A DNA stretch of 64,000 nucleotides from the NCBI RefSeq assembly GCF_900104945.1, contig NZ_LT629736.1, forward strand, positions 1,178,001 through 1,242,000. Reading direction: 5' to 3'. A model generated the notes under the pieces. The model was not told the origin of the DNA. It did no database searches and saw only the letters and a program-made list of their open reading frames with translations. The translations under genes and the position numbers were made by a program. This DNA comes from Halopseudomonas xinjiangensis (GTDB lineage: Bacteria; Pseudomonadota; Gammaproteobacteria; Pseudomonadales; Pseudomonadaceae). Shown piece by piece: positions 1-64,000 of the stretch. Numbering within the stretch: the stretch's first letter is position 1; each line of letters starts with the position of its first letter.

Positions 1-116
1 TCGGCTTGACGATGCAGCATTCATCGCGCACTCTTACTGACGATGAGGTGAACGCTGTCATGGACAAGGTACTCACGTCCCTGGAGCAAGGGTTCAATGC
101 CACGTTAAGGAAATAA
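1..116 (+). CDS. pheT: phenylalanyl-tRNA synthetase beta subunit, C-terminal end (partial)
   Basis: An open frame enters from the left edge and stops at 114-116. The last residues ([17 protein letters not shown], ending FNATLRK) match the end of the anticodon-binding (FDX-ACB) domain of PheT. The next gene is ihfA, and pheST-ihfA is the standard order in gammaproteobacteria. PheT forms the alpha2-beta2 enzyme that charges tRNA-Phe. Only about 37 residues are visible. Confidence 0.85.
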
Positions 117-121
117 GGGTT

Positions 122-424
122 ATGGCGGCTCTGACGAAAGCAGAAATGGCCGAACGTCTCTACGAGGAGCTCGGCTTCAACAAGCGTGAAGCCAAGGAAC
201 TGGTCGAGCTGTTTTTCGAAGAGATCCGCAATGCTCTGGAGAGTAACGAGCAGGTCAAATTGTCCGGATTCGGCAACTTTGACCTGCGCGACAAGCGCCA
301 GCGTCCCGGTCGCAACCCCAAGACCGGCGAAGAGATCCCAATCACTGCCCGGCGCGTGGTCACCTTCCGCCCCGGACAAAAACTCAAGGCCCGAGTAGAA
401 GCCTATGCTGGAACCCACTCATAA
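122..424 (+). CDS. ihfA: integration host factor subunit alpha
   Basis: A 100-residue HU/IHF-fold nucleoid protein. With IhfB it bends DNA sharply at specific sites and takes part in recombination, replication and sigma-54 promoters. Visible signatures are the N-terminal [16 protein letters not shown], the central [26 protein letters not shown] beta-arm with the conserved proline, and a C-terminal FRPGQKLK. It starts 5 bp after pheT. Its end overlaps the next gene by 20 bp, which implies co-transcription and coupled translation. IHF is commonly a cofactor of phage integrases of the type found next door. Confidence 0.97.
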
Positions 425-764
425 CGCCGAGCTGCCGGCGATCCCCGGCAAACGCTACTTCACCATCGGCGAAGTCAGCGACCTCTGCGCAGTCAAGCCT
501 CATGTTCTGCGGTATTGGGAACAGGAATTTCCGCAGCTGTCACCCGTCAAGCGCCGTGGCAACCGTCGCTATTACCAGCGTCAGGACGTGATCATGATTC
601 GCCAGATTCGCGGGCTGCTGTACGACCAGGGCTTTACCATCGGCGGCGCCCGTCAGCGGCTGTCCGGCGACGAAGCCAAGGAAGATGTCACCCACTTCAA
701 GCAGCTGATCCGTCAAACGATCACCGAGCTCGAAGAGGTATTGCAGGTGTTGAAAGCGCACTGA
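405..764 (+). CDS. MerR-family transcriptional regulator
   Basis: A 119-residue protein with the MerR winged helix near residues 17-75 ([28 protein letters not shown], then [27 protein letters not shown]). A short coiled tail follows ([16 protein letters not shown]). It is the conserved MerR-like gene found behind ihfA in Pseudomonas. The start lies inside the last codons of ihfA. The effector is unknown. There are no conserved cysteines of the metal-sensing type, so it is not a mercury regulator. Confidence 0.9.
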
Positions 765-853
765 TACGACGGCCTGAAACCGAAAAAAACCTTTCTCATT
801 TCAGGCGGTTAATGTATCATGCGACCCGCTTTGGCAGACAAATCAAAGCATCG

Positions 854-933
<80 letters not shown>

Positions 934-943
934 TTAGATAAGG

Positions 944-977
944 GGGATCAAGCACTTAGCGGCTTGGTCCCTTTTTT
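944..977 (+). terminator. rho-independent terminator behind tRNA-Pro (prophage-supplied)
   Basis: GGGATCAAGC pairs with GCTTGGTCCC across an 8-nt loop, followed by TTTTTT. It lies inside the prophage, so the phage restores both the 3' half and a terminator for the tRNA it interrupts. The original host terminator appears to be the hairpin at 45104-45141. Confidence 0.75.
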
Positions 978-1021
978 CGTTTCAGGCCTGCGCAATACCG
1001 GCGCAAAATACGCGCAAAACG

Positions 1022-2137
1022 TCACCCGGTAATCGCTGCAATGTCGAGGTCTGGCGTAGCATCGGCCCAGACGATTTCCGAATGGTCGCGCTGGTAGTTG
1101 CGCGTCATATCCTCGCTGGCGTGGCCAGCAATTCTCTGCCCGTCCTTGCCCGCCTTCTTGTACAGATGCAGTGACAGCGCTCTGATCTCATGAAAGCCTG
1201 GCTGCTCTTCGTCGGTCCAATCCTTGTAGCAACCGGCTGCTTCCCGCGCGGCTTTGAATGCCCTGGTCAGGTAGCGCTCTTCGATCTTCGTCCAGTGCAC
1301 CTTGTTCTGTTGCTGCTTCTGCTTCATGCGCTCCGGTTGACGATGCACCAGAAACGGGGACAGTACGTTGTCCCGGCACCGGTCGATGACGGTCTGCAGT
1401 TGCGGTGTGACTTGGAAGCGGATCCATGCTGCGTCGGAGGCCTTAGCGGTTTTCTGCTGGACCACGTAGAGATACCCATCCTGTACATCTTCAAACTTCA
1501 TCGTGAGCACATCCGAACGGCGCTGCGCTGTGATCAAGGCCAAGTCGATCGCGTTTTGTAGCCAGAGCGGGGCGGCTTCACGGATGGCACGGATCCCTTC
1601 GACCGTGTGACGCTTTCGCGCTTTCTTCTCGATCCTTGGCAGCGTGCTGGCTGCTGGGTTGTCAGGGCACAGACCTTTCGCGCAGGCGTGGTTGAACAGA
1701 TCGATCAGCAGCGCCCGGCATTGGTTGCTTGCCCTGGGCGATAGCGGATCGAGCAGTGCTGCGATCATGCGGATAGTTACTTCGTCGATGGGCTGCGCGC
1801 CCATTGCTGCAATGATCTGGCGGAAACGGACGGCGTACAGCGCGAGCGTGGCCTTGGCCAGTTCTCGATGCGGGAGGACGTCTCGCTCGAACTGCGCGAT
1901 GAAGTCGCGGACGAGCACCTTCTCGCTACCCATGACCCGCTGCACCAGGTCGACACCCGCCATCAGCAGGCTGTTCAGCTGGCGCGCTGCTGCGATTGCG
2001 TCTGCCTTGTTGCTGCCCATTGAATGCCAGCTGCCATCATCCGGCCGGCGATAACGATACGTACCGCGCCGCGCATCGGCGTAGAGGTTCGGCGGCAGTC
2101 CCTTGTTCTTCGAATTGCGCGGTCGCGGCGCCATCAT
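1022..2137 (-). CDS. int: prophage tyrosine-recombinase integrase
   Basis: A 371-residue integrase. The N-terminal region (about 1-60) resembles arm-site-binding domains of lambdoid integrases. The core-binding helices lie at about 73-160. The catalytic domain shows the full set: Arg in TAQRRSD (206/207), Lys229, HEIR (His316, Arg319), His339 (AGH) and Tyr348 (NYQRD). It catalyses attP x attB recombination at the tRNA-Pro site. The gene ends 88 bp from attL and overlaps the excisionase gene by 4 bp. A second, different recombinase lies at 17121-18419. Confidence 0.95.
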   Translation of the reverse strand: MMAPRPRNSKNKGLPPNLYADARRGTYRYRRPDDGSWHSMGSNKADAIAAARQLNSLLMAGVDLVQRVMGSEKVLVRDFIAQFERDVLPHRELAKATLALYAVRFRQIIAAMGAQPIDEVTIRMIAALLDPLSPRASNQCRALLIDLFNHACAKGLCPDNPAASTLPRIEKKARKRHTVEGIRAIREAAPLWLQNAIDLALITAQRRSDVLTMKFEDVQDGYLYVVQQKTAKASDAAWIRFQVTPQLQTVIDRCRDNVLSPFLVHRQPERMKQKQQQNKVHWTKIEERYLTRAFKAAREAAGCYKDWTDEEQPGFHEIRALSLHLYKKAGKDGQRIAGHASEDMTRNYQRDHSEIVWADATPDLDIAAITG

Positions 2138-2346
2138 GCTCTCCGTTTGTTCAGTACCCGGTCGACCAGGCTATTCCCTGTCTGCTGTTGATAGCGGGTC
2201 CAGTCGATGTAAAACAACTTGCCGATCTGTTTGCCGGGCAGGTCTCCGCGCTTGATCTGTTCGCGGATGGCGTTGGCGCACTGTGGGGTGCCGTTTTCAC
2301 CCCAGACCCGGCGCTGGTAAACGCTGATCTTGATGAGCTCGCTCAT
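2134..2346 (-). CDS. xis: excisionase-like protein
   Basis: A 70-residue basic protein immediately upstream of int, overlapping it by 4 bp (ATGA). Residues such as VYQRRVWGENGTPQCANAIREQIKRGDLPG and the following GKLFYIDWTRY fit a small winged-helix excisionase, where a helix-turn-helix is followed by a wing. Such proteins bend attachment-site DNA and bias the integrase toward excision. The call rests on size, fold pattern and position. Confidence 0.7.
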   Translation of the reverse strand: MSELIKISVYQRRVWGENGTPQCANAIREQIKRGDLPGKQIGKLFYIDWTRYQQQTGNSLVDRVLNKRRA

Positions 2347-2365
2347 AAGTACCTCATGGGGGCGG

Positions 2366-2455
2366 TTATTTGAAGCGGTAAAGCAACGCGATCGCCAGCG
2401 CTGAGATCAGGAGCAGTAGCGCGGCGGCGGGTAGGGCGTCTGGGTGGAGGGTCAC
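2366..2455 (-). CDS. 29-residue single-pass membrane peptide
   Basis: A GTG-initiated frame whose start overlaps the stop codon of the J-domain-like gene upstream (GTGA), a translational-coupling arrangement. The product has a short N-terminus, one hydrophobic segment (ALLLLISALAIALLY) and a basic end (RFK). It fills the gap between the xis and J-like genes. Function unknown. It is too short for ordinary gene callers. Confidence 0.45.
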   Translation of the reverse strand: MTLHPDALPAAALLLLISALAIALLYRFK

Positions 2456-3102
2456 GGGCCGAGCTCCTGCTGGGCTTGTGCCCAGGCCGTTTGCACCTGG
2501 TGGAACTGGTCGGAGCTGCCGCCGTGGTCTTCATGCGCTGCCTTGCGAGCGCGCATGTAGGCCTGGCGGGCTTCGGCCAGATCGGCGCCGTAGTAGTTCA
2601 GAACATCCCGCCACGAGCGACCCACTACCTGATCTGGCGCCGGCAGGCCTTGGAAGCCCACGAACGCGGCCTCGAACATCTGGCTGCCGTGTCGCTCTAT
2701 CGTGCGCAGCGCTTCGATGGTGGCGGCTATCGCTGCGATGTTGTCCTCGATGCGGTTGTAGGTATCGCATGGGATGCAACGATCGCGCCCGTCGAGGTTG
2801 AAGTACACAGCGGCGCCCGGGTCGGCTGGCGCTCGCTGACCTGAACGAGGAAGGCCATCGCGGCGCAGTTGCAGGTCGGTGCTGATGATTACTGTGTCCG
2901 GATTGCAGCGCCAGGTGTGCCCGTGACGGGTGAACTTGCTGAGCTCTGCGAGAACGCGCCCGCAGGCCTGCTGCAACGTCAGCGACTTGTGGCTGTATCC
3001 CGAAGAGTTCTTGGTTTTAAAGCGGCCGTCCTTTCGTTCTCTCGCTGGAGTGCGCGGGAACCAGTGGGGCCAGGTGAGAGGGGAGCGGGTTGGTTCACTC
3101 AT
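2452..3102 (-). CDS. phage J-domain-like protein
   Basis: 216 residues. The N-terminal part (PHWFPRTPARERKDGRF, then LTLQQACGRVLAELSKF and LRRDGLPRSGQRAPADPGAAVYF) belongs to a family common in Pseudomonas and Burkholderia phages often annotated as DnaJ-like. The last 60 residues look like a J domain: WRDVLNYYGADLAEARQAY, then AHEDHGGSSDQFHQVQTAW. The Hsp70-activating HPD tripeptide is replaced by HED. I infer a DnaK-interacting or decoy role at most. It is part of the PL transcript. Confidence 0.7.
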   Translation of the reverse strand: MSEPTRSPLTWPHWFPRTPARERKDGRFKTKNSSGYSHKSLTLQQACGRVLAELSKFTRHGHTWRCNPDTVIISTDLQLRRDGLPRSGQRAPADPGAAVYFNLDGRDRCIPCDTYNRIEDNIAAIAATIEALRTIERHGSQMFEAAFVGFQGLPAPDQVVGRSWRDVLNYYGADLAEARQAYMRARKAAHEDHGGSSDQFHQVQTAWAQAQQELGP

Positions 3103-3105
3103 ACA

Positions 3106-3300
3106 TCACTTCCTTGTTACTCGGGGCGGACGTAGCGAATCATCGTGGTTCAGCTGACGAAACTCGGTGCAGATGACAACCGTGTCGGCGCCGTCTGTAC
3201 GGTGTTTGGGCATGATGTTGAAGGGCAGTGCACTGCAATCTTCGCGCTGCTTGGCGCAGCCTCGGCAGCGGCCGCCTTTGGGGTAGTAGCGTTGCGTCAT
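3106..3300 (-). CDS. conserved small phage protein with Cys motif
   Basis: 64 residues beginning MTQRYYPKGGRCRGCAKQREDC. The CxxC followed by a third cysteine suggests a small metal-binding knuckle. The start overlaps the end of the DUF2786 gene by 4 bp. Function unknown. Confidence 0.65.
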   Translation of the reverse strand: MTQRYYPKGGRCRGCAKQREDCSALPFNIMPKHRTDGADTVVICTEFRQLNHDDSLRPPRVTRK

Positions 3301-3995
3301 GCTGGCTGGCTCTGAAAGCTGATGCCGGGGATTGGCGCTGAGCCGTTCACAGGCGTGTGCAGTTGGACGCCATCCCCATCCCGGGCCCCGGCTGCAGCTG
3401 CGATAGCTGCTAGCTTGTTGCCTCGGGTGGCGGACTTGGGTTGCCGCGCCTCGGTGACCTTCTTGTTGTGGATCTCCTGCATGAAGCGGGTGTGCTTCCG
3501 GTCATCCTCCTCCCGGAGCGGGGCGGCGAACTCGAGTACGGTCGCCTGCACTGCCGACACCCAACCCTCGCAATAGCCCTGCGATATCTTTCGCTTTTGA
3601 GCCGGGGTGTACATGTTCGATACACGCTCTTCGAGGAAGCGTTTGCGTGCCTGTTTAATCTGGCGCATCAGAACCAAGGCGGTGAAGCCTGCGATATGCG
3701 CGTTCTCGGCGCGCCCCACGAACGATGTGGTGCGGTAGCCACTGAACACCGTGCACTGAAACGCACGGCCGATGATGGTGAGCAGCGCCTGCGCCCATAG
3801 CGGCTTATTGACGTGCTCGGATTCGATCTGCTCTAGGCCGAGTTCGGACAGCTCGACGTGTTCTTCGCTGAGGCCGTACTTGTCCATCATCTTGCGTGCC
3901 TGACGGAGCGCGGCTGCGGCTTCGTGTTCGTTGGCGCTGCTTGCAAGGGCCATGCACTTGCGCACCTTAGCGAGGATTTTGGCTTTGTTGTCCAT
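3297..3995 (-). CDS. DUF2786 domain protein
   Basis: 232 residues. The N-terminus (KILAKVRKCMALASSANEHEAAAALRQARKMMDKYGLSEEHVEL) is a clear DUF2786 domain, a helical region that normally precedes a phage-specific second domain. Here that is the WAQALLTIIGRAFQCTVFSGYRTTSFVGRAENAHIAGFTALVLMRQI part. These proteins are frequent in phage early operons. No biochemical role is known to me. The C-terminal 50 residues look disordered (Ala/Gly/Asp-rich). Confidence 0.8.
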   Translation of the reverse strand: MDNKAKILAKVRKCMALASSANEHEAAAALRQARKMMDKYGLSEEHVELSELGLEQIESEHVNKPLWAQALLTIIGRAFQCTVFSGYRTTSFVGRAENAHIAGFTALVLMRQIKQARKRFLEERVSNMYTPAQKRKISQGYCEGWVSAVQATVLEFAAPLREEDDRKHTRFMQEIHNKKVTEARQPKSATRGNKLAAIAAAAGARDGDGVQLHTPVNGSAPIPGISFQSQPA

Positions 3996-4103
3996 AGTGG
4001 TGTCCTTGAGAGCTTCACTGGCTCTGGCATATCCGGGAAAACGTCAAGTGAATTAACTTCCGAAGAGCGGCAAAAATGATGAGCGTGCGTACTATTTCCG
4101 AAC

Positions 4104-4132
4104 TTGGCACGAGGATTAGGCAATGCGATATT
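4104..4132 (+). promoter_or_regulatory. sigma-70-type promoter of the CoiA-like moron
   Basis: TTGGCA (4104-4109), a 17-bp spacer and GATATT (4127-4132), 28 bp upstream of the ATG at 4161. The gene lies opposite to the surrounding operon, so it needs a private promoter. This is the best match in the 165-bp gap. Confidence 0.55.
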
Positions 4133-4160
4133 GGTGAGTAGGTCGATAAAGGGACTAGCG

Positions 4161-5084
4161 ATGAACGAGCCACGTAGACGAATACCGTACGCTTTACACA
4201 GAGATGGATGGGAGGCCGACCCGGCTCAAGTAGCGACGCTGCGGGCGATCGCTAATGAAGTCACGATTGACCAGTACTCGCCTGAAATGGAGGGGTCTAT
4301 CTTCTGCCCGCTTTGCGGAACGAATCTAAAGCGCGTACCCAAGTCCAAAGCGATCTTCAGTAATGAGCGAGAGCCATTTTTTTCCCACCAGCCCAAATGG
4401 CGACATGTTCGATGTGATCTGCGTTCTAAGAGGCCGGAGGGGAAACACTACGAGACGTGGGAAGAAGCGCGCCGCGCCGTAGAGAATGAAGAACTGGTAG
4501 TGATTAATGGTTTCATGCAAGGCGAGCCCGCTCTATCAGCCGCTGCTCCGGGTGAGTATCAAGAAACGATTGTCGAGGATGAAGAGGGGCCAGAAAGCAG
4601 CGTGCCCATAGGGAGACATGTCGGCGAAAATTTCACCGTTCCCAGTGTGGTGACGTCCGTGATGGGGATTTGCTCTCGTTTTGACACGCACCTATGGAAG
4701 TATTACCACTTGCCTGGCGCTGACAATGCCCGGCTGTTGGCCGATCTGCTGAGAGATGTAAAACAGGTGGACGACACCGAGGCTGTGCCTCGTTTGTACT
4801 TCGGGGTAGTCAGATCCGTGAGTGTGGCGGGTCAAGGTGGGCCCAACAACGTTTGTATGACGAGATTGGAATGCCACGAGGACGTCCGCGATTTCACCTT
4901 GAAAGTTTTGAATTCGACGGCTCAGCGCCGAGGACTGACCGCCAAGTCGGTTGGTCGTGTTGTGCTTGTCTATGGAGAAGTCACTCGCAGCGGGATTGGA
5001 CTTGCTGTCGAACATCCAAGCTGGGGTGAATGGGCGCTCCTTCCTGATAAATACAAGCCGTTACTTGGATTTTCGCCCGCGTGA
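4161..5084 (+). CDS. moron protein with CoiA-type zinc finger and possible OB-fold
   Basis: 307 residues from the ATG at 4161 (preceded by AAAGGGA). An earlier in-frame start at 4104 would lie inside the promoter. CPLC (49-52), then FFSHQ and RCDLR supply a C-C-H-C set resembling the N-terminal zinc finger of CoiA-like competence proteins. The C-terminal third (FTLKVLNSTAQRRGLTAKS and the following VLVYGEV stretch) reads like an OB-fold strand pattern. It is the only rightward gene among leftward early genes and has a more AT-rich composition than its neighbours. These are marks of a moron, possibly a superinfection-exclusion or nucleic-acid-binding factor (inference). Confidence 0.6.
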   Translation: MNEPRRRIPYALHRDGWEADPAQVATLRAIANEVTIDQYSPEMEGSIFCPLCGTNLKRVPKSKAIFSNEREPFFSHQPKWRHVRCDLRSKRPEGKHYETWEEARRAVENEELVVINGFMQGEPALSAAAPGEYQETIVEDEEGPESSVPIGRHVGENFTVPSVVTSVMGICSRFDTHLWKYYHLPGADNARLLADLLRDVKQVDDTEAVPRLYFGVVRSVSVAGQGGPNNVCMTRLECHEDVRDFTLKVLNSTAQRRGLTAKSVGRVVLVYGEVTRSGIGLAVEHPSWGEWALLPDKYKPLLGFSPA

Positions 5085-5099
5085 CATGCCGCCGTGACT

Positions 5100-5351
5100 C
5101 TACGGCTGGCGCAGAAACTCGCGCAGCTTCTCGTCAGGTAGGCGGGCGGCGTTGTGGATGAGGCGGGTCAGGGCGTCTTGCTTCTCTTCGAGGTCACACA
5201 CGGCCAGGACGCGGTCGAGGTGTTCGGCGGTAGCGTGGTAGACCTCGATCTGCAGGCGGTAGGCTAGGAGGCGGGCTTGCCGTTCTTCCTCGCGCAGCTT
5301 GTCGCGTTCGCGCTGCTCGCGCTTGCGCTCGGCGGCGGTCTTGGCTGACAT
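5100..5351 (-). CDS. small coiled-coil phage protein
   Basis: 83 residues. The basic, charged N-terminus (AAERKREQRERDKLREEERQ) is predicted helical, followed by LQIEVYHATAEHLDRVLAVCDLEEKQDALTRLIHN. It touches the DUF4406 gene upstream (shared base). Function unknown. It might be a ribbon-helix-helix-like DNA binder, but I cannot show it. Confidence 0.6.
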   Translation of the reverse strand: MSAKTAAERKREQRERDKLREEERQARLLAYRLQIEVYHATAEHLDRVLAVCDLEEKQDALTRLIHNAARLPDEKLREFLRQP

Positions 5352-5800
5352 CAGGTCGGCTCCAGCCGGTACCCGCGCTCGGCCTCCTGCTGGCGCTGTT
5401 GCTGCAGCTTGAAGTGCGCGGCGAGCGGCAGCTCTTTCACGGCGTAGTACACCGGTATGCCGAGGCGGCAGGCTTCGGCGATCTCGGCGCGGGTGCCGGC
5501 GCTGGCTTCGTGACCTGGTACGAGCACGACGGCGTCGCTGCGGCGCATGAGTTCAAGCGTTGCTTCGAGCCAGAACTCGTCTGGGATGGTCGGCGCGAAG
5601 AGGTCGAGGTCGCCGGTGTTGGCGTGAGGTATCAGCGCGGACCAGCCTTTCTCGATAGCGAGCAGGCCGACTGCGCGGGCGCTCTGGATATTGAGCGTGA
5701 CCCGGGCGCGGTTTCCGGCGCGGTAGGGGCCGGCGACGTAGACGACGGGCAGGCTTGTGCTGGCGACGAGGCGAGGCAGCGTGCGTTCTTGCGTTCCCAT
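5351..5800 (-). CDS. DUF4406 protein (nucleoside 2-deoxyribosyltransferase-like)
   Basis: 149 residues from the ATG at 5800. A longer frame exists, but this start sits 3 bp after the stop of the preceding gene. VVYVAGPYRAGNRARVTLNI, then GWSALIPHANT and the SDAVVLVPGHEASAGTRAEIAEACRLGIPVYY stretch follow the fold and spacing of the DUF4406/nucleoside deoxyribosyltransferase superfamily. The Asp, Ser and Glu positions correspond to the nucleotide pocket. A role in nucleotide salvage or modification during phage growth is likely but not shown. Confidence 0.75.
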   Translation of the reverse strand: MGTQERTLPRLVASTSLPVVYVAGPYRAGNRARVTLNIQSARAVGLLAIEKGWSALIPHANTGDLDLFAPTIPDEFWLEATLELMRRSDAVVLVPGHEASAGTRAEIAEACRLGIPVYYAVKELPLAAHFKLQQQRQQEAERGYRLEPT

Positions 5801-5802
5801 GG

Positions 5803-6258
5803 CTATTCCTTCACGGCGCGCGCGGCCGGGCTGTGGTTGAGCTCGATTCCGTTCTCCTTGGCGGCGCGTACGATCATTGCGTAGCTGACGCCAAGGCTTT
5901 TGGATATCTGCAGGGTGGTGCACTGCTTTTCGCGCATTGGTGCGATCTGCTTGGCCAGCTCTTTGCGTCGTTCGCGGGCCTTGGCTGACCTGACCTCGTG
6001 AAGACTGGCGACTTTCGCCTTGTTGTCGGGCTTCGGCTTGGCGCAGTGTTTATCAGCGATGTTCTTGAGCTTGGCAGCCTGCGCCTCGTCAGCGCTGGCG
6101 CGGTTGCGACTGCGCCAGGTGTTGATTACGGGGCGCTGCGGCTGGACCGGCTCGGTAACCGGTGGGCGGTTCTTGGCGAGGAAATCTTTCACCAGGGCGT
6201 CGAGCTCTTCGCGCTCGGCTTGTTTGGCGAGGACTTCGGATGTGAGCATGGAGGTCAT
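5803..6258 (-). CDS. phage protein with C-terminal helix-turn-helix
   Basis: 151 residues, starting at the ATG (6258) that overlaps the upstream stop codon by 4 bp. The middle is basic and probably disordered (NTWRSRNRASADEAQAAKLK). The end (REKQCTTLQISKSLGVSYAMIVRAAKENG) is a simple helix-turn-helix like those that select start or response sites. A DNA-binding accessory of the early operon is a reasonable guess. Confidence 0.6.
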   Translation of the reverse strand: MTSMLTSEVLAKQAEREELDALVKDFLAKNRPPVTEPVQPQRPVINTWRSRNRASADEAQAAKLKNIADKHCAKPKPDNKAKVASLHEVRSAKARERRKELAKQIAPMREKQCTTLQISKSLGVSYAMIVRAAKENGIELNHSPAARAVKE

Positions 6259-6551
6259 GATGCGGCTTTCCCTTCGCATTCTTGCCAGGCTTCCCACGCG
6301 GCTTGTGTCTCGCCGTAGCGATAGCCGCCGTGGTTGCTGCGGGTGATATCGAAACAGCGATCGACCGCCCAGGCTTCGAACCGGGCGCGCATGTCATCGC
6401 TGGGTGGCTGGTACGGGGCGAGGTGCAAGTATGTGCGTTCGTAGCGGTCCATGCCGGCCACCGGCAGCGGGAACTCAACGAACTGGGACTTGCCGCTGAC
6501 GTCTAGCACGCGGCCATCCATAGGGCCGCCTATGAAGCGGTGGGCTGTCAT
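6255..6551 (-). CDS. conserved phage protein
   Basis: 98 residues. It contains FIGGPMDGRVL near the start and a FEAWA...GYRYGETQAAWEAWQ end. That tail pattern (FEAW - aromatic - W - AW - W) recurs in many small early phage proteins of Pseudomonas and enterobacterial phages. Function unknown. It overlaps both neighbours by 4 bp. Confidence 0.65.
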   Translation of the reverse strand: MTAHRFIGGPMDGRVLDVSGKSQFVEFPLPVAGMDRYERTYLHLAPYQPPSDDMRARFEAWAVDRCFDITRSNHGGYRYGETQAAWEAWQECEGKAAS

Positions 6552-6772
6552 GGGGACACCCCATGCTTGGCCGTCGGCCAGCGCAACGGCATCCCGTCTG
6601 GTTGGATCAAGTGGTTCGGCTGGTCGTCTTTAAGGCATCCCGGCACGCTACCCGCTCCGCAGCTTTCACAGCGGGCCACATCGACGCCACGGCAAAGCGG
6701 GTGAAGCTGGACGTGCCCACTGCGGCAAGTGTTTGTACGCGCTTCATATTCGCTGCATGGAGTAAGCATCAC
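6548..6772 (-). CDS. small cysteine-rich phage protein
   Basis: 74 residues with about seven cysteines, including CESCGAGSVPGC and an N-terminal C...C...H spacing, so probably zinc-binding. It overlaps the flanking genes by 4 bp on both sides. Function unknown. Confidence 0.55.
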   Translation of the reverse strand: MMLTPCSEYEARTNTCRSGHVQLHPLCRGVDVARCESCGAGSVPGCLKDDQPNHLIQPDGMPLRWPTAKHGVSP

Positions 6773-7215
6773 TCCCCCCCTTGGTCTGGCCGCGCCTGCT
6801 CAGCGATCTGCTTTGCTACCCAAGCCCGCATCCGAACCCACCGTTGCTCCGGCGTTTCTTGCTCGTAGCTACCGGTGGTTGGGTTCCGTCGATACATTCC
6901 ACACTCGTCGTTCTCGTAAACGATTTCGCGCGCCAGGGCGTTAGCGATACCGAGCAGATTGGCGGCTTCCTCTGCATCTTCTGGATCGTTGGCTTTCAAG
7001 CCTCGTCCTGCAGCGACAACACCGAGCGTGCAGAACTCGCCGTCAGCTTCGAGCGCGCCTTCGACCAGTCGCTTCGATTCCATCGCGTCCATCTGCTCCA
7101 GTAGCTCGCGCAGGAACTGTTGGCCGCGCTTTCCTCGAATGGCTGAGTTAACCGCGCCTCGCCAACGGATAAGGTCCCAACCGCCGCTGTCGTCGCAATA
7201 TCCTGAACGGCTCAT
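6769..7215 (-). CDS. conserved phage protein
   Basis: 148 residues starting MSRSGYCDDSGGWDLIRWRGAVNSAIRGKRGQQFLRELLEQMDAM. This start is shared with a family of phage early proteins that I recognise but for which no function is known. The body is helical and acidic, ending EQARPDQGGE. Translation is coupled to the genes on both sides. Confidence 0.7.
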   Translation of the reverse strand: MSRSGYCDDSGGWDLIRWRGAVNSAIRGKRGQQFLRELLEQMDAMESKRLVEGALEADGEFCTLGVVAAGRGLKANDPEDAEEAANLLGIANALAREIVYENDECGMYRRNPTTGSYEQETPEQRWVRMRAWVAKQIAEQARPDQGGE

Positions 7216-7418
7216 GCCACCACCCTCAGCTGCGGCCGTGCTGGCGCCTGGCGGGCTTGTTCGAGCCGTTCGGCCTTGGCCAGGGCGTTGCTGTAGCTGG
7301 TGGCCCAGCCGACGACTGTGCCGCCGAGCGTGAGTTGCCAGAAGCCGCGGTCGTCGGGTTCGCTGGGAAGTACGCGGCGGCCGGCGGGCTTGATTACGAT
7401 GGTGGTGTGCATGGGCAT
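7212..7418 (-). CDS. small conserved phage protein
   Basis: 68 residues from the ATG at 7418, which has GAGG 8 bp upstream. A TTG 30 bp earlier would overlap the previous gene and has no ribosome-binding site. The product (TTIVIKPAGRRVLPSEPDDRGFW, then VVGWATSYSNALAKAERL) is a compact alpha/beta protein. Function unknown. Confidence 0.55.
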   Translation of the reverse strand: MPMHTTIVIKPAGRRVLPSEPDDRGFWQLTLGGTVVGWATSYSNALAKAERLEQARQAPARPQLRVVA

Positions 7419-7437
7419 GGTCACGTCCTCGTGATGG

Positions 7438-7812
7438 TTACACGTCAAATGTGTCGTCGATGAAGTCGTCGCGGCGTCCGCCGCGCTGGGTGCGGGTGAC
7501 GCGGTGTGGGCGTTGCATGTCGTCCGGTGCGCTGAGGCTGGCGCTGGTGCAGCAGACCATCAGCAGGAGGACGAGCGGGGCGATGATGGCGCGACGCATG
7601 GCTTCGGCGATCAGCTGGGCGCGGCGGGTGGCGCCGAGCTTGAACATGGCGCTGTATACGCGCTTGCGGACGCTGTCTGGCGCGAGGCCGGTTTCCCGGG
7701 CCATCTGCTTGTCGGTCTTGCCGGCGGCGACGCCGAGGGTGAACTCAAGTTCGCGCGGGCTGAGGATGCTGCCGACAAAGCCCTGCCAGTTGCCTCTGAT
7801 CATGGTGTCCAT
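7438..7812 (-). CDS. LuxR/GerE-type HTH protein with a membrane segment
   Basis: 124 residues. SPRELEFTLGVAAGKTDKQMARETGLAPDSVRKRVYSAMFKLG is a complete LuxR-type tetrahelical DNA-binding domain (about 18-60). A hydrophobic stretch follows (AIIAPLVLLLMVCCTSASL, about 75-93), then a basic tail. There is no sensory domain. A membrane-anchored HTH is unusual, and similar genes occur in Pseudomonas prophages. It may regulate the early operon or a host gene. Confidence 0.65.
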   Translation of the reverse strand: MDTMIRGNWQGFVGSILSPRELEFTLGVAAGKTDKQMARETGLAPDSVRKRVYSAMFKLGATRRAQLIAEAMRRAIIAPLVLLLMVCCTSASLSAPDDMQRPHRVTRTQRGGRRDDFIDDTFDV

Positions 7813-8030
7813 ACGTCACTCCCTGTGAATGTGTTGGCCGCTTACGCCCGGCCGGTCGCCCGTGTGTCGCCAGCGTCCGGGTGACGCTGCAATGGGGTCG
7901 CTTTCTCCCTGGCTTGCGGATTTCCTGCGGTGCGCCTTGCCTGTCCTGAGAACACAGGCGGGCCGTTGAGTAGAGACGGCCGGCTAACAGTCGCGGGCTT
8001 TGGCGATCCGCCGACGCGGTTGGGATGCTG

Positions 8031-8429
8031 TTACCCGCGAATCTGATCGCTCAGTTGCTTGATGCCGTCGAGCATCATTTGGAGCCGCTGTTCCTGGCTG
8101 GCAACAACGGACTGGGCGAGCGTGAAGGACCGAACTGCTTCGGTGATGGCGAGCATCTTGCGCCGCGCCTCGTCAGCCTGGCGTTCGGCGTATTCGGCAC
8201 GGCGCTTAAGATCAATCTTCTGGTAGATCTCGTCATCGTCGTCGTCTTCATCGAAGTACTTGCCCAGCACCTCGGCGCCCGTCGCTTTCGCGGCCAGCTC
8301 CTCGATTCGCGCAACGAGATACTCCTCTCGGGGCGTGGTCGGTTCGATGACCGAGCGGATATGCTCGGGACGAGCTTCTCTGGCGATGACGGGTACGCCG
8401 GGCTGCCCGATCCAGTAGTCTGAAAACAT
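8031..8429 (-). CDS. acidic coiled-coil phage protein (first gene of the PL transcript)
   Basis: 132 residues. The leftward frame has an acidic run (DEDDDDDE) and long helical segments (KRRAEYAERQADEARRKMLAITEAVR). An equally long rightward frame covers the same DNA, but it reads as low-complexity shadow and lacks a start site. It is the first substantial gene after PL and nutL. Function unknown. It has no arginine-rich N-type motif. Confidence 0.55.
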   Translation of the reverse strand: MFSDYWIGQPGVPVIAREARPEHIRSVIEPTTPREEYLVARIEELAAKATGAEVLGKYFDEDDDDDEIYQKIDLKRRAEYAERQADEARRKMLAITEAVRSFTLAQSVVASQEQRLQMMLDGIKQLSDQIRG

Positions 8430-8695
8430 CGCAAACCCTCCATGTTGGTTTCCCGGATGGCCCTGTCGCCAAGGCCATCGAGGAAACAGCCCTTACCAGT
8501 CCGCCAGGGTGGGGCGGGGCGCGGAGCGTGCCGGGTCATTCGCTCGGTTCGGTCGTACCAACCTCGTCCGCCGTCGGGTTCGTCCCGCGTGGGCAGGCTC
8601 ATGCCTGTCGGATCGCCGGTCGCCGGTAGAGGCTGCGCGGTCTGTTTCATCAGGTTTACTGTTCTCCCCCTGAGGGTTGCCGGGAGTGACCTATG

Positions 8696-8710
8696 CCCAG
8701 CGATGCTGGG
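8696..8710 (-). promoter_or_regulatory. boxB-like hairpin of a nutL site
   Basis: Read leftward it is CCCAG-CATCG-CTGGG, a 5-bp stem with a 5-nt loop, the geometry of lambda boxB. It lies 20 nt downstream of the boxA-like element in the PL leader. Confidence 0.4.
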
Positions 8711-8730
8711 GGTAGTCGTTCATGGCGCTG

Positions 8731-8744
8731 ATTGTTAATGAGCG
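8731..8744 (-). promoter_or_regulatory. boxA-like antitermination element
   Basis: Read leftward it is CGCTCATTAACAAT, differing from the rrn boxA sequence TGCTCTTTAACAAT at two positions. It sits about 45 nt into the PL transcript, where nutL is expected. Confidence 0.5.
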
Positions 8745-8790
8745 TGGGGTCTCTTCGCCCCGGTGCGGCCTGCTGGCCGGCTTGGAACCA

Positions 8791-8820
8791 AATATGAACT
8801 ACAGGTACACATCAAGTCAA
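8791..8820 (-). promoter_or_regulatory. prophage leftward early promoter PL
   Basis: On the minus strand, TTGACT (8820-8815) is followed by 17 bp and TCATAT, or by 18 bp and CATATT (ending 8791). Two copies of the repressor-operator sequence overlap or abut it (8796-8809 and 8821-8834). It drives the leftward early genes down to int. Confidence 0.7.
8796..8809 (-). promoter_or_regulatory. operator OL (site 1)
   Basis: TGTACCTGTAGTTC on the minus strand, lying between -35 and -10 of PL. It matches the four-site consensus TGTACYNNNRGTTC shared with the cI-cro region. Confidence 0.7.
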
Positions 8821-8834
8821 GAACCATAAGTACA
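8821..8834 (-). promoter_or_regulatory. operator OL (site 2)
   Basis: TGTACTTATGGTTC on the minus strand, directly upstream of the PL -35 element and 25 bp from site 1. It matches TGTACYNNNRGTTC. Confidence 0.7.
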
Positions 8835-8930
8835 TATTTTTCGTGAGCGGCTTCGCGACCTGGCGGTCACGGAATGCCAGGGTTTGCGGCCGATGGTAAG
8901 GTGCCGGCTCCACAGGAGGGAGGACTCGAT

Positions 8931-9170
8931 ATGCATACGAAGGATTGCGCACGCCTGGCAGGCTTGCTGCTGGCACCGGCCGGGCTGATCGTGATTGGTT
9001 CGCTGGCGCTGATGATGCTACCGATCCGCCCACCGGGGAGTACGGGTTATGAGCTGGACCCGATGCGGTGGGTGCCGGTAGGTTTGACGTTTGGTGGGTT
9101 GGTTTGGCTGACCGCAGCGATGGGGCGGTTGGTCAAATGGGAGTTCGAGGCGGAGCGGGAGGAGGGGTAG
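8931..9170 (+). CDS. small two-helix membrane protein in the immunity region
   Basis: 79 residues with a strong ribosome-binding site (AGGAGGGAGGACTCGAT before the ATG). Two hydrophobic segments are visible: LAGLLLAPAGLIVIGSLALMML (about 8-30) and WVPVGLTFGGLVWLTAAMG (about 47-66). A charged tail follows (VKWEFEAEREEG). It lies between the OL/PL region and the shared terminator, transcribed toward the defence operon. Small inner-membrane proteins in this position of lambdoid phages are often superinfection-exclusion proteins, but that is inference from position. Confidence 0.6.
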   Translation: MHTKDCARLAGLLLAPAGLIVIGSLALMMLPIRPPGSTGYELDPMRWVPVGLTFGGLVWLTAAMGRLVKWEFEAEREEG

Positions 9171-9189
9171 GGCGCAGGGCTACAAAAGC

Positions 9190-9211
9190 AAGGCCCGCAG
9201 AGGCGGGCCTT
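9190..9211. terminator. bidirectional terminator between the membrane-protein gene and the DUF262 gene
   Basis: AAGGCCCGC-AGAG-GCGGGCCTT, a 9-bp perfect stem with a 4-nt loop between two convergent genes, flanked by an A-rich side and TTATTCTT. It closes both the rightward small gene and the leftward cI-dcm-FRG-DUF262 operon. Confidence 0.8.
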
Positions 9212-9216
9212 ATTCT

Positions 9217-10353
9217 TCACACGAGGCGAGGATGCGGTCTGAAGCGCCGCAGATGCCTAAGCAATATTTCATACCGGCCGGACAACGAGTTCTGGTCGTT
9301 TGTCGTTCTGCCCATTGTGTAGTAATTCATCAACTCAGGGTCAGCCCTTTCCGGAGCCGTTCTCGACAGCTGCAGAGCTTCTTTTACCCGGGTGGTAAAT
9401 TCTTCCAAGAAATCGCGCAGAACTCCTTTGCACAGATCCGGGTTCTCTCGCACTAACCAATAGTAAACTGGGATGTGCCCTTGGCTACCCAGCAGAGGAT
9501 CGCGATCTCGGAATTCAGCGGCCATACTATCGAGCGTGAATAACGCTTTTTCTTCGGTATCCCGGTACTTCTCTAACAATGTTTGCCGTTCCTCCTCAGA
9601 AAGGCGAGGCCCACGTTTGCGGAACCCTTGGACAAAGTACGCTGCTCCTTGCTCGGCGAACTGATCCAGGTTCCGTGCCTTGGTATCAGTGAAACCGCCT
9701 TTGTACTCTATCAGCGCAAGTTTCGCGGCAAGGTTAAATTCCTGCATCCGCGATACATTGAAACGAATTTTGTTCATAAAAAAACGATTCGCAGTGATCT
9801 GTCTGATGACTGCTGTCGCGGGACCAGGGACTGCGTTGCGCTTTTCTGCGGAAGTAGTAGACATTCCGCTGTTCAGCCGCGTAAACATCTCTGTGATTTT
9901 AAGTTCATCATCCGTCACAATACTCATTACGGTCGGGACGTAATTTTCGAGCTTCGAAGCTAGCTTAGGATAGCGCTGCTGTACTTGCGCGAATGTCATG
10001 CCGGCAGCTTCCACGCTGGGATCTGCATCTAACGCAAAAGATTGGTTCAGCGGGAACTGGTTCGCGAGGAAATCGAAGAAAGCGCCGAATCGTTGCTTTC
10101 CATCGACGATAGAGTATGGTTTGCGAGCAGGGTTGAGTTCCGCGCTGCTGGATCGCGTGAAGTCCGCGACATAGAGTTTGGGGATGTCGAAGTCGTTTAG
10201 AACGGAGTCGATCAAATGTGCCTTTTTCCACTGGCTCCACAAGTTCCCCCGACGTTGATACTGGGGTTCCAGATCAAGCTGAGCTTGCTCATTCTGCGAA
10301 GCCCACCACCTGAGCGGACGGGGCTCGTGCTGAGTTACTCTGAAATGGCTCAT
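9217..10353 (-). CDS. DUF262-domain protein (ParB/Srx-fold, GmrS-like), putative defence effector
   Basis: 378 residues. The DUF262 signatures are YQRRGNLWSQWKKAHLIDSVL (32-52), IVDGKQRFGAFFDFL (82-96, the DGQQR-type motif) and MFTRLNSGMSTTSAEKRNA (156-174). In GmrSD, BrxU and SspE this domain hydrolyses nucleotides and is usually joined to a DUF1524 HNH nuclease. None is present here; the C-terminal half is helical and ends NYYTMGRTTNDQNSLSGRYEIL. The start overlaps the FRG gene stop by 4 bp, so the two are translationally coupled. It is the last gene of the cI operon and is more AT-rich than the phage genes. The nuclease or toxic activity, if any, must come from the FRG partner or from an unrecognised domain. 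Confidence 0.8.
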   Translation of the reverse strand: MSHFRVTQHEPRPLRWWASQNEQAQLDLEPQYQRRGNLWSQWKKAHLIDSVLNDFDIPKLYVADFTRSSSAELNPARKPYSIVDGKQRFGAFFDFLANQFPLNQSFALDADPSVEAAGMTFAQVQQRYPKLASKLENYVPTVMSIVTDDELKITEMFTRLNSGMSTTSAEKRNAVPGPATAVIRQITANRFFMNKIRFNVSRMQEFNLAAKLALIEYKGGFTDTKARNLDQFAEQGAAYFVQGFRKRGPRLSEEERQTLLEKYRDTEEKALFTLDSMAAEFRDRDPLLGSQGHIPVYYWLVRENPDLCKGVLRDFLEEFTTRVKEALQLSRTAPERADPELMNYYTMGRTTNDQNSLSGRYEILLRHLRRFRPHPRLV

Positions 10354-11210
10354 GCGAAAAATCCATTCATCCGTTTGATCTCCAAAGCGAGCCCCTGGTG
10401 ATCAGGGTACGCCACCGAGTCAGTATATCCAATGCAGAGCAAGTCGCGTAACAGCGCTTCGATATTCTCTTCCTTAATTACAAGTTCTTTCAGGCAGTTT
10501 TCTGGATAGCGCTTGGATTCGAATATCTTATCCATTGAATCCACACTCTTTCCGAATATGGTGAACACTCCCTTTTGCGCAAACATGCGCGCATTGTTAG
10601 CTGTGCCTAATATGGCCACAGGATCTTCGTACATGCCCACCTTTTCGGAGACCGTATAGTTGAGTCTCGGGAGATAACTGTTCAGTGTGCCGCTGTCCGG
10701 CGGCACCGGCCCGCGCTCGCCATAGGAGACCTGAACGAGCGATGCTTGGTTCCAAGACCACGGGTTCAAAATCCATACAGAGGCTGGTTCGGTATACTTC
10801 CCCCTTTTTTTACCGCGCTCTGCATCGGTGAGCGCAAAGTAGAGGGCAATAAAGGGGTTTGACGTCCAATCCAGCAGCCGCGTCGGTACGCCGTAATGCT
10901 GCATATAAAAAAGGGTGTCTATCTTCTCTTCTTCGTCTTTGTTCAACGAAGGAATCTGGTGCAATGTTCCCTGCCGTCTGAATTCCCGGATCATTCGCGA
11001 CTCTAGGTCCAGGAGATCATTTGCCTCCTTAACAGACGGATGGCGATACAAACTGGGCTTGAGAGCATAGGATCGCATCCCATGGCCGCGGTACCAGTTA
11101 TTGAGGTGAGCATCGTTCGCGTTTTCGGCTCTCGATGCCGTGAGCGCACCTTCAATGCAGCTCGCAAATGAGCTGAGCGAGTCCACTTCGATTCTCTTCG
11201 GCTTTGCCAT
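10350..11210 (-). CDS. FRG-domain protein
   Basis: 286 residues. The FRG domain is clear: NNWYRGHGMRSYALKPSLYR (38-56, with YRG for FRG) and the highly conserved MQHYGVPTRLLDWTSNPFIALYFAL block (103-127). The family name refers to the conserved F-R-G triplet. Its biochemical activity is not established, but it recurs near toxins and phage-defence genes. It starts 13 bp after the methyltransferase stop and overlaps the DUF262 gene. I infer an effector role in a three-gene module. Confidence 0.85.
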   Translation of the reverse strand: MAKPKRIEVDSLSSFASCIEGALTASRAENANDAHLNNWYRGHGMRSYALKPSLYRHPSVKEANDLLDLESRMIREFRRQGTLHQIPSLNKDEEEKIDTLFYMQHYGVPTRLLDWTSNPFIALYFALTDAERGKKRGKYTEPASVWILNPWSWNQASLVQVSYGERGPVPPDSGTLNSYLPRLNYTVSEKVGMYEDPVAILGTANNARMFAQKGVFTIFGKSVDSMDKIFESKRYPENCLKELVIKEENIEALLRDLLCIGYTDSVAYPDHQGLALEIKRMNGFFA

Positions 11211-11223
11211 CTTCAGTCCTTGT

Positions 11224-12219
11224 TTAGGCAGCTTTATCGCGCGTGACGTCTAGCTGGTCGCTCGTGTGTTGCTGTAGCAGGAATCTTTCGCAAACTCGCG
11301 CGACGGCATTTGCAAGAAGTGGCGGGACGGCGTTGCCGATTTGCATGATATTGGAAGTCGCCGAATGCGGAAAAACGAAGTCGTCGGGAAACGTCTGCAG
11401 CCGCGCGCACTCTCTAATAGTTAGTCTTCTCTGGAGAGAGTAGTGGAACTGAACACGAGACTTGGCATTAGCTCTTACCGTATATCCGGGCTTTCCTGCC
11501 TGCGATATTTCGTCGCCTTGGCCATGGCCGTTTTTCGCTCGGTTGGCTTTGAAATACTGACTCTGATTTGGGACGCTCTCGTCGTGAACACCAACCAGAT
11601 CCCCAATAGCCCATTCAATTGATCGGTGGCTATCCGCGTACTGCGGGAGCGGCTTGTCCGGAAAACCGGAAATGTCGTTCCGGACGCCGACGATGAAGAC
11701 TCGATAACGTGCTTGCGGCACCCCGTAGTCCGCAGCGTTGAGGCGCCAACACTCGACCCGGTAGCCCGCCTCACGAAAATCTCCCAAGATTCTTTCGATT
11801 ACCTTTCCCTTATGCATGGTCAAAATATTTGCAACATTTTCAGCAACGAACATTTTCGGTTGGTGTATGGCGCAATATTGGACTAGCGAAGAGTAAAGTC
11901 GGCCGCGCTCTGATCCCAATCCCTTCCGGGGGCCACAAATCGAGAAGTCCTGACACGGGAAGCCGCCTATGAGCAAGTCGGCGCGGACCATCCCCGCAAC
12001 GCAAGCTTGTGAAAGATCAGCACGATGGAAATGGTTGCCGATATTTTGCTTGTAGGTAATTTCGCAGAGCGGGTCGAGCTCGAACGCTTGCTCTATTTCG
12101 AAAGCCGTCCTGGGCACCGATTCACCCTTAAAGTGAAAGCCACCTTGAAACCCTAAATCCAAGCCGCCACAACCAGCGAAAAATGAGGCTACCGAGAAGG
12201 TTTCGGTCTGTGCTTGCAT
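11224..12219 (-). CDS. DNA (cytosine-5) methyltransferase
   Basis: 331 residues from the ATG at 12219; a TTG at 12255 overlapping the cI stop would add 12 residues. The C5-methyltransferase motifs appear in order: I FAGCGGLDLGF (14-24, SAM binding), IV GGFPCQDFS (85-93, catalytic Cys89), VI ENV (127-129), VIII QARYRVF (169-175), and X QIGNAVPP near the C-terminus. The target-recognition region lies between VIII and IX (about 180-270). The target sequence cannot be read from the protein. It follows cI directly, so it should be expressed in the lysogen and mark host and prophage DNA. No cognate type II endonuclease is adjacent; the partners are FRG and DUF262. Confidence 0.95.
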   Translation of the reverse strand: MQAQTETFSVASFFAGCGGLDLGFQGGFHFKGESVPRTAFEIEQAFELDPLCEITYKQNIGNHFHRADLSQACVAGMVRADLLIGGFPCQDFSICGPRKGLGSERGRLYSSLVQYCAIHQPKMFVAENVANILTMHKGKVIERILGDFREAGYRVECWRLNAADYGVPQARYRVFIVGVRNDISGFPDKPLPQYADSHRSIEWAIGDLVGVHDESVPNQSQYFKANRAKNGHGQGDEISQAGKPGYTVRANAKSRVQFHYSLQRRLTIRECARLQTFPDDFVFPHSATSNIMQIGNAVPPLLANAVARVCERFLLQQHTSDQLDVTRDKAA

Positions 12220-12251
12220 TATGATTGTCTCTTCAGGCGCCCAGCGGCGGT

Positions 12252-13082
12252 TCAAAGTTTATGCGCGTTCCAGACAAGAAGAGCGCGGGCGTGTACGGTA
12301 ACCTCGGCGATCGGAATCTGGAAGGGGTCGTGCTCGCGGTTATCCGAGATGACTTTGAAGTGCGTCTTGGACTCTTTCTGAAGGCGTTTGATGTAGACCA
12401 GGTCGTCCCAGGTGAACACGTAGACGCCGTCGCCGTTGAAGGCGTTGACCCCGCGGTCGACGAACACTGGCTCACCGTGGTTGATGGTGCCGGCCATGCT
12501 CTGACCCCAGCCGGTGATCAGCGCGAGGTTGGCGGGGCTGGTATAGGTGATGCCGAGCATGTCCAGATGCGATTTGTGCATCGTGACATGGCGGATGATC
12601 TCGACGTAGTCGTTCGGCAGCTGGCCGCTGCCCATGGCTGCGCGTACGTTGAATTGGGGTATCGATAGTTCGCCAGTCTTGTCCTTGGCGGAGAAATCAG
12701 CAGCGATCACGTTGCTCTCCTTTTCCCTTACTGGGTAGCCGGCTTCCCGGTCGGCATCGCCCGTCGCATACCTAAAAGCTTGGTCTGCGTCGGAATTCAT
12801 GGGTCCTTCCCCGTACTGCAACCACTCAACCCGCACGCCAAGTTCGCGGGCAATGCTCCGCATATTGGCCCGGCCGGGCATCGATTCTTCGTTCAGCCAC
12901 TTGCTTGCTGCTTTGGGGGTCGTGCCGGTGACTTGCGCCAGGCGAACGCCCGCGCCCCATTCGCCGATCCCTGCGGCGGCTAAGGCTTGCTTCAAGCGCA
13001 AAACAAAAGCGCGGCGGAGATCATTGGACTGAACCATAGGTTCAGCATCGCATTTCCTTGCATGTACTTTCAGTTCCGCCAT
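12252..13082 (-). CDS. cI: prophage CI-type repressor (HTH + S24 peptidase)
   Basis: 276 residues from the ATG at 13082, or 261 from the ATG at 13037. The first start overlaps the PR -10 region and neither has a strong ribosome-binding site, so the start is uncertain. An XRE-type HTH lies at about 43-75 (GVRLAQVTGTTPKAASKWLN). The LexA/CI-type S24 domain shows the cleavage region AAMGSG (148-153), nucleophile Ser195 (GWGQSM) and Lys232 (YIKRL), so RecA-stimulated self-cleavage is expected. It maintains lysogeny by binding the TGTACYNNNRGTTC operators and is the first gene of the methyltransferase/FRG/DUF262 operon. Confidence 0.93.
   Translation of the reverse strand: MAELKVHARKCDAEPMVQSNDLRRAFVLRLKQALAAAGIGEWGAGVRLAQVTGTTPKAASKWLNEESMPGRANMRSIARELGVRVEWLQYGEGPMNSDADQAFRYATGDADREAGYPVREKESNVIAADFSAKDKTGELSIPQFNVRAAMGSGQLPNDYVEIIRHVTMHKSHLDMLGITYTSPANLALITGWGQSMAGTINHGEPVFVDRGVNAFNGDGVYVFTWDDLVYIKRLQKESKTHFKVISDNREHDPFQIPIAEVTVHARALLVWNAHKL
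13030..13044. promoter_or_regulatory. possible third OR operator (symmetric)
   Basis: TGAACC-ATA-GGTTCA is a perfect inverted repeat within the 5' end of cI. It shares the GGTTC half-site of the other operators and 9 of 14 positions with OL site 2. It could be the OR3-like autoregulatory site. Confidence 0.45.
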
Positions 13083-13087
13083 AATAT
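13058..13087 (+). promoter_or_regulatory. prophage rightward early promoter PR
   Basis: TTGCAT (13058-13063), 18 bp, TAATAT (13082-13087), about 36 bp before the cro ATG. One operator lies in the spacer (13063-13076) and the next immediately after the -10 (13087-13100), so repressor binding would block it. Confidence 0.6.
13063..13076 (+). promoter_or_regulatory. operator OR (spacer site)
   Basis: TGTACTTTCAGTTC, matching TGTACYNNNRGTTC. It lies between the -35 and -10 elements of PR. Confidence 0.7.
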
Positions 13088-13100
13088 GTACTCGAAGTTC
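13087..13100 (+). promoter_or_regulatory. operator OR (downstream site)
   Basis: TGTACTCGAAGTTC, matching TGTACYNNNRGTTC, 24 bp from the spacer site and abutting the PR -10. Confidence 0.7.
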
Positions 13101-13122
13101 AAATTCATAAGGGCGCTAGACC

Positions 13123-13350
13123 ATGAGCTCTATCAAACTGGCAATTCAGAAGGCGGGCGGTCCGGCGCGTGCCGCACAGCTCTGCGGCATCAGTTCGCGG
13201 GCTATCTACAAGTGGATCTCTAGCGGCTCGCTACCTCGCACGGAGTACACCGGCGAGACCGACTATGCGCAGCGTCTCGCGGCTGCATCGGAGGGCGCGT
13301 TCACGGCTGAATGGCTTCTCGAAGAAGCCTCGCCGAGCAAGGCCGCCTGA
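13123..13350 (+). CDS. cro: Cro-like repressor
   Basis: A 75-residue YdaS/Cro-type HTH protein, divergent from cI: IKLAIQKAGGPARAAQLCGISSRAIYKWISSGSLPRTEYTGETDYAQRL. The HTH spans about 17-37. As first gene of the PR transcript it should repress cI transcription and damp early promoters during lytic growth through the same operators. Confidence 0.88.
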   Translation: MSSIKLAIQKAGGPARAAQLCGISSRAIYKWISSGSLPRTEYTGETDYAQRLAAASEGAFTAEWLLEEASPSKAA

Positions 13351-13351
13351 C

Positions 13352-13444
13352 ATGAACAGATTACTGCGGTGCACGCTTTGCCATCAGCCCACTCGCAGTG
13401 CTGTGCAGCCATACAGGAGTTTTGACCTTCAGCACGATCGATAG
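13352..13444 (+). CDS. possible 30-residue CxxC peptide
   Basis: The frame opens one base after the cro stop codon and has a CTLCHQP motif (one CxxC). The ribosome-binding site is poor and no relative is recognised. It is listed because the spacing suggests translational coupling with cro. It may equally be leader RNA. Confidence 0.25.
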   Translation: MNRLLRCTLCHQPTRSAVQPYRSFDLQHDR

Positions 13445-13530
13445 CTAGGCCTGCCGGAGCGGCAGGAAAGGGCGCCTACGGGCGGGTCAGGAACGTGACG
13501 GGATAAGTCGCGGTAGACGAGAAGGAAGCC

Positions 13531-13794
13531 ATGAAGGCCAAACAGTGTGATACCCCGGCTGCGCCTGGAGCGAGCCGAGCAGTAACCAAGGCAGAAAGGG
13601 CGCTGGCTCGTTACTTGAGGTCCGGCTCAGGGTTGGTCCGCTGCGCTTTAGTTTCAGTTCCCCGACCGAATGCTTCCCCGCGTTGCTTGCCGACGAATGG
13701 TCAGGCTGCGCGCGGGAAGTGTTTTGTGCAGGCAATAAAAAACCCCGGCTATTGGGTGACCGCCCAGCCGGGGCTTGTTACATCAGAGAGGTGA
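13531..13794 (+). CDS. possible small protein upstream of the antirepressor
   Basis: 87 residues with a fair ribosome-binding site (GAAGGAAGCC before the ATG). It ends 3 bp before the antirepressor ATG. The sequence is basic and low in hydrophobic pattern, and its last third runs through the leftward terminator hairpin, which argues against strong selection on the protein. The 13351-13796 gap otherwise holds no recognised gene. Confidence 0.3.
   Translation: MKAKQCDTPAAPGASRAVTKAERALARYLRSGSGLVRCALVSVPRPNASPRCLPTNGQAARGKCFVQAIKNPGYWVTAQPGLVTSER
13735..13773 (-). terminator. leftward rho-independent terminator (OOP-like RNA)
   Basis: On the minus strand AGCCCCGGCT pairs with AGCCGGGG across a 15-nt loop and is followed by TTTTTTATT. 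The plus-strand side has no T-run, so it ends leftward transcripts. No leftward protein gene lies to its right. Confidence 0.7.
13737..13787 (-). ncRNA. candidate OOP-like antisense RNA over the antirepressor leader
   Basis: A leftward promoter (13794-13822) and the leftward terminator (13735-13773) define a transcript of about 50 nt. Its 5' end is complementary to the ribosome-binding site of the antirepressor gene (AGAGAGGTG). In lambda, OOP RNA occupies the equivalent place between cII and O. Existence of the RNA is inference from the two signals. Confidence 0.45.
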
Positions 13795-13822
13795 TTATGA
13801 ACACTGATGTCATGTTGGGCAA
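13794..13822 (-). promoter_or_regulatory. leftward promoter of the candidate antisense RNA
   Basis: On the minus strand TTGCCC (13822-13817), a 17-bp spacer and CATAAT (13799-13794; five of six consensus bases). The -10 overlaps the antirepressor start codon. Confidence 0.5.
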
Positions 13823-14501
13823 TAGTGCGCCGGTGGCGTGGATGAGTAGCCAGGAGATAGCTGACCTGGTGGAGTCGCGGCACGACAGCGTGAAGCGGAC
13901 GGTGGAGCGGCTGGTGGATCGGGGCGTTATATCCCAACCACCATTGGTGGATGGGCCGCGCTCCGGCAATGGGGTGGTGGTACAGGCGTATCGGATCAGC
14001 AAGCGCGACAGCTATGTGGTGGTGGCGCAGCTGTGCCCGGAGTTCACGGCGCGCTTGGTGGACCGGTGGCAGGCGCTGGAGGCGCAGGTGATGCAGCCGT
14101 CCGTGCCGCGCTCACTGCCGGAGGCATTGCGCCTGGCTGCCGACCTGGCCGAGCAGAACAACACGCTGCGGCTGGTGGTGCAGGAGCAGGCGCCACAGGT
14201 GGAAGCGCTGGCGCGCATATCCGCTGCGAGCGGGACGTTGTGCCTGACGGATGCGGCGAAGCACCTGGGCGTGCAGCGCAAGGCGTTGCTGGAGTGGATG
14301 CAGGCGAACCGCTGGATCTATCGGCGTGAGGGCGCGGCGCGCTGGTTGGCCTATCAGCCGCGGCTGCAGGCTGGGTTGCTGGAGCACAAGGTGACGGTGC
14401 TGGGTACCGAGGAGGATGGTGCGCAGCGGCTTGCGTCACAGGTGCGTGTCACGCCGCGTGGTTTGACGGTGCTGGCGCAGAAACTTGGGAGGGCCTGCTG
14501 A
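13797..14501 (+). CDS. phage antirepressor (Rha-type N-terminus, KilAC C-terminus)
   Basis: 234 residues from the ATG at 13797 (GAGAGGTGATT upstream); the frame is open further upstream without a better start. The N-terminal Rha domain reads WMSSQEIADLVESRHDSVKRTVERLVDRGVI and KRDSYVVVAQLCPEFTARLVDRWQALE. The C-terminal KilAC/ANT domain reads LCLTDAAKHLGVQRKALLEWMQANRWIYRR, then VTPRGLTVLAQKL. Proteins of this architecture are phage regulators or antirepressors that promote lytic development or block IHF-dependent host functions. It is coupled to the replication gene by a TGATG overlap. Confidence 0.88.
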   Translation: MNTDVMLGNSAPVAWMSSQEIADLVESRHDSVKRTVERLVDRGVISQPPLVDGPRSGNGVVVQAYRISKRDSYVVVAQLCPEFTARLVDRWQALEAQVMQPSVPRSLPEALRLAADLAEQNNTLRLVVQEQAPQVEALARISAASGTLCLTDAAKHLGVQRKALLEWMQANRWIYRREGAARWLAYQPRLQAGLLEHKVTVLGTEEDGAQRLASQVRVTPRGLTVLAQKLGRAC

Positions 14502-15244
14502 TGGCTGGGGATTGGATCAAGTTCGAGATGGCGACCCTGGACAAGCCGGAGGTTTGCCAGATTGCCGACATGGCTGACATCGACGTGGATGCGGTGGTGG
14601 GCAAGCTGCTGCGGGTGTGGACGTGGTTCGACCAGCAGACGGCAGAAGGTAACGCTCCGAGCGTTACCAAACGGTTACTCGATCGTTTGGTTGGCGTTAC
14701 CGGTTTCTGTGAACACATGAAAGCGGTGGGCTGGATGCATGAGGCGGAGGGCGTGATCAGCCTGCCCAATTTTGCCCGCCACAACGGGAAAACCGCCAAG
14801 AATAGGGCTCAGACGGCGAAGCGCGTGTCGCAGCACAAAACAGGTAACGCAAAAGGTAACGGTGGGAGCGTTACCAAAAGCGAAGAAAACGCGTTACCTA
14901 GAGAAGAGAAGAGAAGAGATATAAACCCCTCACACACACCGCGCGATGCTGCGGTGCCTTTTGCGATGTACCTCGACTGGCAACCCGACCCGAACACCCT
15001 GGCTGCGTACTGCCGCACCGCCGGCATGACTGTCGACCAGTTCACCCAGGAGGCGATCGGCCCGTTCATCTGCCACCACGAAGCCCGCGGTACGGTGAAG
15101 TCTGGCCCGGAGCACACGAGCGCGCTGGTTGCCTGGGTGAAACGGGACGCTGCGCGGGATGCCCGGGTGGTGCCGTTCGCTGGGCGCTCATCACGAGGGC
15201 CTGACCTCGATGACCGGGCCACCGGCTGGCTGGAGGAGCGCTGA
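14501..15244 (+). CDS. replication initiator-like protein (lambda O / DnaT-like)
   Basis: 247 residues. The N-terminus (GDWIKFEMATLDKPEVCQIADMADIDVDAVVGKLLRVWTWFD) is a winged-helix replication domain. A low-complexity linker is followed by a DnaT-like ssDNA-binding region (WQPDPNTLAAYCRTAGMTVDQFTQEAIGPFICHHEARG). The gene carries the putative origin iterons (14648-14898), so it probably binds its own coding sequence, as lambda O does. The next gene is the P-like helicase loader. Confidence 0.8.
   Translation: MAGDWIKFEMATLDKPEVCQIADMADIDVDAVVGKLLRVWTWFDQQTAEGNAPSVTKRLLDRLVGVTGFCEHMKAVGWMHEAEGVISLPNFARHNGKTAKNRAQTAKRVSQHKTGNAKGNGGSVTKSEENALPREEKRRDINPSHTPRDAAVPFAMYLDWQPDPNTLAAYCRTAGMTVDQFTQEAIGPFICHHEARGTVKSGPEHTSALVAWVKRDAARDARVVPFAGRSSRGPDLDDRATGWLEER
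14648..14925. other. candidate phage replication origin (iterons inside the O-like gene)
   Basis: Seven copies of GGTAACG/CGTTACC occur in both orientations, starting at 14648, 14661, 14694, 14843, 14855, 14868 and 14891. One pair forms a perfect 9-bp-arm inverted repeat, GGTAACGCT-CCG-AGCGTTACC (14648-14668). They are followed by a purine-rich, AT-richer stretch (about 14899-14922, GAGAAGAGAAGAGAAGAGAT). Iterons plus a purine-rich strand inside the initiator gene is the lambda ori layout. Confidence 0.6.
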
Positions 15245-15930
15245 TGAAATCTGTGAACGCGTTGCTACCCGCCAACGGACAACTGCCGGTGATGCCTGCA
15301 CAGACCACTGCGCCCATCCGTGCCGTGGACCTGCCGCCCGAGGTGAAGCGGCAGACCGAGCAGCTGATCAACCGAATGTTCGAGGAAATGCGGACGATCT
15401 TCACCGCCTGGAAACAGGCGTGGCCGACACAGGCGCTGTACCTGGTGGCGAAGGCGACCTGGACGCAGACGATGCTCGAGGAGGGCATTACCGATTGGGC
15501 GCAGGTGGAGCGGGCGCTGCGGGCGTGGCGGGCGGAGGGGGTCGAGTTTGTGCCGTCGCCGGGGAAGTTCTTCGCCCGCTGCTGGCCGACGCCGGAGGAG
15601 CTGGGAGCGCCTGGCACCGAGGCTGCGTACTGGGAGGCCCAGCGCAACAGTCACCCGTCAATGGCGGGTCATGAGCGCTGGAGCCACCGGGCGGTATTCC
15701 ATGCGGCCAATGCGTGCAGCCGGCACAGCCTGCTGACCCTGCCTGCCGATGTGAGCCGGCTGAAGTTCGAGAAGGCGTATCAGGCGGTGATTCAGCGTAT
15801 CGCCCGCGGTGAGGACTTGCCGGAGCCTGCGCCGTTGCTGCCGGCCGATGTGAAGCGAAAGGGTGACCCGGGCAAGGCCCGTGAGGCCTTGGCGGCGTTG
15901 CGGGCGGCTGTGAGCGGGGTGGCGGTATGA
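15244..15930 (+). CDS. replication protein P-like helicase loader
   Basis: 228 residues. The pattern of MFEEMRTIFTAWKQAWPTQALYLVAKATWTQTMLEEGITDWAQVERALRAWRAEGVEFVPSPGKFFARCWPTPEELGAP is that of lambda P-family proteins that capture host DnaB and deliver it to the origin. It starts on the stop codon of the O-like gene (TGATG) and overlaps the next gene by 4 bp. Confidence 0.85.
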   Translation: MKSVNALLPANGQLPVMPAQTTAPIRAVDLPPEVKRQTEQLINRMFEEMRTIFTAWKQAWPTQALYLVAKATWTQTMLEEGITDWAQVERALRAWRAEGVEFVPSPGKFFARCWPTPEELGAPGTEAAYWEAQRNSHPSMAGHERWSHRAVFHAANACSRHSLLTLPADVSRLKFEKAYQAVIQRIARGEDLPEPAPLLPADVKRKGDPGKAREALAALRAAVSGVAV

Positions 15931-16247
15931 GGGAGCGTGAATTGCTGGAGCTGGCGGCTAAGGCGTATGGAATTGGACCGGTTATAGGCTTCGAAGACGG
16001 GCAACTGGTGATCGGCCCGATTCGCCAAAGGCGATATTGGGGCCCGCTCAACCAAGACGGCGATGCGGCGCGACTCGCTGCCAAGCTGAACATGGATGTC
16101 TCGTTTCGCGGGGAGGGCGACGAGCGAGTCGTACAGGTCAACGACACGATCATGTTCGTGAACAGCGACCTGGCTTGCGGAAACGAAATGAAGGCCTACC
16201 GAGAAGCGGTAGTTTCCGTCGCTGCCGAAATCGGGAGGTTGTTATGA
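15927..16247 (+). CDS. conserved phage protein
   Basis: 106 residues: ELLELAAKAYGIG...IGPIRQRRYWGPLNQDGDAARLAAKLNMDVSF. This is typical of small ABA-sandwich-like proteins encoded in phage nin regions (WxPLxxDGDALRLAxxLxL pattern). Function unknown. It is coupled to P by a 4-bp overlap. Confidence 0.65.
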   Translation: MRERELLELAAKAYGIGPVIGFEDGQLVIGPIRQRRYWGPLNQDGDAARLAAKLNMDVSFRGEGDERVVQVNDTIMFVNSDLACGNEMKAYREAVVSVAAEIGRLL

Positions 16248-16513
16248 GTCATCAGTTCAAGGCGGGGGATTTGGCGCTGACGCTGGTTGAAAACAAGGAC
16301 TGGCCGGCGGGTTGCGTCGTCAGCTTGTATCTCTTCGTCCCAGAGGGCTCGACCGTTCGCGCTCCAAACGGGGTGTTCCATATGGATCGGGCCTGCTGGG
16401 TGTGTACCCGGGAAGGGCATGACTACGCCCAAGAATATTCGCCGAATCAGCTTATGCCCCTACGCGGCGACTTCCAGCCAGAGCGCGAAAAGGCGCAGGA
16501 GGTGCCGGTATGA
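16244..16513 (+). CDS. conserved phage protein
   Basis: 89 residues from the ATG at 16244 (GGAGGTTGTT upstream); the longer frame to 16037 is a shadow of the previous gene. The start MSHQFKAGDLALTLVENKDWPAGCVVSL resembles small SH3-like beta-barrel proteins of phages. Function unknown. Confidence 0.6.
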   Translation: MSHQFKAGDLALTLVENKDWPAGCVVSLYLFVPEGSTVRAPNGVFHMDRACWVCTREGHDYAQEYSPNQLMPLRGDFQPEREKAQEVPV

Positions 16514-16701
16514 GCGAGATCGAGATCGAGCGGCGCATGCAGCTGGACCTGCGCGGAGCGGTGCAGGAGAAGATTCAGCGTGGCTACGAGATCGTCAGCC
16601 GCGACCCGATCAGGCTGCGCCGGGTGGGCTGCGGGACGCAGTACGAGCTGCGCGGCAGAGTGCTGATCCAGATGCCGGTGAGCGAGACGACTGATGCATG
16701 A
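16510..16701 (+). CDS. small phage protein
   Basis: 63 residues, charged (EIEIERRMQLDLRGAVQEKIQRGYEIVSRDPIRLRRVG). It overlaps both neighbours by 4 bp. Function unknown. Confidence 0.55.
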   Translation: MSEIEIERRMQLDLRGAVQEKIQRGYEIVSRDPIRLRRVGCGTQYELRGRVLIQMPVSETTDA

Positions 16702-16970
16702 CCGAGGAGGAGCGTTGTGCGGTACGCGCTGGCTGCAATCTGGCGACCCTGAGTGCCGCTGCGAAGGCAGCGCTGACGCAGGAGAGGGCAGCCAGTGCGG
16801 AGCGGCAGAGGTTGATTTACCAGCAGGCGGAGCGCTTGCACCGGATGAAGCGCAACAGCCTGAAGATTGAGCCAGAACTGGCCAAGTTGGGCGATCTGGA
16901 ACCGGCCGTGCGCCGGCACCTGAAGAAGCTGATAGGAGCGGGACCGAATGGAGCAAGCCAGGGCAGTTGA
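16698..16970 (+). CDS. small helical phage protein
   Basis: 90 residues, almost entirely helical: EERCAVRAGCNLATLSAAAKAALTQERAASAERQRLIYQQAERLHRMKRNSL. Function unknown. It overlaps the next, membrane-peptide gene by 23 bp. Confidence 0.55.
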   Translation: MTEEERCAVRAGCNLATLSAAAKAALTQERAASAERQRLIYQQAERLHRMKRNSLKIEPELAKLGDLEPAVRRHLKKLIGAGPNGASQGS

Positions 16971-17121
16971 GGGAGAGGCTGTTGAGCGCAAGACGGAGTA
17001 CGCAGGGGTGACGATTCTGCGGTGGTTTGGGCTTTCGCTGGTTGGTTGGGTGGTGTTGGCGGGGCTGGCAGTGGTGGTTTGGGGCCTGTTGGTGCGGTTG
17101 ATGTTCTGGTGGTGCAGCTGA
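16948..17121 (+). CDS. 57-residue single-pass membrane protein
   Basis: The ATG at 16948 opens a frame with a charged N-terminus (EQARAVEGEAVERKTEYAG) and one long hydrophobic helix (LVGWVVLAGLAVVVWGLLV). Its TGA overlaps the ATG of the recombinase gene (TGATG), which supports translation. Function unknown. Confidence 0.55.
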   Translation: MEQARAVEGEAVERKTEYAGVTILRWFGLSLVGWVVLAGLAVVVWGLLVRLMFWWCS

Positions 17122-18419
17122 TGGCGTGTGTAGCGGTGGCGTTGAGCGATGCCGAGATCAAGCGGCAGGCGGAGGGGAGTGCGGCGGAGTTGCGCGACCC
17201 TCGGCATACGGGGCTGCGCTTGCGGTTCAGGCAGGATCGGGCCGGGGGCAGCTGGTTTCTGATCAAGGCGAAGAAGTGGCACAAGCTGGGCACCTGGCCG
17301 GAGTTGCCGGTGAAGACGGTGGTGGGGATGTTGCCGGAGGTGCGGGCGCGGTTGGCGGCGGATCCGGGGGCGTCTTTCGGCTCGTCGCAATGGCGGACGG
17401 TAGGCGAACTGCTTGAGTGGTACCGGGAGCGGTCCCAGCGTGACCGTGGGCTGTCGGCCAAGCGTCGAGCGGGCATCAAGTCGATGGTGGACTGCCACAT
17501 GCTGCCGCGTCTGAAGGACGTTCTGTTGGCCGATCTCGACCGACCTCTGCTGGACCGCAAACTGATGTGGCCGCTGCAGGAGGAGCTTTCGCTGTCTTAC
17601 ACGCGCCAGGTGTTGCGAGCGCTGAGCAGCGCCTTCAAGCAGGCATTGCGGCTGCAGCTCATACCCAGCAATCCGCTGGACGGGGTTCGCTTCGTGGACT
17701 TCGTGCAGACGAAGGTGAAGCCCAAGGCGGCGCGGTTGCATGCGATGGATGTGCCGCGTCTGCTGCTGACGCTTCAGGACCTCTGGGATCGGGACCGGCA
17801 GGGCGCTCTACTGGCGCTGATGATGCTCTGCCACGGCACCCGGATTGGCGAGACCCGTCAGGCACGCTGGCGGCACATCAGCCTCAGCGACCGTGTGTGG
17901 ATCATCCCTGCCGAAGTGACCAAGACCCGTACGGAGCATCAGTTGCCACTGACGGCGCAAGTCTGTGCGCTGCTGGAGCGGTACAGGGATGGCCTTGGTG
18001 CGAGACACAGAGATAGCGCATTTGTGTTTCCAGCGACTCCCGGCAAGTGCCTCAGTGAGAAGGGTGCCAGCGAGAAGTTCTGCCAGATGACGGGGGGCAA
18101 CTGGTCGAGCCACGATCTGCGCAAGCTGGCCCGGACCGGATGGGCAGAGCTGGGCGTGGATTACCTGATCGGCGAGATGCTGCTGAACCACCAGATGAGC
18201 GCGATGGCGCGGACGTACATCCAGACCAGTGCGGATACCTTGAAGCGGGAGGCGCTGGAGAGGTGGCACGAGTGGTTAGATGCGCGGGGCTTCACCGCCG
18301 TTCATGGGTTGATCGACGGAGACAATGCGGATTGCGCTTTTCCTGCCGAGGCCGCATTGCAGAAGGCCGCGCAACGCAATGCCGCGTCCGCAATAGTGGA
18401 GGTACAGACGCATGGTTAA
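17121..18419 (+). CDS. second tyrosine recombinase (internal, nin-region position)
   Basis: 432 residues from the ATG at 17121, which overlaps the preceding stop; an upstream in-frame start at 17022 would cover the membrane peptide. The N-terminus resembles an arm-binding domain (GLRLRFRQDRAGGSWFLIKAKKW). Catalytic residues are complete: Arg241 (CHGTRIGETR), Lys268 (VTKTR), SHDLRKL (His331, Arg334), His357 (LNHQ) and Tyr366 (RTYIQT). It is distinct from the attL-side integrase, lies in the rightward replication/nin operon 27 kb from attR, and has no attachment site I can see beside it. Possible roles are multimer resolution, an alternative integration system, or a fixed acquisition. Confidence 0.9.
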   Translation: MACVAVALSDAEIKRQAEGSAAELRDPRHTGLRLRFRQDRAGGSWFLIKAKKWHKLGTWPELPVKTVVGMLPEVRARLAADPGASFGSSQWRTVGELLEWYRERSQRDRGLSAKRRAGIKSMVDCHMLPRLKDVLLADLDRPLLDRKLMWPLQEELSLSYTRQVLRALSSAFKQALRLQLIPSNPLDGVRFVDFVQTKVKPKAARLHAMDVPRLLLTLQDLWDRDRQGALLALMMLCHGTRIGETRQARWRHISLSDRVWIIPAEVTKTRTEHQLPLTAQVCALLERYRDGLGARHRDSAFVFPATPGKCLSEKGASEKFCQMTGGNWSSHDLRKLARTGWAELGVDYLIGEMLLNHQMSAMARTYIQTSADTLKREALERWHEWLDARGFTAVHGLIDGDNADCAFPAEAALQKAAQRNAASAIVEVQTHG

Positions 18420-18798
18420 GCGCTGGGCGTCGGTACCGAAAAGCGCTTCGAAGGCCTCAGCCGGCAAGGTCGCCATACAGGCGCTGGGGCGACTCAAGCA
18501 AGGCCAGATGAACAAAACCGAGCAGGCTTATGCGGCGCACCTGGAGTTGCTAAAGGCCTGCGGCGAGGTGCTCTGGTACAGCTTCGAGGGTATGAAGTTT
18601 CGCCTGGCTGATTCAACCTTTTACACGCCTGACTTCCCGGGGATGCTGGCTGACGGTCACATCGAGATTCACGAGGTGAAGGGCGTCTGGACGGATGATG
18701 CCCGGGTGAAAATCAAGGTAGCGGCAGAGCTGTTCCCGTTCCCGTTTGTTGCAGTGAAGAAGGCGAAGACGGGGTGGGCCTATGAGCGCTTCGAATAA
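18412..18798 (+). CDS. DUF1064 protein (predicted nuclease fold)
   Basis: 128 residues. MNKTEQAYAAHLELLKACGEVLWYSFEGMKFRLADSTFYTPDF, then HIEIHEVKGVWTDDARVKIKVAAELFPF, carries a PD-(D/E)xK-like order: TPDF, then the HEVKG acidic-Lys motif. DUF1064 is common in phage replication/recombination regions and is thought to be a Holliday-junction-resolvase-like or related nuclease. It overlaps the recombinase gene by 8 bp. Confidence 0.8.
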   Translation: MVKRWASVPKSASKASAGKVAIQALGRLKQGQMNKTEQAYAAHLELLKACGEVLWYSFEGMKFRLADSTFYTPDFPGMLADGHIEIHEVKGVWTDDARVKIKVAAELFPFPFVAVKKAKTGWAYERFE

Positions 18799-18994
18799 GC
18801 GGATCCAGTGGGAGCGCGTCGAGCCGGGCCTCGATGTCTGGGAAGCGGCCGGCGGTTACCGTCGCGAGCGGTATCGTCTGCGGGAGCGTGAAATATTCAT
18901 CGTGACATGCCAGCGTGACGGCGGGTATTTCTTCAGCCATGACCCTGACGATCTGGACAAGTGCGTGCGCATCCACATGGAGGAGCACCAGTGA
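18782..18994 (+). CDS. small phage protein
   Basis: 70 residues (IQWERVEPGLDVWEAAGGYRRERYRLREREIFIVTCQRDGGYFFSHD). A short beta-rich pattern. Function unknown. It overlaps both neighbours. Confidence 0.5.
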   Translation: MSASNKRIQWERVEPGLDVWEAAGGYRRERYRLREREIFIVTCQRDGGYFFSHDPDDLDKCVRIHMEEHQ

Positions 18995-19290
18995 AGCGAT
19001 CAGGGCCGGACTTGATGCAGCAGGTGACGATGCCGGAGCGCTGCGAGACCTGCAAAGGGCGCGGGGTGGTGCTCGGTGTTTTTCATGAACTGGACTGCCA
19101 GCCGTGCGAGGGGATCGGCTGGCTGCCGTCGGCAGGCCGCGATCTAGCCGTTGAGCTGGGCCGTATGTTGACGAAGCTGTATGCACACAATCGGCTGCTT
19201 CAAGCGCAGATGCCGCAACCAGCGGGTGCCGAAAGGGATTACCAAGCCAGCCCACGCGATGGCGCGCGCGGGCACTACACAGGGGACTGA
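18991..19290 (+). CDS. small DnaJ-type zinc-finger protein
   Basis: 99 residues from a GTG that overlaps the previous stop (GTGA). Two CxxCxGxG-like elements, CETCKGRGVV and CQPCEGIGWL, form one DnaJ-style zinc knuckle pair. A helical tail follows. Such proteins recur upstream of phage Q genes. Function unknown. Confidence 0.65.
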   Translation: MKRSGPDLMQQVTMPERCETCKGRGVVLGVFHELDCQPCEGIGWLPSAGRDLAVELGRMLTKLYAHNRLLQAQMPQPAGAERDYQASPRDGARGHYTGD

Positions 19291-19293
19291 GCC

Positions 19294-19656
19294 ATGACCA
19301 AATGCGACGCGGAAAACTTGCTGCAGAACTGGGGCCGCTGGGTGTGGTATCAGGCTGGGGTTCCTACATATACGAGCCCCCTTTACGCGCTTATGCGTGA
19401 CAACGTTGCTCAGACTTCAGCGCCAACCCCGGCTATTACCGACGACGAGGCGATGCTCGTAGACTCGATCGTGGCCAGAATGTGGCGTCGCGACGCGCAG
19501 ATGGGAGACTGCGTTAGAGTTTACTACTGCACTGGGAGGTCGATGCACTCCGTCGGAATACTGCTTGGTCTGCCGAGGCTCAAAGTCCGAGAATTACTAG
19601 TTGCCGGAAGGGCTTACGTCGAGGCATGCCTCGACATGGCAGTCGTTGCCGCGTGA
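19294..19656 (+). CDS. antiterminator Q-like protein
   Basis: 120 residues: LLQNWGRWVWYQAGVPTYTSPLYALMRDN, then TDDEAMLVDSIVARMWRRDAQMGDCVRVYYCTGRSMHSVGILLGLPRLKVRELLVAGRAYVEACLD. The C-terminal half is a sigma-region-4-like HTH found in the short Q-type antiterminators of Pseudomonas and enterobacterial phages. As the last gene of the rightward early operon, it should switch on the late genes that begin with lysis and packaging. Confidence 0.75.
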   Translation: MTKCDAENLLQNWGRWVWYQAGVPTYTSPLYALMRDNVAQTSAPTPAITDDEAMLVDSIVARMWRRDAQMGDCVRVYYCTGRSMHSVGILLGLPRLKVRELLVAGRAYVEACLDMAVVAA

Positions 19657-19662
19657 ACTGAG

Positions 19663-19690
19663 TTGACTAGATCGAATACATCAATTAAGA
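19663..19690 (+). promoter_or_regulatory. possible promoter of the lipoprotein gene
   Basis: TTGACT, a 16-bp spacer, TTAAGA, 34 bp upstream of the lipoprotein ATG in a visibly AT-rich gap. The -10 match is weak. Confidence 0.3.
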
Positions 19691-19723
19691 AATCGGTTCG
19701 CGAACTCATCCAAGGAAAGGAAT

Positions 19724-20491
19724 ATGAAGCAAGGTCTAATCGCTTGTCTCTCTGCTGGATTCATCGCGGGGTGTGCTAGTCAACCACAGCTTACGAGAGA
19801 CGAAGCGGCAATCGCTGCTGTGGACGCTAAGATCCTCGCTGCCCAGCAGCGGGATATCGAACCAGCCGACACGGGACGGACGCCTGCTGTTGGCTCGTTG
19901 CCAGACGTCGCAGTTCCACAGTCGACGGGTGGGGGCGGTGCCGATAGCAAGACCGTAGAAGACCTGCTTGCCGAACTCCAAACAGGCAATGTGGCGCTTG
20001 CTGCGGTTTTCCCTAATGCGGTATCCGCGGAAACCGACTACGCCTCCAGTTTGACTCCGCTCGACACTACCTTGAAAGTCAATCAATATCTGGAGCCCTG
20101 CGACACGTTCTTCGGAACCAGCAAGGTAGAAGCCGAAAACGGCGTATCGACCAGCTTGGTTATTACCGGAGTCGGGCTGGTCGCGGGGACTATGATTACC
20201 CCAGCACTATTAGCGGCGGCCCCCGCCGGAAACGCTGCATGGATCGCCCTTTCCAGCGGGCTGGCCGGAGCTTCCGCGGTAACCGTCAATGCGCTCGATG
20301 CTGCTGGTAAAAGTGGTAAGCACGGTTATGACTCGATGAACAAGGTGCGGCAGGAAATTAAGGGGCATGTGGCAGTCGCCATGAATGAAGCGAAGAAACC
20401 TTCCGAACGGCTACAGGCCGCGGCTGAGGCGGCGGTAGCGTGTAAATACCCGCTTTATCACGTGCCAGAGTTTAAAGTTGAAGACGGTTGA
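19724..20491 (+). CDS. prophage-encoded lipoprotein (moron)
   Basis: 255 residues with a type II signal peptide: LIACLSAGFIAGC, lipidation at Cys17. The mature protein has a disordered start (Gly/Asp-rich, about 55-75) and a long hydrophobic/Ala-rich region (TSLVITGVGLVAGTMITPALLAAA and ALSSGLAGASAVTVNALDAAG, about 143-195). It ends with a helical basic part and two late cysteines (YLEPCD, VACKYP). The ribosome-binding site is AAGGAAAGG. It sits between Q and the holin, closed by tandem terminators, the classic slot for lysogenic-conversion genes. Surface or superinfection-exclusion roles are plausible but unproven. Confidence 0.7.
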   Translation: MKQGLIACLSAGFIAGCASQPQLTRDEAAIAAVDAKILAAQQRDIEPADTGRTPAVGSLPDVAVPQSTGGGGADSKTVEDLLAELQTGNVALAAVFPNAVSAETDYASSLTPLDTTLKVNQYLEPCDTFFGTSKVEAENGVSTSLVITGVGLVAGTMITPALLAAAPAGNAAWIALSSGLAGASAVTVNALDAAGKSGKHGYDSMNKVRQEIKGHVAVAMNEAKKPSERLQAAAEAAVACKYPLYHVPEFKVEDG

Positions 20492-20551
20492 TTTGTTAAC
20501 AGCATTAACGTAGTTTTGCTTCATCTTGCGGTTTTACCGCTCAGGAACTCG

Positions 20552-20578
20552 AAACCCGGCCACCGCGCCGGGTTTTTT
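20552..20578 (+). terminator. rho-independent terminator after the lipoprotein gene
   Basis: AAACCCGGC pairs with GCCGGGTTT across 6 nt, followed by a T-run. Confidence 0.85.
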
Positions 20579-20590
20579 GTTGCCCAAACG

Positions 20591-20611
20591 TGCCCGCCTC
20601 GTGCGGGCATT
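20591..20611 (+). terminator. second tandem terminator hairpin
   Basis: TGCCCGC-CTCGT-GCGGGCA followed by TTTCTGTTT, 13 bp after the first terminator. The pair insulates the lipoprotein gene from late transcription or serves as the Q-sensitive stop. Confidence 0.65.
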
Positions 20612-20744
20612 TCTGTTTCTGGCTCCTGCACCTCTTCTCAGCTCCGAGCGGATAGATGCGTGACGGGAGCCAGGATCTACTTCCACGCGCTACGGACGGC
20701 CTGACAGCCACGCCTGGGAACACCCACCTATGAGGACGAGAGAG

Positions 20745-21119
20745 ATGAGCGAGCCGGCTACTACAACTGCTGGCGGGCTGGCCCTGTACAAGATTGCGGC
20801 TTTCTGCGGCGTATTCGCGGTGCTGGCAGCGATCGTAGTCATGGCCATGACCATGCCGCGCAACCCTCGTGAGTACGGGGTTGCTCTCGTCTGTACCGTG
20901 GTGTCGGGACTCGCTGGCGGCGCGTTCGTCGTGCGCTGGTACGAGATGGCACATTGGGCTAATGACTACCTGGGCCTTGTCGCCATCGGAGGCGTGATCT
21001 TCGTGTGCAGCCTGCCGGGCTGGGTTTTGGTGCGCGCCTACTTCGCCTACGTCGAGGCGCGCAAGGAGCTGACCCTGCTCGAGCTGATCGTCGAGATCAA
21101 AGGGGCCATCTGGAAGTGA
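20745..21119 (+). CDS. putative holin (multi-pass membrane protein)
   Basis: 124 residues from the ATG at 20745 (GAGAGAG upstream). Three hydrophobic segments are visible: LYKIAAFCGVFAVLAAIVVMAMTM, YGVALVCTVVSGLAGGAFVV and YLGLVAIGGVIFVCSLPGWVLV. A charged cytoplasmic tail follows (VEARKELTLLELIVEIKGAIWK). Small size, three helices and position ahead of the terminase fit a class I holin. The endolysin lies 20 kb away at the other end of the late operon. Confidence 0.65.
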   Translation: MSEPATTTAGGLALYKIAAFCGVFAVLAAIVVMAMTMPRNPREYGVALVCTVVSGLAGGAFVVRWYEMAHWANDYLGLVAIGGVIFVCSLPGWVLVRAYFAYVEARKELTLLELIVEIKGAIWK

Positions 21120-21829
21120 TCAACATCGTTCCTGTCGGGTTCGCTGCAGCCCGCAAGGAGCTGGCCCGGCAGGAGAAGCAGATACCGTTCGCAACGGCCT
21201 TGGCGCTGACGCGGACGGCTCAGATCGCCGAGCGTGCGATCAAGCAGGAGATGGAGTCGGTGTTCGACCGGCCCACACGTTGGACGCTGAATAGCCTTCG
21301 CCTGATCCCCGCCAAGAAGACCAAGCTTCAGGCTCGCGTCGACCTGAAGGACGAGGCAGCCAAGGGCGTTCCTGCTGCACGCTGGCTGAACCCGGAGATC
21401 AAGGGCGGGCCGCGTCAGGACAAGCGCAGCGAGAAGCTACTCAGGGCGCGCGGGATCCTGCCCAATGACAAGTACATTGCCCCGGCTAAAAGCATGCGGC
21501 TCGATAAGTCGGGCAACGTGAGGCTCGGACAGATGCAGAAGATTCTGTCAGGGCTGGGTGCGCAGTTCGATCGGTACCAGAACAGCACCGACAGCGCCCG
21601 CAGCGCGGCCAACAAGCGCAAGTTCTTCGTCATGTATCAGGGCGATAAACCGCTCGGCATCGCTGAACGCACGAGCAGACGCAACATCAAGCTGCTGCTG
21701 GCCTTCGTAAGCCGGCCCACCTACAGCAAGCGGCTGGACTTCTACGGCATTGGCGATCGAGTGGCAGTGAAGAACCTGCCGATCGAGATGCGCAAGGCCT
21801 TCGAGCAGGCGATCCGCACTGCTCGCTAA
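21116..21829 (+). CDS. phage morphogenesis protein, function unassigned (minor-tail/neck-like)
   Basis: 237 residues from a GTG that overlaps the holin stop (GTGA). FAAARKELARQEKQIPFATALALTRTAQIAERAIKQEM followed by a basic central region resembles lambda gpZ/neck-type proteins in composition and order. The location before the terminase is unusual for those. Calling it structural is inference. Confidence 0.5.
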   Translation: MINIVPVGFAAARKELARQEKQIPFATALALTRTAQIAERAIKQEMESVFDRPTRWTLNSLRLIPAKKTKLQARVDLKDEAAKGVPAARWLNPEIKGGPRQDKRSEKLLRARGILPNDKYIAPAKSMRLDKSGNVRLGQMQKILSGLGAQFDRYQNSTDSARSAANKRKFFVMYQGDKPLGIAERTSRRNIKLLLAFVSRPTYSKRLDFYGIGDRVAVKNLPIEMRKAFEQAIRTAR

Positions 21830-21945
21830 CTACACCAACCAACGCGTCGCGGGTCCTCCTGAGGGGGTACCCCGGCTGCGGGTAATTCGAGGCCCGATGT
21901 TTCGCTTCGTATGAGGTTTTTCTGGGGCGAGGTTGTTGTTTCGAA

Positions 21946-22485
21946 ATGACCAAATCCGAACCCAAGAAGCAGCGCGGCTGGCTGAACAAATCCGAGATGG
22001 CGGCGAGCCTGGGCATTTCCGTCCAGGCCTTCGACAAATGGGGCGTCGAGCCGGTCGAGCGAATCGGCCGCGAAGCGTTCTACAACTGCCGATCCGTGGT
22101 CGCCAATCGCCTCGGCCGCGCCGAGGAGAAGCACCAACCGCCAGGCGACGAGGACCTCGACCCGCTGGCCGAGCACAAGCTGACGCAGGAAAAGCTGCGA
22201 CTGACCGCGGCTCAGGCTGACGGACAAGAGCTGAAGAACGAGATCACCCGGCGCAAGTCGGTGCCGACCGAGTTCGCCACGTTCGTGCTTTCGCGCCTGG
22301 CTGCGGAGATCGGCTCGCTGCTGGACACCTTGCCGCTGACGCTCAAGCGCCGGCATCCCGACCTTGAGACGCGGCACATCGATTCGGTTCAGCGCGAGCT
22401 GGCGAAGGCACGCAACCGGGCCGCGACATTGGATGATCGCCTGCCCGGATTGCTGAATGAGTATCTCGACACCGCAGATTCATGA
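21946..22485 (+). CDS. terminase small subunit (Nu1/DUF1441-like)
   Basis: 179 residues. The N-terminal winged HTH (RGWLNKSEMAASLGISVQAFDKWGVEPVERIGREAFYNC) would bind the cos/pac site. A helical dimerisation part follows (LTQEKLRLTAAQADGQELKNEITRRKSVP). The C-terminus contacts the large subunit in this family. It overlaps the terL gene by 29 bp. Confidence 0.85.
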   Translation: MTKSEPKKQRGWLNKSEMAASLGISVQAFDKWGVEPVERIGREAFYNCRSVVANRLGRAEEKHQPPGDEDLDPLAEHKLTQEKLRLTAAQADGQELKNEITRRKSVPTEFATFVLSRLAAEIGSLLDTLPLTLKRRHPDLETRHIDSVQRELAKARNRAATLDDRLPGLLNEYLDTADS

Positions 22486-24409
22486 GTTCGCCGGAGCGAT
22501 CCGACTCGGGCTGACGCCCTTGTCACGTCCGCTGCCGATGACTCCGGTGGAATGGGCAGATGCTGATGACGGTTTCTACCTGTCCAGCGAGTCGAGCTAC
22601 CAGGAAGGCAAGTGGGAGACCCTGCCGTTTCAGGTCGCCATTCTGAACTCGATGGGCAACGACGAGATCCGCACTGTCAACGTGATCAAGTCTGCCCGGG
22701 TCGGTTACTCGAAGATGCTGCTCGCGGCATCGGCCTACCAGATCGAACACAAGCGCCGGAACATCCTGTTGCTGCTGCCAACCGATGGCGCCGCGCAAGG
22801 GTTCATGAAGGCGCACGTCGAGACCATGATCCGCGACGTGCCGAGCATCTACGCTCTGGCGCCGTGGTACGGCAAGAAGCACCGGGACAACACGCTCGAC
22901 ACCAAGCGCTTCTCACACTCGAAGCAGCTCTGGTGCCTGGGCGGCGCCGCGGCGAAGAACTACCGCGAGAAGTCCGTCGACACCATCATCTACGACGAGC
23001 TGGCTGCATTCGAGCCGGACGTGGAGAAAGAGGGGAGTCCGACCTTCCTAGGTGACAAGCGCATCGAAGGCTCGACCTTTCCGAAGTCGATCCGGGGCAG
23101 CACGCCAAAGATCAAAGGCACCTGCCAGATCGAGGCCGCCGCCAGCGAGTCTCCGCATTTCTTGCGACTGCACATTCCCTGTCCGCACTGCCGGGTAGAG
23201 CAGTACCTGAAGTGGGGCGGGAAGGATTGCAGCTTCGGCATCAAGTGGGATGCCGACCGGCCGCAGGATGCCTGGTATGTGTGTGAGGCGAACGGCTGCG
23301 TAGTCCAGCAGCACGAAATGCAGGATCAGCACGCCGCGGGCCGCTGGGTTTGCGAGAAAACCGGCATCTGGACCCGTGACGGCATCGACTTTTTCGACTC
23401 CGAAGACGAGCCGATACCCACGCCCGAATCACTGACCTACCACGTGTGGACGGCCTACAGCCCGTTCACCACCTGGGGGCGCATCGTTCTGGACTTCTAC
23501 AAAGCCAAGGACGACATCAGCAAGCTCAAGACCTTTACAAACACCACGCTCGGCGAGACCTGGGAAGAAGACCGGGGCGAGAAAGTCGAGTGGGAAATGC
23601 TCTACGGCCGGCGCGAAGTCTACCCGCAAGTGCCCACCCGCGCGGTGGTGCTGGTAGGCGGAATCGATACGCAGGATGACCGGTATGAAGGTCGCGTCTG
23701 GGCGTTCGCACCAGGTGAGGAAAGCTGGCTCGTTGATCGCTGGATTCTCAACGGTGACCCGGCCAGCGACGAATTGCGGCGCAAGGTCGGGCTCAAGGTT
23801 CACGAGCTGTACACCCGGGCGGACGGCGTACCGATGAAAGTCGAGCGCTGGTGCTGGGACTCCGGCGGCCACTACACCGATGAGGTGTACGCAGAGAGTC
23901 GCAAGCATGGCGTGCACTGGGTGATCCCGATCAAGGGCGCCAACGTGTACGACAAGCCGATCGCCAGCTTCCCGCGCAAGCGCAACAAGGACCGGGTTTA
24001 CCTGACCGAAGTCGGTACCGACAACGCCAAGGAACTGATCTACAGCCGCCTCCGGTTGCAGCCGCTGCCGAACGAGGCAGTGCCTGGCTGCGTACACCTG
24101 CCTGCCAATGACGAGATCTGCGGCGAGGACGAGCTCAAGCAGCTCACCGCCGAGACCAAGCGCCTGAAGATCGAGAAGGGCCGGCGCGTGTATCGGTGGG
24201 ATGCCGGCGGGCGCAGGAACGAAGCGCTCGACTGCTTCGTGTATGCGCTGGCTGCCCTGCGCATCAGCCAGCAGCGCTACGGGCTGGACCTCGACGCGCT
24301 GGTTGAAGCAGTGCCGGCCGCGGCGGCCGAGCCAACACCTACACCCAAGCAAGCGGCCCCGGCAGCGGGGAGCTGGCTGCAAATTGACTCCGGAAGCTCC
24401 TGGCTATGA
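22457..24409 (+). CDS. terminase large subunit (lambda gpA family)
   Basis: 650 residues. The packaging ATPase shows a Walker-A-like KSARVGYSK (78-86), Walker B IIYDELAAFE (about 175) and a zinc-finger-like CPHCRVEQYLKWGG. The C-terminal nuclease domain holds the conserved acidic residues around VLVGGIDTQDDRYEGRVWAF and WDAGGRRNEALDCFVYALAAL. It cuts concatemeric DNA and drives packaging. The gpA family implies cos-type packaging with cohesive ends. Confidence 0.93.
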   Translation: MSISTPQIHEFAGAIRLGLTPLSRPLPMTPVEWADADDGFYLSSESSYQEGKWETLPFQVAILNSMGNDEIRTVNVIKSARVGYSKMLLAASAYQIEHKRRNILLLLPTDGAAQGFMKAHVETMIRDVPSIYALAPWYGKKHRDNTLDTKRFSHSKQLWCLGGAAAKNYREKSVDTIIYDELAAFEPDVEKEGSPTFLGDKRIEGSTFPKSIRGSTPKIKGTCQIEAAASESPHFLRLHIPCPHCRVEQYLKWGGKDCSFGIKWDADRPQDAWYVCEANGCVVQQHEMQDQHAAGRWVCEKTGIWTRDGIDFFDSEDEPIPTPESLTYHVWTAYSPFTTWGRIVLDFYKAKDDISKLKTFTNTTLGETWEEDRGEKVEWEMLYGRREVYPQVPTRAVVLVGGIDTQDDRYEGRVWAFAPGEESWLVDRWILNGDPASDELRRKVGLKVHELYTRADGVPMKVERWCWDSGGHYTDEVYAESRKHGVHWVIPIKGANVYDKPIASFPRKRNKDRVYLTEVGTDNAKELIYSRLRLQPLPNEAVPGCVHLPANDEICGEDELKQLTAETKRLKIEKGRRVYRWDAGGRRNEALDCFVYALAALRISQQRYGLDLDALVEAVPAAAAEPTPTPKQAAPAAGSWLQIDSGSSWL

Positions 24410-24612
24410 CGATCGCTACCGACATGCTCGACAAGTACATCGAGGCCGAAGTGGCCGTGCTCGAAGGGCGCACCGTCACCTTCGGTGGTCGCACCCTGAG
24501 CATGGCCGACCTGAACCAGATCCGCGAAGGGCGCCAGGAGTGGGAGCGCCGCGTGCAGGCTGAGAGCACCAAAGGCCGCAGCAGCGGGCCGGCGCTGGCG
24601 AGGTTCGACTGA
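24406..24612 (+). CDS. gpW-like head-tail joining protein
   Basis: 68 residues: MLDKYIEAEVAVLEGRTVTFGGRTLSMADLNQIREGRQEWERRV has the length and pattern of lambda gpW, which plugs the portal before tail attachment. It overlaps terL by 4 bp and abuts the portal gene. Confidence 0.85.
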   Translation: MTIATDMLDKYIEAEVAVLEGRTVTFGGRTLSMADLNQIREGRQEWERRVQAESTKGRSSGPALARFD

Positions 24613-26141
24613 TGAACATCATCGACCGATTGATTGCGCCGTTCGCCCCGGGCGCGGTTGCTCAGCGCCTGGCCGCGCGGCGCTTGATTCAGGCTTACGA
24701 AGCCGCCAAACCCAGCCGCACCCACAAGGCCAAGGGCGAGCCGCACAGCGCTGACCTCGCCATCAGCCTCGCTGGCAAGTCGCTGCGCGAGCAGGCCCGC
24801 TGGCTGGACGAGAATCATGACCTGGTCACCGGTCTGTTCGACCGACTGGAGGAGCGGGTCGTGGGTGGCGCAGGCATTGGCGTCGAGCCGCTGCCGCTGA
24901 CTCTCGACGGCGAGGTCCATCTGGAATTCGCCGCTCAGATCAAATCGGCATGGGCTGAATGGTCGCTGCGGCCCGAGACATCGGGCGAGCTCAGCCGCCC
25001 GCAGATGGAACGGCTCGTGTGCCGCACCTGGCTGCGCGATGGCGAGGCCCTTGCGCAGAAGCTACGCGGTCGCGTGGCCAACTACGAATACAAGACCAGC
25101 ATCCCGTTCGCGCTGGAGCTGCTGGAACCCGACTACCTGCCGCTCGAGTACAACGATCCGAGCCGCGGCATTTTGCAAGGCGTCGAGCGCGACGCATGGC
25201 GTCGTGTGCGCCGGTACCACCTGCACAAGTCTCACCCCGGCGACATGCAGGGTTACTACCAGGACACCAAGCCGGTCGAGGCTGACCGCATCATTCACAT
25301 CGCGTATCGCAAGCGCCTTCGCCAGAACCGCGGCGTGCCGCTGCTGCACGCCGTGCTGATTCGCCTGGCCGAGATCAAGGATTACGAAGAGTCCGAGCGC
25401 GTCGCCGCGCGCATCAGTGCCGCGCTGGCCATGTACATCAAGAAGGGCGTGCCGGACCTGTACACCGCGCCGAAGGACGGCGCCGAGCGCCGCAGCTTCT
25501 CGATTGCCCCCGGCATGATCTTCGACGGCCTGGAGCCGGGCGAAGACGTCGGCATGATCAACAGCAACCGCCCGAACCCGTTCCTCGAAGGTTTCCGCAA
25601 CGGCCAGCTTCGCGCCGTGGCGGCGGGTACACGCAGTGCGTACTCCACCGTTGCGCGCAGCTACGACGGCACCTATAGCGCGCAGCGCCAGGAGTTGGTC
25701 GAGTCGCAGTTGGGGTACGACCAGCTGCAGCATGACTTCGTCGACTACTGGTGCCGCCCGGTCTACCGCGAATGGCTAAGCATGGCGATCGCCTCCCGCG
25801 AGATCGTCGTTCCTGGTGACGTGGACCCGCTCACCGCATACGCCGCCGTTTACCAAGGACCGGTGATGCCGTGGATCAACCCGGTGCACGAAGCCAATGC
25901 CTGGGAGACGTTGGTCGAGGCTGGCTTCTCCGACGAGGCGGAAGTCGCTCGTGCCCGTGGCCGCAACCCGCAGGAGCTCAAGCGCTCCCGCGCCGCTGAG
26001 ATCAAGACGAACCGGGAGCAGGGGCTGGTGTTCAGCTCCGACGCCTATCACCAGTACTACAGCAAACAGGAGGCGCCCAATGCGCAACCACAGGATGGCG
26101 GTGCTGCTGGCACCGATGGGAGCCCTGACGGCGACGAATAA
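24612..26141 (+). CDS. portal protein (lambda gpB family)
   Basis: 509 residues. It forms the dodecameric ring at the capsid vertex. Motifs such as WLDENHDLVTGLFDRLEERVVG, HIAYRKRLRQNRGVPLLHAVLIRLAEIKDYEESERVAARI and AGTRSAYSTVARSYDGTYSAQRQELVES are typical of the lambda portal family. Its 3' end overlaps the protease-capsid gene by 62 bp. Confidence 0.92.
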   Translation: MNIIDRLIAPFAPGAVAQRLAARRLIQAYEAAKPSRTHKAKGEPHSADLAISLAGKSLREQARWLDENHDLVTGLFDRLEERVVGGAGIGVEPLPLTLDGEVHLEFAAQIKSAWAEWSLRPETSGELSRPQMERLVCRTWLRDGEALAQKLRGRVANYEYKTSIPFALELLEPDYLPLEYNDPSRGILQGVERDAWRRVRRYHLHKSHPGDMQGYYQDTKPVEADRIIHIAYRKRLRQNRGVPLLHAVLIRLAEIKDYEESERVAARISAALAMYIKKGVPDLYTAPKDGAERRSFSIAPGMIFDGLEPGEDVGMINSNRPNPFLEGFRNGQLRAVAAGTRSAYSTVARSYDGTYSAQRQELVESQLGYDQLQHDFVDYWCRPVYREWLSMAIASREIVVPGDVDPLTAYAAVYQGPVMPWINPVHEANAWETLVEAGFSDEAEVARARGRNPQELKRSRAAEIKTNREQGLVFSSDAYHQYYSKQEAPNAQPQDGGAAGTDGSPDGDE

Positions 26142-28134
26142 GCCTGAGCAGAGCTGGTACACGATTCACGCACTGGCACGCGGCCAGGCCGAGGTGCTGC
26201 TGTACGACGAGATCGGCGCATGGGGCATTTCAGCCCAGCAGTTCGCGCGCGACCTCAAGGCAATGGGCGACCTGTCGTTGATCAGCCTGCGGATCCACTC
26301 GCCTGGCGGCGACGTGTTCGAAGGCACCGCAATCTACAACCTGCTCAAGCATCACCCGGCCCGGGTCGAGGCGCATATCGATGGGCTGGCCGCGTCGATG
26401 GCCTCTGTCATCGCTATGGCGGCCGACACCATCTACATGCCCGAGAACGCCATGATGATGGTGCACAAACCTTGGGGCATTCAGGGCGGCGACGCCGACG
26501 ACATGCGCCGTTATGCCGAATTGCTGGACAAGGTCGAGGGCACGCTGGTGCAGGCCTACGTCAGCAAGACCGGGCAATCAGAAGAAGACATCAAGGCCTT
26601 GCTCAAGGGCGAGACCTGGATGACTGGCCGCGAGGCCGTAGAGGCCGGCTTTGCCGACCAACTCACCGAGCCGCTCGCAGCTGCAGCTCAGCTCAAATCA
26701 AAACGCATGCAGGAGTTTGACCACATGCCCGAAGCACTGAAAGCCCTGATGCAGCCGCGCGCGCAAGGTCCCCAAGCGCCCGTTACTGCTGAACCGATCG
26801 CGACCGCTCCGGTTGCTGCCACTCAACCCCCGGCACAGCCTGCCGTATCCGAGGCGGACATCCGCGCTCAGATGCAGGCCCGGGAAGAAGCGCGCCGCGC
26901 TGGCATTCGTGCTGCGTTCGGTGGCTTCAGCGAAGGCCACTCGGCACTGCTCAACGAGTGCCTGCTGGACATGAACGTCACCGCCGAGCAAGCCAAGGAC
27001 AAGCTCCTGGCCAAGCTGGGCGAGTCCACCACGCCGAGCGCCGCGGCTACCAATCCGAACGTCATCATCCACGCCGGCAACGGCAACCTAGTTGGCGACT
27101 CGGTACGCAACGCTGTCGAGTCTCGCGTGGGGCTGGTCGCGGTTGAGTCCGGTAACTATTTCGCAGGCATGAGCCTGATGGAGCTGGCTCGCGCTTCCCT
27201 GAGTCATCGCGGCGTCGGCATCGCCGGCATGGACCGTAACGGCATCGTGGGTATGGCGTTCACTCACAGCTCGAGCGACTTCGGCACGCTGCTGGCAGAC
27301 GTAGCCCGCAAGTCGATGCTCAAGGGTTTGGAAGAGGCGGGCGAGACCTTCCAGCAATGGACAGGGAAGGGCACGCTGACCGACTTCCGTCCGGCTCAGC
27401 GCGTTGACCTGACCAGCTTTCCCAATCTGGACAAGGTTGCCGAGGGCGCCGAGTACAAGTACGGCACCGTGGGCGATCGCGGCGAGCAGATCATGCTGGC
27501 CACCTACGGCAAGCTGTTCAGCATCACCCGCCAGGCCGTGATCAACGACGACCTGTCCGCCATGACCCGCGTACCGCAGATGATGGGCCGCGCTGCCATT
27601 CGCACTGTTGCGGATCTGGTGTACGCGGTGCTCACCAGCAACCCGGCCATGTCCGACGGCAAGGCGCTGTTCCACAACGACCACAAGAACCAGCTCGCCG
27701 CCGGTTCGCTGTCGGTCGGCCGTATCGACGAGGCCAAGAGCGCGATGCGTCTGCAGAAGGACGGGAAAGCCGCCCTGAACATTCGCCCGGCTTACCTGCT
27801 CACGCCGGTGGCGCTGGAGTCGACTGCCAAGGCGCTGCTCGCTGCCGAGTTCGATCCGGCTCTGGCTGATGCTCGCGTGCCGAACCCGATCCGCGGACTG
27901 GTTGAGGTGATCTCCGATCCGCGTCTCGACGACGCATCGAAGACCACCAGCTACATGACCGCCAGTGCATCCATGTACGACACCATCGAGGTTGCGTATC
28001 TGGATGGCAACGACCGTCCGTACCTAGAGCAGCAGCAGGGTTTCACCGTCGACGGCGCGGCCTTCAAGGTCCGCATCGACGCCGGTGTGGCGCCGCTGTC
28101 CTGGCGCACCATGGTCAAGCTGGCCGGCAACTAA
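26080..28134 (+). CDS. ClpP-like prohead protease / major capsid protein fusion
   Basis: 684 residues from the ATG at 26080 (ACAGGAGGCGCCCA upstream), inside the portal gene. The N-terminal 210 residues are a ClpP/SppA-type serine protease: SLRIHSPGGDVFEGTAIYNLL, the Ser nucleophile in DGLAASMASVIA, and His in MMMVHKPWG. After a Pro/Ala linker and a scaffold-like helical part (about 265-320), the rest is an HK97-fold capsid protein (GDSVRNAVESRVGLVAVESGNYFAGMSLMELARA ... KALFHNDHKN ... ASMYDTIEVAYLDGNDRPYLEQQQGFTVDGAAFKVRIDAG). The protease must release the capsid domain during assembly. Fusions like this are known in several siphophages. Confidence 0.9.
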   Translation: MRNHRMAVLLAPMGALTATNKPEQSWYTIHALARGQAEVLLYDEIGAWGISAQQFARDLKAMGDLSLISLRIHSPGGDVFEGTAIYNLLKHHPARVEAHIDGLAASMASVIAMAADTIYMPENAMMMVHKPWGIQGGDADDMRRYAELLDKVEGTLVQAYVSKTGQSEEDIKALLKGETWMTGREAVEAGFADQLTEPLAAAAQLKSKRMQEFDHMPEALKALMQPRAQGPQAPVTAEPIATAPVAATQPPAQPAVSEADIRAQMQAREEARRAGIRAAFGGFSEGHSALLNECLLDMNVTAEQAKDKLLAKLGESTTPSAAATNPNVIIHAGNGNLVGDSVRNAVESRVGLVAVESGNYFAGMSLMELARASLSHRGVGIAGMDRNGIVGMAFTHSSSDFGTLLADVARKSMLKGLEEAGETFQQWTGKGTLTDFRPAQRVDLTSFPNLDKVAEGAEYKYGTVGDRGEQIMLATYGKLFSITRQAVINDDLSAMTRVPQMMGRAAIRTVADLVYAVLTSNPAMSDGKALFHNDHKNQLAAGSLSVGRIDEAKSAMRLQKDGKAALNIRPAYLLTPVALESTAKALLAAEFDPALADARVPNPIRGLVEVISDPRLDDASKTTSYMTASASMYDTIEVAYLDGNDRPYLEQQQGFTVDGAAFKVRIDAGVAPLSWRTMVKLAGN

Positions 28135-28145
28135 GGCCCGCAACG

Positions 28146-28171
28146 CCCCGCCTCGGCGGGGTTTCTTTTTC
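28146..28171 (+). terminator. hairpin terminator after the capsid gene
   Basis: CCCCGCC-TC-GGCGGGG followed by TTTCTTTTT. It probably lowers expression of distal genes relative to capsid. Confidence 0.75.
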
Positions 28172-28191
28172 GCCAATCGGAGAACGATCTC

Positions 28192-28506
28192 ATGGCTAAG
28201 AATTACGTTCAGGACGGCCGCGTGCTGTCCTTCACCGCCCCTGCGGGCGGCGTGGTATCGGGTGGGCTGTATGCCATCGGCGCGCTGGTTGTCGTCGCGG
28301 CTTCCACTGCGGCAGAAGGTGAGCCCTTTGAAGGGCACACCGGCGGCGTATGGAACGTGCCGGCTGCTGCGGGCCTCACTGCCGGCGCGGCGGTTGGTTT
28401 GCTGGATGGCGAAGTGGTCGCGGCTGCTACGGCTGAGGCTGTTGCCTGCGGCAAGCTCGCCACCGCAACCGCTAGCGGCACTGCTGACCTGCTGTTGATC
28501 AACTGA
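28192..28506 (+). CDS. DUF2190 capsid decoration protein
   Basis: 104 residues. NYVQDGRVLSFTAPAGGVVSGGLYAIGALVVVAA and FEGHTGGVWNVP are characteristic of the DUF2190/gpD-like cement proteins that trimerise on expanded capsids. It lies directly behind the capsid gene. Confidence 0.82.
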   Translation: MAKNYVQDGRVLSFTAPAGGVVSGGLYAIGALVVVAASTAAEGEPFEGHTGGVWNVPAAAGLTAGAAVGLLDGEVVAAATAEAVACGKLATATASGTADLLLIN

Positions 28507-28823
28507 TGAGCAGCAGGTTCAGTCGGGCGGTGGGGCGCCTGAACAGCGTGGCCGCTGCCCGGCTGGCCGATGCGCTGGGCAGCTATCAGCACCAGTCCAT
28601 TCTCGTCAGCAACATCCCGCTCCAGATCGATCGCGGTGTCAGCCTGGAAGGCGCCGAAGGCGTGTTTCGAGCCAGCACCGTGGCGATCACCTGGCCTGTG
28701 TCGAGTCTTGGGGCGGTGGACCGTGGCGGCCTTTTCATCCTCGACGGCGAGCGCTTCATCGTCGAGGACGAAATCGCCAACGACGGGCAGTGGATCACTG
28801 CAGCCTGCATGGAGCAGCGATGA
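28506..28823 (+). CDS. head-tail joining protein (gpFII-like)
   Basis: 105 residues. IPLQIDRGVSLEGAEGVFRASTVAITWPVSS and GGLFILDGERFIVEDEIANDGQWIT fit the beta-barrel head-tail connector in the equivalent lambda position. It overlaps the next gene by 4 bp. Confidence 0.65.
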   Translation: MSSRFSRAVGRLNSVAAARLADALGSYQHQSILVSNIPLQIDRGVSLEGAEGVFRASTVAITWPVSSLGAVDRGGLFILDGERFIVEDEIANDGQWITAACMEQR

Positions 28824-29281
28824 ACATTCTGTCCGAGGCGCGTAAGGCGCTGATTGCCAGGCTAGAGATGATCACCGTAGCAAACGGGTACCGGACTGAC
28901 GCCGGCACCAACGTGCGCTCCGGCTGGTTAAACGAAGTGCTGGCTTCAAGCAAAACGGCCCTTCCGTTGATCGTCGTCAGCAAGGCGAAAGGTTTGGACC
29001 CGGAGCCGGGCGCGGGGGTGATCAAGACGTTCTGCGGCTTCAACATCATCGGCGCCGTGCAGGCGGGCGTCGACGATTACGAGGATGCGCTGGACGACCT
29101 CGAGCTAGATATCCTGCGCTGTGTGGGGCCTGTCATCGGCGCCCACATTCGCTGGGCCCCGCCGGGCGTGTGCGGTCTTTCTCTCGGCCCGGCGGAGCAA
29201 TTCCCGCCTGGCGCTGGCGAGCCTGCCGCAAGCGTACTGGTACCCGTTTATTTGCACGCAGTGGTCAGGACTGAAACCTGA
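28820..29281 (+). CDS. tail terminator-like protein (gpU position)
   Basis: 153 residues from the ATG at 28820. ILSEARKALIARLEMITVANGYRTDAGTNVRSGWLNEVL, then PLIVVSKAKGLD...GVIKTFCGFNIIGAVQAGVDDYEDALDDLELDILRCV, follows the alpha/beta layout of tail terminator proteins that cap the tail tube. Confidence 0.65.
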   Translation: MNILSEARKALIARLEMITVANGYRTDAGTNVRSGWLNEVLASSKTALPLIVVSKAKGLDPEPGAGVIKTFCGFNIIGAVQAGVDDYEDALDDLELDILRCVGPVIGAHIRWAPPGVCGLSLGPAEQFPPGAGEPAASVLVPVYLHAVVRTET

Positions 29282-29290
29282 CCGACACGA

Positions 29291-29316
29291 AGCCCGCACC
29301 TGCGGGTTCTTTTTTT
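29291..29316 (+). terminator. intra-operon hairpin terminator
   Basis: AGCCCGCA-CC-TGCGGGTT followed by CTTTTTTT. Confidence 0.75.
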
Positions 29317-29333
29317 GCTAGAGGAAACCCACC

Positions 29334-30068
29334 ATGGATTCACGCGGCGCCTTCATCGGCAGCGGCAAGATTTACCTTGCCGACATCGCCACCCCGGAAA
29401 AGCTGATCTACATCGGCAACTGCTCCTCGCTCACGTACGAGGCCGAGCCGCAGGAAATCACGCTTCCCGATTACTCCACGCCTGGCGGCGGTACCGACGC
29501 GAGCATCAACCGCATCGTGGCCGTGAACATTGCCTATACCGCTCACCACTTCAACAAGGCAAACATTGCCCGGGCGCTGTATGCCACTGTCACTGACAAG
29601 GCGGCCGGCACTGTCGAAGGGGAGGCTCACACCGCCTACAAAGGCGCGCTGGTGAAAACCGCGTTCCCGAGCCCGTCCACGGTCGTGGTCAAGAATCAGG
29701 CGGGCGATACCACCTACGAGCTCGACACCGACTACATCGTCAACGAGGCGGGTATCGAGATCGTTGAAGGCGGCAACATCGCTGACGCTGCGGCCATCAC
29801 CATCGATTACGCCTACCCACCGCACGCAGACATCCAGGCGCTGACCGCCAGCAACAAGAAATTCCGCATGGTGTTCAAGGGCTTGAACGAGGCGCGCACC
29901 GGTAAGCCGCAGATCATCGAGGTGTACAAGATCAGCCACAGTCCGTCGAGCCTGGGCGTGATCGGGGACAGTTTCGGCGAGATGCCCTTCAGTGGCAAAG
30001 CAGAGAAGGACGCGACCAAGATCGGTACCGGCCTGAGCCAGTACATGCAGATTCAGGACGTGGACTGA
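29334..30068 (+). CDS. major tail tube protein
   Basis: 244 residues. AFIGSGKIYLADIATPEKLIYIGNCSSLTYEAEPQEITLPDYSTPGGGTDASINRI is typical of siphophage tail tube proteins. The central VVVKNQAGDTTYELDTDYIVNEAGIEIVEGGNI segment is a tube beta-domain insertion. Flanking hairpin terminators suggest its expression level is set separately. Confidence 0.82.
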   Translation: MDSRGAFIGSGKIYLADIATPEKLIYIGNCSSLTYEAEPQEITLPDYSTPGGGTDASINRIVAVNIAYTAHHFNKANIARALYATVTDKAAGTVEGEAHTAYKGALVKTAFPSPSTVVVKNQAGDTTYELDTDYIVNEAGIEIVEGGNIADAAAITIDYAYPPHADIQALTASNKKFRMVFKGLNEARTGKPQIIEVYKISHSPSSLGVIGDSFGEMPFSGKAEKDATKIGTGLSQYMQIQDVD

Positions 30069-30116
30069 GAGATAGCGCGCTGCTACATCTGATTCCGGGC
30101 GATGACCGGAACACTG

Positions 30117-30138
30117 AAACCCGCTCCGGCGGGTTTTT
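30117..30138 (+). terminator. hairpin terminator after the tail tube gene
   Basis: AAACCCGC-TCCG-GCGGGTTT followed by TTT. Confidence 0.8.
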
Positions 30139-30157
30139 TACGCCTGGAGATTGGCAC

Positions 30158-30517
30158 ATGTCACACAAGGTTTTGTTTCCCGAACGCCAGTTCGTGGATG
30201 TCGCTGGCCGAAAGGTAGAGGTGAAGCCGGTGCGCTTTCGCGACTTCGAGCGGTTCGGCAGGGCTGCGGGCAACGCGATCGCCATGGCAGCCAGCCAGAC
30301 CACCGAACAGCTGTACGTGTACGCGACCAAATCCGGCGTGCTGCTTGATGTGCTTGGCCCGGCAACCAGCCTTTCGAAATGGCGGATCCGGCGGCTGCCT
30401 GCCGTCGTGGTGGTGCAGCTGATGTTCGAGGTGATCCGTGTGAACAAGGGTTTTTTCGAGCAAGCCCTGGTCAGCGCGGCAAGTGTGCTGGCTGGGGCCG
30501 AGTCGTCCAGCGACTGA
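30158..30517 (+). CDS. tail assembly chaperone (gpG-like)
   Basis: 119 residues (FPERQFVDVAGRKVEVKPVRFRDFERFGRAAGNAIAMAA). As in lambda G, it lies between the tail tube and tape measure genes and contains a slippery sequence near its end (30448-30454) that would produce a longer G-T fusion. Confidence 0.75.
   Translation: MSHKVLFPERQFVDVAGRKVEVKPVRFRDFERFGRAAGNAIAMAASQTTEQLYVYATKSGVLLDVLGPATSLSKWRIRRLPAVVVVQLMFEVIRVNKGFFEQALVSAASVLAGAESSSD
30448..30454 (+). promoter_or_regulatory. probable -1 ribosomal frameshift site
   Basis: GGGTTTT in the phase G-GGT-TTT of the gpG-like frame, the X-XXY-YYZ form. The -1 frame is open from here to 30699 and encodes the T-like domain. Confidence 0.65.
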
Positions 30518-30699
30518 TTGCCCACGGGCACCGCTGGCAGGACGTTCAGGATTACACCCTCGACCAGATCGAGCTTTTCGCCGCCGAGTCCGGCGTCGAC
30601 GACCGTGAGCGGCTCCGCGACATGATGGTTGCTGCGCGCGCGGCTCAATCCAAGAAAGAAGACTTTCAAAAGCTGATGAGGCAACTCGATGACAACTAA
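30448..30699 (+). CDS. T-like domain of the tail chaperone, expressed by -1 frameshift
   Basis: This frame has no ATG, GTG or TTG between the slippery site and its conserved part (GRVVQRLIAHGHRWQDVQDYTLDQIELFAAESGVDD, then RERLRDMMVAARAAQSKKEDFQKLMRQLDDN). Translation must therefore come from frameshifting. In lambda the T domain recruits tail tube subunits onto the tape measure. It overlaps the tape-measure start by 11 bp. Confidence 0.65.
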   Translation, partial: GFFRASPGQRGKCAGWGRVVQRLIAHGHRWQDVQDYTLDQIELFAAESGVDDRERLRDMMVAARAAQSKKEDFQKLMRQLDDN

Positions 30700-32692
30700 G
30701 ACGCAGATCATCATCGAGGGCATCAACAAGGCCGGCCGGGCGTTCACCGACGCGAACAAGCAGCTGCTGAATCTCGACTCGGCTGCAAAGAAAGCCGGGG
30801 CTGCGATCGCTGGCGCGCTATCGGTTGGTGTCGTCAGCGCTTGGGTGAAGGAGAGCATCAACGCTGCCGACGAGTCGCGTAAGCTTGCTCAGGCGGCAGG
30901 CCTGACCACTGAGGCGTTTACCGGGCTGAGTTTCGCTGCCGGGCAGAGCGGTCTGAATGCGCAGCAGCTCACCAACTCGATGAGCCGGCTGAGCCAAGTG
31001 GTACAGCAAGCCGCAGAAGGTAGCGATCGACAAGCCACGCTGTTTCGCAGCATGGGCATCTCGATCAAGGATGCGGAAGGGAACCTGCGCTCGAGCGAGG
31101 CGATTCTCGGTGTAATCGCCGACCGCTTCCAGAGCATGCCTGACGGCATTGAGAAGTCCGCGCTGGCAGCCGAGCTGTTCGGTCGCAACCTCGGCGGCAA
31201 GATGATTCCGCTACTCAACGGTGGCGCTGAAGGTATCAAAGCACTGACCGACCAGGCCGAGCGGCTTGGGTTGGTAATCAGCGATGAGCAGGCGAAAGCG
31301 TCCGAGGAGTTCAACGACAATCTGTCTGTGCTCGGTGGCGTTTCCCGCGGTGCTGCGAACACCATCGCCGGCGAAGTACTGCCCACCTTGAACGAACTCT
31401 CTGGGCTGATGATCGACCTGTCCGAGGACGGCGATAACGCCCGCTCGGTTGCGGATGCGCTGGGTGCAGGACTGAAGTTGCTCGCGAGCATCGCCATCGG
31501 CGTAGCGACCGCATTCGGCATGGTCGGGCGCGCAATCGGCGGGGCGGCCGCAGCAGCAGCACTGGCTGCGCAAGGCGAGTTTTCTGCCGCAGCAGACGTA
31601 TTGCGAAACGTCGTCGCTGACAACGAGGAAGCGCTGGCGAGCTCGTCGGAGCGGATCCGCAAATTGTGGGACGGCACCTACGCCGAGGTTGGGGCCGGAG
31701 CCGCTCAGGCGTCTGGAGATCTGCGTGAACTCAACGAAAGCATGGTCGAGAATGCCGAGCGCGCCCACCAGGCGATGTCCGATTCGTACAAGAACTTGGT
31801 GCGCGATGCGAAGGCCGCGTTACGCGAGCTGGTCAGCGACGAGAAGTCCGCTCAGCGCGACATTGCCAAGCTGCGAGAGGAGCGCCTGGCGATCGAGAGT
31901 CGCTATGCCGAGGCAATCGCCAAGTTCAATGGTGCCGGCGCTGGCGGTCCATCTTACTCGCAAGCGCAGGACCTCAAGCTAAGCGCCCGGCAAGCGTTGC
32001 AGCGCGGCGACATCGAGACCGCACAGAAGCAGGCTCAGGCAGCGCTGAAAATCCTCGAGCAGCTATCTGATGCCGGCGAGAACACCTACGGCTTCGAGGG
32101 GTTCGCGAAGGAGCTGCAGCGTATAGAGCTGGGAGCCAACGCCATCGAACAGTCGAATGCCGACAAGAAGATCGAGGGCATCAAAAGTCAGATGGAGTCG
32201 CTGCAGGCGAAAATCACTGAGCTTGAAAAGATCGACATCAAGATCGAGCTGCCGGAATCGGAAAAGCAGAACCTCATCAACCAGATGGAAGAGCTGCGGA
32301 AGAAGCTGGGTAAGCCGATCTCGATTCGTGCGGAGATTGCTGGCGCGAGTGGTTCTACGGGGTCGGATATTCCCGGCTTCGCTACAGGCGGTTCGATCCG
32401 CGGCCCTGGCACCGGTACCAGCGACAGCATGCTGATCCGCGCTTCCAATGGCGAATACATGATCAAGGCCGCCGCTGTTCGGAAGTACGGGGTTAACCTC
32501 CTGGATCAGATCAACGGCATGCGCCTGCCCAAGTTCGCCGACGGTGGCCTGGTCGGCAACATCCAGCCAGCGTCCAGCGGTACGCCTCTAAACCTCAGCC
32601 TAGAAGGCCAGACGTTCAGCCTAAACGGCGATTCCGGAACGATCGAAGACCTGGCCCGCGTCGTTCGCTCGGCCAAACTCAAGCGCAGGTAA
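30689..32692 (+). CDS. tail tape measure protein
   Basis: 667 residues, largely helical with long coiled-coil stretches (for example KNLVRDAKAALRELVSDEKSAQRDIAKLREERLAIESRYAEAI). It has a hydrophobic glycine-rich segment (LKLLASIAIGVATAFGMVGRAIGGAAAAAALAA) and the C-terminal motif GFATGGSIRGPGTGTSDSMLI...EYMIKAAAVRKYG common to lambdoid tape measures. It sets tail length and helps DNA passage. Confidence 0.9.
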   Translation: MTTKTQIIIEGINKAGRAFTDANKQLLNLDSAAKKAGAAIAGALSVGVVSAWVKESINAADESRKLAQAAGLTTEAFTGLSFAAGQSGLNAQQLTNSMSRLSQVVQQAAEGSDRQATLFRSMGISIKDAEGNLRSSEAILGVIADRFQSMPDGIEKSALAAELFGRNLGGKMIPLLNGGAEGIKALTDQAERLGLVISDEQAKASEEFNDNLSVLGGVSRGAANTIAGEVLPTLNELSGLMIDLSEDGDNARSVADALGAGLKLLASIAIGVATAFGMVGRAIGGAAAAAALAAQGEFSAAADVLRNVVADNEEALASSSERIRKLWDGTYAEVGAGAAQASGDLRELNESMVENAERAHQAMSDSYKNLVRDAKAALRELVSDEKSAQRDIAKLREERLAIESRYAEAIAKFNGAGAGGPSYSQAQDLKLSARQALQRGDIETAQKQAQAALKILEQLSDAGENTYGFEGFAKELQRIELGANAIEQSNADKKIEGIKSQMESLQAKITELEKIDIKIELPESEKQNLINQMEELRKKLGKPISIRAEIAGASGSTGSDIPGFATGGSIRGPGTGTSDSMLIRASNGEYMIKAAAVRKYGVNLLDQINGMRLPKFADGGLVGNIQPASSGTPLNLSLEGQTFSLNGDSGTIEDLARVVRSAKLKRR

Positions 32693-32696
32693 CACC

Positions 32697-33194
32697 ATGA
32701 CTCAACTGGTACTCGGAGGGATTCCGGTCACGCTGTATAGCGGTGCGCCTGACGTTCGGTATAGCGATGCAGGCGGGCGGACGGATGTGACGCTCAGCGG
32801 CGGTAAGCCGATTGCCATGCGCCACTTCTCCAAGCGGGTCATCACCATTACCGGAACCGGCTGGATGGCGACCGGGCTGGATGCGCTGGATTGGGATGCT
32901 GAGCATGTACTGCTGAGCCCGTCACCGCTGCGCCTGAGTGGCGCCGGCACGGCGTTTACCCTGACCGCTGACCCGCGCCCGGACGAGGCTGTAACCGCAC
33001 AGGCTCTGGTTGGTGGTCGCTGGGTGAATGCGTCTGTGACCGCGACGGGCCGCGCCGCGACTGTGACACCGGTTACAGGTGCCACGCTCTACACCGTGGC
33101 ATGGTTCCCGCAATTCACCGTACTCTGCACGCCGCCAGACGAAGGCTATGCAGGCGGCGCCGTCGATTGGCAGATCACCTGCCGCGAGGTCTGA
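32697..33194 (+). CDS. minor tail protein
   Basis: 165 residues of beta-rich sequence (LVLGGIPVTLYSGAPDVRYSDAGGRTDVTLSGGKPIAMRHFSKRVITITGTGWM). It follows the tape measure directly, the place of the distal tail or lambda M/L-type proteins. The exact role is not assigned. Confidence 0.65.
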   Translation: MTQLVLGGIPVTLYSGAPDVRYSDAGGRTDVTLSGGKPIAMRHFSKRVITITGTGWMATGLDALDWDAEHVLLSPSPLRLSGAGTAFTLTADPRPDEAVTAQALVGGRWVNASVTATGRAATVTPVTGATLYTVAWFPQFTVLCTPPDEGYAGGAVDWQITCREV

Positions 33195-33197
33195 TCC

Positions 33198-34913
33198 ATG
33201 CTGAACAGTCAACCGCTCAACAGCGGGCCGCTCAACAGCCTGGCAACGACATCGACAACCGGTCCTGATCCTGTCGAGCTCGCGCCGGGCGGCAGCTTCG
33301 CCTGGACAGTCGCGGTATCGGTCGGCGGCACGGACGTGAGCGACATTCTCACAGGCGGTATCAAGGTCGACCGCTCCGAGGATGGCGACAGCGTAGCGAC
33401 CTTTGCCCTGTGGCTGGGGCTGGAACCGGTCAACGTGATTGCCTACACCGGCCTGCCAGTAGTGATCGACTTCATCGTCGCGGGCGATCCGGCTGTGATC
33501 GATCGGCGCTTCACTGGCTATCTGGTGCAACCTGAGTTCAATGTCTTGAGCCGCGTCCTGTCATGTGAGGCAACGACCCGCCTGCAGGATGGCGTCGAGG
33601 CGATGGAAATCGCTGCTGTCGACACGTTCGTTGGCGGGCTCTGGTCCGAGGATGTATTCGAGCCGGTCGAAGGCCGGTCCCGCTGGGACTATGCGCAGGA
33701 GCGACTGAGCACCCGCGCTGCCAGCCTCAACGCGGACCGCTACGGCGCGCCGCGCATTACCGACTGGCACAGTGCTGCTGTGGCCTATGAGTTCAAGCCC
33801 GGCTCGACCATTCACGAGTCCATCGATATTGGCCTGGCCTCGCTGAGCGAGACCACCAACGTCATCGAGCTGGAGCTGGACTACCGCTTCACCCGATACC
33901 GCCAGCGCAATCAGCGTTACAGCTGGGAGCATCCCGGCATCGGCGGCAACCGCAGCATTGACGGCTTCACCGCGTGGCGCTCCAACTCAACCGAGCTGCC
34001 CGACATTGCGATGATCGTCGAGGCGACCGAGTCGGCGGGCTGGTATCTGACGGCGCCGACCTGGTTCCGCCTGCCCGGCGACCTGCCGGATCTGCCGCAG
34101 CCCTGGTACAACAAGAATACCGACCTGCTGCTTGCCGCCGACTGGACCGCGTCTATCCGCTGGAGCCAGCGCGCCGTCGAGCAGTACCGCATTCGGCTGG
34201 AAGTGGCTGATGCCGTGGCGGCAGTGGGTGAGGTCATCAAGCGCGAGCGCGTGGTGCTCGATACCGACACTGATGCGGATCGCCTATGGGAAGCGGGCCG
34301 CGCCTCGCAGATCGACGAGAACCCGACTGACGTACCGGTCGACGTTCCGCAGCGTGACTCGGCCCGCCTGCAGGCAGCCATGGATTGCGCGCTGGCTCGC
34401 GGTCGGGCACAGCTGCTCGCCGCGCAACGGCAGAACCTTGTGAGCTGGCAGGTGCCGCTGGCCCATGCGCTGGGCGTGGACATCGGCCAGAAGCTGCGCC
34501 TGAACGATCAGGGCGCGACCGCGACAGGCATGGTCACGACGCTGGTCGACGAGATCGACATCGAATCCGGCGCGGCCATCCTGACCATCGGCCTCTCGGT
34601 CAGCCCGGGTTCGGCTACATCGGACGCGCTGGTCATGCCGCCCGCGCCGTCGTTCTTCGATGTGACCGGCCCGAGCGTGCCCGGCGCGCTGCCGACGCAG
34701 ATCGGGCTGCGCAGCGACAGCCCGTTGTATGACGAAGAGCTGCCCGGCTTTGCTGGCTCCTACTCCATCGGCAACGGCGATCCAGCCCTGCGCTACCCGC
34801 GCCGCATGATGATCAACACACCAGAAATTCCCGAGCAGTGGCGAGACGAGATTCAGGCAGAGCGCGCCATGACCTACCGCATCGCGCCGCCAACCGACAC
34901 GCTGGAGATTTGA
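33198..34913 (+). CDS. tail tip/hub protein
   Basis: 571 residues. It starts LNSQPLNSGPLNSLATT and contains a gp27-like hub pattern with several beta domains (DILTGGIKVDRSEDGDSVATFALWLGLEPVNVIAYTGLPVVIDF, later LSYEATT-type and GQKLRLNDQGATATGMVTTLVDEIDIESGAAILTIGLS). Such proteins are usual in Pseudomonas siphophages where lambda has gpJ upstream domains. The call is from position and fold pattern. Confidence 0.65.
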   Translation: MLNSQPLNSGPLNSLATTSTTGPDPVELAPGGSFAWTVAVSVGGTDVSDILTGGIKVDRSEDGDSVATFALWLGLEPVNVIAYTGLPVVIDFIVAGDPAVIDRRFTGYLVQPEFNVLSRVLSCEATTRLQDGVEAMEIAAVDTFVGGLWSEDVFEPVEGRSRWDYAQERLSTRAASLNADRYGAPRITDWHSAAVAYEFKPGSTIHESIDIGLASLSETTNVIELELDYRFTRYRQRNQRYSWEHPGIGGNRSIDGFTAWRSNSTELPDIAMIVEATESAGWYLTAPTWFRLPGDLPDLPQPWYNKNTDLLLAADWTASIRWSQRAVEQYRIRLEVADAVAAVGEVIKRERVVLDTDTDADRLWEAGRASQIDENPTDVPVDVPQRDSARLQAAMDCALARGRAQLLAAQRQNLVSWQVPLAHALGVDIGQKLRLNDQGATATGMVTTLVDEIDIESGAAILTIGLSVSPGSATSDALVMPPAPSFFDVTGPSVPGALPTQIGLRSDSPLYDEELPGFAGSYSIGNGDPALRYPRRMMINTPEIPEQWRDEIQAERAMTYRIAPPTDTLEI

Positions 34914-34914
34914 T

Positions 34915-35334
34915 ATGCAGGAGCGTACCGACCGCAACCGGCAGAAGCTGGCTGAGCGGGAAGGGCGGATTCGGGGGAATCTGAACGCCCGGCAGAAGCG
35001 GCTTGAGCAAGGGCTGGTCCGTGATCTGTCCAGCCTCACCCCTGAGCCACCCCAGCCGACGCTAAGGCGGGAAGAGCCGCGGGGCCACATCCCGCCCGGT
35101 CGCGGCTACGCGGAACATAATCTGCAGCCGGGCACAGGTTCTCAGCCAACCGGCAGCGGCATTGCCAGCCCCCTGACCGAGACGGCGCGCACCTACGCCG
35201 CCGACCCCGTATGGGTCGAGTCGGTCGACGGGTTCGGTTACTGGCGCGTCAAGCGGGTGGCGTCGATCACCTTCGAGGACGCGGAAGGGCGTGAGGTCGT
35301 GTTCAATTACACAGGGACGCAGCCAGCGACATGA
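34915..35334 (+). CDS. small tail-associated protein
   Basis: 139 residues. The basic helical N-terminus (DRNRQKLAEREGRIRGNLNARQKRLEQGLVRDL) and Pro/Gly-rich linker lead into a short beta region (VESVDGFGYWRVKRVASITFEDAEGREVVFNY). It is co-translated with its neighbours. Function unknown. Confidence 0.55.
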   Translation: MQERTDRNRQKLAEREGRIRGNLNARQKRLEQGLVRDLSSLTPEPPQPTLRREEPRGHIPPGRGYAEHNLQPGTGSQPTGSGIASPLTETARTYAADPVWVESVDGFGYWRVKRVASITFEDAEGREVVFNYTGTQPAT

Positions 35335-36908
35335 GCAATCCGACAGAATGGGTAGGCCCTGGCGAGCCTGAGCTGCTTGACCCATATCCGTGGCATGGAC
35401 TGGTCTATGCCGAATCCGGCACAAACTGGCTGCAGCCGAGCGGCGGGCGACCGCGTCTGCCGCGGCCCGTCCCGCCGACAATTAACCCGTCCGTGATGCC
35501 AATAAACAATGCGTATGTGGCAGCGTTGGACGGCTCATTGTGGGATCTGGGTCGGGAAGACCCGCCGTTCTCGCAATATCTGCACGATGTGGGCGCCGAG
35601 TCGATGGCGCGCCGGATTCTGCCGAGCAATAGCGGTCTGACGCACAAAGGGCAGGGCACGGTGAATCTGTTCTTCCGTCGCGGCACCGATGGAATTCAGG
35701 TTTGGAAGAGTACGGGCCCCAGTAACCTGGATGAAACCAAGCTCGGGGTGCTTGCGCTGAGCATGTCATCGGTCACGCTGTCTGATCCGTACAGCAGGGC
35801 TGAATTCACGTTGAACCCTATGGACGGCACCTTGCGCGAGCTGGACCGCTCAGCGGACGGGCGTAAGCGATTGCTGGGACTGGTCACGTCAAGGCTGAAC
35901 GGATCCCGTACCTACGTCTTTTTCGTCGCGATTCTGACCGTGGAGTTCACGCTCCAGCCCGACGGTGCGTGGACGTGGCAGACGGAAGTCGTCGCCGGTC
36001 TGCAGGAGTGTATCGGCAGCCTTGCCGTAGAACGGTTCGTCGATGCCCGTCTGTCTCAGCTCACCATTGATCAGGCTGGGCTAGAAGTGGTACGCACCTA
36101 CAGCAGCACGACAGCCATCAACCCGACACCGTCTGCCGGCGCGATCTCCAACGGGCAGTACAGTCAAAGCCTCGCCCGCAACGGGCGGATTATGAGTGCC
36201 TGGTTCCGCGCCGATGACAGCATTGAAATGGTGCGGGCGGATTACACGTTCTTCGAGGAGCACACCGTCAGCCTGGCCGGGTCGTATTCCAGCAAATGGA
36301 ACGCCAGCGATGAGAAGTACGAGCGCAAACACTGGCGCCTCGACAACTACAGGCGGGTAGGGCTGGAAGTGACGCTGCGGACTAGTCTTGCATCGGTCAG
36401 CCTGGAATATGAGCGGACCGAAGATTACGACCGCAACGTCGACCAAACCTTTCTAGAGGATGGGCCTGGCGGGCCCGGCGTATACGACGTGGGCACGCTC
36501 ACGTTCGTTAGAGAGGAGCGGATACTTGGCACGCCGGCCTCATATGAGGAGACCTATGAAGAGGGTCCGATCGTGCAGGGCTACCCGGTGCAGCCCGGCA
36601 TCGACGCGCCTTCAGCTTTGCCCTCTGGTCGGCTATGGGCACCGTTGGACATTTTCTCAGGCCAGCAACTCACCTTGCGCCCGGCATCAACGCGCAGCAA
36701 CAAGACTGCCGCACTCGTCGGCGGCGGGCTGGGCTTTCAGACTGGCGCACCCTGGTGGCTGAGCGCTGTACTGACGCCGGCGGGCAAAGCCGGCGCCGTC
36801 GTCGAGACGGTCGAGGGTGCATCTGAAACCTGCATCTACAACCCCATCACAGGCCAAGTGGCGCGGCAGGCGGACACCCCCGGCCGCACACTGATTGGCT
36901 GGCAGTAA
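35331..36908 (+). CDS. tail protein (central tip component)
   Basis: 525 residues, beta-rich, with no recognisable enzymatic motif. The start (PTEWVGPGEPELLDPYPWHGLVYAESGTNWLQPSGGRPRLPRPVPPTINPSVMPINNAYVAALDGSLWDL) and repeated strand patterns suit a tail-tip or baseplate-like protein. It overlaps the preceding gene by 4 bp. Confidence 0.55.
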   Translation: MSNPTEWVGPGEPELLDPYPWHGLVYAESGTNWLQPSGGRPRLPRPVPPTINPSVMPINNAYVAALDGSLWDLGREDPPFSQYLHDVGAESMARRILPSNSGLTHKGQGTVNLFFRRGTDGIQVWKSTGPSNLDETKLGVLALSMSSVTLSDPYSRAEFTLNPMDGTLRELDRSADGRKRLLGLVTSRLNGSRTYVFFVAILTVEFTLQPDGAWTWQTEVVAGLQECIGSLAVERFVDARLSQLTIDQAGLEVVRTYSSTTAINPTPSAGAISNGQYSQSLARNGRIMSAWFRADDSIEMVRADYTFFEEHTVSLAGSYSSKWNASDEKYERKHWRLDNYRRVGLEVTLRTSLASVSLEYERTEDYDRNVDQTFLEDGPGGPGVYDVGTLTFVREERILGTPASYEETYEEGPIVQGYPVQPGIDAPSALPSGRLWAPLDIFSGQQLTLRPASTRSNKTAALVGGGLGFQTGAPWWLSAVLTPAGKAGAVVETVEGASETCIYNPITGQVARQADTPGRTLIGWQ

Positions 36909-36926
36909 CACTCACGAGGCGAACCC

Positions 36927-37814
36927 ATGCTCAGATTCATCAACGACTTTCAGGTCAGCCTGAACGGTCCGCTCGACGCTGCGGGTACGGTTCTGCCGCT
37001 GGCTGCGGCTGATGCCGCCCGGCTCGACCTTGCCAGCGGCGGCGAATACCTGCTGACCCTGACCGACAACCTCGACGCCACCCAGCGCACCGCTGTGGAG
37101 ATCGTTCGGGTCAGCGACGGCCTGGCCATTCAACGCGGGCTAGAGGGCACAGCGGCGCGTGCGTGGGGGTCCGGCGCGCTCGTCATGTGCTCGATCACGG
37201 CGGGCGGGCTGGCCGAAGTTGCCTCGACGCCTATCGTCGCGCCTGTGCCGCCGAGCTCTGCACCCGACAAGGTGGGCGCGGAATGGATCGCAGCTGTTGA
37301 GGAGGGTCTGCCGTTCATATACCGCGCTTCCGGCACCGGTCATGTCTATGACTGGCAGCGCATCGACCGGCAGAGCTTTGCGCCGTTTCAGGTCATCGCA
37401 ATAGACGCTGACGCGCCGTTGCCGGTCCAAGTACTGCCGCACCATGCAGTCGATGTATATGTCAGCGGCGCCACGAACCCGGTTCAGCGGTTGGTCCTCC
37501 CTGCGCTGAAAGCGTTCAGCGATGTAGTCATTCCGTTTATCGTCGAGTCCGCCGACTCCCTGACCCTGGAGGTCGATTTCTCCAACGTGCCCGGTGGGCA
37601 TTCTCAGTCCGGGCCAGGCGCGTGGCTGGACAATCGGTTGACCTCGCTCACGGTTACGCAATCGCAATCGTTGATCACCATCACATTGGGGCCGGGAGAT
37701 TACGTCTTCTTTGATCTAGCCATCTCTACCGGCGACCCGGCGCAGAACATTTACTGCAGCGCCCGGATTCTGGCCGACTCCGAACCCGAAACTAGCCCTG
37801 TACCCATCGTTTAA
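36927..37814 (+). CDS. tail protein
   Basis: 295 residues. The N-terminal half (LRFINDFQVSLNGPLDAAGTVLPLAAADAARLDLASGGEYLLTLTD, then TAVEIVRVSDGLAIQRGLEGTAARAWGSGALV) is the FN-like adaptor domain seen in many Pseudomonas phage tail proteins. The C-terminal half is a separate beta domain, possibly a carbohydrate contact. The role is inferred from position. Confidence 0.55.
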   Translation: MLRFINDFQVSLNGPLDAAGTVLPLAAADAARLDLASGGEYLLTLTDNLDATQRTAVEIVRVSDGLAIQRGLEGTAARAWGSGALVMCSITAGGLAEVASTPIVAPVPPSSAPDKVGAEWIAAVEEGLPFIYRASGTGHVYDWQRIDRQSFAPFQVIAIDADAPLPVQVLPHHAVDVYVSGATNPVQRLVLPALKAFSDVVIPFIVESADSLTLEVDFSNVPGGHSQSGPGAWLDNRLTSLTVTQSQSLITITLGPGDYVFFDLAISTGDPAQNIYCSARILADSEPETSPVPIV

Positions 37815-37854
37815 GCATCAGCTTCCATAGACACCTCATCGGAGATAGCCGCCC

Positions 37855-38421
37855 ATGCAGCCGGCCAACGTACCCCTGCGCCTGATTCCGGGCACGACTC
37901 ACCGGGAGCTGCTTCGCGTCATGCAGCCCACCTGGACCTACAAGCCGGTGACAGCCATTGAGGCGAGCGCCCCGGTGCGCCTGACTATTCCCGCCCACGG
38001 CATCACCACAGACACCTGGCACGCCTGGCTATCCGGCGTGCAGCACATGCCCGAACTCAACCGCGAGGCCTTGCGGGAACTGCCGCACCGCGTGCACGTG
38101 ATCGACGCCAACACGCTGGAGATCAACCGGATCAGCGCGACCGGGCGCAACCCGTCCGGTGGCGAGCTGCGCTACCAGCCTCCGGTCGACCTGACCGGCT
38201 GCACGCTGGAGATGCAGGTACTCGACAAGGTCGGCAACACGGTGCTGACGCTGGACAACGACAGCGGCCTGAGCATCTCAGGCCCCGGCACCATCGAGCG
38301 CGTGATCGGTGCGGATGTGCTGATTCCATCCACACCAGTGCGCTACTGGCTCGAAGTGCGCTACCCGGACGGCACCGAACACCGGTACTGGGAGGGCGCT
38401 ATCACCCTTGGGGAGCGTTGA
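37855..38421 (+). CDS. tail-tip accessory protein
   Basis: 188 residues: LRLIPGTTHRELLRVMQPTWTYKPVTAIEASAPVRLTIPAHGITTDTWHAWLSGVQHMPELNRE. The C-terminal part (LTGCTLEMQVLDKVGNTVLTLDNDSGLSI) resembles the BppU/minor-tail N-terminal domain common in siphophages. Function is inferred. Confidence 0.5.
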   Translation: MQPANVPLRLIPGTTHRELLRVMQPTWTYKPVTAIEASAPVRLTIPAHGITTDTWHAWLSGVQHMPELNREALRELPHRVHVIDANTLEINRISATGRNPSGGELRYQPPVDLTGCTLEMQVLDKVGNTVLTLDNDSGLSISGPGTIERVIGADVLIPSTPVRYWLEVRYPDGTEHRYWEGAITLGER

Positions 38422-38422
38422 G

Positions 38423-38692
38423 ATGGACGCCCCCTGCACCGTGCGCGAAGTGCCCATCGTGACCGCCGTCACGACCGAGAGCGAATCCGCCTCGCTGGTC
38501 GAGTCGGTCGAGCATGCCGTGGTCGTCGAGGCCGAGCCGGACGTGATGCTGGTGACTGCCGGCGAGCAAGGCCCGCCAGGCATCGGTGCGTTCGATGAGT
38601 GGTTGAAGCGCAACCCTGGCGGTACCTGGGAACAATTCATGACTGTCATCAGCGGCGATGGCGCAGCGGTTTGGCTAACAACGGAGTGGTAA
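38423..38692 (+). CDS. small tail-associated protein
   Basis: 89 residues from the ATG at 38423. A collagen-like GEQGPPG is followed by AFDEWLKRNPGGTWEQFMTVISGDG, a segment that occurs in phage tail fibre adaptors. It ends 4 bp before the first fibre gene. Confidence 0.55.
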   Translation: MDAPCTVREVPIVTAVTTESESASLVESVEHAVVVEAEPDVMLVTAGEQGPPGIGAFDEWLKRNPGGTWEQFMTVISGDGAAVWLTTEW

Positions 38693-38696
38693 ACAC

Positions 38697-39260
38697 ATGG
38701 CATTGGTAAAATTTCACAAGGTAACGACCCTTCCCGCAACACTGGAAGCCAACGCGTTCTACTACGTTGAGAACGGCACGTTCGCTGAGAGCTACATCAC
38801 CAACAGTGCAGGCGTGGCGCGCTCGGTGGGTAACACCGCGATGATCAACGCGTTGATTGATCAGGCACTGGCCGACTTCGAATCGGGCATGCAGAGCGAG
38901 ATGGAGATCGTTCCCGACATCGCCGCGCGTGACGCACTGGCGCCGACCACCAACAAGCTGGTGCTGGTGATCGACGCCTCGGCCGATGCCACGGTGAGTG
39001 TGGGGTCGGCGACCTACGCGTGGCGGCAGAGCAGTGCCACGTGGATCAAGATTGCCGAGTACGAGTCGATGGACGTCGTGGTGACATGGGCGAACATCAA
39101 TGATGGGCCGAGCTCGTCGCCAGCGCAGATCGACTCGGCAGTGAGCGCGTCGCACACGCACGCGAACAAGACGACACTGGACGCGCTGGGGACGAATACG
39201 GACGGGCTGACGCTCAACGGCACCAACGTGTCCTCGGTGTGGGCGACCAACGGCTGGTGA
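38697..39260 (+). CDS. tail fibre protein 1
   Basis: 187 residues. The N-terminal adaptor (VKFHKVTTLPATLEANAFYYVENG) is shared with the next gene. The middle is DIAARDALAPTTNKLVLVIDASADATVSVG. The end has a fibre-like repeat with HTHANKTTLDALG. It is short for a receptor-binding protein and may be the shaft or an alternative fibre. Confidence 0.65.
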   Translation: MALVKFHKVTTLPATLEANAFYYVENGTFAESYITNSAGVARSVGNTAMINALIDQALADFESGMQSEMEIVPDIAARDALAPTTNKLVLVIDASADATVSVGSATYAWRQSSATWIKIAEYESMDVVVTWANINDGPSSSPAQIDSAVSASHTHANKTTLDALGTNTDGLTLNGTNVSSVWATNGW

Positions 39261-39269
39261 GGCGGCACC

Positions 39270-40334
39270 ATGGCACGCATCAAGCACCACAAGGTCGTCT
39301 CGTCTCTGCCTGCTGAGCTGGAAGCGGATTCGGTGTACTACGTTCGCGTAGGTACCGGGTTCGATATTTACGTCACCAACGGCCTCGGCACGCTGGTGTC
39401 GTACGAGCTCAATACCAAGCCTACGTACCGCAACAAGCTGATCAACGGCGACTTCCGGGTATGGCAGCGCGGCACGTCGCTAACCGTGGGGCAGGGCACC
39501 AACCACTTCCTCGCGGATCGCTGGAAGCAGTGGTTCGGCAGCGACGCCGGCAGCGGCACAATAAGCCGAATAGTGCGTTCGCCCGGGCGGTTTGCCTATA
39601 GCTGGCAGCAGACAGCCGCGGGGTCGGGCGCTGTACCGCCGCAGCTGCGCCAGACCATCGAGAACGTAAGTACGCTGGCCGGGCAGCAGGCAGTGTTCAG
39701 CTTCGACATCCGCGTAACGGCGGGTACTCCGACGCTCCAGCTCTACTTCGTGCAGCACTTCGGTACGGGTGAGACGGAGGGGACGATACTCAAGCCGTTG
39801 CCGCTGGCTCCGTCAGCGGACGTAACCGTAACCAAGCCCATGCCGGTTACGCTGACTAGCAACTGGCAGCGCGTCTCGGTCGTGGTCGACATCCCGTCGA
39901 TAGCAGGGCAAGTGGTCGGCACCAGCGGGACGGACTATCTGGCAGCGGGCTGGCTGGCCACTAACGGGGAGACGTTCACGGTGGAGCTGGCCGATGTTCA
40001 GATCGAGGCTAGCGCAGTGGCAACTCAGTTCGAGAGCCGCCCAATCGGGCTGGAGCTGACGCTGTGCCAGCGGTACTACGAGACGGCTCGGTTCCAGTGG
40101 AACGGGCTGGTCGGCGTATCGCATAACATCGCATTTCAGGTTCCGTTCAGGATTACCAAGCGTGCTGCGCCTACGGTCATTCAGACCAACGACGGCAACC
40201 CACTGAACCTCAGTGCGACCCCTTTCGCTACGGCGATAAATACCCAAGGGTTCCTCACCGTCAGGGACTCGACAGCAGCGGGGCAGAGTCAGGGAGCGTT
40301 CGCCGAGTTCTGGACTGCGGACGCGGAGGTGTAG
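39270..40334 (+). CDS. tail fibre protein 2 with carbohydrate-binding-like domain
   Basis: 354 residues. The adaptor (IKHHKVVSSLPAELEADSVYYVRVG) is homologous to that of the previous gene. The middle (NKLINGDFRVWQRGTSLTVGQGTNHFLADRWKQWFGSD) is the jelly-roll module found in many phage fibres, with the NGDFxxWQRG...ADRW pattern. The C-terminus is a separate beta domain (LCQRYYETARFQWNG...). It is the likely receptor-binding protein. Confidence 0.75.
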   Translation: MARIKHHKVVSSLPAELEADSVYYVRVGTGFDIYVTNGLGTLVSYELNTKPTYRNKLINGDFRVWQRGTSLTVGQGTNHFLADRWKQWFGSDAGSGTISRIVRSPGRFAYSWQQTAAGSGAVPPQLRQTIENVSTLAGQQAVFSFDIRVTAGTPTLQLYFVQHFGTGETEGTILKPLPLAPSADVTVTKPMPVTLTSNWQRVSVVVDIPSIAGQVVGTSGTDYLAAGWLATNGETFTVELADVQIEASAVATQFESRPIGLELTLCQRYYETARFQWNGLVGVSHNIAFQVPFRITKRAAPTVIQTNDGNPLNLSATPFATAINTQGFLTVRDSTAAGQSQGAFAEFWTADAEV

Positions 40335-40336
40335 TC

Positions 40337-40888
40337 ATGTACCAGCAATCGAAGTATGGGATCGTGCGACTCCGCGATAACGCGTGCATCCCCGAGACTG
40401 AAGGTAACCGGGACTGGGTCGAATTTCAGACATGGGTCGCGCAGGGCAACACGCCTTTGTCTGCGCCGGAGCCGACGATCACGGAGCGCCTGCAGCGCAA
40501 CAACGCCGCGTACAACGCCGCGACCGACGCGCTTACCGGCGACTACCCGCAGCTCGAAAAGGACACGTGGCCTACACAGGACACCGAAACCAAGACGTGG
40601 CTGGCCAGCCCAGGCAACGCCGAGACGCCGTGGATCGACCGGGCTGCGAAAGAGCGGGGTATCGACAAGGAGGAGTACGTCCGGCGTACGCTGATCAAGT
40701 CCCGGCAGTTCAAGGTGATGAGCGCGTTTCTCACTGGGCGCCGGCAGAAGTATGAGGACCAGATCAAGGCTGGCGGCAACCCCGGACTAGATTTCGAGTT
40801 GACGGAGGAGGTTCTACTGGAGCTGCACGCGATCCAGCAGACCGTGATGAACACCGCCGCGGCGGACCTTCAGGAAGCGATGCTATGA
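40337..40888 (+). CDS. tail fibre assembly/accessory protein
   Basis: 183 residues. YGIVRLRDNACIPETEGNRDWVEFQTWVAQGNTPLSAP is the pattern of short tail-fibre chaperone-like proteins encoded after the fibre. The rest is helical. It overlaps the next gene by 4 bp. Confidence 0.6.
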   Translation: MYQQSKYGIVRLRDNACIPETEGNRDWVEFQTWVAQGNTPLSAPEPTITERLQRNNAAYNAATDALTGDYPQLEKDTWPTQDTETKTWLASPGNAETPWIDRAAKERGIDKEEYVRRTLIKSRQFKVMSAFLTGRRQKYEDQIKAGGNPGLDFELTEEVLLELHAIQQTVMNTAAADLQEAML

Positions 40889-41346
40889 AGATAGTCTTTT
40901 CAACCGGCCCACACCTATCTTCTTGGGCGCTGCGTACCGCGCTCATGAGCGAGTGGAGCCACTGCGGCGTGATCATGGAAGACGACAAGACCGTAATCGA
41001 AGCATCGGCCAAACACGGCGTGGTCGAGACGCCGGTCGAGAAATTCACTCGCTACGGCAGATGGGTAATTCAGGACGTGCCAGTGCCGGACGAAGCGGCG
41101 GCATACGCTGCTGCGCGGGAAGAGCTCGGCAAGGGTTACGACTGGCTCGGCCTGCTCGGTATCGCTGCCCAGCGCGACTGGAACCATGCGGATCGCTGGT
41201 TCTGCTCAGAGCTGGTGCAATGGGCAAAGGTAAGCGGCGGGCTACTAGACCTGCGATTCGATCAGCGCCGGATTACCCCGCGTGATCTCTGGCTGTTGCC
41301 GTATCCGGTGACTGTATCGGAAGGCGTAAAAGCCGGTACTGCCTAA
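40885..41346 (+). CDS. papain-like (YiiX/NlpC-P60 type) peptidase or amidase
   Basis: 153 residues. FSTGPHLSSWALRTALMSEWSHCGVIMEDDKTVIEAS supplies the His (SHCGV), and YDWLGLLGIAAQRDWNHADRWFCSELVQWA supplies the Cys (WFCSEL). This His-before-Cys order is the permuted papain fold of the YiiX/YebB group. It may cut peptidoglycan or lipid substrates during entry or lysis. There is no signal peptide. The position after the fibre genes is odd for a tail-tip hydrolase. Confidence 0.7.
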   Translation: MKIVFSTGPHLSSWALRTALMSEWSHCGVIMEDDKTVIEASAKHGVVETPVEKFTRYGRWVIQDVPVPDEAAAYAAAREELGKGYDWLGLLGIAAQRDWNHADRWFCSELVQWAKVSGGLLDLRFDQRRITPRDLWLLPYPVTVSEGVKAGTA

Positions 41347-41570
41347 CCCGGCATACAACAAGGAGTGCCGGGGCTGATCGTCCCCGACTTCTGTAGTGTG
41401 CCATTGCTGCGCCATCAAATCCGCGAACCCAATCACAAAGGCATGAGCGGGCGAAGCGTTGCAATCTGCATAATCGCAACGGCATACTGATATTGCTCCG
41501 AGGCGAGGTTGGCACAGTGGCCAACGAACCCGACGAGCGCTACCGACAATTCCAATTTTGAGGTGATTAT

Positions 41571-41819
41571 ATGCTCGGAAGTACCAGCAAATTTAAGGTC
41601 GATCGCATCCTATTTAATAAAGGCGGTTTTGCCATCGCTGCCGGATATTGGGAGGGCGGCGACAAGCCCAGCCTGGCCTGCCGCTGGCATGAGCCAGATG
41701 GGATCGGTTATCCGCAGACTTTCGGAAAGCCCCAGTGGATGATCTTACCGGCCACCATGGTCAATATTCACGATGCCCTTGACCCGGCCAACGCGAAGGT
41801 TGAGCTAACCTTCGGCTGA
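41571..41819 (+). CDS. small conserved phage protein
   Basis: 82 residues with a good ribosome-binding site (GAGGTGATTAT). FKVDRILFNKGGFAIAAGYWEGGDKPSLACRWHEPDGIGYPQTFGKPQWMILP. Function unknown. The 224-bp gap upstream (41347-41570) is more AT-rich and shows no gene I can support. Confidence 0.6.
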   Translation: MLGSTSKFKVDRILFNKGGFAIAAGYWEGGDKPSLACRWHEPDGIGYPQTFGKPQWMILPATMVNIHDALDPANAKVELTFG

Positions 41820-41835
41820 GAACGCTCTTTCAAAG

Positions 41836-41862
41836 AAACCCCGCTTCGGCGGGGTTTTTTAT
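41836..41862 (+). terminator. rho-independent terminator before the endolysin
   Basis: AACCCCGC-TTCG-GCGGGGTT followed by TTTT. This is a very stable UUCG-capped hairpin. Confidence 0.85.
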
Positions 41863-41879
41863 TGCCTGGAGAAAAGCAC

Positions 41880-42416
41880 ATGGCAGTGATCAAGCCCGAC
41901 AAGGCTGGCGGTATCAACGTGGTCGCCTTCCTCGACATGCTCGCATGGAGCGAGGGGACCAGCACCATTCTGGCCAGCGATGACGGCTACAACGTGATCG
42001 TCGGCGGCGAGCTGTTCGACGACTACAGCGACCACCCGCGCAAGCTTGTGCCGCTGCCGAACCTGGGCATCAAGTCCACCGCGGCGGGGCGGTATCAATT
42101 CCTGTCGCGCACCTGGGATGCGATCGTGCGCAACTACGGGTTTCGCGGGCGCTTCATTCCTGAGGCGCAGGACCTGGCCGCGATCAAGCTGTTGCAGGAG
42201 TGCGGCGCGCTGCCGCTGATCCGCGAAGGCAGCATCGTCGAAGCCATCCGCCAGGCGGCGCCCATCTGGGCCAGCCTGCCCGGGGCAGGGTACGGCCAGC
42301 GCGAGCACAAGCTGGCCAGGCTGCTGGGCATCTATGGCGAAGAGCGCGTTGCCGAGGTCCGGCCGGACAACCAGCTGGTCGCCATCTACTGCAACTGCGG
42401 GGGTGCGCTCGCATGA
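41880..42416 (+). CDS. endolysin (lambda R-type lytic transglycosylase, GH104-like)
   Basis: 178 residues from the ATG at 41880 (TGGAGAAAAGCAC upstream). MLAWSEGTSTILASDDGYNVIVGGELFDDYSDHPRKLVPLPNLGIKSTAAGRYQFLSRTWDAIV contains the catalytic Glu (SEGT) and the STAAGRYQ loop of the lambda R family. It has no signal peptide, so release depends on the holin. Confidence 0.9.
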   Translation: MAVIKPDKAGGINVVAFLDMLAWSEGTSTILASDDGYNVIVGGELFDDYSDHPRKLVPLPNLGIKSTAAGRYQFLSRTWDAIVRNYGFRGRFIPEAQDLAAIKLLQECGALPLIREGSIVEAIRQAAPIWASLPGAGYGQREHKLARLLGIYGEERVAEVRPDNQLVAIYCNCGGALA

Positions 42417-42937
42417 TCACCCGCGCAAAGCTGTTGCTGTACGCCGCCGTCATGGCCAGCCTGCTCGCGGCGGGTGCCGGCGGGGCGTGGTTTGTGCAGG
42501 ACAATCGCTGGCAGGCGAAGTACAGCGATGCCGAAACGCTGCACAGCAACACCCTGGCCGAGATCGCCCGCGCCGGCGCGCGGCAGCTGCAGACCGAGCA
42601 GGCCAAGCGGATCCAGCTCGAGCAGGAGCGCGAGCTCATCGACCAACACCACTTCAAGGAATACACCGATGTCACGCAGACCAACGCTCAGCTTGTTGCT
42701 GACCTCGATGCTGCTCGCCGGCGGCTGTCAGTCCGCATCAACCCTCCAGCCCGTTGCGACAGCCTGCCCACCACCAGCCCAGCCGCCGGCTTGGATGATG
42801 AAGAAGTTCGAGCCGAGATACACCCAGCGGATGCAGCACGTATTGCAGCCATCACCGGAGACGCCGACGAGTGCGCCGTGACGTTGGGGGCATTGCAGGA
42901 GTGGGTGAGGGCGGAGAAGAAGCCTCCGGTGCCGTAG
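42413..42937 (+). CDS. spanin inner-membrane subunit Rz
   Basis: 174 residues from the ATG at 42413, overlapping the endolysin stop by 4 bp. An N-terminal membrane anchor (LLLYAAVMASLLAAGAGGAWFV) is followed by a coiled coil (DAETLHSNTLAEIARAGARQLQTEQAKRIQLEQERELIDQ). With Rz1 it fuses inner and outer membranes at lysis. DNA encoding the C-terminal half also encodes Rz1 in another frame. Confidence 0.85.
   Translation: MITRAKLLLYAAVMASLLAAGAGGAWFVQDNRWQAKYSDAETLHSNTLAEIARAGARQLQTEQAKRIQLEQERELIDQHHFKEYTDVTQTNAQLVADLDAARRRLSVRINPPARCDSLPTTSPAAGLDDEEVRAEIHPADAARIAAITGDADECAVTLGALQEWVRAEKKPPVP
42669..42881 (+). CDS. spanin outer-membrane lipoprotein Rz1 (nested in Rz)
   Basis: 70 residues in the +1 frame within Rz. 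A lipoprotein signal (RRPTLSLLLTSMLLAGGC) gives Cys at about 20, and the mature part is Pro-rich (VATACPPPAQPPAWMM). Nested, proline-rich Rz1 is the usual arrangement. Confidence 0.8.
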   Translation: MSRRPTLSLLLTSMLLAGGCQSASTLQPVATACPPPAQPPAWMMKKFEPRYTQRMQHVLQPSPETPTSAP

Positions 42938-42944
42938 GAGGGGT

Positions 42945-42971
42945 CGTAAAAGGGAGCCCGCCTGAGCGGGC
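42945..42971 (-). terminator. leftward terminator after the tiny hydrophobic gene
   Basis: On the minus strand GCCCGC-TCAG-GCGGGC followed by TCCCTTTTA, convergent with Rz. Confidence 0.65.
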
Positions 42972-42978
42972 CACCAGC

Positions 42979-43077
42979 CTACCCAAGCATTGGCATGGGC
43001 AGGTTATAAACTACGATCCATAGCTCGACGAGCTTGATCAATAGTTGAACTACTTCCGTAAGGAATAAGATTTTCAT
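42979..43077 (-). CDS. 32-residue hydrophobic peptide with structured leader
   Basis: The frame MKILFLTEVVQLLIKLVELW continues with IVVYNLPMPMLG: one amphipathic-to-hydrophobic helix in a visibly AT-rich stretch, ending at a leftward terminator. The ribosome-binding site is only AGG directly against the ATG. The upstream RNA has two hairpins (43213-43260 and near 43085-43102). Size, hydrophobicity and structured leader recall type I toxin peptides, but no antisense RNA has been identified. Confidence 0.4.
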   Translation of the reverse strand: MKILFLTEVVQLLIKLVELWIVVYNLPMPMLG

Positions 43078-43212
43078 CCTATTGAACCTTTGTACGAACG
43101 TTGATGTTCGTCGGCCGGTTTCAACCTTAAGTTGACAGGGTCGTCATCTTTTCCCAGTATAGAGAGGCTTATCGCTGTACCGAGAGATCGTCCTAGCCGA
43201 CGGTTCTTTCGC

Positions 43213-43260
43213 AAGCTTTCGTGCGGATTTGCGCGCTAACGCTCTTTCGCATGAAAGCTT
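43213..43260 (-). other. long inverted repeat (possible structured leader or sRNA)
   Basis: AAGCTTTCRTGCG arms of 13 bp (one mismatch) with a 22-nt loop. On the minus strand it follows a very strong ribosome-binding site and a three-codon frame (AAGGAGGTAACTATGGAAGAG then TAA), which looks like a leader-peptide or translation-standby element. The rest of 43078-43498 is AT-rich with no protein gene I can support. Confidence 0.45.
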
Positions 43261-43498
43261 TTTATTTACTCTTCCATAGTTACCTCCTTGCCCAGTGGCT
43301 TGGCTTAGGTGCGGTTGAATCGTAGCACCAACTGCCAGCCATGTTATCAGCTGCGTTTGCTTCTCCAATACTACACAGACATTCTGTCCTTTATTGTGGT
43401 AATCCGACGAACGGTAGTTTACTTAAGCAAATAAATATGCAGGCCATAATTAGGTCCTTTTGAGGCCCTCTTTCGGGACTCATAGCTATGGCGGGGAT

Positions 43499-43741
43499 TC
43501 AGTCTTCCTTTACGCAACAATCCACTGCAGCCTCAACCAATGCTCGCCGCCCGGCAACTGTGTCCAGGTCCTTCGCGCCCATCTTCATATCGGTATCAAG
43601 GCGTTCAGCGTCGCTCTGATCCTCCAGCGGGTTCCAGCCTTCCTTGTCCAGGGTGATGTTGCACAACGTGCCGTCACCGCAGTTCTGTATTTCGTATCCC
43701 GCGGCAGCGCCGGCGCGCTCCATCAGATGTTTGTCAGTCAT
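43499..43741 (-). CDS. conserved small phage protein
   Basis: 80 residues, acidic, five cysteines. MTDKHLMERAGAAAGYEIQNCGDGTLCNITLDKEGWNPLEDQSDAERL is a pattern common to phage early proteins in Pseudomonas. It follows the SRAP gene by 16 bp, so it is probably in the same SOS operon. Function unknown. Confidence 0.6.
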   Translation of the reverse strand: MTDKHLMERAGAAAGYEIQNCGDGTLCNITLDKEGWNPLEDQSDAERLDTDMKMGAKDLDTVAGRRALVEAAVDCCVKED

Positions 43742-43757
43742 ATCGTTCCCCTTTTGG

Positions 43758-44441
43758 TTAAATCTCTCGCTCGATCAGATGGCTGCCTTCGTTGCGCACG
43801 TTCCCAACCGCTTTATCGACGGGAAACCACTCAAAGGCTTCGACTGGTTCGGCATGGTGTCGCGCCAGATCTTCGGCGCGCTCGGGTAGCAGCCCCGGCT
43901 CCAGCCATTCCCGCGCTACGTCAGGCGGCAGCACCACCGGCCGGCGATCGTGAATATCCACCATGCCTTGGTCGCTATCCGCTGTGATGATAGCGAAGCC
44001 GCCTGTGTCGTCCTCGTCCTTTGGCAGCTGTGCGATCGCAGCCATGAGCATGGGCGCATCGCTCGCGTGGCGGATGTAGTAGGGCTGCTTCTTCTTCGGA
44101 TCGTTCGGATCCTTTACCCATTCAAACCAGCCGTCCGCAGGCACCAGGCACCGGCCGGTGCACCATATTCCCTTCCAGAACTTGCTCGTCGCGGCTGTCT
44201 CAAGCCTGGCGTTGATGGGAGGCGGGCGCTTGCCCTTCGCCCAGAATGGGGCATAGCCCCAGCGGACCGGCTCAACATGCAGTTGGTCGTCATGCTCGTG
44301 GATGATCTGCACTTGGGTGCTCGGAGGCACGTTGTAGCGCGCGATCGGTGCATCGCTGGGAGGGGAGGCGAGCCGCTTCGGGCTGGCCAGGTAGCGCATG
44401 TACTGTTGTAGAGCTCGGTGCTGGGCGATGCGTCCGCACAT
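43758..44441 (-). CDS. SRAP-domain protein (YedK/HMCES-like)
   Basis: 227 residues from the ATG at 44441, so that Met is followed by the obligatory Cys2 (MCGRIAQ). Family landmarks are RYNVPPSTQVQII, RWGYAPFWAK, INARLETA, CLVPADGWFEW (Glu) and VDIHDRRPVVL (His). SRAP proteins crosslink Cys2 to abasic sites in single-stranded DNA and shield them from cleavage. A phage copy under probable SOS control would protect replicating phage DNA. A longer frame to 44477 would abolish the N-terminal Cys and is rejected. Confidence 0.92.
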   Translation of the reverse strand: MCGRIAQHRALQQYMRYLASPKRLASPPSDAPIARYNVPPSTQVQIIHEHDDQLHVEPVRWGYAPFWAKGKRPPPINARLETAATSKFWKGIWCTGRCLVPADGWFEWVKDPNDPKKKQPYYIRHASDAPMLMAAIAQLPKDEDDTGGFAIITADSDQGMVDIHDRRPVVLPPDVAREWLEPGLLPERAEDLARHHAEPVEAFEWFPVDKAVGNVRNEGSHLIEREI

Positions 44442-44500
44442 GGAAGGTCCTCGTTTGTTACTTCGAGGATAGGACACTGTTCAGCACGACGTGGCTCAGG

Positions 44501-44809
44501 TCACCGCTGTAGGCAAATCCAGCTCTGCGCGTAGCCCACTCCATCTACGAACTCGGTTCCGGTAAGTGTCATGCCGAGCGGCCCCATGGAATGAAGCTGG
44601 ACGTCGACGAGGTCCGGCCACGGTGACGTTTGGAGCGGCCACTCACCCTTGAGCGTAGCAATGACCGATGCGCGGCCCATCTTCACCCCGTCGCCGATGT
44701 TGCTTTGGTGCTCAATGCGCACGTCCGCCGTGATCCTCTCGGCGTCGCGTAGCTGTTTCTTGTCGAGCGGTTTACCGAGGAGGCGCATGCGGGTGATCTG
44801 GAAATGCAT
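44501..44809 (-). CDS. conserved phage/SOS-associated protein
   Basis: 102 residues: MHFQITRMRLLGKPLDKKQLRDAERITADVRIEHQSNIGDGVKMGRASVIATLKGEWPLQTSPW. It is the first gene behind a LexA box and precedes the SRAP gene. Function unknown. I recognise no domain. Confidence 0.65.
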   Translation of the reverse strand: MHFQITRMRLLGKPLDKKQLRDAERITADVRIEHQSNIGDGVKMGRASVIATLKGEWPLQTSPWPDLVDVQLHSMGPLGMTLTGTEFVDGVGYAQSWICLQR

Positions 44810-44824
44810 AGGATTGTTTTTGTA

Positions 44825-44840
44825 CTGGCTGGATATACAG
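44825..44840 (-). promoter_or_regulatory. LexA box upstream of the SRAP operon
   Basis: On the minus strand CTGTATATCCAGCCAG: CTG-N10-CAG with the left half identical to the consensus CTGTATAT. It ends 16 bp before the start of the 102-residue gene. Confidence 0.65.
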
Positions 44841-45050
44841 CATTAAACCAGCAGAGGCGGGAGCACGCCAAGTGGAATCTCGGCGAGCCGGAGACGTGCC
44901 TGGCGACACGAGGGGAGGCGGGTTCGCGCAAAACCCCAACGTAAACCATTGATTCGCATAGATGGCGAAACGCACAAAACTCCCGAAAAAGGCGCTGGCG
45001 TAGCTGGCCTGTTTTGCGTAGAATCAACGGCTTAGCTGGCGTGAGACGCC

Positions 45051-45100
45051 TGCATGGGGTGCAAGGGGTCGAGTGTTCGAATCACTCCGTCCCGACCAAA
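45051..45100 (+). repeat. attR: 50-bp core repeat
   Basis: Perfect copy of 884-933 (3' part of tRNA-Pro). The sequence before it does not complete a tRNA, so only the left copy is a gene. Marks the right end of the prophage. Confidence 0.95.
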
Positions 45101-45103
45101 CAT

Positions 45104-45141
45104 TAAAAAATCCAGTCACTCAACGGTGATTGGATTTTTTT
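45104..45141 (+). terminator. original host terminator of tRNA-Pro, displaced by the prophage
   Basis: AAAAAATCCAGTCAC pairs with GTGATTGGATTTTTT across 6 nt, 4 bp after attR. In the uninfected chromosome it would lie directly behind the tRNA. Confidence 0.75.
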
Positions 45142-45190
45142 ATGCCTGAAGGTTTTCGCACGTTTTAGAATTTTGCGCGACTTTTTTGCC

Positions 45191-45440
45191 CTACCGATGC
45201 TTGAGGCTTCCATCAAGCCGGTTAATACGGGCTTCGAACTCCTGGTTCTTTTGCTGTTCAGGGGTCAAGGCTTTGCCCTCGGGAGGGTCGCCGTTGCGCG
45301 CGATTCGTAATTGGTCCACCCAGCGACGAAGTGCTGATTGGCCAACCCCAAAGGACTTGCTCGCCTAGATGACCGAGTAGCCCCTGGTCTAGAACTAACA
45401 ACGCTGCATCATGCTTGAACTCTGGAACACGTGCGACGTT
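45191..45440 (-). pseudogene. decayed IS3-family orfA (transposase N-terminal HTH)
   Basis: Read leftward, VPEFKHDAALLVLDQG is followed after a frameshift by SKSFGVGQSALRRWVDQL, then LTPEQQKNQEFEARINRLDGSLKHR and a stop. This is the usual IS3 OrfA layout (PEFK...AA.LVLDQG, GVGQSALRRWV, LTPEQQ...E.RI.RL) with a lost start, one frameshift and a truncated end. No OrfB or terminal inverted repeats are seen. The remainder of 45442-45652 holds nothing I can identify. Confidence 0.75.
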
Positions 45441-45652
45441 GTCTTGTTATCGCACCTTAGCTGTGCACCAACCATCTCGGTATCCGGGATTAGTAGACCG
45501 CTACAAAGGGTAAGTTTTCATGCTGCAGTCGACACCTCGCTTAGTTCGGCGCTGGATCCCATGCCGTACGATTCATCCGTACAAAGATGCTCAAGTTAGC
45601 AGTATCCTTGCCATCACAGCGGGTGCGGGCCGCCACGACGGCATAGGGCACG

Positions 45653-45802
45653 ATGGAAGAAGAGACTCGCGAAATACTTACCCTCGACGATGTGGCTGCC
45701 TACCTGAAGGTAGGTAAGCGAACGGTCTATCGCTTGGCCTTTAAAGTCGGCGGGACATGGCGCTTCTCGGGCACTGATATCGATATGTGGATCAAGCAGT
45801 AG
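45653..45802 (+). CDS. short HTH (excisionase/MerR-type) protein of the RM island
   Basis: 49 residues. EILTLDDVAAYLKVGKRTVYRLAFKVGGTWRFSGTDIDMWIKQ is the helix-turn-helix protein usually encoded upstream of hsdM. Compared with the common form (YRLAQAGKIPAFKVGGTWRF), about seven residues between helix and wing are missing, so it may be a non-functional deletion derivative or have an altered wing. Confidence 0.65.
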   Translation: MEEETREILTLDDVAAYLKVGKRTVYRLAFKVGGTWRFSGTDIDMWIKQ

Positions 45803-45869
45803 TCGATGGACGTTTTGAACGCTAGCCGGGCAGACAACACGGCCAAAAATCCAGGAAAGTGAATTGTTC

Positions 45870-48563
45870 ATGAAACAAGAAAAAATAACCCTCTCCCAGC
45901 TCGAAGGTTTCCTCTTCAAAGCCGCCGACATCCTGCGCGGCAAGATGGACGCCAGTGAGTTCAAGGAATTCATCTTCGGCATGCTGTTCATCAAGCGCCT
46001 GTCCGACGAGTTCGACCGCAAGCGCGCGGTGTTGCGTAATACAACCTACGTCCACCTAATGGGCCAGCCCGCGGTGCTGGAGGAGCTGCTCAATGACAAG
46101 ACCTCCTACGGCGACACCTTCTTCGTGCCGCCTCGCGCCCGCTGGCATGAAAGCTGGTTCGACGAGGAGGGCAACGAGGTGCCGGCGCTTAAGCACCTAA
46201 AGCACGACATAGGCAGCATGCTTAACAAGGCCATTGCTGCGATCGAAGATGAGAACGACGCCCTGGCCGGGGTGCTGAAGAACAACATCGAATTCAACGC
46301 CGTCAAGGGTAAGACCAAGATCCCTGATCAGAAGTGGAAAGACCTGCTCGATCACTTCAACCAGCCCCAGTTCGTGCTGGTCAATGACAACTTCGAGTTC
46401 CCCGACCTGCTTGGTGCTGCCTACGAATACCTGATTAAGTATTTCGCCGACAGCGCGGGTAAGAAGGGCGGAGAGTTCTATACGCCCGCTGAGGTGGTGC
46501 GCCTGCTGGTGCAGCTCACTAAGCCCAAAGCCGGCAATACCGTATACGACCCCACCGCCGGCTCCGGCGGCTTTCTTATTCAGGCGCACCAGTATGTGGA
46601 AGAGCAGGGCCAGGACCCGAATGACCTCGCTCTCTACGGCCAGGACTCCAATGGTACGGTCTGGTCTATCTGTAATATGAACATGATTCTCCACAACATC
46701 ACCCGCTTCACCATTGAACACGGGGATACGCTGGAAGACCCGCAGATTCTTGAGAAAAACCAGCCGCGCAAGTTCGACTGTGTGCTCGCCAACCCACCGT
46801 TCTCGCAGAACTACAGCCGCGCCACTATGAGCTTCACCAACCGCTTCCGCGAGTTCTGTCCGGAAACCGGCAAGAAGGCTGACCTCATGTTCATGCAGCA
46901 CATGATCGCCAGCCTTAAGCCCGAGGGGCACATGGCCACCGTCATGCCCCACGGCGTGCTGTTCCGCGGCGGTAAGGAAAAACTCATTCGCGAGTTACTG
47001 ATCGAAGACGATTATCTAGAGGCCATCATCAGCCTGCCGCCCGGCCTGTTCTACGGCACCGGCATTCCCGCCTGTGTGCTTGTGGTCAACAAAAGCAAGC
47101 CCGACGCGCTACGCAACCAGGTGCTGTTCATCAACGCCGATCGCGAATACGCCGAGGGCAAGAACCAGAACAAGCTCCGGCCCGAAGACATCGAGAAGAT
47201 CGACCACGTTTTCACCCACAAGCTGACCATCGATAAATACAGCCGTCTGGTGGACAAGGAGGAGATCGTCAAGCGGCACGACTACAACCTCAATATTCGC
47301 CGCTACGTGGACAACACCCCCGCCCCTGAACCGGAAGACCTGCAGGCTCACCTCATCGGCGGCATTCCCGAGAGCGAGGTCGCAGCCAAACGGTCCGAGT
47401 TCGACAAGTTTGGCGTGCAACCCGACACCCTGTTCGAACCTCTGCGCCCGGGCTACCTGGCCTTCCGTCCCGCGTTGGACACCAAGCCTGCTATCAAGGC
47501 GATACTGGAGTCGGACGAGAACCTTCAAGCAAGGGTCGCTGGGCATCACGCCGCACTGGAGCAATGGTGGCAGGTGGCACGAGGCGACTTCTCCCAACTA
47601 AGGGAAGGGCGCAAGCTGCCCGACGTGCGCAGCGAACTGCTCACCACGCTCAAGCACAAACTCCAGCCCCTGGGTGTGCTGGATGAATTCAAGAGCGCAG
47701 GCGTATTCGTTAACTGGTGGCAAGTCATCCGTTATGACCTGAAGACTGTCGTCTCCACTGGCTGGCACCACACCCTGATCCCGGACAGCTACCTCATCGC
47801 CGAGTACTTCCAAAAAGAGGCCAGCGAGATCGAGGTATTGGAGGGCAATATCAACGAGGCCCAGGGCGCGCTGGCCGAGGCAGTCGAAGCCGCCGCCGAA
47901 GCCTCCAATTACGAGCCGGAAGAGGCCGAAGGCGAAGAAGGCGAGGGCAAGCTCACAGCTGCGGTCATCAAGAAATATCTTAAGGCACTGATTGACGACC
48001 TCGCCGATGCCAGAACCGACTCCGCAAGAAAGGAGCGCGAGCGGTACGACAACCTACGCGACGGTATCAGCGCCGTTGAAAAGCGCATCAAGGAATTCAA
48101 GGATCGATTCAAGATCAAGCAGGGCGAGCTGCAGCAGAAGCTGCAGCTAAAACGTATTGGTGGAGAAGAGGTAAAGGCTGAAACCAGGACGATTATCGCC
48201 CATGCCAAGGGTGTTATTCAGACTTTGAACCCTGAAGTAAAGGACCAGAAGAAAAAGCTTATTGCCCTGCAGAGGGACCTCGCCGCGCTGGAGATGCGAC
48301 TCGCCCGTGTCGACGGCCTGCTCGCTGCCATCGGCGGCCAGTTGAGCGAGGCGGACGCCAAACGCCTGGTCCTGAAAAAACTTCACGATAACGCTAATGA
48401 AGAACTGCTGCGCTATCTGAATGCTGAAAAACGCGCGCTGCTCGGCACCGTCGTTAACCTGTGGGACAAGTACCAGGTGTCGAGTCGCCAGCTTGAACGC
48501 GCACGCAGAGAGACCTTGGAAGCTCTCAATGGGTTCCTTAAGGGATTGGGGTATTTGGAATGA
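45870..48563 (+). CDS. hsdM: type I restriction-modification, N6-adenine methyltransferase subunit
   Basis: 897 residues from the ATG at 45870; a TTG at 45864 is better spaced from AGGAAAG and would add two residues. The N-terminal helical domain is [44 protein letters not shown] motif I is [15 protein letters not shown] and motif IV is [11 protein letters not shown], the gamma-type N6-adenine MTase order. The last 280 residues are coiled coil, with an acidic low-complexity part ([10 protein letters not shown]), which makes this HsdM far longer than the roughly 500-residue E. coli type. It modifies host DNA with HsdS. Confidence 0.95.
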
Positions 48564-49864
48564 CGCCTTCACTCACTCTCAGAGATTTTGGGGAATGCCT
48601 ACTCGGTCTTGGTCGTGGGCAAAGTCCAACTTACGTCGAAGGTGAATCGCCAATTCATGCGATCAATCAAAAATGCGTTAGAAATGGAATCGTTGATGCC
48701 GCTTATTCGCGTGCACATGACCCGTTGGCCTTTGTTAAAGAATTTGCCGTGCTTCAGAATGGGGATGTCTGTATCAATAGCACCGGCACCGGCACGATAG
48801 GACGGGTTGGGCTTTGGGCGAAATCTCCGAGCGAGGTGGATCGCTTTTTCGCTGACTCACACGTGACAATCGCCAGACCAAATACTGCAGTTGTCAATCC
48901 GCGCTATTTGACTGCTTTGCTCCAAAGTCCGGCCGTCCAGACAGCGATGGAAACGTATTGCTTTTCTGGCAGCACAAACCAGGTCGAGTTAAATAAGAGT
49001 GCCTTGTCGTATCTGACGCTATCTCTGCTCTCCCGTGATGAGCAGGACGTAGTGGCTGAGGTCATTGCAGGCATGGACCGCGCCATCGAGCAAACCGAGG
49101 CGCTGATCGCCAAGCAGCAGCGCATCAAAACCGGCCTGATGCAGGACCTGCTCACCAATGGCATCGACGAGTACGGCAACATCCGCTCCGAAGCCACCCA
49201 CGCCTTCAAGGATTCCCCGCTGGGAAGGATCCCGGTGGAGTGGGAGGTGCAGCAGCTTAATGCAGTTGCAAAGCAGCTTACTAGTGGTTCAAGAGGGTGG
49301 GCGCGCTACTACAGTAGCGAGGGAGCTATTTTCCTCCGAATCGGGAATTTAACCCGAGAGCACATTAACCTCCGTCTTGACGACCTGGTTTTTGTTCAGG
49401 TGCCAGGTTTGTCCGAGGGGAAACGGACCTCGGTCTGTGAAGGCGACCTCCTTATATCGATAACTGCTGATCTCGGAATCATCGGAGTTATTCCAGCAGA
49501 TTTCGGCGAAGCCTACGTTAATCAGCATATCGCATTGGTGCGTTTGGACCGCGATGCGGTTAATCCGCGATTCGTTGGCCACCTTCTTAACGGGTTTATC
49601 GGTCGATCACAGATCGACAAACTGAATGAATCAGGCGCAAAGGCTGGGTTAAATCTACCAACAGTCGGTAAGCTGCTTATCGTCGTCCCGAAGGTTGACG
49701 AGCAAGAGCGTGTTGCTGAGTTACTGGATGCGACTGACAGACAGGTTGAACGTGACGGTGCTTATTTGAAGAAGCTTACTCGTCAGAAGGCTGGCCTTAC
49801 GCACGACCTTCTCACCGGCGAACGCCGCGTCATCTCGCTTTTTGCACAATCCGCTGCACAATAA
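48560..49864 (+). CDS. hsdS: type I restriction-modification, specificity subunit
   Basis: 434 residues with two target-recognition domains (about 1-150 and 215-375), each followed by a conserved helical spacer. The first spacer reads [56 protein letters not shown]. The second reads [35 protein letters not shown]. The two TRDs read the two halves of a split recognition sequence, which cannot be deduced by eye. It overlaps hsdM by 4 bp. The TRD-coding DNA is more AT-rich than the spacer DNA, as usual for shuffled TRDs. Confidence 0.93.
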
Positions 49865-49877
49865 CAAGGACTGCCGT

Positions 49878-52800
49878 ATGGCCTACCAGGATAAGACACC
49901 CGTCCATATTTGCATCGACGAACGCAACCACGTCGAGAAACCGCTGCTCGATCAGCTGGAGGAACTGGGCTGGGAGGTCATGGATCTGGAGATGAAGCAG
50001 GAGCCGGGCCAAAGCTTTCGCGAAAACTTTACCGAGGTGGTGCTAGGGCCAGTGCTGCGCGAGCAGTTGAAGGTGATCAACCCCTGGCTGGAGGACGACC
50101 AGGTGGAGGAGGTCGCTAGGCGCCTCACTGCTGGCTTCTCCGGCAACAACCTGCTGGAAAACAACCGCCATGTGCTCAGCCTGCTGCTGGAAAACACCAG
50201 CGTCGCGGAGAACCGCCAGACTGGCGAAAAAAGTCCGACGGTGCGCTACATCGACTTTGCGACCGTGACCAACAATCGCTTTATTGCCATCTGCCAGTTC
50301 AAGGTGCGCATCCTCGGCACCGAGCACCATATCGTGCCGGACATCGTGCTGTTCCTGAACGGGCTGCCGGTGGTGGTGATCGAGTGCAAGTCCCCCAAGG
50401 TTAAGGAACCGATTCCTGAGGCTATCGATCAGATGCTGCGCTATAGCGAACAGCGCGGAGCAAAGGGGGAGGGCAGCGCGCCACTGTTCTACTTCAATCA
50501 ATTCGTGGTGGCCACCTGCCGCAACCAGGCTAAGTTCGGCACCATCACCACCCACATTGAAAAGCATTTCTATCGCTGGTCTGATCCCTGGCCGCGCACG
50601 GTGGAGGACCTCGCTCACGGCGGTAGCAGTCCCAACGACCAGCAGCGTTTAGTGGCAGGGATGCTAGATCGGCAGAACCTGCTGGACGTCATCCGCACCT
50701 TCACCATTTTCTCGGAATCGGACAAGGGCGAGTTGATCAAGGTTGTCGGGCGTTACCAGCAGTTCCGTGCAGTGAAGTTGGCGGTACAACGCCTGCTGAC
50801 CGGTAAGACCCCGAGAGCGCGCAGCGGTATCGTCTGGCACACCCAGGGGTCTGGCAAGTCGCTGACCATGATGTTTATGGTGCGCGAGATGTACCGCCAC
50901 GCTCAGCTCTCAAAATGGAAGGTAGTGTTCGTTACCGATCGCACGCAACTGGAACAGCAACTCGGAGAGACTGGCGGCAGTATCGGCTTTACCGTAAAGG
51001 TGGCGGACAGCATCGCCAAACTGAAGGACCTACTTCGCAGCGACTCCTCTGACCTAGTGATGGCGATGATCCACAAGTTCCGCGAGACGGATTTGTCGGA
51101 ATTCTTTCCAGAGTTGAATAGCAGCGCGAACATCCTAGTGATGACCGATGAGGCGCACCGTTCACAATACTCTTTGCTCGGCGCGAATCTGGACAGGGCT
51201 ATCCCTAACTCGGCGCGCATTGGCTACACCGGCACCCCCATCGACAAGACCGAAACGGTGTTCGGCGACTATATCGACAAGTACACCATGCGCCAGGCCA
51301 TTGAAGACGGCGTGACGCTGGAGATCGTCTACGAAGGGCGCACCCACAACGCTGAGTTGGCAGACCAGGCTGGCATGGACAGCGTATTCGCTGACGTATT
51401 CAGTGAATACATCCTGGAGCAGCGGCTGGAGATCCTTGGTTACGGTTCCCGCGACGCCTATCTGGAAGCAAAGTCCACCATCGTGGCCAAGGCCGAGGAT
51501 ATGGTGGCGCACTATCTGGAGCACGTGTTTCCCAACGGTTTCAAGGCCCAGGTAGTGGCCACCTCGCGTGAGGCGGCGGTGCGCTACAAGGAAGCGCTGG
51601 ATGCGGCTTTGGCCGCGGCCATCGAGAAGTTGGAGCAGGCCAATCCGCTCAACCTTGACCGAGAAAGATTGAAAAAACTCAAAACAGACGTGGTGATCTC
51701 CGGTAGTCACAACGACCTGCCCCACATCAAGGCCTACACCGACAGTTCTCGCCACCAGCGCACCATCAAAAGCTTCAAGTTGCCCTTCGACGGCAGTGAC
51801 GAAGGCGTGACCGGCGAGATCGGCATCGTGATTGTTAATAACATGCTGCTGACTGGCTTCGATGCACCCATCGAGCAGGTCATGTATCTGGACAAGGTGA
51901 TTGTTGCCCATAACCTGCTGCAGGCCATTGCCCGGGTGAATCGGGTGGGCGGACTAGGCAAGGAGAAAGGCTTCATCGTCGATTATGTGGGCGTTGGTCA
52001 TCACCTCAAGAAAGCCATCGATAACTATGACGAACGCGAGCAGAAGGAAGTGCTCGACTGCCTGAGCTTCCCCGAGGATGAACTGCGCGCCCTGCATGCC
52101 GACTACAAAGCCATCATGGATCTGCTGGAAAAGTACGGCCTGACCGACTTCAACGACCACGATGCCTTCTTTGACCTTTTCTACGACGAGGATGTGCGCT
52201 TTGAATTCATGCTGGCCTACAAGAAGCTGACCCGCAGCCTCGACTTGGTTTTCCCAGCCAAGGAAGCGCTGGGGTACCTGAAAACTTACAACGCGCTTAC
52301 TGAGATTAATGTGCTGGCCGGCCGCCACCTGAACGACCAGCGCCTGAGCATGAAGGGTATTCCGCCCAAGTTGCGAGCGATCACCGATGAATATCTGGCT
52401 TCGAAAGGCATTGATCAGAAGGTAAAGCCGATTTCGATCCTCGACGAGGACTTCGAGAGCCAGGTTGGCAAACGTAAGCGGGCCAAGACCAAGGCCGCCG
52501 AGGTGGAGCACGCCATCCGTCACCATCTGGACATAGAACTGGACGACGACCCGGAGCTGCAGGCTTCTTTTTCCGTCGCGCTCGCGGAGATCCTGCAAGA
52601 ATTCGCCAACAACTGGCAGAAAATCTACGAAGAGCTGGAGAAGCTTCGCAAACATATCATCGACGCCGCCAACGAGCCGACGTACGGCCTGCACAAGAAA
52701 AAGCAGATGCCGTTCTTTCGTATGTTCCAGGCCGAACTGGGTACTTCCTTGGAGCAACATCCTAGCTATGCAGGCAAACCGGAGGAGCGTATTGCCGTGC

Positions 52801-53030
52801 TGATCGATCTGACCCAACAGGTCTACTTGGTGATTGAGCGCGAGTTGAAACTGGCAAGCTTCTGGGAAAGTGTGCCAGCGCGTAACAAGCTTAAGGCGGA
52901 GATTCAGCAGATTTTGCTGTCGGAGTCCTTTGCTTCCTTGCCAGGGGTAGTCCCCCTTCGTCACCAGATCATTTCGCGTGTGATGGAAATCGCCGAGAAG
53001 AACAACGACCGAATTTTGTACGCGAGTTGA
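49878..53030 (+). CDS. hsdR: type I restriction endonuclease subunit
   Basis: 1050 residues from the ATG at 49878 (AAGGACTGCC upstream). The N-terminal PD-(D/E)xK nuclease is DIVLFLNGLPVVVIECKSPK. The SF2 translocase shows Walker A HTQGSGKSLTMMFM, DEAH-type MTDEAHRSQYS, and downstream motif IV-VI elements (MLLTGFDAPIEQVMYLDK, LLQAIARVNR). A C-terminal helical domain contacts the MTase. It is full length with no visible inactivation. Confidence 0.95.
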   Translation: MAYQDKTPVHICIDERNHVEKPLLDQLEELGWEVMDLEMKQEPGQSFRENFTEVVLGPVLREQLKVINPWLEDDQVEEVARRLTAGFSGNNLLENNRHVLSLLLENTSVAENRQTGEKSPTVRYIDFATVTNNRFIAICQFKVRILGTEHHIVPDIVLFLNGLPVVVIECKSPKVKEPIPEAIDQMLRYSEQRGAKGEGSAPLFYFNQFVVATCRNQAKFGTITTHIEKHFYRWSDPWPRTVEDLAHGGSSPNDQQRLVAGMLDRQNLLDVIRTFTIFSESDKGELIKVVGRYQQFRAVKLAVQRLLTGKTPRARSGIVWHTQGSGKSLTMMFMVREMYRHAQLSKWKVVFVTDRTQLEQQLGETGGSIGFTVKVADSIAKLKDLLRSDSSDLVMAMIHKFRETDLSEFFPELNSSANILVMTDEAHRSQYSLLGANLDRAIPNSARIGYTGTPIDKTETVFGDYIDKYTMRQAIEDGVTLEIVYEGRTHNAELADQAGMDSVFADVFSEYILEQRLEILGYGSRDAYLEAKSTIVAKAEDMVAHYLEHVFPNGFKAQVVATSREAAVRYKEALDAALAAAIEKLEQANPLNLDRERLKKLKTDVVISGSHNDLPHIKAYTDSSRHQRTIKSFKLPFDGSDEGVTGEIGIVIVNNMLLTGFDAPIEQVMYLDKVIVAHNLLQAIARVNRVGGLGKEKGFIVDYVGVGHHLKKAIDNYDEREQKEVLDCLSFPEDELRALHADYKAIMDLLEKYGLTDFNDHDAFFDLFYDEDVRFEFMLAYKKLTRSLDLVFPAKEALGYLKTYNALTEINVLAGRHLNDQRLSMKGIPPKLRAITDEYLASKGIDQKVKPISILDEDFESQVGKRKRAKTKAAEVEHAIRHHLDIELDDDPELQASFSVALAEILQEFANNWQKIYEELEKLRKHIIDAANEPTYGLHKKKQMPFFRMFQAELGTSLEQHPSYAGKPEERIAVLIDLTQQVYLVIERELKLASFWESVPARNKLKAEIQQILLSESFASLPGVVPLRHQIISRVMEIAEKNNDRILYAS

Positions 53031-53031
53031 T

Positions 53032-53706
53032 ATGGAACTGGCCTATAAGGTTGTCTACTCAAAGCGCAAGAGCTTAACCATCTCGGTCGAGCGTGACCGC
53101 TCTATCGTAGTGAAGGCCCCGGAAGGCACAACGCTAGAAAAGATTCATCGGGTCGTGGAATCGCGCAAGCTGTGGCTTTACGAAAAGACCCGCCATGCGC
53201 AGAAATACAGCCCGCTTCCGCATCCGCCAGGTAAGGAGCTGGTGTCCGGAGAATCCCTGCCCTACTTGGGACGGCATTACCGCATTGAGTTGGTGGCAGG
53301 CGATGGCGGGATCCGCTTCGAGCAGAAATTCCTGGTACCGCAGGCGTTAGCGGGCAAGTCAGCGGCATTCCGGAATTGGTTCGTGGCGCGCGCCGAGGAG
53401 AAAATACTGCCGCGCGTGAAGATGTACGCCAACAGCCTCGGGGTCACTTACAAGGAAGCCAAAGTCGGGGACGGCAAATACCGCTGGGGTTCGTGCACAC
53501 CGAACGACAACGTGATCTTCAACTGGCGCTTGATCAAGGCGCCTATGTTCGTGATCGACTATGTAGTAGTGCACGAGCTGGCCCACCTTATCGAACCTAA
53601 CCACACGCCCCGTTTCTGGAACATCGTGAACGCACAGGCGCCAACAATGGATAAAGCCAAGGCTTGGCTACAGAAGCATGGCGCTCTGCTGGAGCAGGAT
53701 ATTTGA
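53032..53706 (+). CDS. YgjP-like (DUF45) metallopeptidase associated with the RM locus
   Basis: 224 residues starting 1 bp after hsdR. It has an HExxH zinc site in YVVVHELAHLIEPNHTPRFW, preceded by the family landmark KYRWGSCTPNDNVIFNWRLIKAP. YgjP-like genes are often the last gene of hsdMSR operons. The role there is not known to me; control of subunit turnover is one possibility. Confidence 0.88.
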   Translation: MELAYKVVYSKRKSLTISVERDRSIVVKAPEGTTLEKIHRVVESRKLWLYEKTRHAQKYSPLPHPPGKELVSGESLPYLGRHYRIELVAGDGGIRFEQKFLVPQALAGKSAAFRNWFVARAEEKILPRVKMYANSLGVTYKEAKVGDGKYRWGSCTPNDNVIFNWRLIKAPMFVIDYVVVHELAHLIEPNHTPRFWNIVNAQAPTMDKAKAWLQKHGALLEQDI

Positions 53707-53843
53707 CAGTGCCGCGGTAGCGGGATGATTCCTTTCTCGTTTCGTAAGTGAAGCGTGGGAGCAGGGCTCATGCTTCGCCCAGGATACCCGACTCGCTAGG
53801 CTTGCGGCTATGATCCGCTCACGCACATTCGCAAGGAAGCCCG

Positions 53844-54896
53844 ATGCAGAAATGGACTGACCGCCCGTCAAACAAAGATCCGATTGATGCGGTGCTTGAC
53901 TCGTCAGAAGCGCTGATTCGGCGGCATGCATCTTTGCTGAGCAAAGCCGTGCCTCCGGTGGTTGGCTTTGCCATCTTCCTTCTATATTTCTACCGCAACC
54001 AGTTTTACCCAAGTTTTGATCTGTTCCAGTTTTCATCGTTGCTACTGGCCGCAGCGTGCATCGGCTTCGCAGTCGTGGGCTTGGTCGTTATGACGATGTT
54101 CGCTCCCGGGTCGCTGCTCTTTCACCTTTTCATCAACAGCAAGGCAATCAAGGAAGAGCTTCAGTACGCCATGCCTTACGCGGAAGAGAAGCGCGGCGGT
54201 ACGGTTTTGCAGTTGATTGGGCTGGCTTATTTCGGTCCGTTTTGCTTGTGCGGCCTAGCCGTGTTGGCGATGGTCTTGTTCGGCTATGCCAGCTTCACCA
54301 TGGCGGCGTTTATCGTACCGGCGATCGTAGGGTTACTTTTCGGCTGCTTTCTGCAATGGCGCTTCGATCTTCCTCGTTACAGCTTTTTCAGCTTCGCTTG
54401 GATCGCTTATCTTGCGCAGCTCTTATTCGTGCTCCTGCTGATAGCTGTGCTGCGCAACGGCGCTCCTTTCCTAGATGGGCTTGACGCTACCTGGCAGTAT
54501 CCCATCGTCTTAACGATCCCGATCAGCCTCGCGGTGTTGGTGACGATCTGCTCGATGGCGCACTTTGGGGGTTGGAGCGCCGCGATGCATTTCAGCCTGT
54601 TCTTCGGAATTCTTGCCGTCGCCTATAGCGGCGGCTTGACGACGCTTCCTGAGCAGGCGGTCCGGAGCTTAGGCCTTGGCGCCTATGAAGCAGAAATGGT
54701 CACCCTCGATCCGGCCTTTTGCGACCGTGACATGAGCAATTTAGGGATTAGCGAAGACTGCACGTTGCGGAACGTACATGTGGTGTGGTCCTTCGGGGAC
54801 GCGATCATTCTGCGCCCAGAGCTAGAGCCCCTGAGGCACGTGCAGATTCCAACGAAGTTTGTTCGGTCGATTGTCCGTTCAGCCTCTGGCGATTAG
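53844..54896 (+). CDS. polytopic membrane protein of unknown function
   Basis: 350 residues with about eight hydrophobic segments between residues 33 and 270 (for example VVGFAIFLLYFY, FGPFCLCGLAVLAMVLFGYA, IAYLAQLLFVLLLIAVL). A soluble C-terminal tail contains two cysteines (FCDRDMSNLGISEDC). I recognise no family. The tail could face the periplasm with a disulfide. It may be the last cargo gene of the island or ordinary chromosome. Confidence 0.7.
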   Translation: MQKWTDRPSNKDPIDAVLDSSEALIRRHASLLSKAVPPVVGFAIFLLYFYRNQFYPSFDLFQFSSLLLAAACIGFAVVGLVVMTMFAPGSLLFHLFINSKAIKEELQYAMPYAEEKRGGTVLQLIGLAYFGPFCLCGLAVLAMVLFGYASFTMAAFIVPAIVGLLFGCFLQWRFDLPRYSFFSFAWIAYLAQLLFVLLLIAVLRNGAPFLDGLDATWQYPIVLTIPISLAVLVTICSMAHFGGWSAAMHFSLFFGILAVAYSGGLTTLPEQAVRSLGLGAYEAEMVTLDPAFCDRDMSNLGISEDCTLRNVHVVWSFGDAIILRPELEPLRHVQIPTKFVRSIVRSASGD

Positions 54897-55059
54897 TAAC
54901 TGAGCTAGCGGCTGCCTGCTTTCCAATCAGTTCATAGGAGCGCAGGCTGGGGGCGCAGATGACCCCAACAAGCACAACCCCACCCCATCCTGTAAACTCC
55001 CCGAACTAATTCTCATCCAGGCAATCGGTTGTATGCCGTCTTTCAGAAAGGGGTAGGTC

Positions 55060-56049
55060 ATGAAAGCAAAGCTATGGTTGGTGCCGGCATTGTTGCTGGT
55101 GAGCGCATTTGCGCAGGCGCAGGAGACGTTGAAGGTCGGGTTCATTCGTGTGATGGACGATGCGCAGGTAATGGTCGCCAAGGAGGCGGGCCTGTATGAA
55201 AAGCACGGGCTGAACGTGGAGCTTGTGGAATTCAGCTCGGGTACCGACTTGATCAAGGCGATCGTCGGCGGGCAGCTGGATACCGGCGTGCTGGGTTTCA
55301 GCAATGCCGTGGCCTGGGCCTCGAAGGGCGCGAATCTGAAAGTGGTTGGCGGCGCGCAGCGCGGTTATCACTCGATTCTGGCGCGTGAAGACAGCGGGAT
55401 CAACACCTTGGCCGACCTGAAGGGCAAGACGCTCGCTTCGCAGCGCGAAGGCAGTACCGCCGATTCGGTACTGCGCGGCGTCACGCTGAAGAGCGCCGAG
55501 CTTGAGCCGGGCGACCTGAACATCATGGGCGTGAGCCCGGCGGTGGCGGTGCAGTCGCTGGTTTCCGGTCGGGTGGACGCAGCGTTCCTGTTCGAACCCT
55601 ATGACCGCATTGCGCAGCTGGTCGCGCCGGTCAAGCAGATCTACGAGATCGGCGAAGTATGGCCGTTCCCCTGCATGGTGGTGATCACCGCCGGCGAGAC
55701 GCTGGACAAGCGCAAGGAAGCCATCTGGAGTTCGCTCGATGCTCAGCGCGAAGCGATCGACATGCTGGAGAATAAGCCGGCGCAGGCTGCCGAGCTCATC
55801 GCTAGCTATTTCATCGCCGAGCCGACGCTGAAGACGCTCAACCGTGGCGAAGTGCCGCGTGAGAAGGTGATCGAAGAGGCCATTAGCACCCAGGACTTCG
55901 ATGCCGGTCTGAGCGAGCAGGACCTGAGCCGCATCCAGGAGCTGGCGGATATTATGCAGGAGCAGGGTTCGTTGACGACCCGTGACGGCAAGCCGTTCGA
56001 CACCCAGTCGATCCTTGATCTCTCCTGGCAGCAGGCGCGCGACCTCTAA
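55060..56049 (+). CDS. ABC transporter substrate-binding protein (NitT/TauT family)
   Basis: 329 residues with a Sec signal peptide (KLWLVPALLLVSAFAQA, cleavage near 20). The periplasmic-binding fold of the SsuA/NrtA/ThiY group shows LKVGFIRVMDDAQVMVAKEAGLYEKHGLNVELVEFSSGTDLIKAIVGGQLDTGVLG, then NTLADLKGKTLASQREGSTADSVLRG. Ligands in this family include sulfonates, taurine, nitrate and pyrimidine precursors; which one cannot be said. It is the first gene of a three-gene import operon. Confidence 0.88.
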   Translation: MKAKLWLVPALLLVSAFAQAQETLKVGFIRVMDDAQVMVAKEAGLYEKHGLNVELVEFSSGTDLIKAIVGGQLDTGVLGFSNAVAWASKGANLKVVGGAQRGYHSILAREDSGINTLADLKGKTLASQREGSTADSVLRGVTLKSAELEPGDLNIMGVSPAVAVQSLVSGRVDAAFLFEPYDRIAQLVAPVKQIYEIGEVWPFPCMVVITAGETLDKRKEAIWSSLDAQREAIDMLENKPAQAAELIASYFIAEPTLKTLNRGEVPREKVIEEAISTQDFDAGLSEQDLSRIQELADIMQEQGSLTTRDGKPFDTQSILDLSWQQARDL

Positions 56050-56121
56050 GCCTGTTCGACCCTTGATCCGCGCCCGGCCTTAGTGCCGGGCGCCTTTCGA
56101 TCCGCTGGCCGGATCGTTCAC

Positions 56122-56880
56122 ATGAGTTACACCGTCATGCAATTGAAGTTCGAAGACGTCAAAAAGCGCTTCGGCAGCCTGGAAGTGATCAAGCACTTCA
56201 ATGCCGAAGTCGCCGAAGGCGAGTTGGTCGCGCTGGTCGGTCCGTCCGGCTGCGGCAAATCCACCATCCTGCATCTGGCCGCCGGGCTGGAAAAGCCCAG
56301 CGAGGGCAGGGTGCTGGCCGATGGCAAGCTGATCACTGCACCCAATCCGCAACGCACTTTGGTGTTCCAGGAGCACGCGCTGTATCCGTGGCTGACGCTG
56401 CAAGCCAACGTGGCCATGGCGCTGGAGCTTCAGGGAGTGGGCAAGAAGAAATCCTACTCCGAAGCCGAAGGCTGGCTGGAGCGGGTCAACCTGAAGGGCT
56501 TTGAGCATTACTACCCGCATCAGGTCTCCGGCGGCATGCGTCAGCGCACGGCGCTGGCCAGGGCATTCATGGTCAAGCCGGAGATTCTGCTGCTGGACGA
56601 GCCCTTCGGTGCGCTCGATGCGCTGACGCGTATGTCGCTGCAAGATGTGCTGCATGAGCTGATCGAGGAGCACAAGCCGTCGGTAATGCTGGTAACCCAT
56701 GATGTGGACGAGGCGCTGTACCTGGCCGACCGCATTTTGGTATTCGGCCCGCGGCCGACACATGTACTCAAGGAGTTCAGTTTCGAGCATTGCGAACGCA
56801 GCCATGACTTGTCTGGCGTGGCGCAGCAGCGCAAGGAGATTCTGCAGTTGCTCGGAATCAAGACGGAGGTACGCGCATGA
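56122..56880 (+). CDS. ABC transporter ATP-binding protein (NitT/TauT family)
   Basis: 252 residues from the ATG at 56122. Walker A is GPSGCGKST, the Q-loop is LVFQEHALYPWL, the signature is VSGGMRQRTALARA, Walker B is ILLLDEPFGALD, and the H-loop is VTHDVDEA. It powers the importer with the permease that overlaps its end by 4 bp. Confidence 0.92.
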   Translation: MSYTVMQLKFEDVKKRFGSLEVIKHFNAEVAEGELVALVGPSGCGKSTILHLAAGLEKPSEGRVLADGKLITAPNPQRTLVFQEHALYPWLTLQANVAMALELQGVGKKKSYSEAEGWLERVNLKGFEHYYPHQVSGGMRQRTALARAFMVKPEILLLDEPFGALDALTRMSLQDVLHELIEEHKPSVMLVTHDVDEALYLADRILVFGPRPTHVLKEFSFEHCERSHDLSGVAQQRKEILQLLGIKTEVRA

Positions 56881-57650
56881 GCCAGGGACGTCGTTTGACC
56901 GGGCCCAAGAAGTACTTGGCCGTGGTGCTGGCGGTCGGTTTCATTTTGCTGATCTGGCAATCCGCGGCCTGGAGCCTGCCGGACTTTTTGATGCCGGACA
57001 TTCCGGTGGTGTTCGCACGGTTGTTCCAGTCAGTACAGGAACAGGAATTTCTCGACGGGCTGATGGGCAGCATGAGTCGCCTGGGTACCGGTTACGGCTT
57101 TGCCATGCTGTTCGGTATCGGCTTTGGTCTGGTTGGTGGAGTGTTGTTCTTTTTCCGCGAAACGCTGCGTACGGCGATCATCATTTTGCAGTCGATTCCA
57201 TCGATCGCCTGGGTGCCGCTGTTTCTGATCGTGATGGGTTTTGGCAACTTGCCGATCATCGTGGTGGTGGCGCTTGGGGCGTTCTTCCCGATGGCGCTTT
57301 CGGTCATGAACGCGACCGAAAGCGTGCAGCCGGTGCATGTGTCGGCGGCCCGGGTGATGGGTGCGTCGCGTTGGCAGTTGCTCAAGCGCGTGTACCTGCC
57401 GGCGGTGATGCCGGAGCTGATCACCGGTGCGCAGTTGGCCTTCGGTAATGCCTGGCGGGCGTTGATTTCAGCGGAGATGCTGGTTGGCTTTGGCCAGGGT
57501 CTGGGGCGGTCGCTGGCGTATTCAGGTGAGATCGCCGACATGGTCGGGGTGATGATGAACATCCTGGTGATCGCCATTCTTGCGACGCTGATCGATCAGG
57601 TGATCCTGGAGAAGTTCAAGCAGCGGGTGTTGCGCTATCAGTATGTGTGA
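56877..57650 (+). CDS. ABC transporter permease (SsuC/TauC-like)
   Basis: 257 residues, about six membrane helices. The EAA loop is in AARVMGASRWQLLKRVYLPAVMPELITGAQLAFGNAWRALISAEML. It forms the channel of the importer. Confidence 0.92.
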   Translation: MSQGRRLTGPKKYLAVVLAVGFILLIWQSAAWSLPDFLMPDIPVVFARLFQSVQEQEFLDGLMGSMSRLGTGYGFAMLFGIGFGLVGGVLFFFRETLRTAIIILQSIPSIAWVPLFLIVMGFGNLPIIVVVALGAFFPMALSVMNATESVQPVHVSAARVMGASRWQLLKRVYLPAVMPELITGAQLAFGNAWRALISAEMLVGFGQGLGRSLAYSGEIADMVGVMMNILVIAILATLIDQVILEKFKQRVLRYQYV

Positions 57651-57660
57651 GGGGTTTACG

Positions 57661-57752
57661 TAGGGGGATGGCCGAAGCCATCCACCGGGCGGGCTTTGGG
57701 GAGACACGGCATTTGGTATCGGTGGATAACGCTTTGCGGTTATCCACCCTAC
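57661..57752. repeat. mosaic palindromic repeat (Pseudomonas REP-like)
   Basis: Two nested palindromes, GGATGGC-CGAA-GCCATCC (57666-57683) and GGTGGATAAC-GCTTTGC-(G)GTTATCCACC (57721-57747), in the intergenic space between convergent genes. The GGTGGATAAC..GTTATCCACCCTACG unit is a common stutzeri-group intergenic repeat. It may double as a terminator for the permease and the thioesterase. Confidence 0.6.
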
Positions 57753-58165
57753 GGTTGGACGGGGACCAATAAGGTGTCGCCGGTGGCGACGAGTTTTTCC
57801 TCTCCGTCTTGGGTGGCGTATAGCTCGGCGGTGGTGAAGATCTGTTGCCGGCCGGGTTTGGTTACCTTGGCGACCACTCGGAATCTGTCGCCCACCGCCG
57901 GGCGCAAGCAGCGCACGGTGAATTGCGAAGCCAGCACACGGCCGCTCAGCGTTGCGGCGGCGAATCCGCAGGCGGTGTCGATCAATGCGCCCTGAACCCC
58001 GGCGTGCAAAAAGCCGCTGTACTGGCCCATCTCTTTCTTCCACTTCATTCTCAGTTCGACCTCACCCGGGGCGGCCGTAATCACCTCGAGCCCCAGCCAG
58101 CTGTTGAACTCGGCAAGGCGCGAGATGCCGCGCAGGCGTTCGAGCAGTTCGTTGTTGTCCGTCAT
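57749..58165 (-). CDS. PaaI-type hotdog thioesterase
   Basis: 138 residues from the ATG at 58165. EFNSWLGLEVITAAPGEVELRMKWKKEMGQYSGFLHAGVQGALIDTACGFAAATLSG has the PaaI-family loop (HAGVQGALIDTA) with the catalytic acid. It hydrolyses acyl-CoA esters. It starts 1 bp after the stop of the second thioesterase gene, so the two are an operon. Confidence 0.82.
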   Translation of the reverse strand: MTDNNELLERLRGISRLAEFNSWLGLEVITAAPGEVELRMKWKKEMGQYSGFLHAGVQGALIDTACGFAAATLSGRVLASQFTVRCLRPAVGDRFRVVAKVTKPGRQQIFTTAELYATQDGEEKLVATGDTLLVPVQP

Positions 58166-58166
58166 C

Positions 58167-58601
58167 TCAGGCAGCTCCCTGGCTGGTCTTGATCTGCACC
58201 TTGAACACCGCCTTGGCGGTGGCGCAGAGCTCGTCGTTGGAATAGATCTTCGCTTCGGCAAAACACAGCGAGCGGCCCAGTCGAGTGGGCGTGGCGCGCA
58301 CTTCGATCCAGTGGCCCTTGTGTGCCGTGCCGATGTAATCCGTGTTCAGGCTGATGGTGACCAGCCCGCCGACGTTGTCGATCAACCGGGCGCAGCTCAG
58401 GCCCATGGCATTGTCTGCCAGTGCGGAAAGCAGCCCGCCATGGACGAAGCCGCGACTGTTGACGTGGGGCTCGTCAGCAAAGAGGCCGAGACTGAACGTC
58501 TCCTCGGCGGTGGCGGCGTAGATCGGCTCCCAGGGGTCGGTCAGTCCGCTGCGCCGGGTATGGCGGGCAAAGCCTGCGGGTGGGGTAAATGCGGTGTCCA
58601 T
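58167..58601 (-). CDS. hotdog-fold thioesterase (acyl-CoA)
   Basis: 144 residues. EPHVNSRGFVHGGLLSALADNAMGLSCARLIDNVGGLVTISLNTDYIGTAHKGHWIEVRATPTRLGRSLCFAEAKIY is a PaaI-like single hotdog. The N-terminus is short, without a signal. It is paired with a second paralogue downstream. Confidence 0.82.
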   Translation of the reverse strand: MDTAFTPPAGFARHTRRSGLTDPWEPIYAATAEETFSLGLFADEPHVNSRGFVHGGLLSALADNAMGLSCARLIDNVGGLVTISLNTDYIGTAHKGHWIEVRATPTRLGRSLCFAEAKIYSNDELCATAKAVFKVQIKTSQGAA

Positions 58602-58630
58602 GCTGCGCTCCAGTTGAGATGATTGTCATG

Positions 58631-58645
58631 TAGACCAGTCACTAT
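58631..58645. promoter_or_regulatory. candidate TetR operator between the thioesterase and tetR genes
   Basis: TAGACCAGTCACTA lies 30 bp upstream of the thioesterase start, resembling the TAGACC..GTCTA box used by several LmrA/YxaF-type TetR proteins, and partly overlapping TATAAT on the plus strand. The tetR gene lies just beyond. Confidence 0.4.
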
Positions 58646-58693
58646 AATCTAGGCGTATTCGAATTTATTGCAAGCGAAATGGAGTGACAGGGG

Positions 58694-59278
58694 TTAGGGG
58701 TGTTTCGAACGAGCGCGCATCAGTCCGGCGACTTCTTCGGCCGATTCGATGATCGACGTGCTGCTCTGTTCGACGCGCGCTTGAATCAGCGAGCCTTCCA
58801 GCGTGGCGATGCTCAGCCTGGCGAGCCGGCGGGCGTCGTCCGGTTTGGCGCCGTCGGCCAGGAGGGCTTGTTCGAAGATGTCGCTCCAGGCCGCAAAGCC
58901 TGCTTGGGCTGCTGAAGTCAGGCCGGATGCGCGGGGGACGGTCTCCAGTATGGTCGTGGCCATCGGGCAGCCGTCCTGATATGCGGAGGCGGCCAGCCAC
59001 TCGGCCAGCAGGTTGGCGAACGCCATCAATAGCGCCGGGGCAGTGGCATGCTCGGCACGCAAACCGGTCAGCGTGTCGGTAGCCTGCTGCGCGGCATAGC
59101 GCAGCGCTTCTTCGCCGAGCTGTTCTTTGCCGTTTGGGAAGTAGTGGTACAGCGAGCCCTTTGGCGCTTTGCTGACGGCGAGAATGTCGTTCAGGCCGGT
59201 GCGCGCATAGCCCTGCTGGCGAAACAGCCTGGCTGCTGCGCGAACGATGTTAAGGCGATGCTGAGATGCCGCAGGCAT
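58694..59278 (-). CDS. TetR-family repressor (LmrA/YxaF type)
   Basis: 194 residues. The HTH is IVRAAARLFRQQGYARTGLNDILAVSKAPKGSLYHYFPNGKEQL (about 10-53). The C-terminal ligand domain contains GCPMATTILETV, a conserved feature of the LmrA/YxaF C-terminal family. It lies in the same direction as and upstream of the thioesterases, which are its likely targets. Confidence 0.85.
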   Translation of the reverse strand: MPAASQHRLNIVRAAARLFRQQGYARTGLNDILAVSKAPKGSLYHYFPNGKEQLGEEALRYAAQQATDTLTGLRAEHATAPALLMAFANLLAEWLAASAYQDGCPMATTILETVPRASGLTSAAQAGFAAWSDIFEQALLADGAKPDDARRLARLSIATLEGSLIQARVEQSSTSIIESAEEVAGLMRARSKHP

Positions 59279-59461
59279 TGGCTTTCGTCCTGTTCTGGGT
59301 GCCTATAGGCGGTGCTTGAAGTTTACAGGCAAACCGCGCCTGAGCCAGAGCATAGAGCAAGCCCAGTACAGCGCCTTTCATCAGCTTACCGAAACCGCGG
59401 CGAGCTCGGCTGGTCTCTGAACTGCCTGCTCCGGCGAGGAGCGCTGACCCTAGAGCCAGCC

Positions 59462-61339
59462 ATGCCCCGTGCGAACGACCGTGCTTCAATCAATGACCCA
59501 AAACGCGCTGACGATGCCAAGTCTGTGTTGCGCAAATTGCTCGATATTCAGGAACAGATGCAGGCCGGCGACTGTGCACGATTGCCGGATGGATTGCCGA
59601 TAGACCGGTCGTACGAGGAGAGCGCGATCAACCTGCTGGGCTACCTCTGTCTGCGCCGGCACGAGCTGCGGCCGCTGCAGGCCCAGTTAACCGGGCTCGG
59701 CGTGTCATCTTTGGCCGGTTGCGAGGCGCATGCTCTGAGCGCGGTCAGCAAGGTGATTGCCTCCTTGTGCAGCCTGACCGGCGAAGCCCCCCCAAATCGC
59801 CAGGTTGCCGAGGTTGATCTCGCGCGCGGCCGGCAGTTGCTCACGAGCCATACCGAAGTCTTGTTGGGTGCTGTGCCCGCGGAGCGCCCAGTAAGAATCA
59901 TGGTGACCTTGCCGGACCAAGCCGCAGACGATCCGATCATGGTTCGAGATTTTCTCCAGCAGGGCATGGACTGCGCGCGCATCAATTGTGCTCATGGCGA
60001 CCCCGAGCGCTGGCGCCGGATGGCCGAACACGTTCGAAGTGGCTCCAAAGAGCTTGGCCGCGCCTGCAAGGTGGTGATGGACTTGGCCGGTCCCAAGCTA
60101 CGAACCGGCCCGATCGATTCAGGACCGTCGGTGCTGAAGGTCAAGCCGGAACGCGACAAGTACGGAAGAGTTACGGAACCGGCCCGGTTCTGGCTGGCAT
60201 CGGACCAGTCCGGGGTCGATGACGCCGAGCAGTCCACCTGGGTCGAGTTGCCGGACGCGTGGCTCAGCGAGCTGGCCTGCGGCGATAAACTACGTTTACG
60301 CGACGCGCGCGGATCGAAACGATCGCTGAAGGTGGTCGACAGCAACGCCAACGGTTGTTGGGTCGAGCTGCACAAAACCGCGTACTTCACGCCCCGCATC
60401 AAGATCAAAGCCAAAGGCAAAAAAGGCTCATGCGCAAAGGTTCTACGCGTACCTCCGCAGGAGCCCTATCTCGAACTGCAGCAGGGCGAAACCTTGCTGC
60501 TTACGCGAGACGGGGTAGGGCGCGCGGCTCAGTTTGACGATAGCGGGAAGGTCACCACGCCCGCCTCCATCCCGTGCGACGTACCGGAGCTTTTTCGTGA
60601 TGCACAACCCGGGCAGCCAATCTGGTTTGACGATGGAAAGATCGGTGGCCGCATTGCAGCGGTTGCTGACGACCAGCTGGAAATCAGCATTGATCACGTC
60701 TCAGGTTCCGGTGGCCGCACCAAGCTGCGCAGCGAAAAGGGTATCAACGTGCCGGAAACGGATCTGCAGCTTGCAGCGCTGATCGAAAACGATCTCGAGG
60801 CAATGCGGGTCGCGGTCACTTGCGCTGACGTGATCGAGCTGTCGTTTGCCAATACGGTGGACGATGTCCAGGCTCTGGCAGCTGAGCTGAAAAAGCTGGG
60901 CGCGGAAGATATCGGCGTCATCCTCAAAATCGAGACGCGCAAGGGCTTCGAAAACCTGCCTTCAATGCTGCTGACCGGCATGCATTTTCCGCGCTTCGGG
61001 GTGATGATCGCCCGCGGCGATCTGGCTGTGGAGACGGGCTTTGAACGCCTGGCAGAAGTGCAGGAGGAAATTTTGTGCCTGTGCGAAGCGGCGCATGTTC
61101 CGGTGGTATGGGCAACTCAGGTGCTGGAAACGCTGGCCAAGAAGGGTTCGCCGTCCCGTGCGGAGATCACCGATGCGGCCATGGGCGTGCGGGCCGAATG
61201 CGTCATGCTCAACAAGGGGCCGCATATTCTGCAAGCGATCCGCACTCTGGATGATCTGCTCCGGCGTATGCAGGCACACCAACACAAGAACCGCGGGCTC
61301 ATGCGGAGACTGAACGTGGCCAAGGAGCCGTTCGACTGA
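59462..61339 (+). CDS. pyruvate-kinase-like protein with N-terminal extension
   Basis: 625 residues from the ATG at 59462; an alternative GTG-region start at 59312 would add 50. The N-terminal 130 residues are helical and unrelated to pyruvate kinase (LLDIQEQMQAGDCARLPDGLPIDRSYEESAINLLGYLCLRR). The TIM barrel begins IMVTLPDQAADDPIMVRDFLQQGMDCARINCAHGD and includes KVVMDLAGPKLRTG, KGINVPETD, ILKIETRKGFENL, MIARGDLAVE and WATQVLE. The B domain is enlarged (about 230-420) and the C-terminal allosteric domain is missing. It is probably a paralogue of the glycolytic enzyme with a different role. Confidence 0.8.
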   Translation: MPRANDRASINDPKRADDAKSVLRKLLDIQEQMQAGDCARLPDGLPIDRSYEESAINLLGYLCLRRHELRPLQAQLTGLGVSSLAGCEAHALSAVSKVIASLCSLTGEAPPNRQVAEVDLARGRQLLTSHTEVLLGAVPAERPVRIMVTLPDQAADDPIMVRDFLQQGMDCARINCAHGDPERWRRMAEHVRSGSKELGRACKVVMDLAGPKLRTGPIDSGPSVLKVKPERDKYGRVTEPARFWLASDQSGVDDAEQSTWVELPDAWLSELACGDKLRLRDARGSKRSLKVVDSNANGCWVELHKTAYFTPRIKIKAKGKKGSCAKVLRVPPQEPYLELQQGETLLLTRDGVGRAAQFDDSGKVTTPASIPCDVPELFRDAQPGQPIWFDDGKIGGRIAAVADDQLEISIDHVSGSGGRTKLRSEKGINVPETDLQLAALIENDLEAMRVAVTCADVIELSFANTVDDVQALAAELKKLGAEDIGVILKIETRKGFENLPSMLLTGMHFPRFGVMIARGDLAVETGFERLAEVQEEILCLCEAAHVPVVWATQVLETLAKKGSPSRAEITDAAMGVRAECVMLNKGPHILQAIRTLDDLLRRMQAHQHKNRGLMRRLNVAKEPFD

Positions 61340-61420
61340 CCCAACGCTAAGGTTCACGAGCAACGCCGAACGATATCGGGGAGCGTTGTGCTTGCAGATA
61401 CTATCAATAAGCTATAGTGT

Positions 61421-61432
61421 CTGTAGGTACAG
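61421..61432. promoter_or_regulatory. palindrome in the toxin-antitoxin promoter
   Basis: CTGTA-GG-TACAG, just downstream of a TATAGT -10-like element and 19 bp before the antitoxin ATG. It is a candidate autoregulatory operator for the Xre-type antitoxin. Confidence 0.45.
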
Positions 61433-61450
61433 CGTTACACGAGGTCAACC

Positions 61451-61852
61451 ATGCTCAGCTCCCTAGCTGCCCCGGAAATCAAATCCACTGCCGCCGCCGG
61501 CTTGCGCACCGCCGTGACCATCCTGGACAAGTGGGGCGCCACTGGCGAACAGGGCGAGGCGATTCTTCGTGTGTCGCACAGCACCTATGCACGGGCCAAG
61601 CGCAAGGACGGCCTGCAGTCGATCAATCTGGATCGCGATCAGCTCACCCGGGTGAGTTTCGTGCTCAACATGCATGCGGCGCTCCGCGTGGTGTTCGACA
61701 ACCCGGAGAATCTCTACGGCTTCATGCGCATGCCCAACCACAACGCATTCTTCTACGGGCGCTCACCGCTCGAGGTGATGGGCAGCGGCGATTTCGTTGC
61801 GGTGTACGAGACCTTCCGGCGCATCGATGCGCTGCGGAGCAGCCAGTGGTAA
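61451..61852 (+). CDS. Xre/MbcA/ParS-type antitoxin
   Basis: 133 residues. The N-terminal Xre-like HTH (GLRTAVTILDKWGATGEQGEAILRVSHSTYARAKR) is followed by the C-terminal toxin-binding domain (LVFNMHAALRVVFDNPENLYGFMRMPNHNAFFYGRSPLEVMGSGDFVAVYETFRRIDAL). It neutralises the RES toxin encoded by the overlapping next gene and represses the pair's promoter. Confidence 0.9.
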   Translation: MLSSLAAPEIKSTAAAGLRTAVTILDKWGATGEQGEAILRVSHSTYARAKRKDGLQSINLDRDQLTRVSFVLNMHAALRVVFDNPENLYGFMRMPNHNAFFYGRSPLEVMGSGDFVAVYETFRRIDALRSSQW

Positions 61853-62547
61853 TAGCCGCGGAGCTGCCGGTTCTACCCGCCGGGCAGGTTCTCACGCATC
61901 GGCTGGTCAATTCGAAGTTTCCGCCAATCGCCATCTTCGATGACGTCGCCAGCGCTGAGGAGTTCGAGGATCTGTTCGCCATCCAGGCGCTGACCAATCC
62001 GCGGCTATCGAACCAGACCGGCCGGCTGGAGTTGATCCCGCGTGCGGATATCCCCTTCGGCATCCCCGGCTGTTCCTACGCTACGGCGCCCTTTACGCAC
62101 GTGAACCCGGACGGCTCGCGCTTCAGCGATGGCTCCTTCGGCGTGCTTTATCTTGCCGACTGCATCGAGACGGCAATCGCCGAGGTACGACATCACCAGC
62201 AGGCCTATTGGTCGCAGGTGGAGGGGCTGCGCTACGAGCGCTTCACCTTCCGCGGGCTGGCGGCGCGGTTCGATGAGGCCGGCGCGCTGGATGCGCTGTC
62301 CGTGTCGCGCAACGATCTGATTTATTCGCCAGACGATTACAGCGCCTCGCGCCAGCTTGGCCGCGATACGTTGAATGCCGGGGCGACTGGCATTCGCTAT
62401 CACTCGGTGCGCCAGCCCGGTGGTGTCTGCTGGGGGTTGCTGACGCCGAGGCAGGTGGTGTCCGTGAAGCAGACGTCGCATTACGAGATGATCTGGAGCG
62501 GGGAGATTGCGGCGGTGCACAAGTTGTCGCGTGATTTGGCGCGATGA
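61846..62547 (+). CDS. RES-domain toxin
   Basis: 233 residues from a GTG inside the antitoxin's last codons. RES landmarks are THRLVNSKFPP (Arg), GSFGVLYLADCIETAIAEVRHHQ (Tyr and Glu) and the late DRNDL-like SVSRNDLIYSPDDYSASRQLGRDTLNAGATGIRYHSVRQPGG (Ser). RES toxins degrade or ADP-ribosylate using NAD+. The 7-bp overlap ties synthesis to the antitoxin. Confidence 0.9.
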   Translation: MVIAAELPVLPAGQVLTHRLVNSKFPPIAIFDDVASAEEFEDLFAIQALTNPRLSNQTGRLELIPRADIPFGIPGCSYATAPFTHVNPDGSRFSDGSFGVLYLADCIETAIAEVRHHQQAYWSQVEGLRYERFTFRGLAARFDEAGALDALSVSRNDLIYSPDDYSASRQLGRDTLNAGATGIRYHSVRQPGGVCWGLLTPRQVVSVKQTSHYEMIWSGEIAAVHKLSRDLAR

Positions 62548-62590
62548 GTGCGTGCGGTTTGGCTGATGCAGGTCGCGGGACCGAACGCCG

Positions 62591-62653
62591 GATTGCGGCG
62601 AGGACGCCGCTCCCTCGAACTATTGTAGGAGCGGACCCGGCCGCGAAGGGTCC
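62591..62653. repeat. REP-like palindromes
   Basis: GCGGCG-AGGA-CGCCGC is followed by GTAGGAGCGGACCCGGCCGC, which ends GAAGGGTCC and has GGACCC/GGGTCC arms. The GTAGGAGCGG...CCGCGA core is the usual Pseudomonas REP sequence. Confidence 0.7.
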
Positions 62654-62747
62654 TGTACGCTCTCTCTCATGAACCTTCCGTGAACGTCACGCAGCCGTAA
62701 CACCCCGCACATAGCTTCAACCCATCGACAATTACAGATGGGTACAA

Positions 62748-64000
62748 ATGATGAGCAATACATGGAAAGGGCTCGCCGGGCTGGCGATGTGTGTATCGTT
62801 GGCGGCGTGCAACAGCGACTCGGACAACGATGACGTCACTCCCGCGCCACCAGCCGAGCCGCAGCAGGCATTGTTGCTGAACATCGCCCACGTTAACGAC
62901 AGCCACTCGCAACTCGAGCCCTTCAGCGGCTTTGAAGTGCAGTTGGCCGGTGAAGCAACCCAGTTGGAGCTCGGCGGCTATTCGCGAGTGACGGCTGCTT
63001 TCGCAGAACTTGAGCAAAGCCTTCCCAATCTGCTGAAGCTGCATGCCGGCGACGCCATCACTGGCACCTTGTATTACACCTTCTACAAGGGCGAAGCCGA
63101 CGCGGACATGATGAACACCGTATGCTTCGATGCCTTCGCGCTCGGCAATCACGAATTCGACGATAGCGACGCAGGGCTGAAAACCTTCCTCGACTACCTC
63201 TCCGCAGGATCGTGCGACACGCCGGTCCTGGCTGCGAACGTCAAGCCCCAGGTAGGAACCCCGTTGGCACCTGCGGCGGTCGATGATTACATCAAGCCGT
63301 ACGTGGTGAAGGAGATAGAGGGTGTGCAGGTTGGCATCGTCGGGCTGGACATCGCCGGAAAAACCACTAACTCATCACGCCCGTTGGACACCACAGTGTT
63401 CGAGGACGAAGTCGCCGCAGCGCAGGCAGCCATCGATACCCTGCAGGGCGAGGGAATTGAGCACATCGTGCTGCTGACCCACCAGGGCTATGAGAACGAC
63501 CAAGCCATGGCTGCACAGCTGACCGGCGTGGATGTGATCGTCGGTGGCGACTCGCATTCCTTGCTGGGTGATTTCACCGAGCTCGGACTGTCGTCCTCCG
63601 GGGCCTATCCAACCCAGGCGCGCAATGCCGACGGCGAGCTGGTGTGCATTGGTCAGGCCTGGGAATACAGCAAGGCAATCGGGGTGATGAATGTTCAATT
63701 CGATACCGCCGGCATGGTAGAGAGCTGTGCGGGTCAGGCATCGCTGCTGATTGGCGACACTTTCCAGCAATCGGTTGACGGCAGCTTCGTCGCCGTGAGC
63801 GAGGCGCGTCGTGCCGAGTTGCTCAGCGCGGCCGAGGCGATCGATGGGTTGTGGGTCATTCAGCCTGATCAGGAAGCCGAAGCCATCCTTTCCGGTTACA
63901 AAGGCGAGATCGACGAGCGCAAGCAGGAGGTCATCGGCCAGGCTAACGAGTCGTTCTGCCTGGTTCGTGTGCCGGGTGAGTCGACCAATCGCAGTGCTGG
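62748..64000 (+). CDS. UshA-like 5'-nucleotidase/metallophosphoesterase lipoprotein (partial)
   Basis: The start is at 62748 or 62751 and the frame continues past the window end. A lipoprotein signal (GLAGLAMCVSLAAC) is followed by a disordered acidic linker. The calcineurin-like phosphoesterase domain then shows IAHVNDSHSQL (metal-binding D-H), LKLHAGDAITG, ALGNHEFD and LLTHQGYENDQAMA...GVDVIVGGDSHSLLG. It hydrolyses extracellular nucleotides or related phosphoesters. The C-terminal substrate domain lies mostly outside. Confidence 0.88.
   Translation, partial: MMSNTWKGLAGLAMCVSLAACNSDSDNDDVTPAPPAEPQQALLLNIAHVNDSHSQLEPFSGFEVQLAGEATQLELGGYSRVTAAFAELEQSLPNLLKLHAGDAITGTLYYTFYKGEADADMMNTVCFDAFALGNHEFDDSDAGLKTFLDYLSAGSCDTPVLAANVKPQVGTPLAPAAVDDYIKPYVVKEIEGVQVGIVGLDIAGKTTNSSRPLDTTVFEDEVAAAQAAIDTLQGEGIEHIVLLTHQGYENDQAMAAQLTGVDVIVGGDSHSLLGDFTELGLSSSGAYPTQARNADGELVCIGQAWEYSKAIGVMNVQFDTAGMVESCAGQASLLIGDTFQQSVDGSFVAVSEARRAELLSAAEAIDGLWVIQPDQEAEAILSGYKGEIDERKQEVIGQANESFCLVRVPGESTNRSA

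Follow-up and report, generated by a model that had tools for sequence, protein, structure and literature searches.

A prophage cassette of C5 methyltransferase, FRG and DUF262 genes: a near-obligate FRG-DUF262 pair, its conditional methylase partner and a possible role in antiphage defence

Introduction

What could a DNA methyltransferase be marking for, when it heads a three-gene prophage cassette that holds no restriction endonuclease gene? Restriction-modification (R-M) is the textbook way of marking self and cutting non-self, and the window analysed here (the whole stretch of 64,000 nucleotides from contig NZ_LT629736.1 of Halopseudomonas xinjiangensis) carries, behind a cI-like repressor gene, a C5 methylase followed by an FRG gene and a DUF262 gene. 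The sequence-only reading of this DNA had assumed that no named system is made of these three families, and none was present in PADLOC-DB or in the searchable literature, a search whose scope ends short of the 2025 work on Menshen polymorphism. The cassette may represent an unnamed antiviral system whose answer to infection is the poisoning of the cell rather than the cutting of DNA.

Results and Discussion

Layout of the cassette and its prophage setting

The arrangement read earlier from the letters, with the three genes in one direction behind cI, a 4-bp overlap between FRG and DUF262, 13 bp between the methyltransferase and FRG, and a terminator at the end, was borne out by minus-strand open reading frames (ORFs) and Pfam matches (Table 1); FRG lies immediately upstream of DUF262 on the same strand. 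The longest ORF of the methyltransferase is 12255-11224, starting with TTG, and the ATG at 12219 is the likelier start. In a sequence search of solved structures its best match was 1dct, M.HaeIII (1.4e-37), and what we take to be the core motifs PCQ, ENV and QxRxR were intact on reading the sequence. No restriction endonuclease gene was found: cI, methylase, FRG and DUF262 fill 13082-9217, and no nuclease-family match was obtained with Pfam.

Table 1. Features of the cassette and of the adjoining repressor gene (window coordinates)
Feature	Position	Strand	Evidence
CI-like repressor (HTH + S24 peptidase)	12252..13082	-	Pfam Peptidase_S24 1.7e-19, PHROG matches
C5 cytosine DNA methyltransferase	11224..12219	-	PF00145 DNA_methylase 3.5e-66; M.HaeIII-like by best PDB match
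FRG protein, candidate effector, probable ADP-ribosyltransferase fold	10350..11210	-	Pfam FRG 1.1e-23
DUF262 (GmrSD_N, PF03235), ParB/Srx-type, candidate NTPase sensor/switch	9217..10353	-	Pfam 1.4e-12
ATGA stop/start overlap FRG/DUF262, 4 bp	10350..10353	-	ORF coordinates
Intrinsic-terminator-like hairpin, cassette end	9189..9212	-	GC-rich stem + T-rich tail

The hairpin at the cassette end comes directly after the DUF262 stop and has the longest stem among the terminator-like sites found, although the scan is not evidence by itself, because it returned 6 sites against 5.5 in shuffled sequences. Since a promoter scan gave fewer sites than shuffles did, co-transcription with cI is deduced from position, the repressor, a part of the phage and not of the cassette, being the upstream gene of an operon presumably expressed in the lysogen. 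No RNA element was detected with Rfam between 8000 and 14000. The prophage appears complete: an exact 50-bp repeat is found at 884-933 and 45051-45100, its first copy at the 3' end of a tRNA-Pro gene (855-931).

The cassette is more AT-rich than the phage backbone, as had been claimed, with 52-54% GC in the 1-kb bins of 9001-12000 against 60-67% in most other prophage bins; a few others (4001-5000, 43001-44000) are equally low. Its description as transferred cargo was likewise supported. FRG and DUF262 were present in none of the five same-genus CI loci compared, two of which (L257 and L258) have only short DNA in common with the window and cargo outside the Pfam scan, while in L254 and L255 the phage DNA flanking the slot on either side is shared with the window and the genes behind cI are different ones. 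Among the genes in that position in a related prophage, Pfam identified BstA-like and HSDR_N proteins. We thus regard the cassette as exchangeable cargo, and its link with CI is a property of the slot in this prophage and no invariable feature of the system.

FRG and DUF262 form a near-obligate pair

A scan of bacterial genome contigs with the window DUF262 alone confirmed no relative; one with a 17-row alignment gave 186, and the analysis went on with the best 80. In 74 of these best 80, which span about a dozen phyla, FRG was directly upstream of DUF262 on the same strand, as judged with profiles built partly from sequences later counted and on MAG contigs that are short. As for the six loci where the adjacency test failed, one begins at a contig edge (L121), three have an FRG match nearby in a shifted position (L122, L131, L137) and two have no FRG match (L156, L168). 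The ATGA overlap of 4 bp was the commonest junction; when longest ORFs are taken it is seen at 40 of the 91 pair loci, a set that includes the near-copies L048/L158/L162 and L050/L146. The two proteins are correlated in their pairwise identities (Pearson 0.90 over 84 loci, a value reached in none of 500 shuffles), and FRG residues E70 and H105 are invariant in 84 sequences, R41 being kept in at least 90%. FRG-DUF262 is therefore a real, near-obligate two-gene unit. At about 2 kb, it is small and easy to clone.

C5 methylases are conditional partners of the pair

A C5 methylase was found at most 7 kb away in 22 of the 91 pair loci (2.8-6 kb distant in L141, L192 and L197), and the DNA examined around the other 69 had none within that distance. 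The expectation that the three families would travel together thus held for FRG and DUF262, which are not independent of each other, and failed for the trio, which we reject as a conserved unit; the pair is conserved and the methylase is clade-linked. Only one of 70 FRG-only loci (68 viral contigs and two phage records) had a C5 methylase (Fisher 1.7e-5 against the 22 of 91), a comparison made with a profile of six pair-locus methylases that could favour the pair set, though distant C5 methylases were also found with it. There was none at 32 FRG-only and seven DUF262-only genome loci, controls of 4.5-15 kb with shorter flanks, nor at 27 DUF262-only loci of the neighbour survey, five places of which were counted twice, many reaching 1.5 kb per side and two beginning at a contig edge.

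On the DUF262 tree the methylase trait is clustered, with 11 changes against 19.8 in shuffles and none of 500 shuffles as low. The clade of the window comprises seven loci (support 100/100), and a C5 methylase occurs in all six that are readable, the seventh (L031) being cut at the contig start. Methylase lineage, orientation and nuclease vary within this clade: the enzymes of L032 and L046 are of the window's kind (57% and 62% identity), while those of L119, L120 and L033 belong to another lineage, about 26% identical to the window methylase, whose nearest relatives adjoin Eco29kI-type nucleases. The order methylase-FRG-DUF262 is shared by the window, L032 and L046, with no nuclease gene between, and by L120, where a LEM-3-type GIY-YIG protein is encoded directly upstream. 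In L201, a methylase 59% identical to that of the window is followed after 7 bp by a different effector module, a GHKL ATPase and a Mrr_cat/ResIII protein, without FRG or DUF262. The methylase is hence a conditional partner of the pair, and its enrichment together with the situation in the window clade argues for a functional coupling of the pair to 5mC. It is this association that speaks for the methylation gating suggested by the sequence-only reading.

Predicted activities and comparison with known systems

FRG had been described as lacking a known activity, a view that has to be revised: PMC9503650 places FRG in the ADP-ribosyltransferase superfamily, and a single-chain structure prediction resembles these enzymes, with a weak Z. 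On fold and literature, the protein is probably an NAD+-using effector with an ADP-ribosyltransferase fold. The likeness of DUF262 to BrxU and SspE was recovered in its single-chain model, which resembles BrxU (the best structural match), SspE and ParB, and the protein carries the IVDGKQR motif of ParB/Srx NTPases; the nuclease side of that likeness was not, no match to the DUF1524 HNH domain or to another nuclease being obtained for DUF262 or FRG (Pfam, E <= 0.001). DUF262 is thus a candidate sensor or switch NTPase. The sequence search of solved structures returned nothing useful for either protein and no solved FRG relative.

Among PADLOC models, the window DUF262 scored best against NsnA, presumably the DUF262 component of Menshen (1.7e-27, residues 18-269, a similarity with no curated cut-off). 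In the window its partner is FRG, and no OLD match was found in the four cassette and cI proteins or in four ORFs downstream (a selection within 6769-9167); a Menshen variant bearing FRG is possible. PMC10952713 describes Menshen as pairing DUF262 with an OLD-type nuclease component, and lists HEPN for PD-T4-2. The latter resembles the cassette in its DUF262 component (PD-T4-2_A, 5.9e-12), but the window has FRG in place of HEPN, and no HEPN match was seen in the cassette with Pfam. The window FRG also matches the models of PDC-S15 (9.1e-43), a PADLOC single-gene candidate, whereas here it has DUF262 as a near-obligate partner. With type II R-M systems (Eco29kI, NgoFVII, HaeIII-like) the cassette shares a C5 methylase with an operonic partner, and relatives of the pair adjoin R-M systems of the Eco29kI and NgoFVII types, often with Vsr; the window differs in having no restriction endonuclease gene.

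How the cassette could work

Our leading reading, a tentative one, is that of an R-M-like antiphage system carried by the prophage, with DUF262 as switch, FRG as effector and the methylase marking self. DUF262, as a ParB-type NTPase, would monitor DNA and be kept quiet by methylated self sites; an invading phage genome without the mark would trigger it and activate FRG, which would act on NAD+ or on a cellular target without cutting DNA, so that the infected lysogen would stop growing or die before phage maturation. In a narrower form, possible and more doubtful, this would be a methylation-gated suicide system in which the place of the nuclease as 'R' is taken by a ParB-type NTPase switch together with an ADP-ribosyltransferase that uses NAD+; it would read the same methyl mark as a restriction enzyme, respond with cell shutdown and combine with various 5mC methylases, whether or not these come with their nuclease. 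If this is true, the mark would be retained and cutting exchanged for an NAD+-using effector, linking R-M with abortive infection. The FRG family, without a solved relative in the sequence search, would then gain a testable role.

Nearly as likely as the best reading is a second-line role, in which FRG-DUF262 would be a self-contained two-gene abortive module guarding a 5mC R-M system, the nuclease having been lost in the window. The pair would sense either a failure of restriction or its products, the cues being anti-restriction proteins or DNA that is cut or under-methylated, and would adjoin C5-methylase R-M because the signal arises there. Such a role fits the retention of a restriction nuclease in at least 12 of the 22 methylase-bearing pair loci (11 of Eco29kI type, at the Pfam cut-off), and also the presence of Vsr at 12 of 95 pair loci, the occurrence of every orientation of methylase and pair, and the majority of pair loci with no methylase in reach. 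It is less easily reconciled with the three co-directional operons in which a methylase is present and no nuclease gene intervenes, and with a window clade whose constant part is the methylase and not R. Should it be right, a suicide switch would be attached to Eco29kI-type restriction. As at least those 12 loci keep a nuclease, the idea that FRG-DUF262 replaces it is not upheld in general.

It is unlikely that the genes are independent neighbours, with an orphan phage methylase acting against host restriction and FRG-DUF262 as a separate defence cassette in the same slot. Phages often carry orphan methylases, the cargo of the slot behind cI is varied, and among 129 immediate neighbours of methylase-free pairs (longest frames, some of them spurious) no family had more than three members; the methylase association is nevertheless far above that of FRG-only loci, and it persists within one clade despite a change of methylase lineage.

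A non-defence function in lysogeny or prophage stability, such as a CI-coupled, methylation-gated addiction module punishing prophage loss, appears very improbable: the position behind cI would suit it, and the methylase could be an antidote as in post-segregational killing by R-M systems, but CI repressor families make up only two of those 129 neighbours and the slot of the related prophage holds BstA-like and HSDR_N genes. Slightly better placed, and still improbable, is a modification-dependent, type IV-like system in which DUF262 would recognise 5mC or other modified cytosines and use FRG as effector, the local methylase context going unrecognised. GmrSD and BrxU, which according to PMC10952713 act on modified cytosine, share with the window protein a DUF262 domain with the ParB/Srx NTPase motif, and the structural match to BrxU points the same way; the window protein differs in having no DUF1524 HNH domain, a separate FRG gene upstream and a resident C5 methylase, and self-attack would be a danger with a 5mC methylase encoded in the same operon, while such methylases are enriched beside the pairs, not avoided.

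As to other genes around the pair, ABC-transporter ATPase-like neighbours were noted in 14 loci at scattered distances, two being confirmed as ABC_tran, and LysR-like, integrase-like and response-regulator-like groups (labels of our own) in five loci each.

The FRG-DUF262 pair as the conserved unit

The sequence-only reading had placed genes for a C5 methyltransferase, an FRG protein and a DUF262 protein behind the prophage cI gene, and minus-strand open reading frames and Pfam matches bore this position out. The cassette is also AT-richer than the phage, as had been stated (52-54% GC in 1-kb bins, against 60-67% across most of the phage). The same cassette, with proteins 100% identical to those of the window, is present in a 48.8-kb IMG/VR contig.

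Features of the cassette in the window
Feature	Position	Strand	Remark
CI repressor	13082-12252	-	Pfam
C5 methyltransferase	12219-11224	-	Pfam; likely ATG start at 12219
FRG	11210-10350	-	Pfam
DUF262	10353-9217	-	Pfam
Hairpin	9212-9189	-	behind DUF262

DUF262 relatives were collected with a 17-row alignment, and the best 80 of 186 genome loci were retained. FRG lies within 60 bp upstream of DUF262 on the same strand in 74 of these 80; among the other six, L121 is at a contig edge, FRG is shifted in L122, L131 and L137, and no FRG was detected at L156 and L168. At 40 of the 91 pair loci (taking the longest ORF) the two genes overlap by 4 bp, more often than they are joined in any other way, and the FRG gene ends in ATGA, GTGA or TTGA in 46/91. 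FRG and DUF262 travel together, since their pairwise identities co-vary across 84 loci (Pearson 0.90, Spearman 0.81; 0/500 shuffles as high). The conserved unit is the FRG-DUF262 pair: of the trio proposed earlier, the link between these two genes stood in the neighbourhood analysis, whereas the methylase accompanies them only conditionally.

According to record titles and taxonomy labels, the pair occurs in Pseudomonadota, Bacteroidota, Myxococcota, Actinomycetota, Chloroflexota, Acidobacteriota, Verrucomicrobiota, Planctomycetota and others, one carrier being a Hymenobacter plasmid. No DUF262 match covering 80% of the protein was found in 50,697 phage records. In class-level samples, each including the window's genome, FRG was present in 29 of 274 genomes and a DUF262 relative (E <= 1e-10) in 8 of 369; unpaired FRG amounted to 70 loci, from viral contigs and phage records. 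The majority of FRG genes were seen without a DUF262 partner.

The methylase as a conditional partner

When the neighbours at 95 pair loci were clustered, C5 methylases turned up at 23 loci (one place doubly counted), GIY-YIG nucleases at 14 and Vsr at 12, along with large common families, the biggest of which (ABC-transporter ATPase-like, 14 loci) lay at scattered distances. A C5 methylase was found within 7 kb at 22 of 91 pair loci versus 1 of 70 FRG-only loci (Fisher 1.7e-5), and within 2 kb at 19/91 versus 1/70. Among genomes it accompanied 17 of the 74 adjacent pairs (17/80 loci overall), and was absent from the control loci (0/32 FRG-only, 0/7 DUF262-only). At methylase-free pair loci, the top Pfam family had only three members among 129 immediate neighbours and the top PADLOC family two. 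The methylase is thus a conditional partner of the pair.

When the methylase label was mapped onto a tree of 88 DUF262 proteins, it required 11 changes, versus 19.8 in shuffles (0/500 as low). The window's clade (support 100/100) comprises the window and the fetched loci L119, L031, L046, L120, L032 and L033; six of the seven members have a methylase, and the seventh, L031, starts at a contig edge. L032 and L046 carry a HaeIII-like methylase of the window's kind (57% and 62% identical), and those of L119, L120 and L033 are about 26% identical to the window's. The methylase of L120 shares 57-59% identity with its counterparts in L119, L033, L164 and L161, the last two being Eco29kI-bearing loci placed elsewhere on the DUF262 tree. 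Single-linkage clustering at 40% identity joins 20 of 25 methylases via intermediates. The layout methylase-FRG-DUF262 is shared by the window, L032, L046 (with Vsr behind) and L120 (immediately preceded by a LEM-3-type GIY-YIG protein); L119 has methylase-Eco29kI nuclease-FRG-DUF262, and L033 a divergent Vsr-methylase-Eco29kI nuclease arrangement. The methylase link is a trait of the clade, outlasting exchange of the methylase itself.

In the viral contig L201, a methylase 59% identical to the window's is followed 7 bp on by a GHKL ATPase, a Mrr_cat/ResIII protein and one further gene; FRG and DUF262 are absent there, so a nuclease module can stand behind such a methylase in the place of the pair. 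This run (4878-10576: C5 methylase, GHKL ATPase, Mrr_cat/ResIII and an unknown 195-aa protein), which phage-like genes adjoin, is possibly an R-M-like operon.

Possible modes of action

We tentatively prefer a self-marking system, in which DUF262 would act as the sensor and FRG as the acting component, while the methylase would guard self. The strongest rival, nearly as likely, is that the pair forms a second line behind 5mC restriction-modification, sensing its failure or its products; it ranks so because at least 12 of the 22 methylase-bearing pair loci retain a nuclease. Among the GIY-YIG proteins, RE_Eco29kI scored above the Pfam cut-off at 11 of the methylase-bearing loci (L033, L038, L119, L161, L164, L175, L177, L183, L185, L186, L191) and under it at L190 and L197, and RE_NgoFVII was matched at L128. 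The methylase link is functional in both the self-marking and the second-line readings; that pair and methylase are mere neighbours with no functional tie is unlikely, given the control loci.

L164 (8112-9541) and L183 (1023-6947) each have two RE_Eco29kI genes near the pair, of which only one adjoins the C5 methylase. At L180 (3103-6210), a C5 methylase, a 366-aa protein without Pfam match, Vsr and FRG-DUF262 follow one another in the same direction; the second of these may be a restriction enzyme that escaped recognition.

Relation to known systems

In PADLOC-DB, FRG matched the single-gene candidate PDC-S15 and DUF262 only NsnA and PD-T4-2_A; neither had an NCBIfam match. The open-licence literature, a scope that leaves out the 2025 Menshen paper, yielded no report of FRG combined with DUF262; a passage of PMC3710099 links DUF262 to HEPN. 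Within PADLOC-DB and that same literature we likewise found no named system of these three parts, in agreement with the sequence-only reading. GmrSD, Menshen, PD-T4-2 and type II R-M each have a defining part that was sought and not found, and the cassette is therefore kept out of all four; we file it as a new form of DUF262-based and R-M-like defence.

The slot behind cI and the probable prophage ends

None of five CI loci fetched from the same genus carries FRG or DUF262. In L254, DNA stretches 67-82% identical flank both sides of a slot holding an HSDR_N protein, a KilA-N protein matching BstA and one further gene; L255, also matching the window on both sides, holds NA37 and an unknown gene. 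L256, which matches at cI only, has (4414-7510) a PD-Lambda-5_A-like protein that we read as ParB-like, an unknown 319-aa protein and, on the opposite strand, a C5 methylase. Such varied genes behind related cI genes indicate that this place takes up interchangeable cargo, part of it defence-like, which is consistent with the predicted expression in the lysogen; the other genes in the related prophages L254 and L255 uphold the earlier view of the cassette as probably transferred cargo.

An identical 50-bp sequence stands at 884-933, where it overlaps the 3' end of tRNA-Pro (855-931), and again at 45051-45100; the two copies are probably the attL and attR sites that bound a 44-kb prophage. Close to its right end lies an SRAP (SOS response associated peptidase) gene (43758-44477, minus strand), in a bin that is also AT-richer. 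Directly beyond the probable attR, the host chromosome carries a Type I R-M operon (HsdM, HsdS, HsdR) with a YgjP-like peptidase gene (45864-53706).
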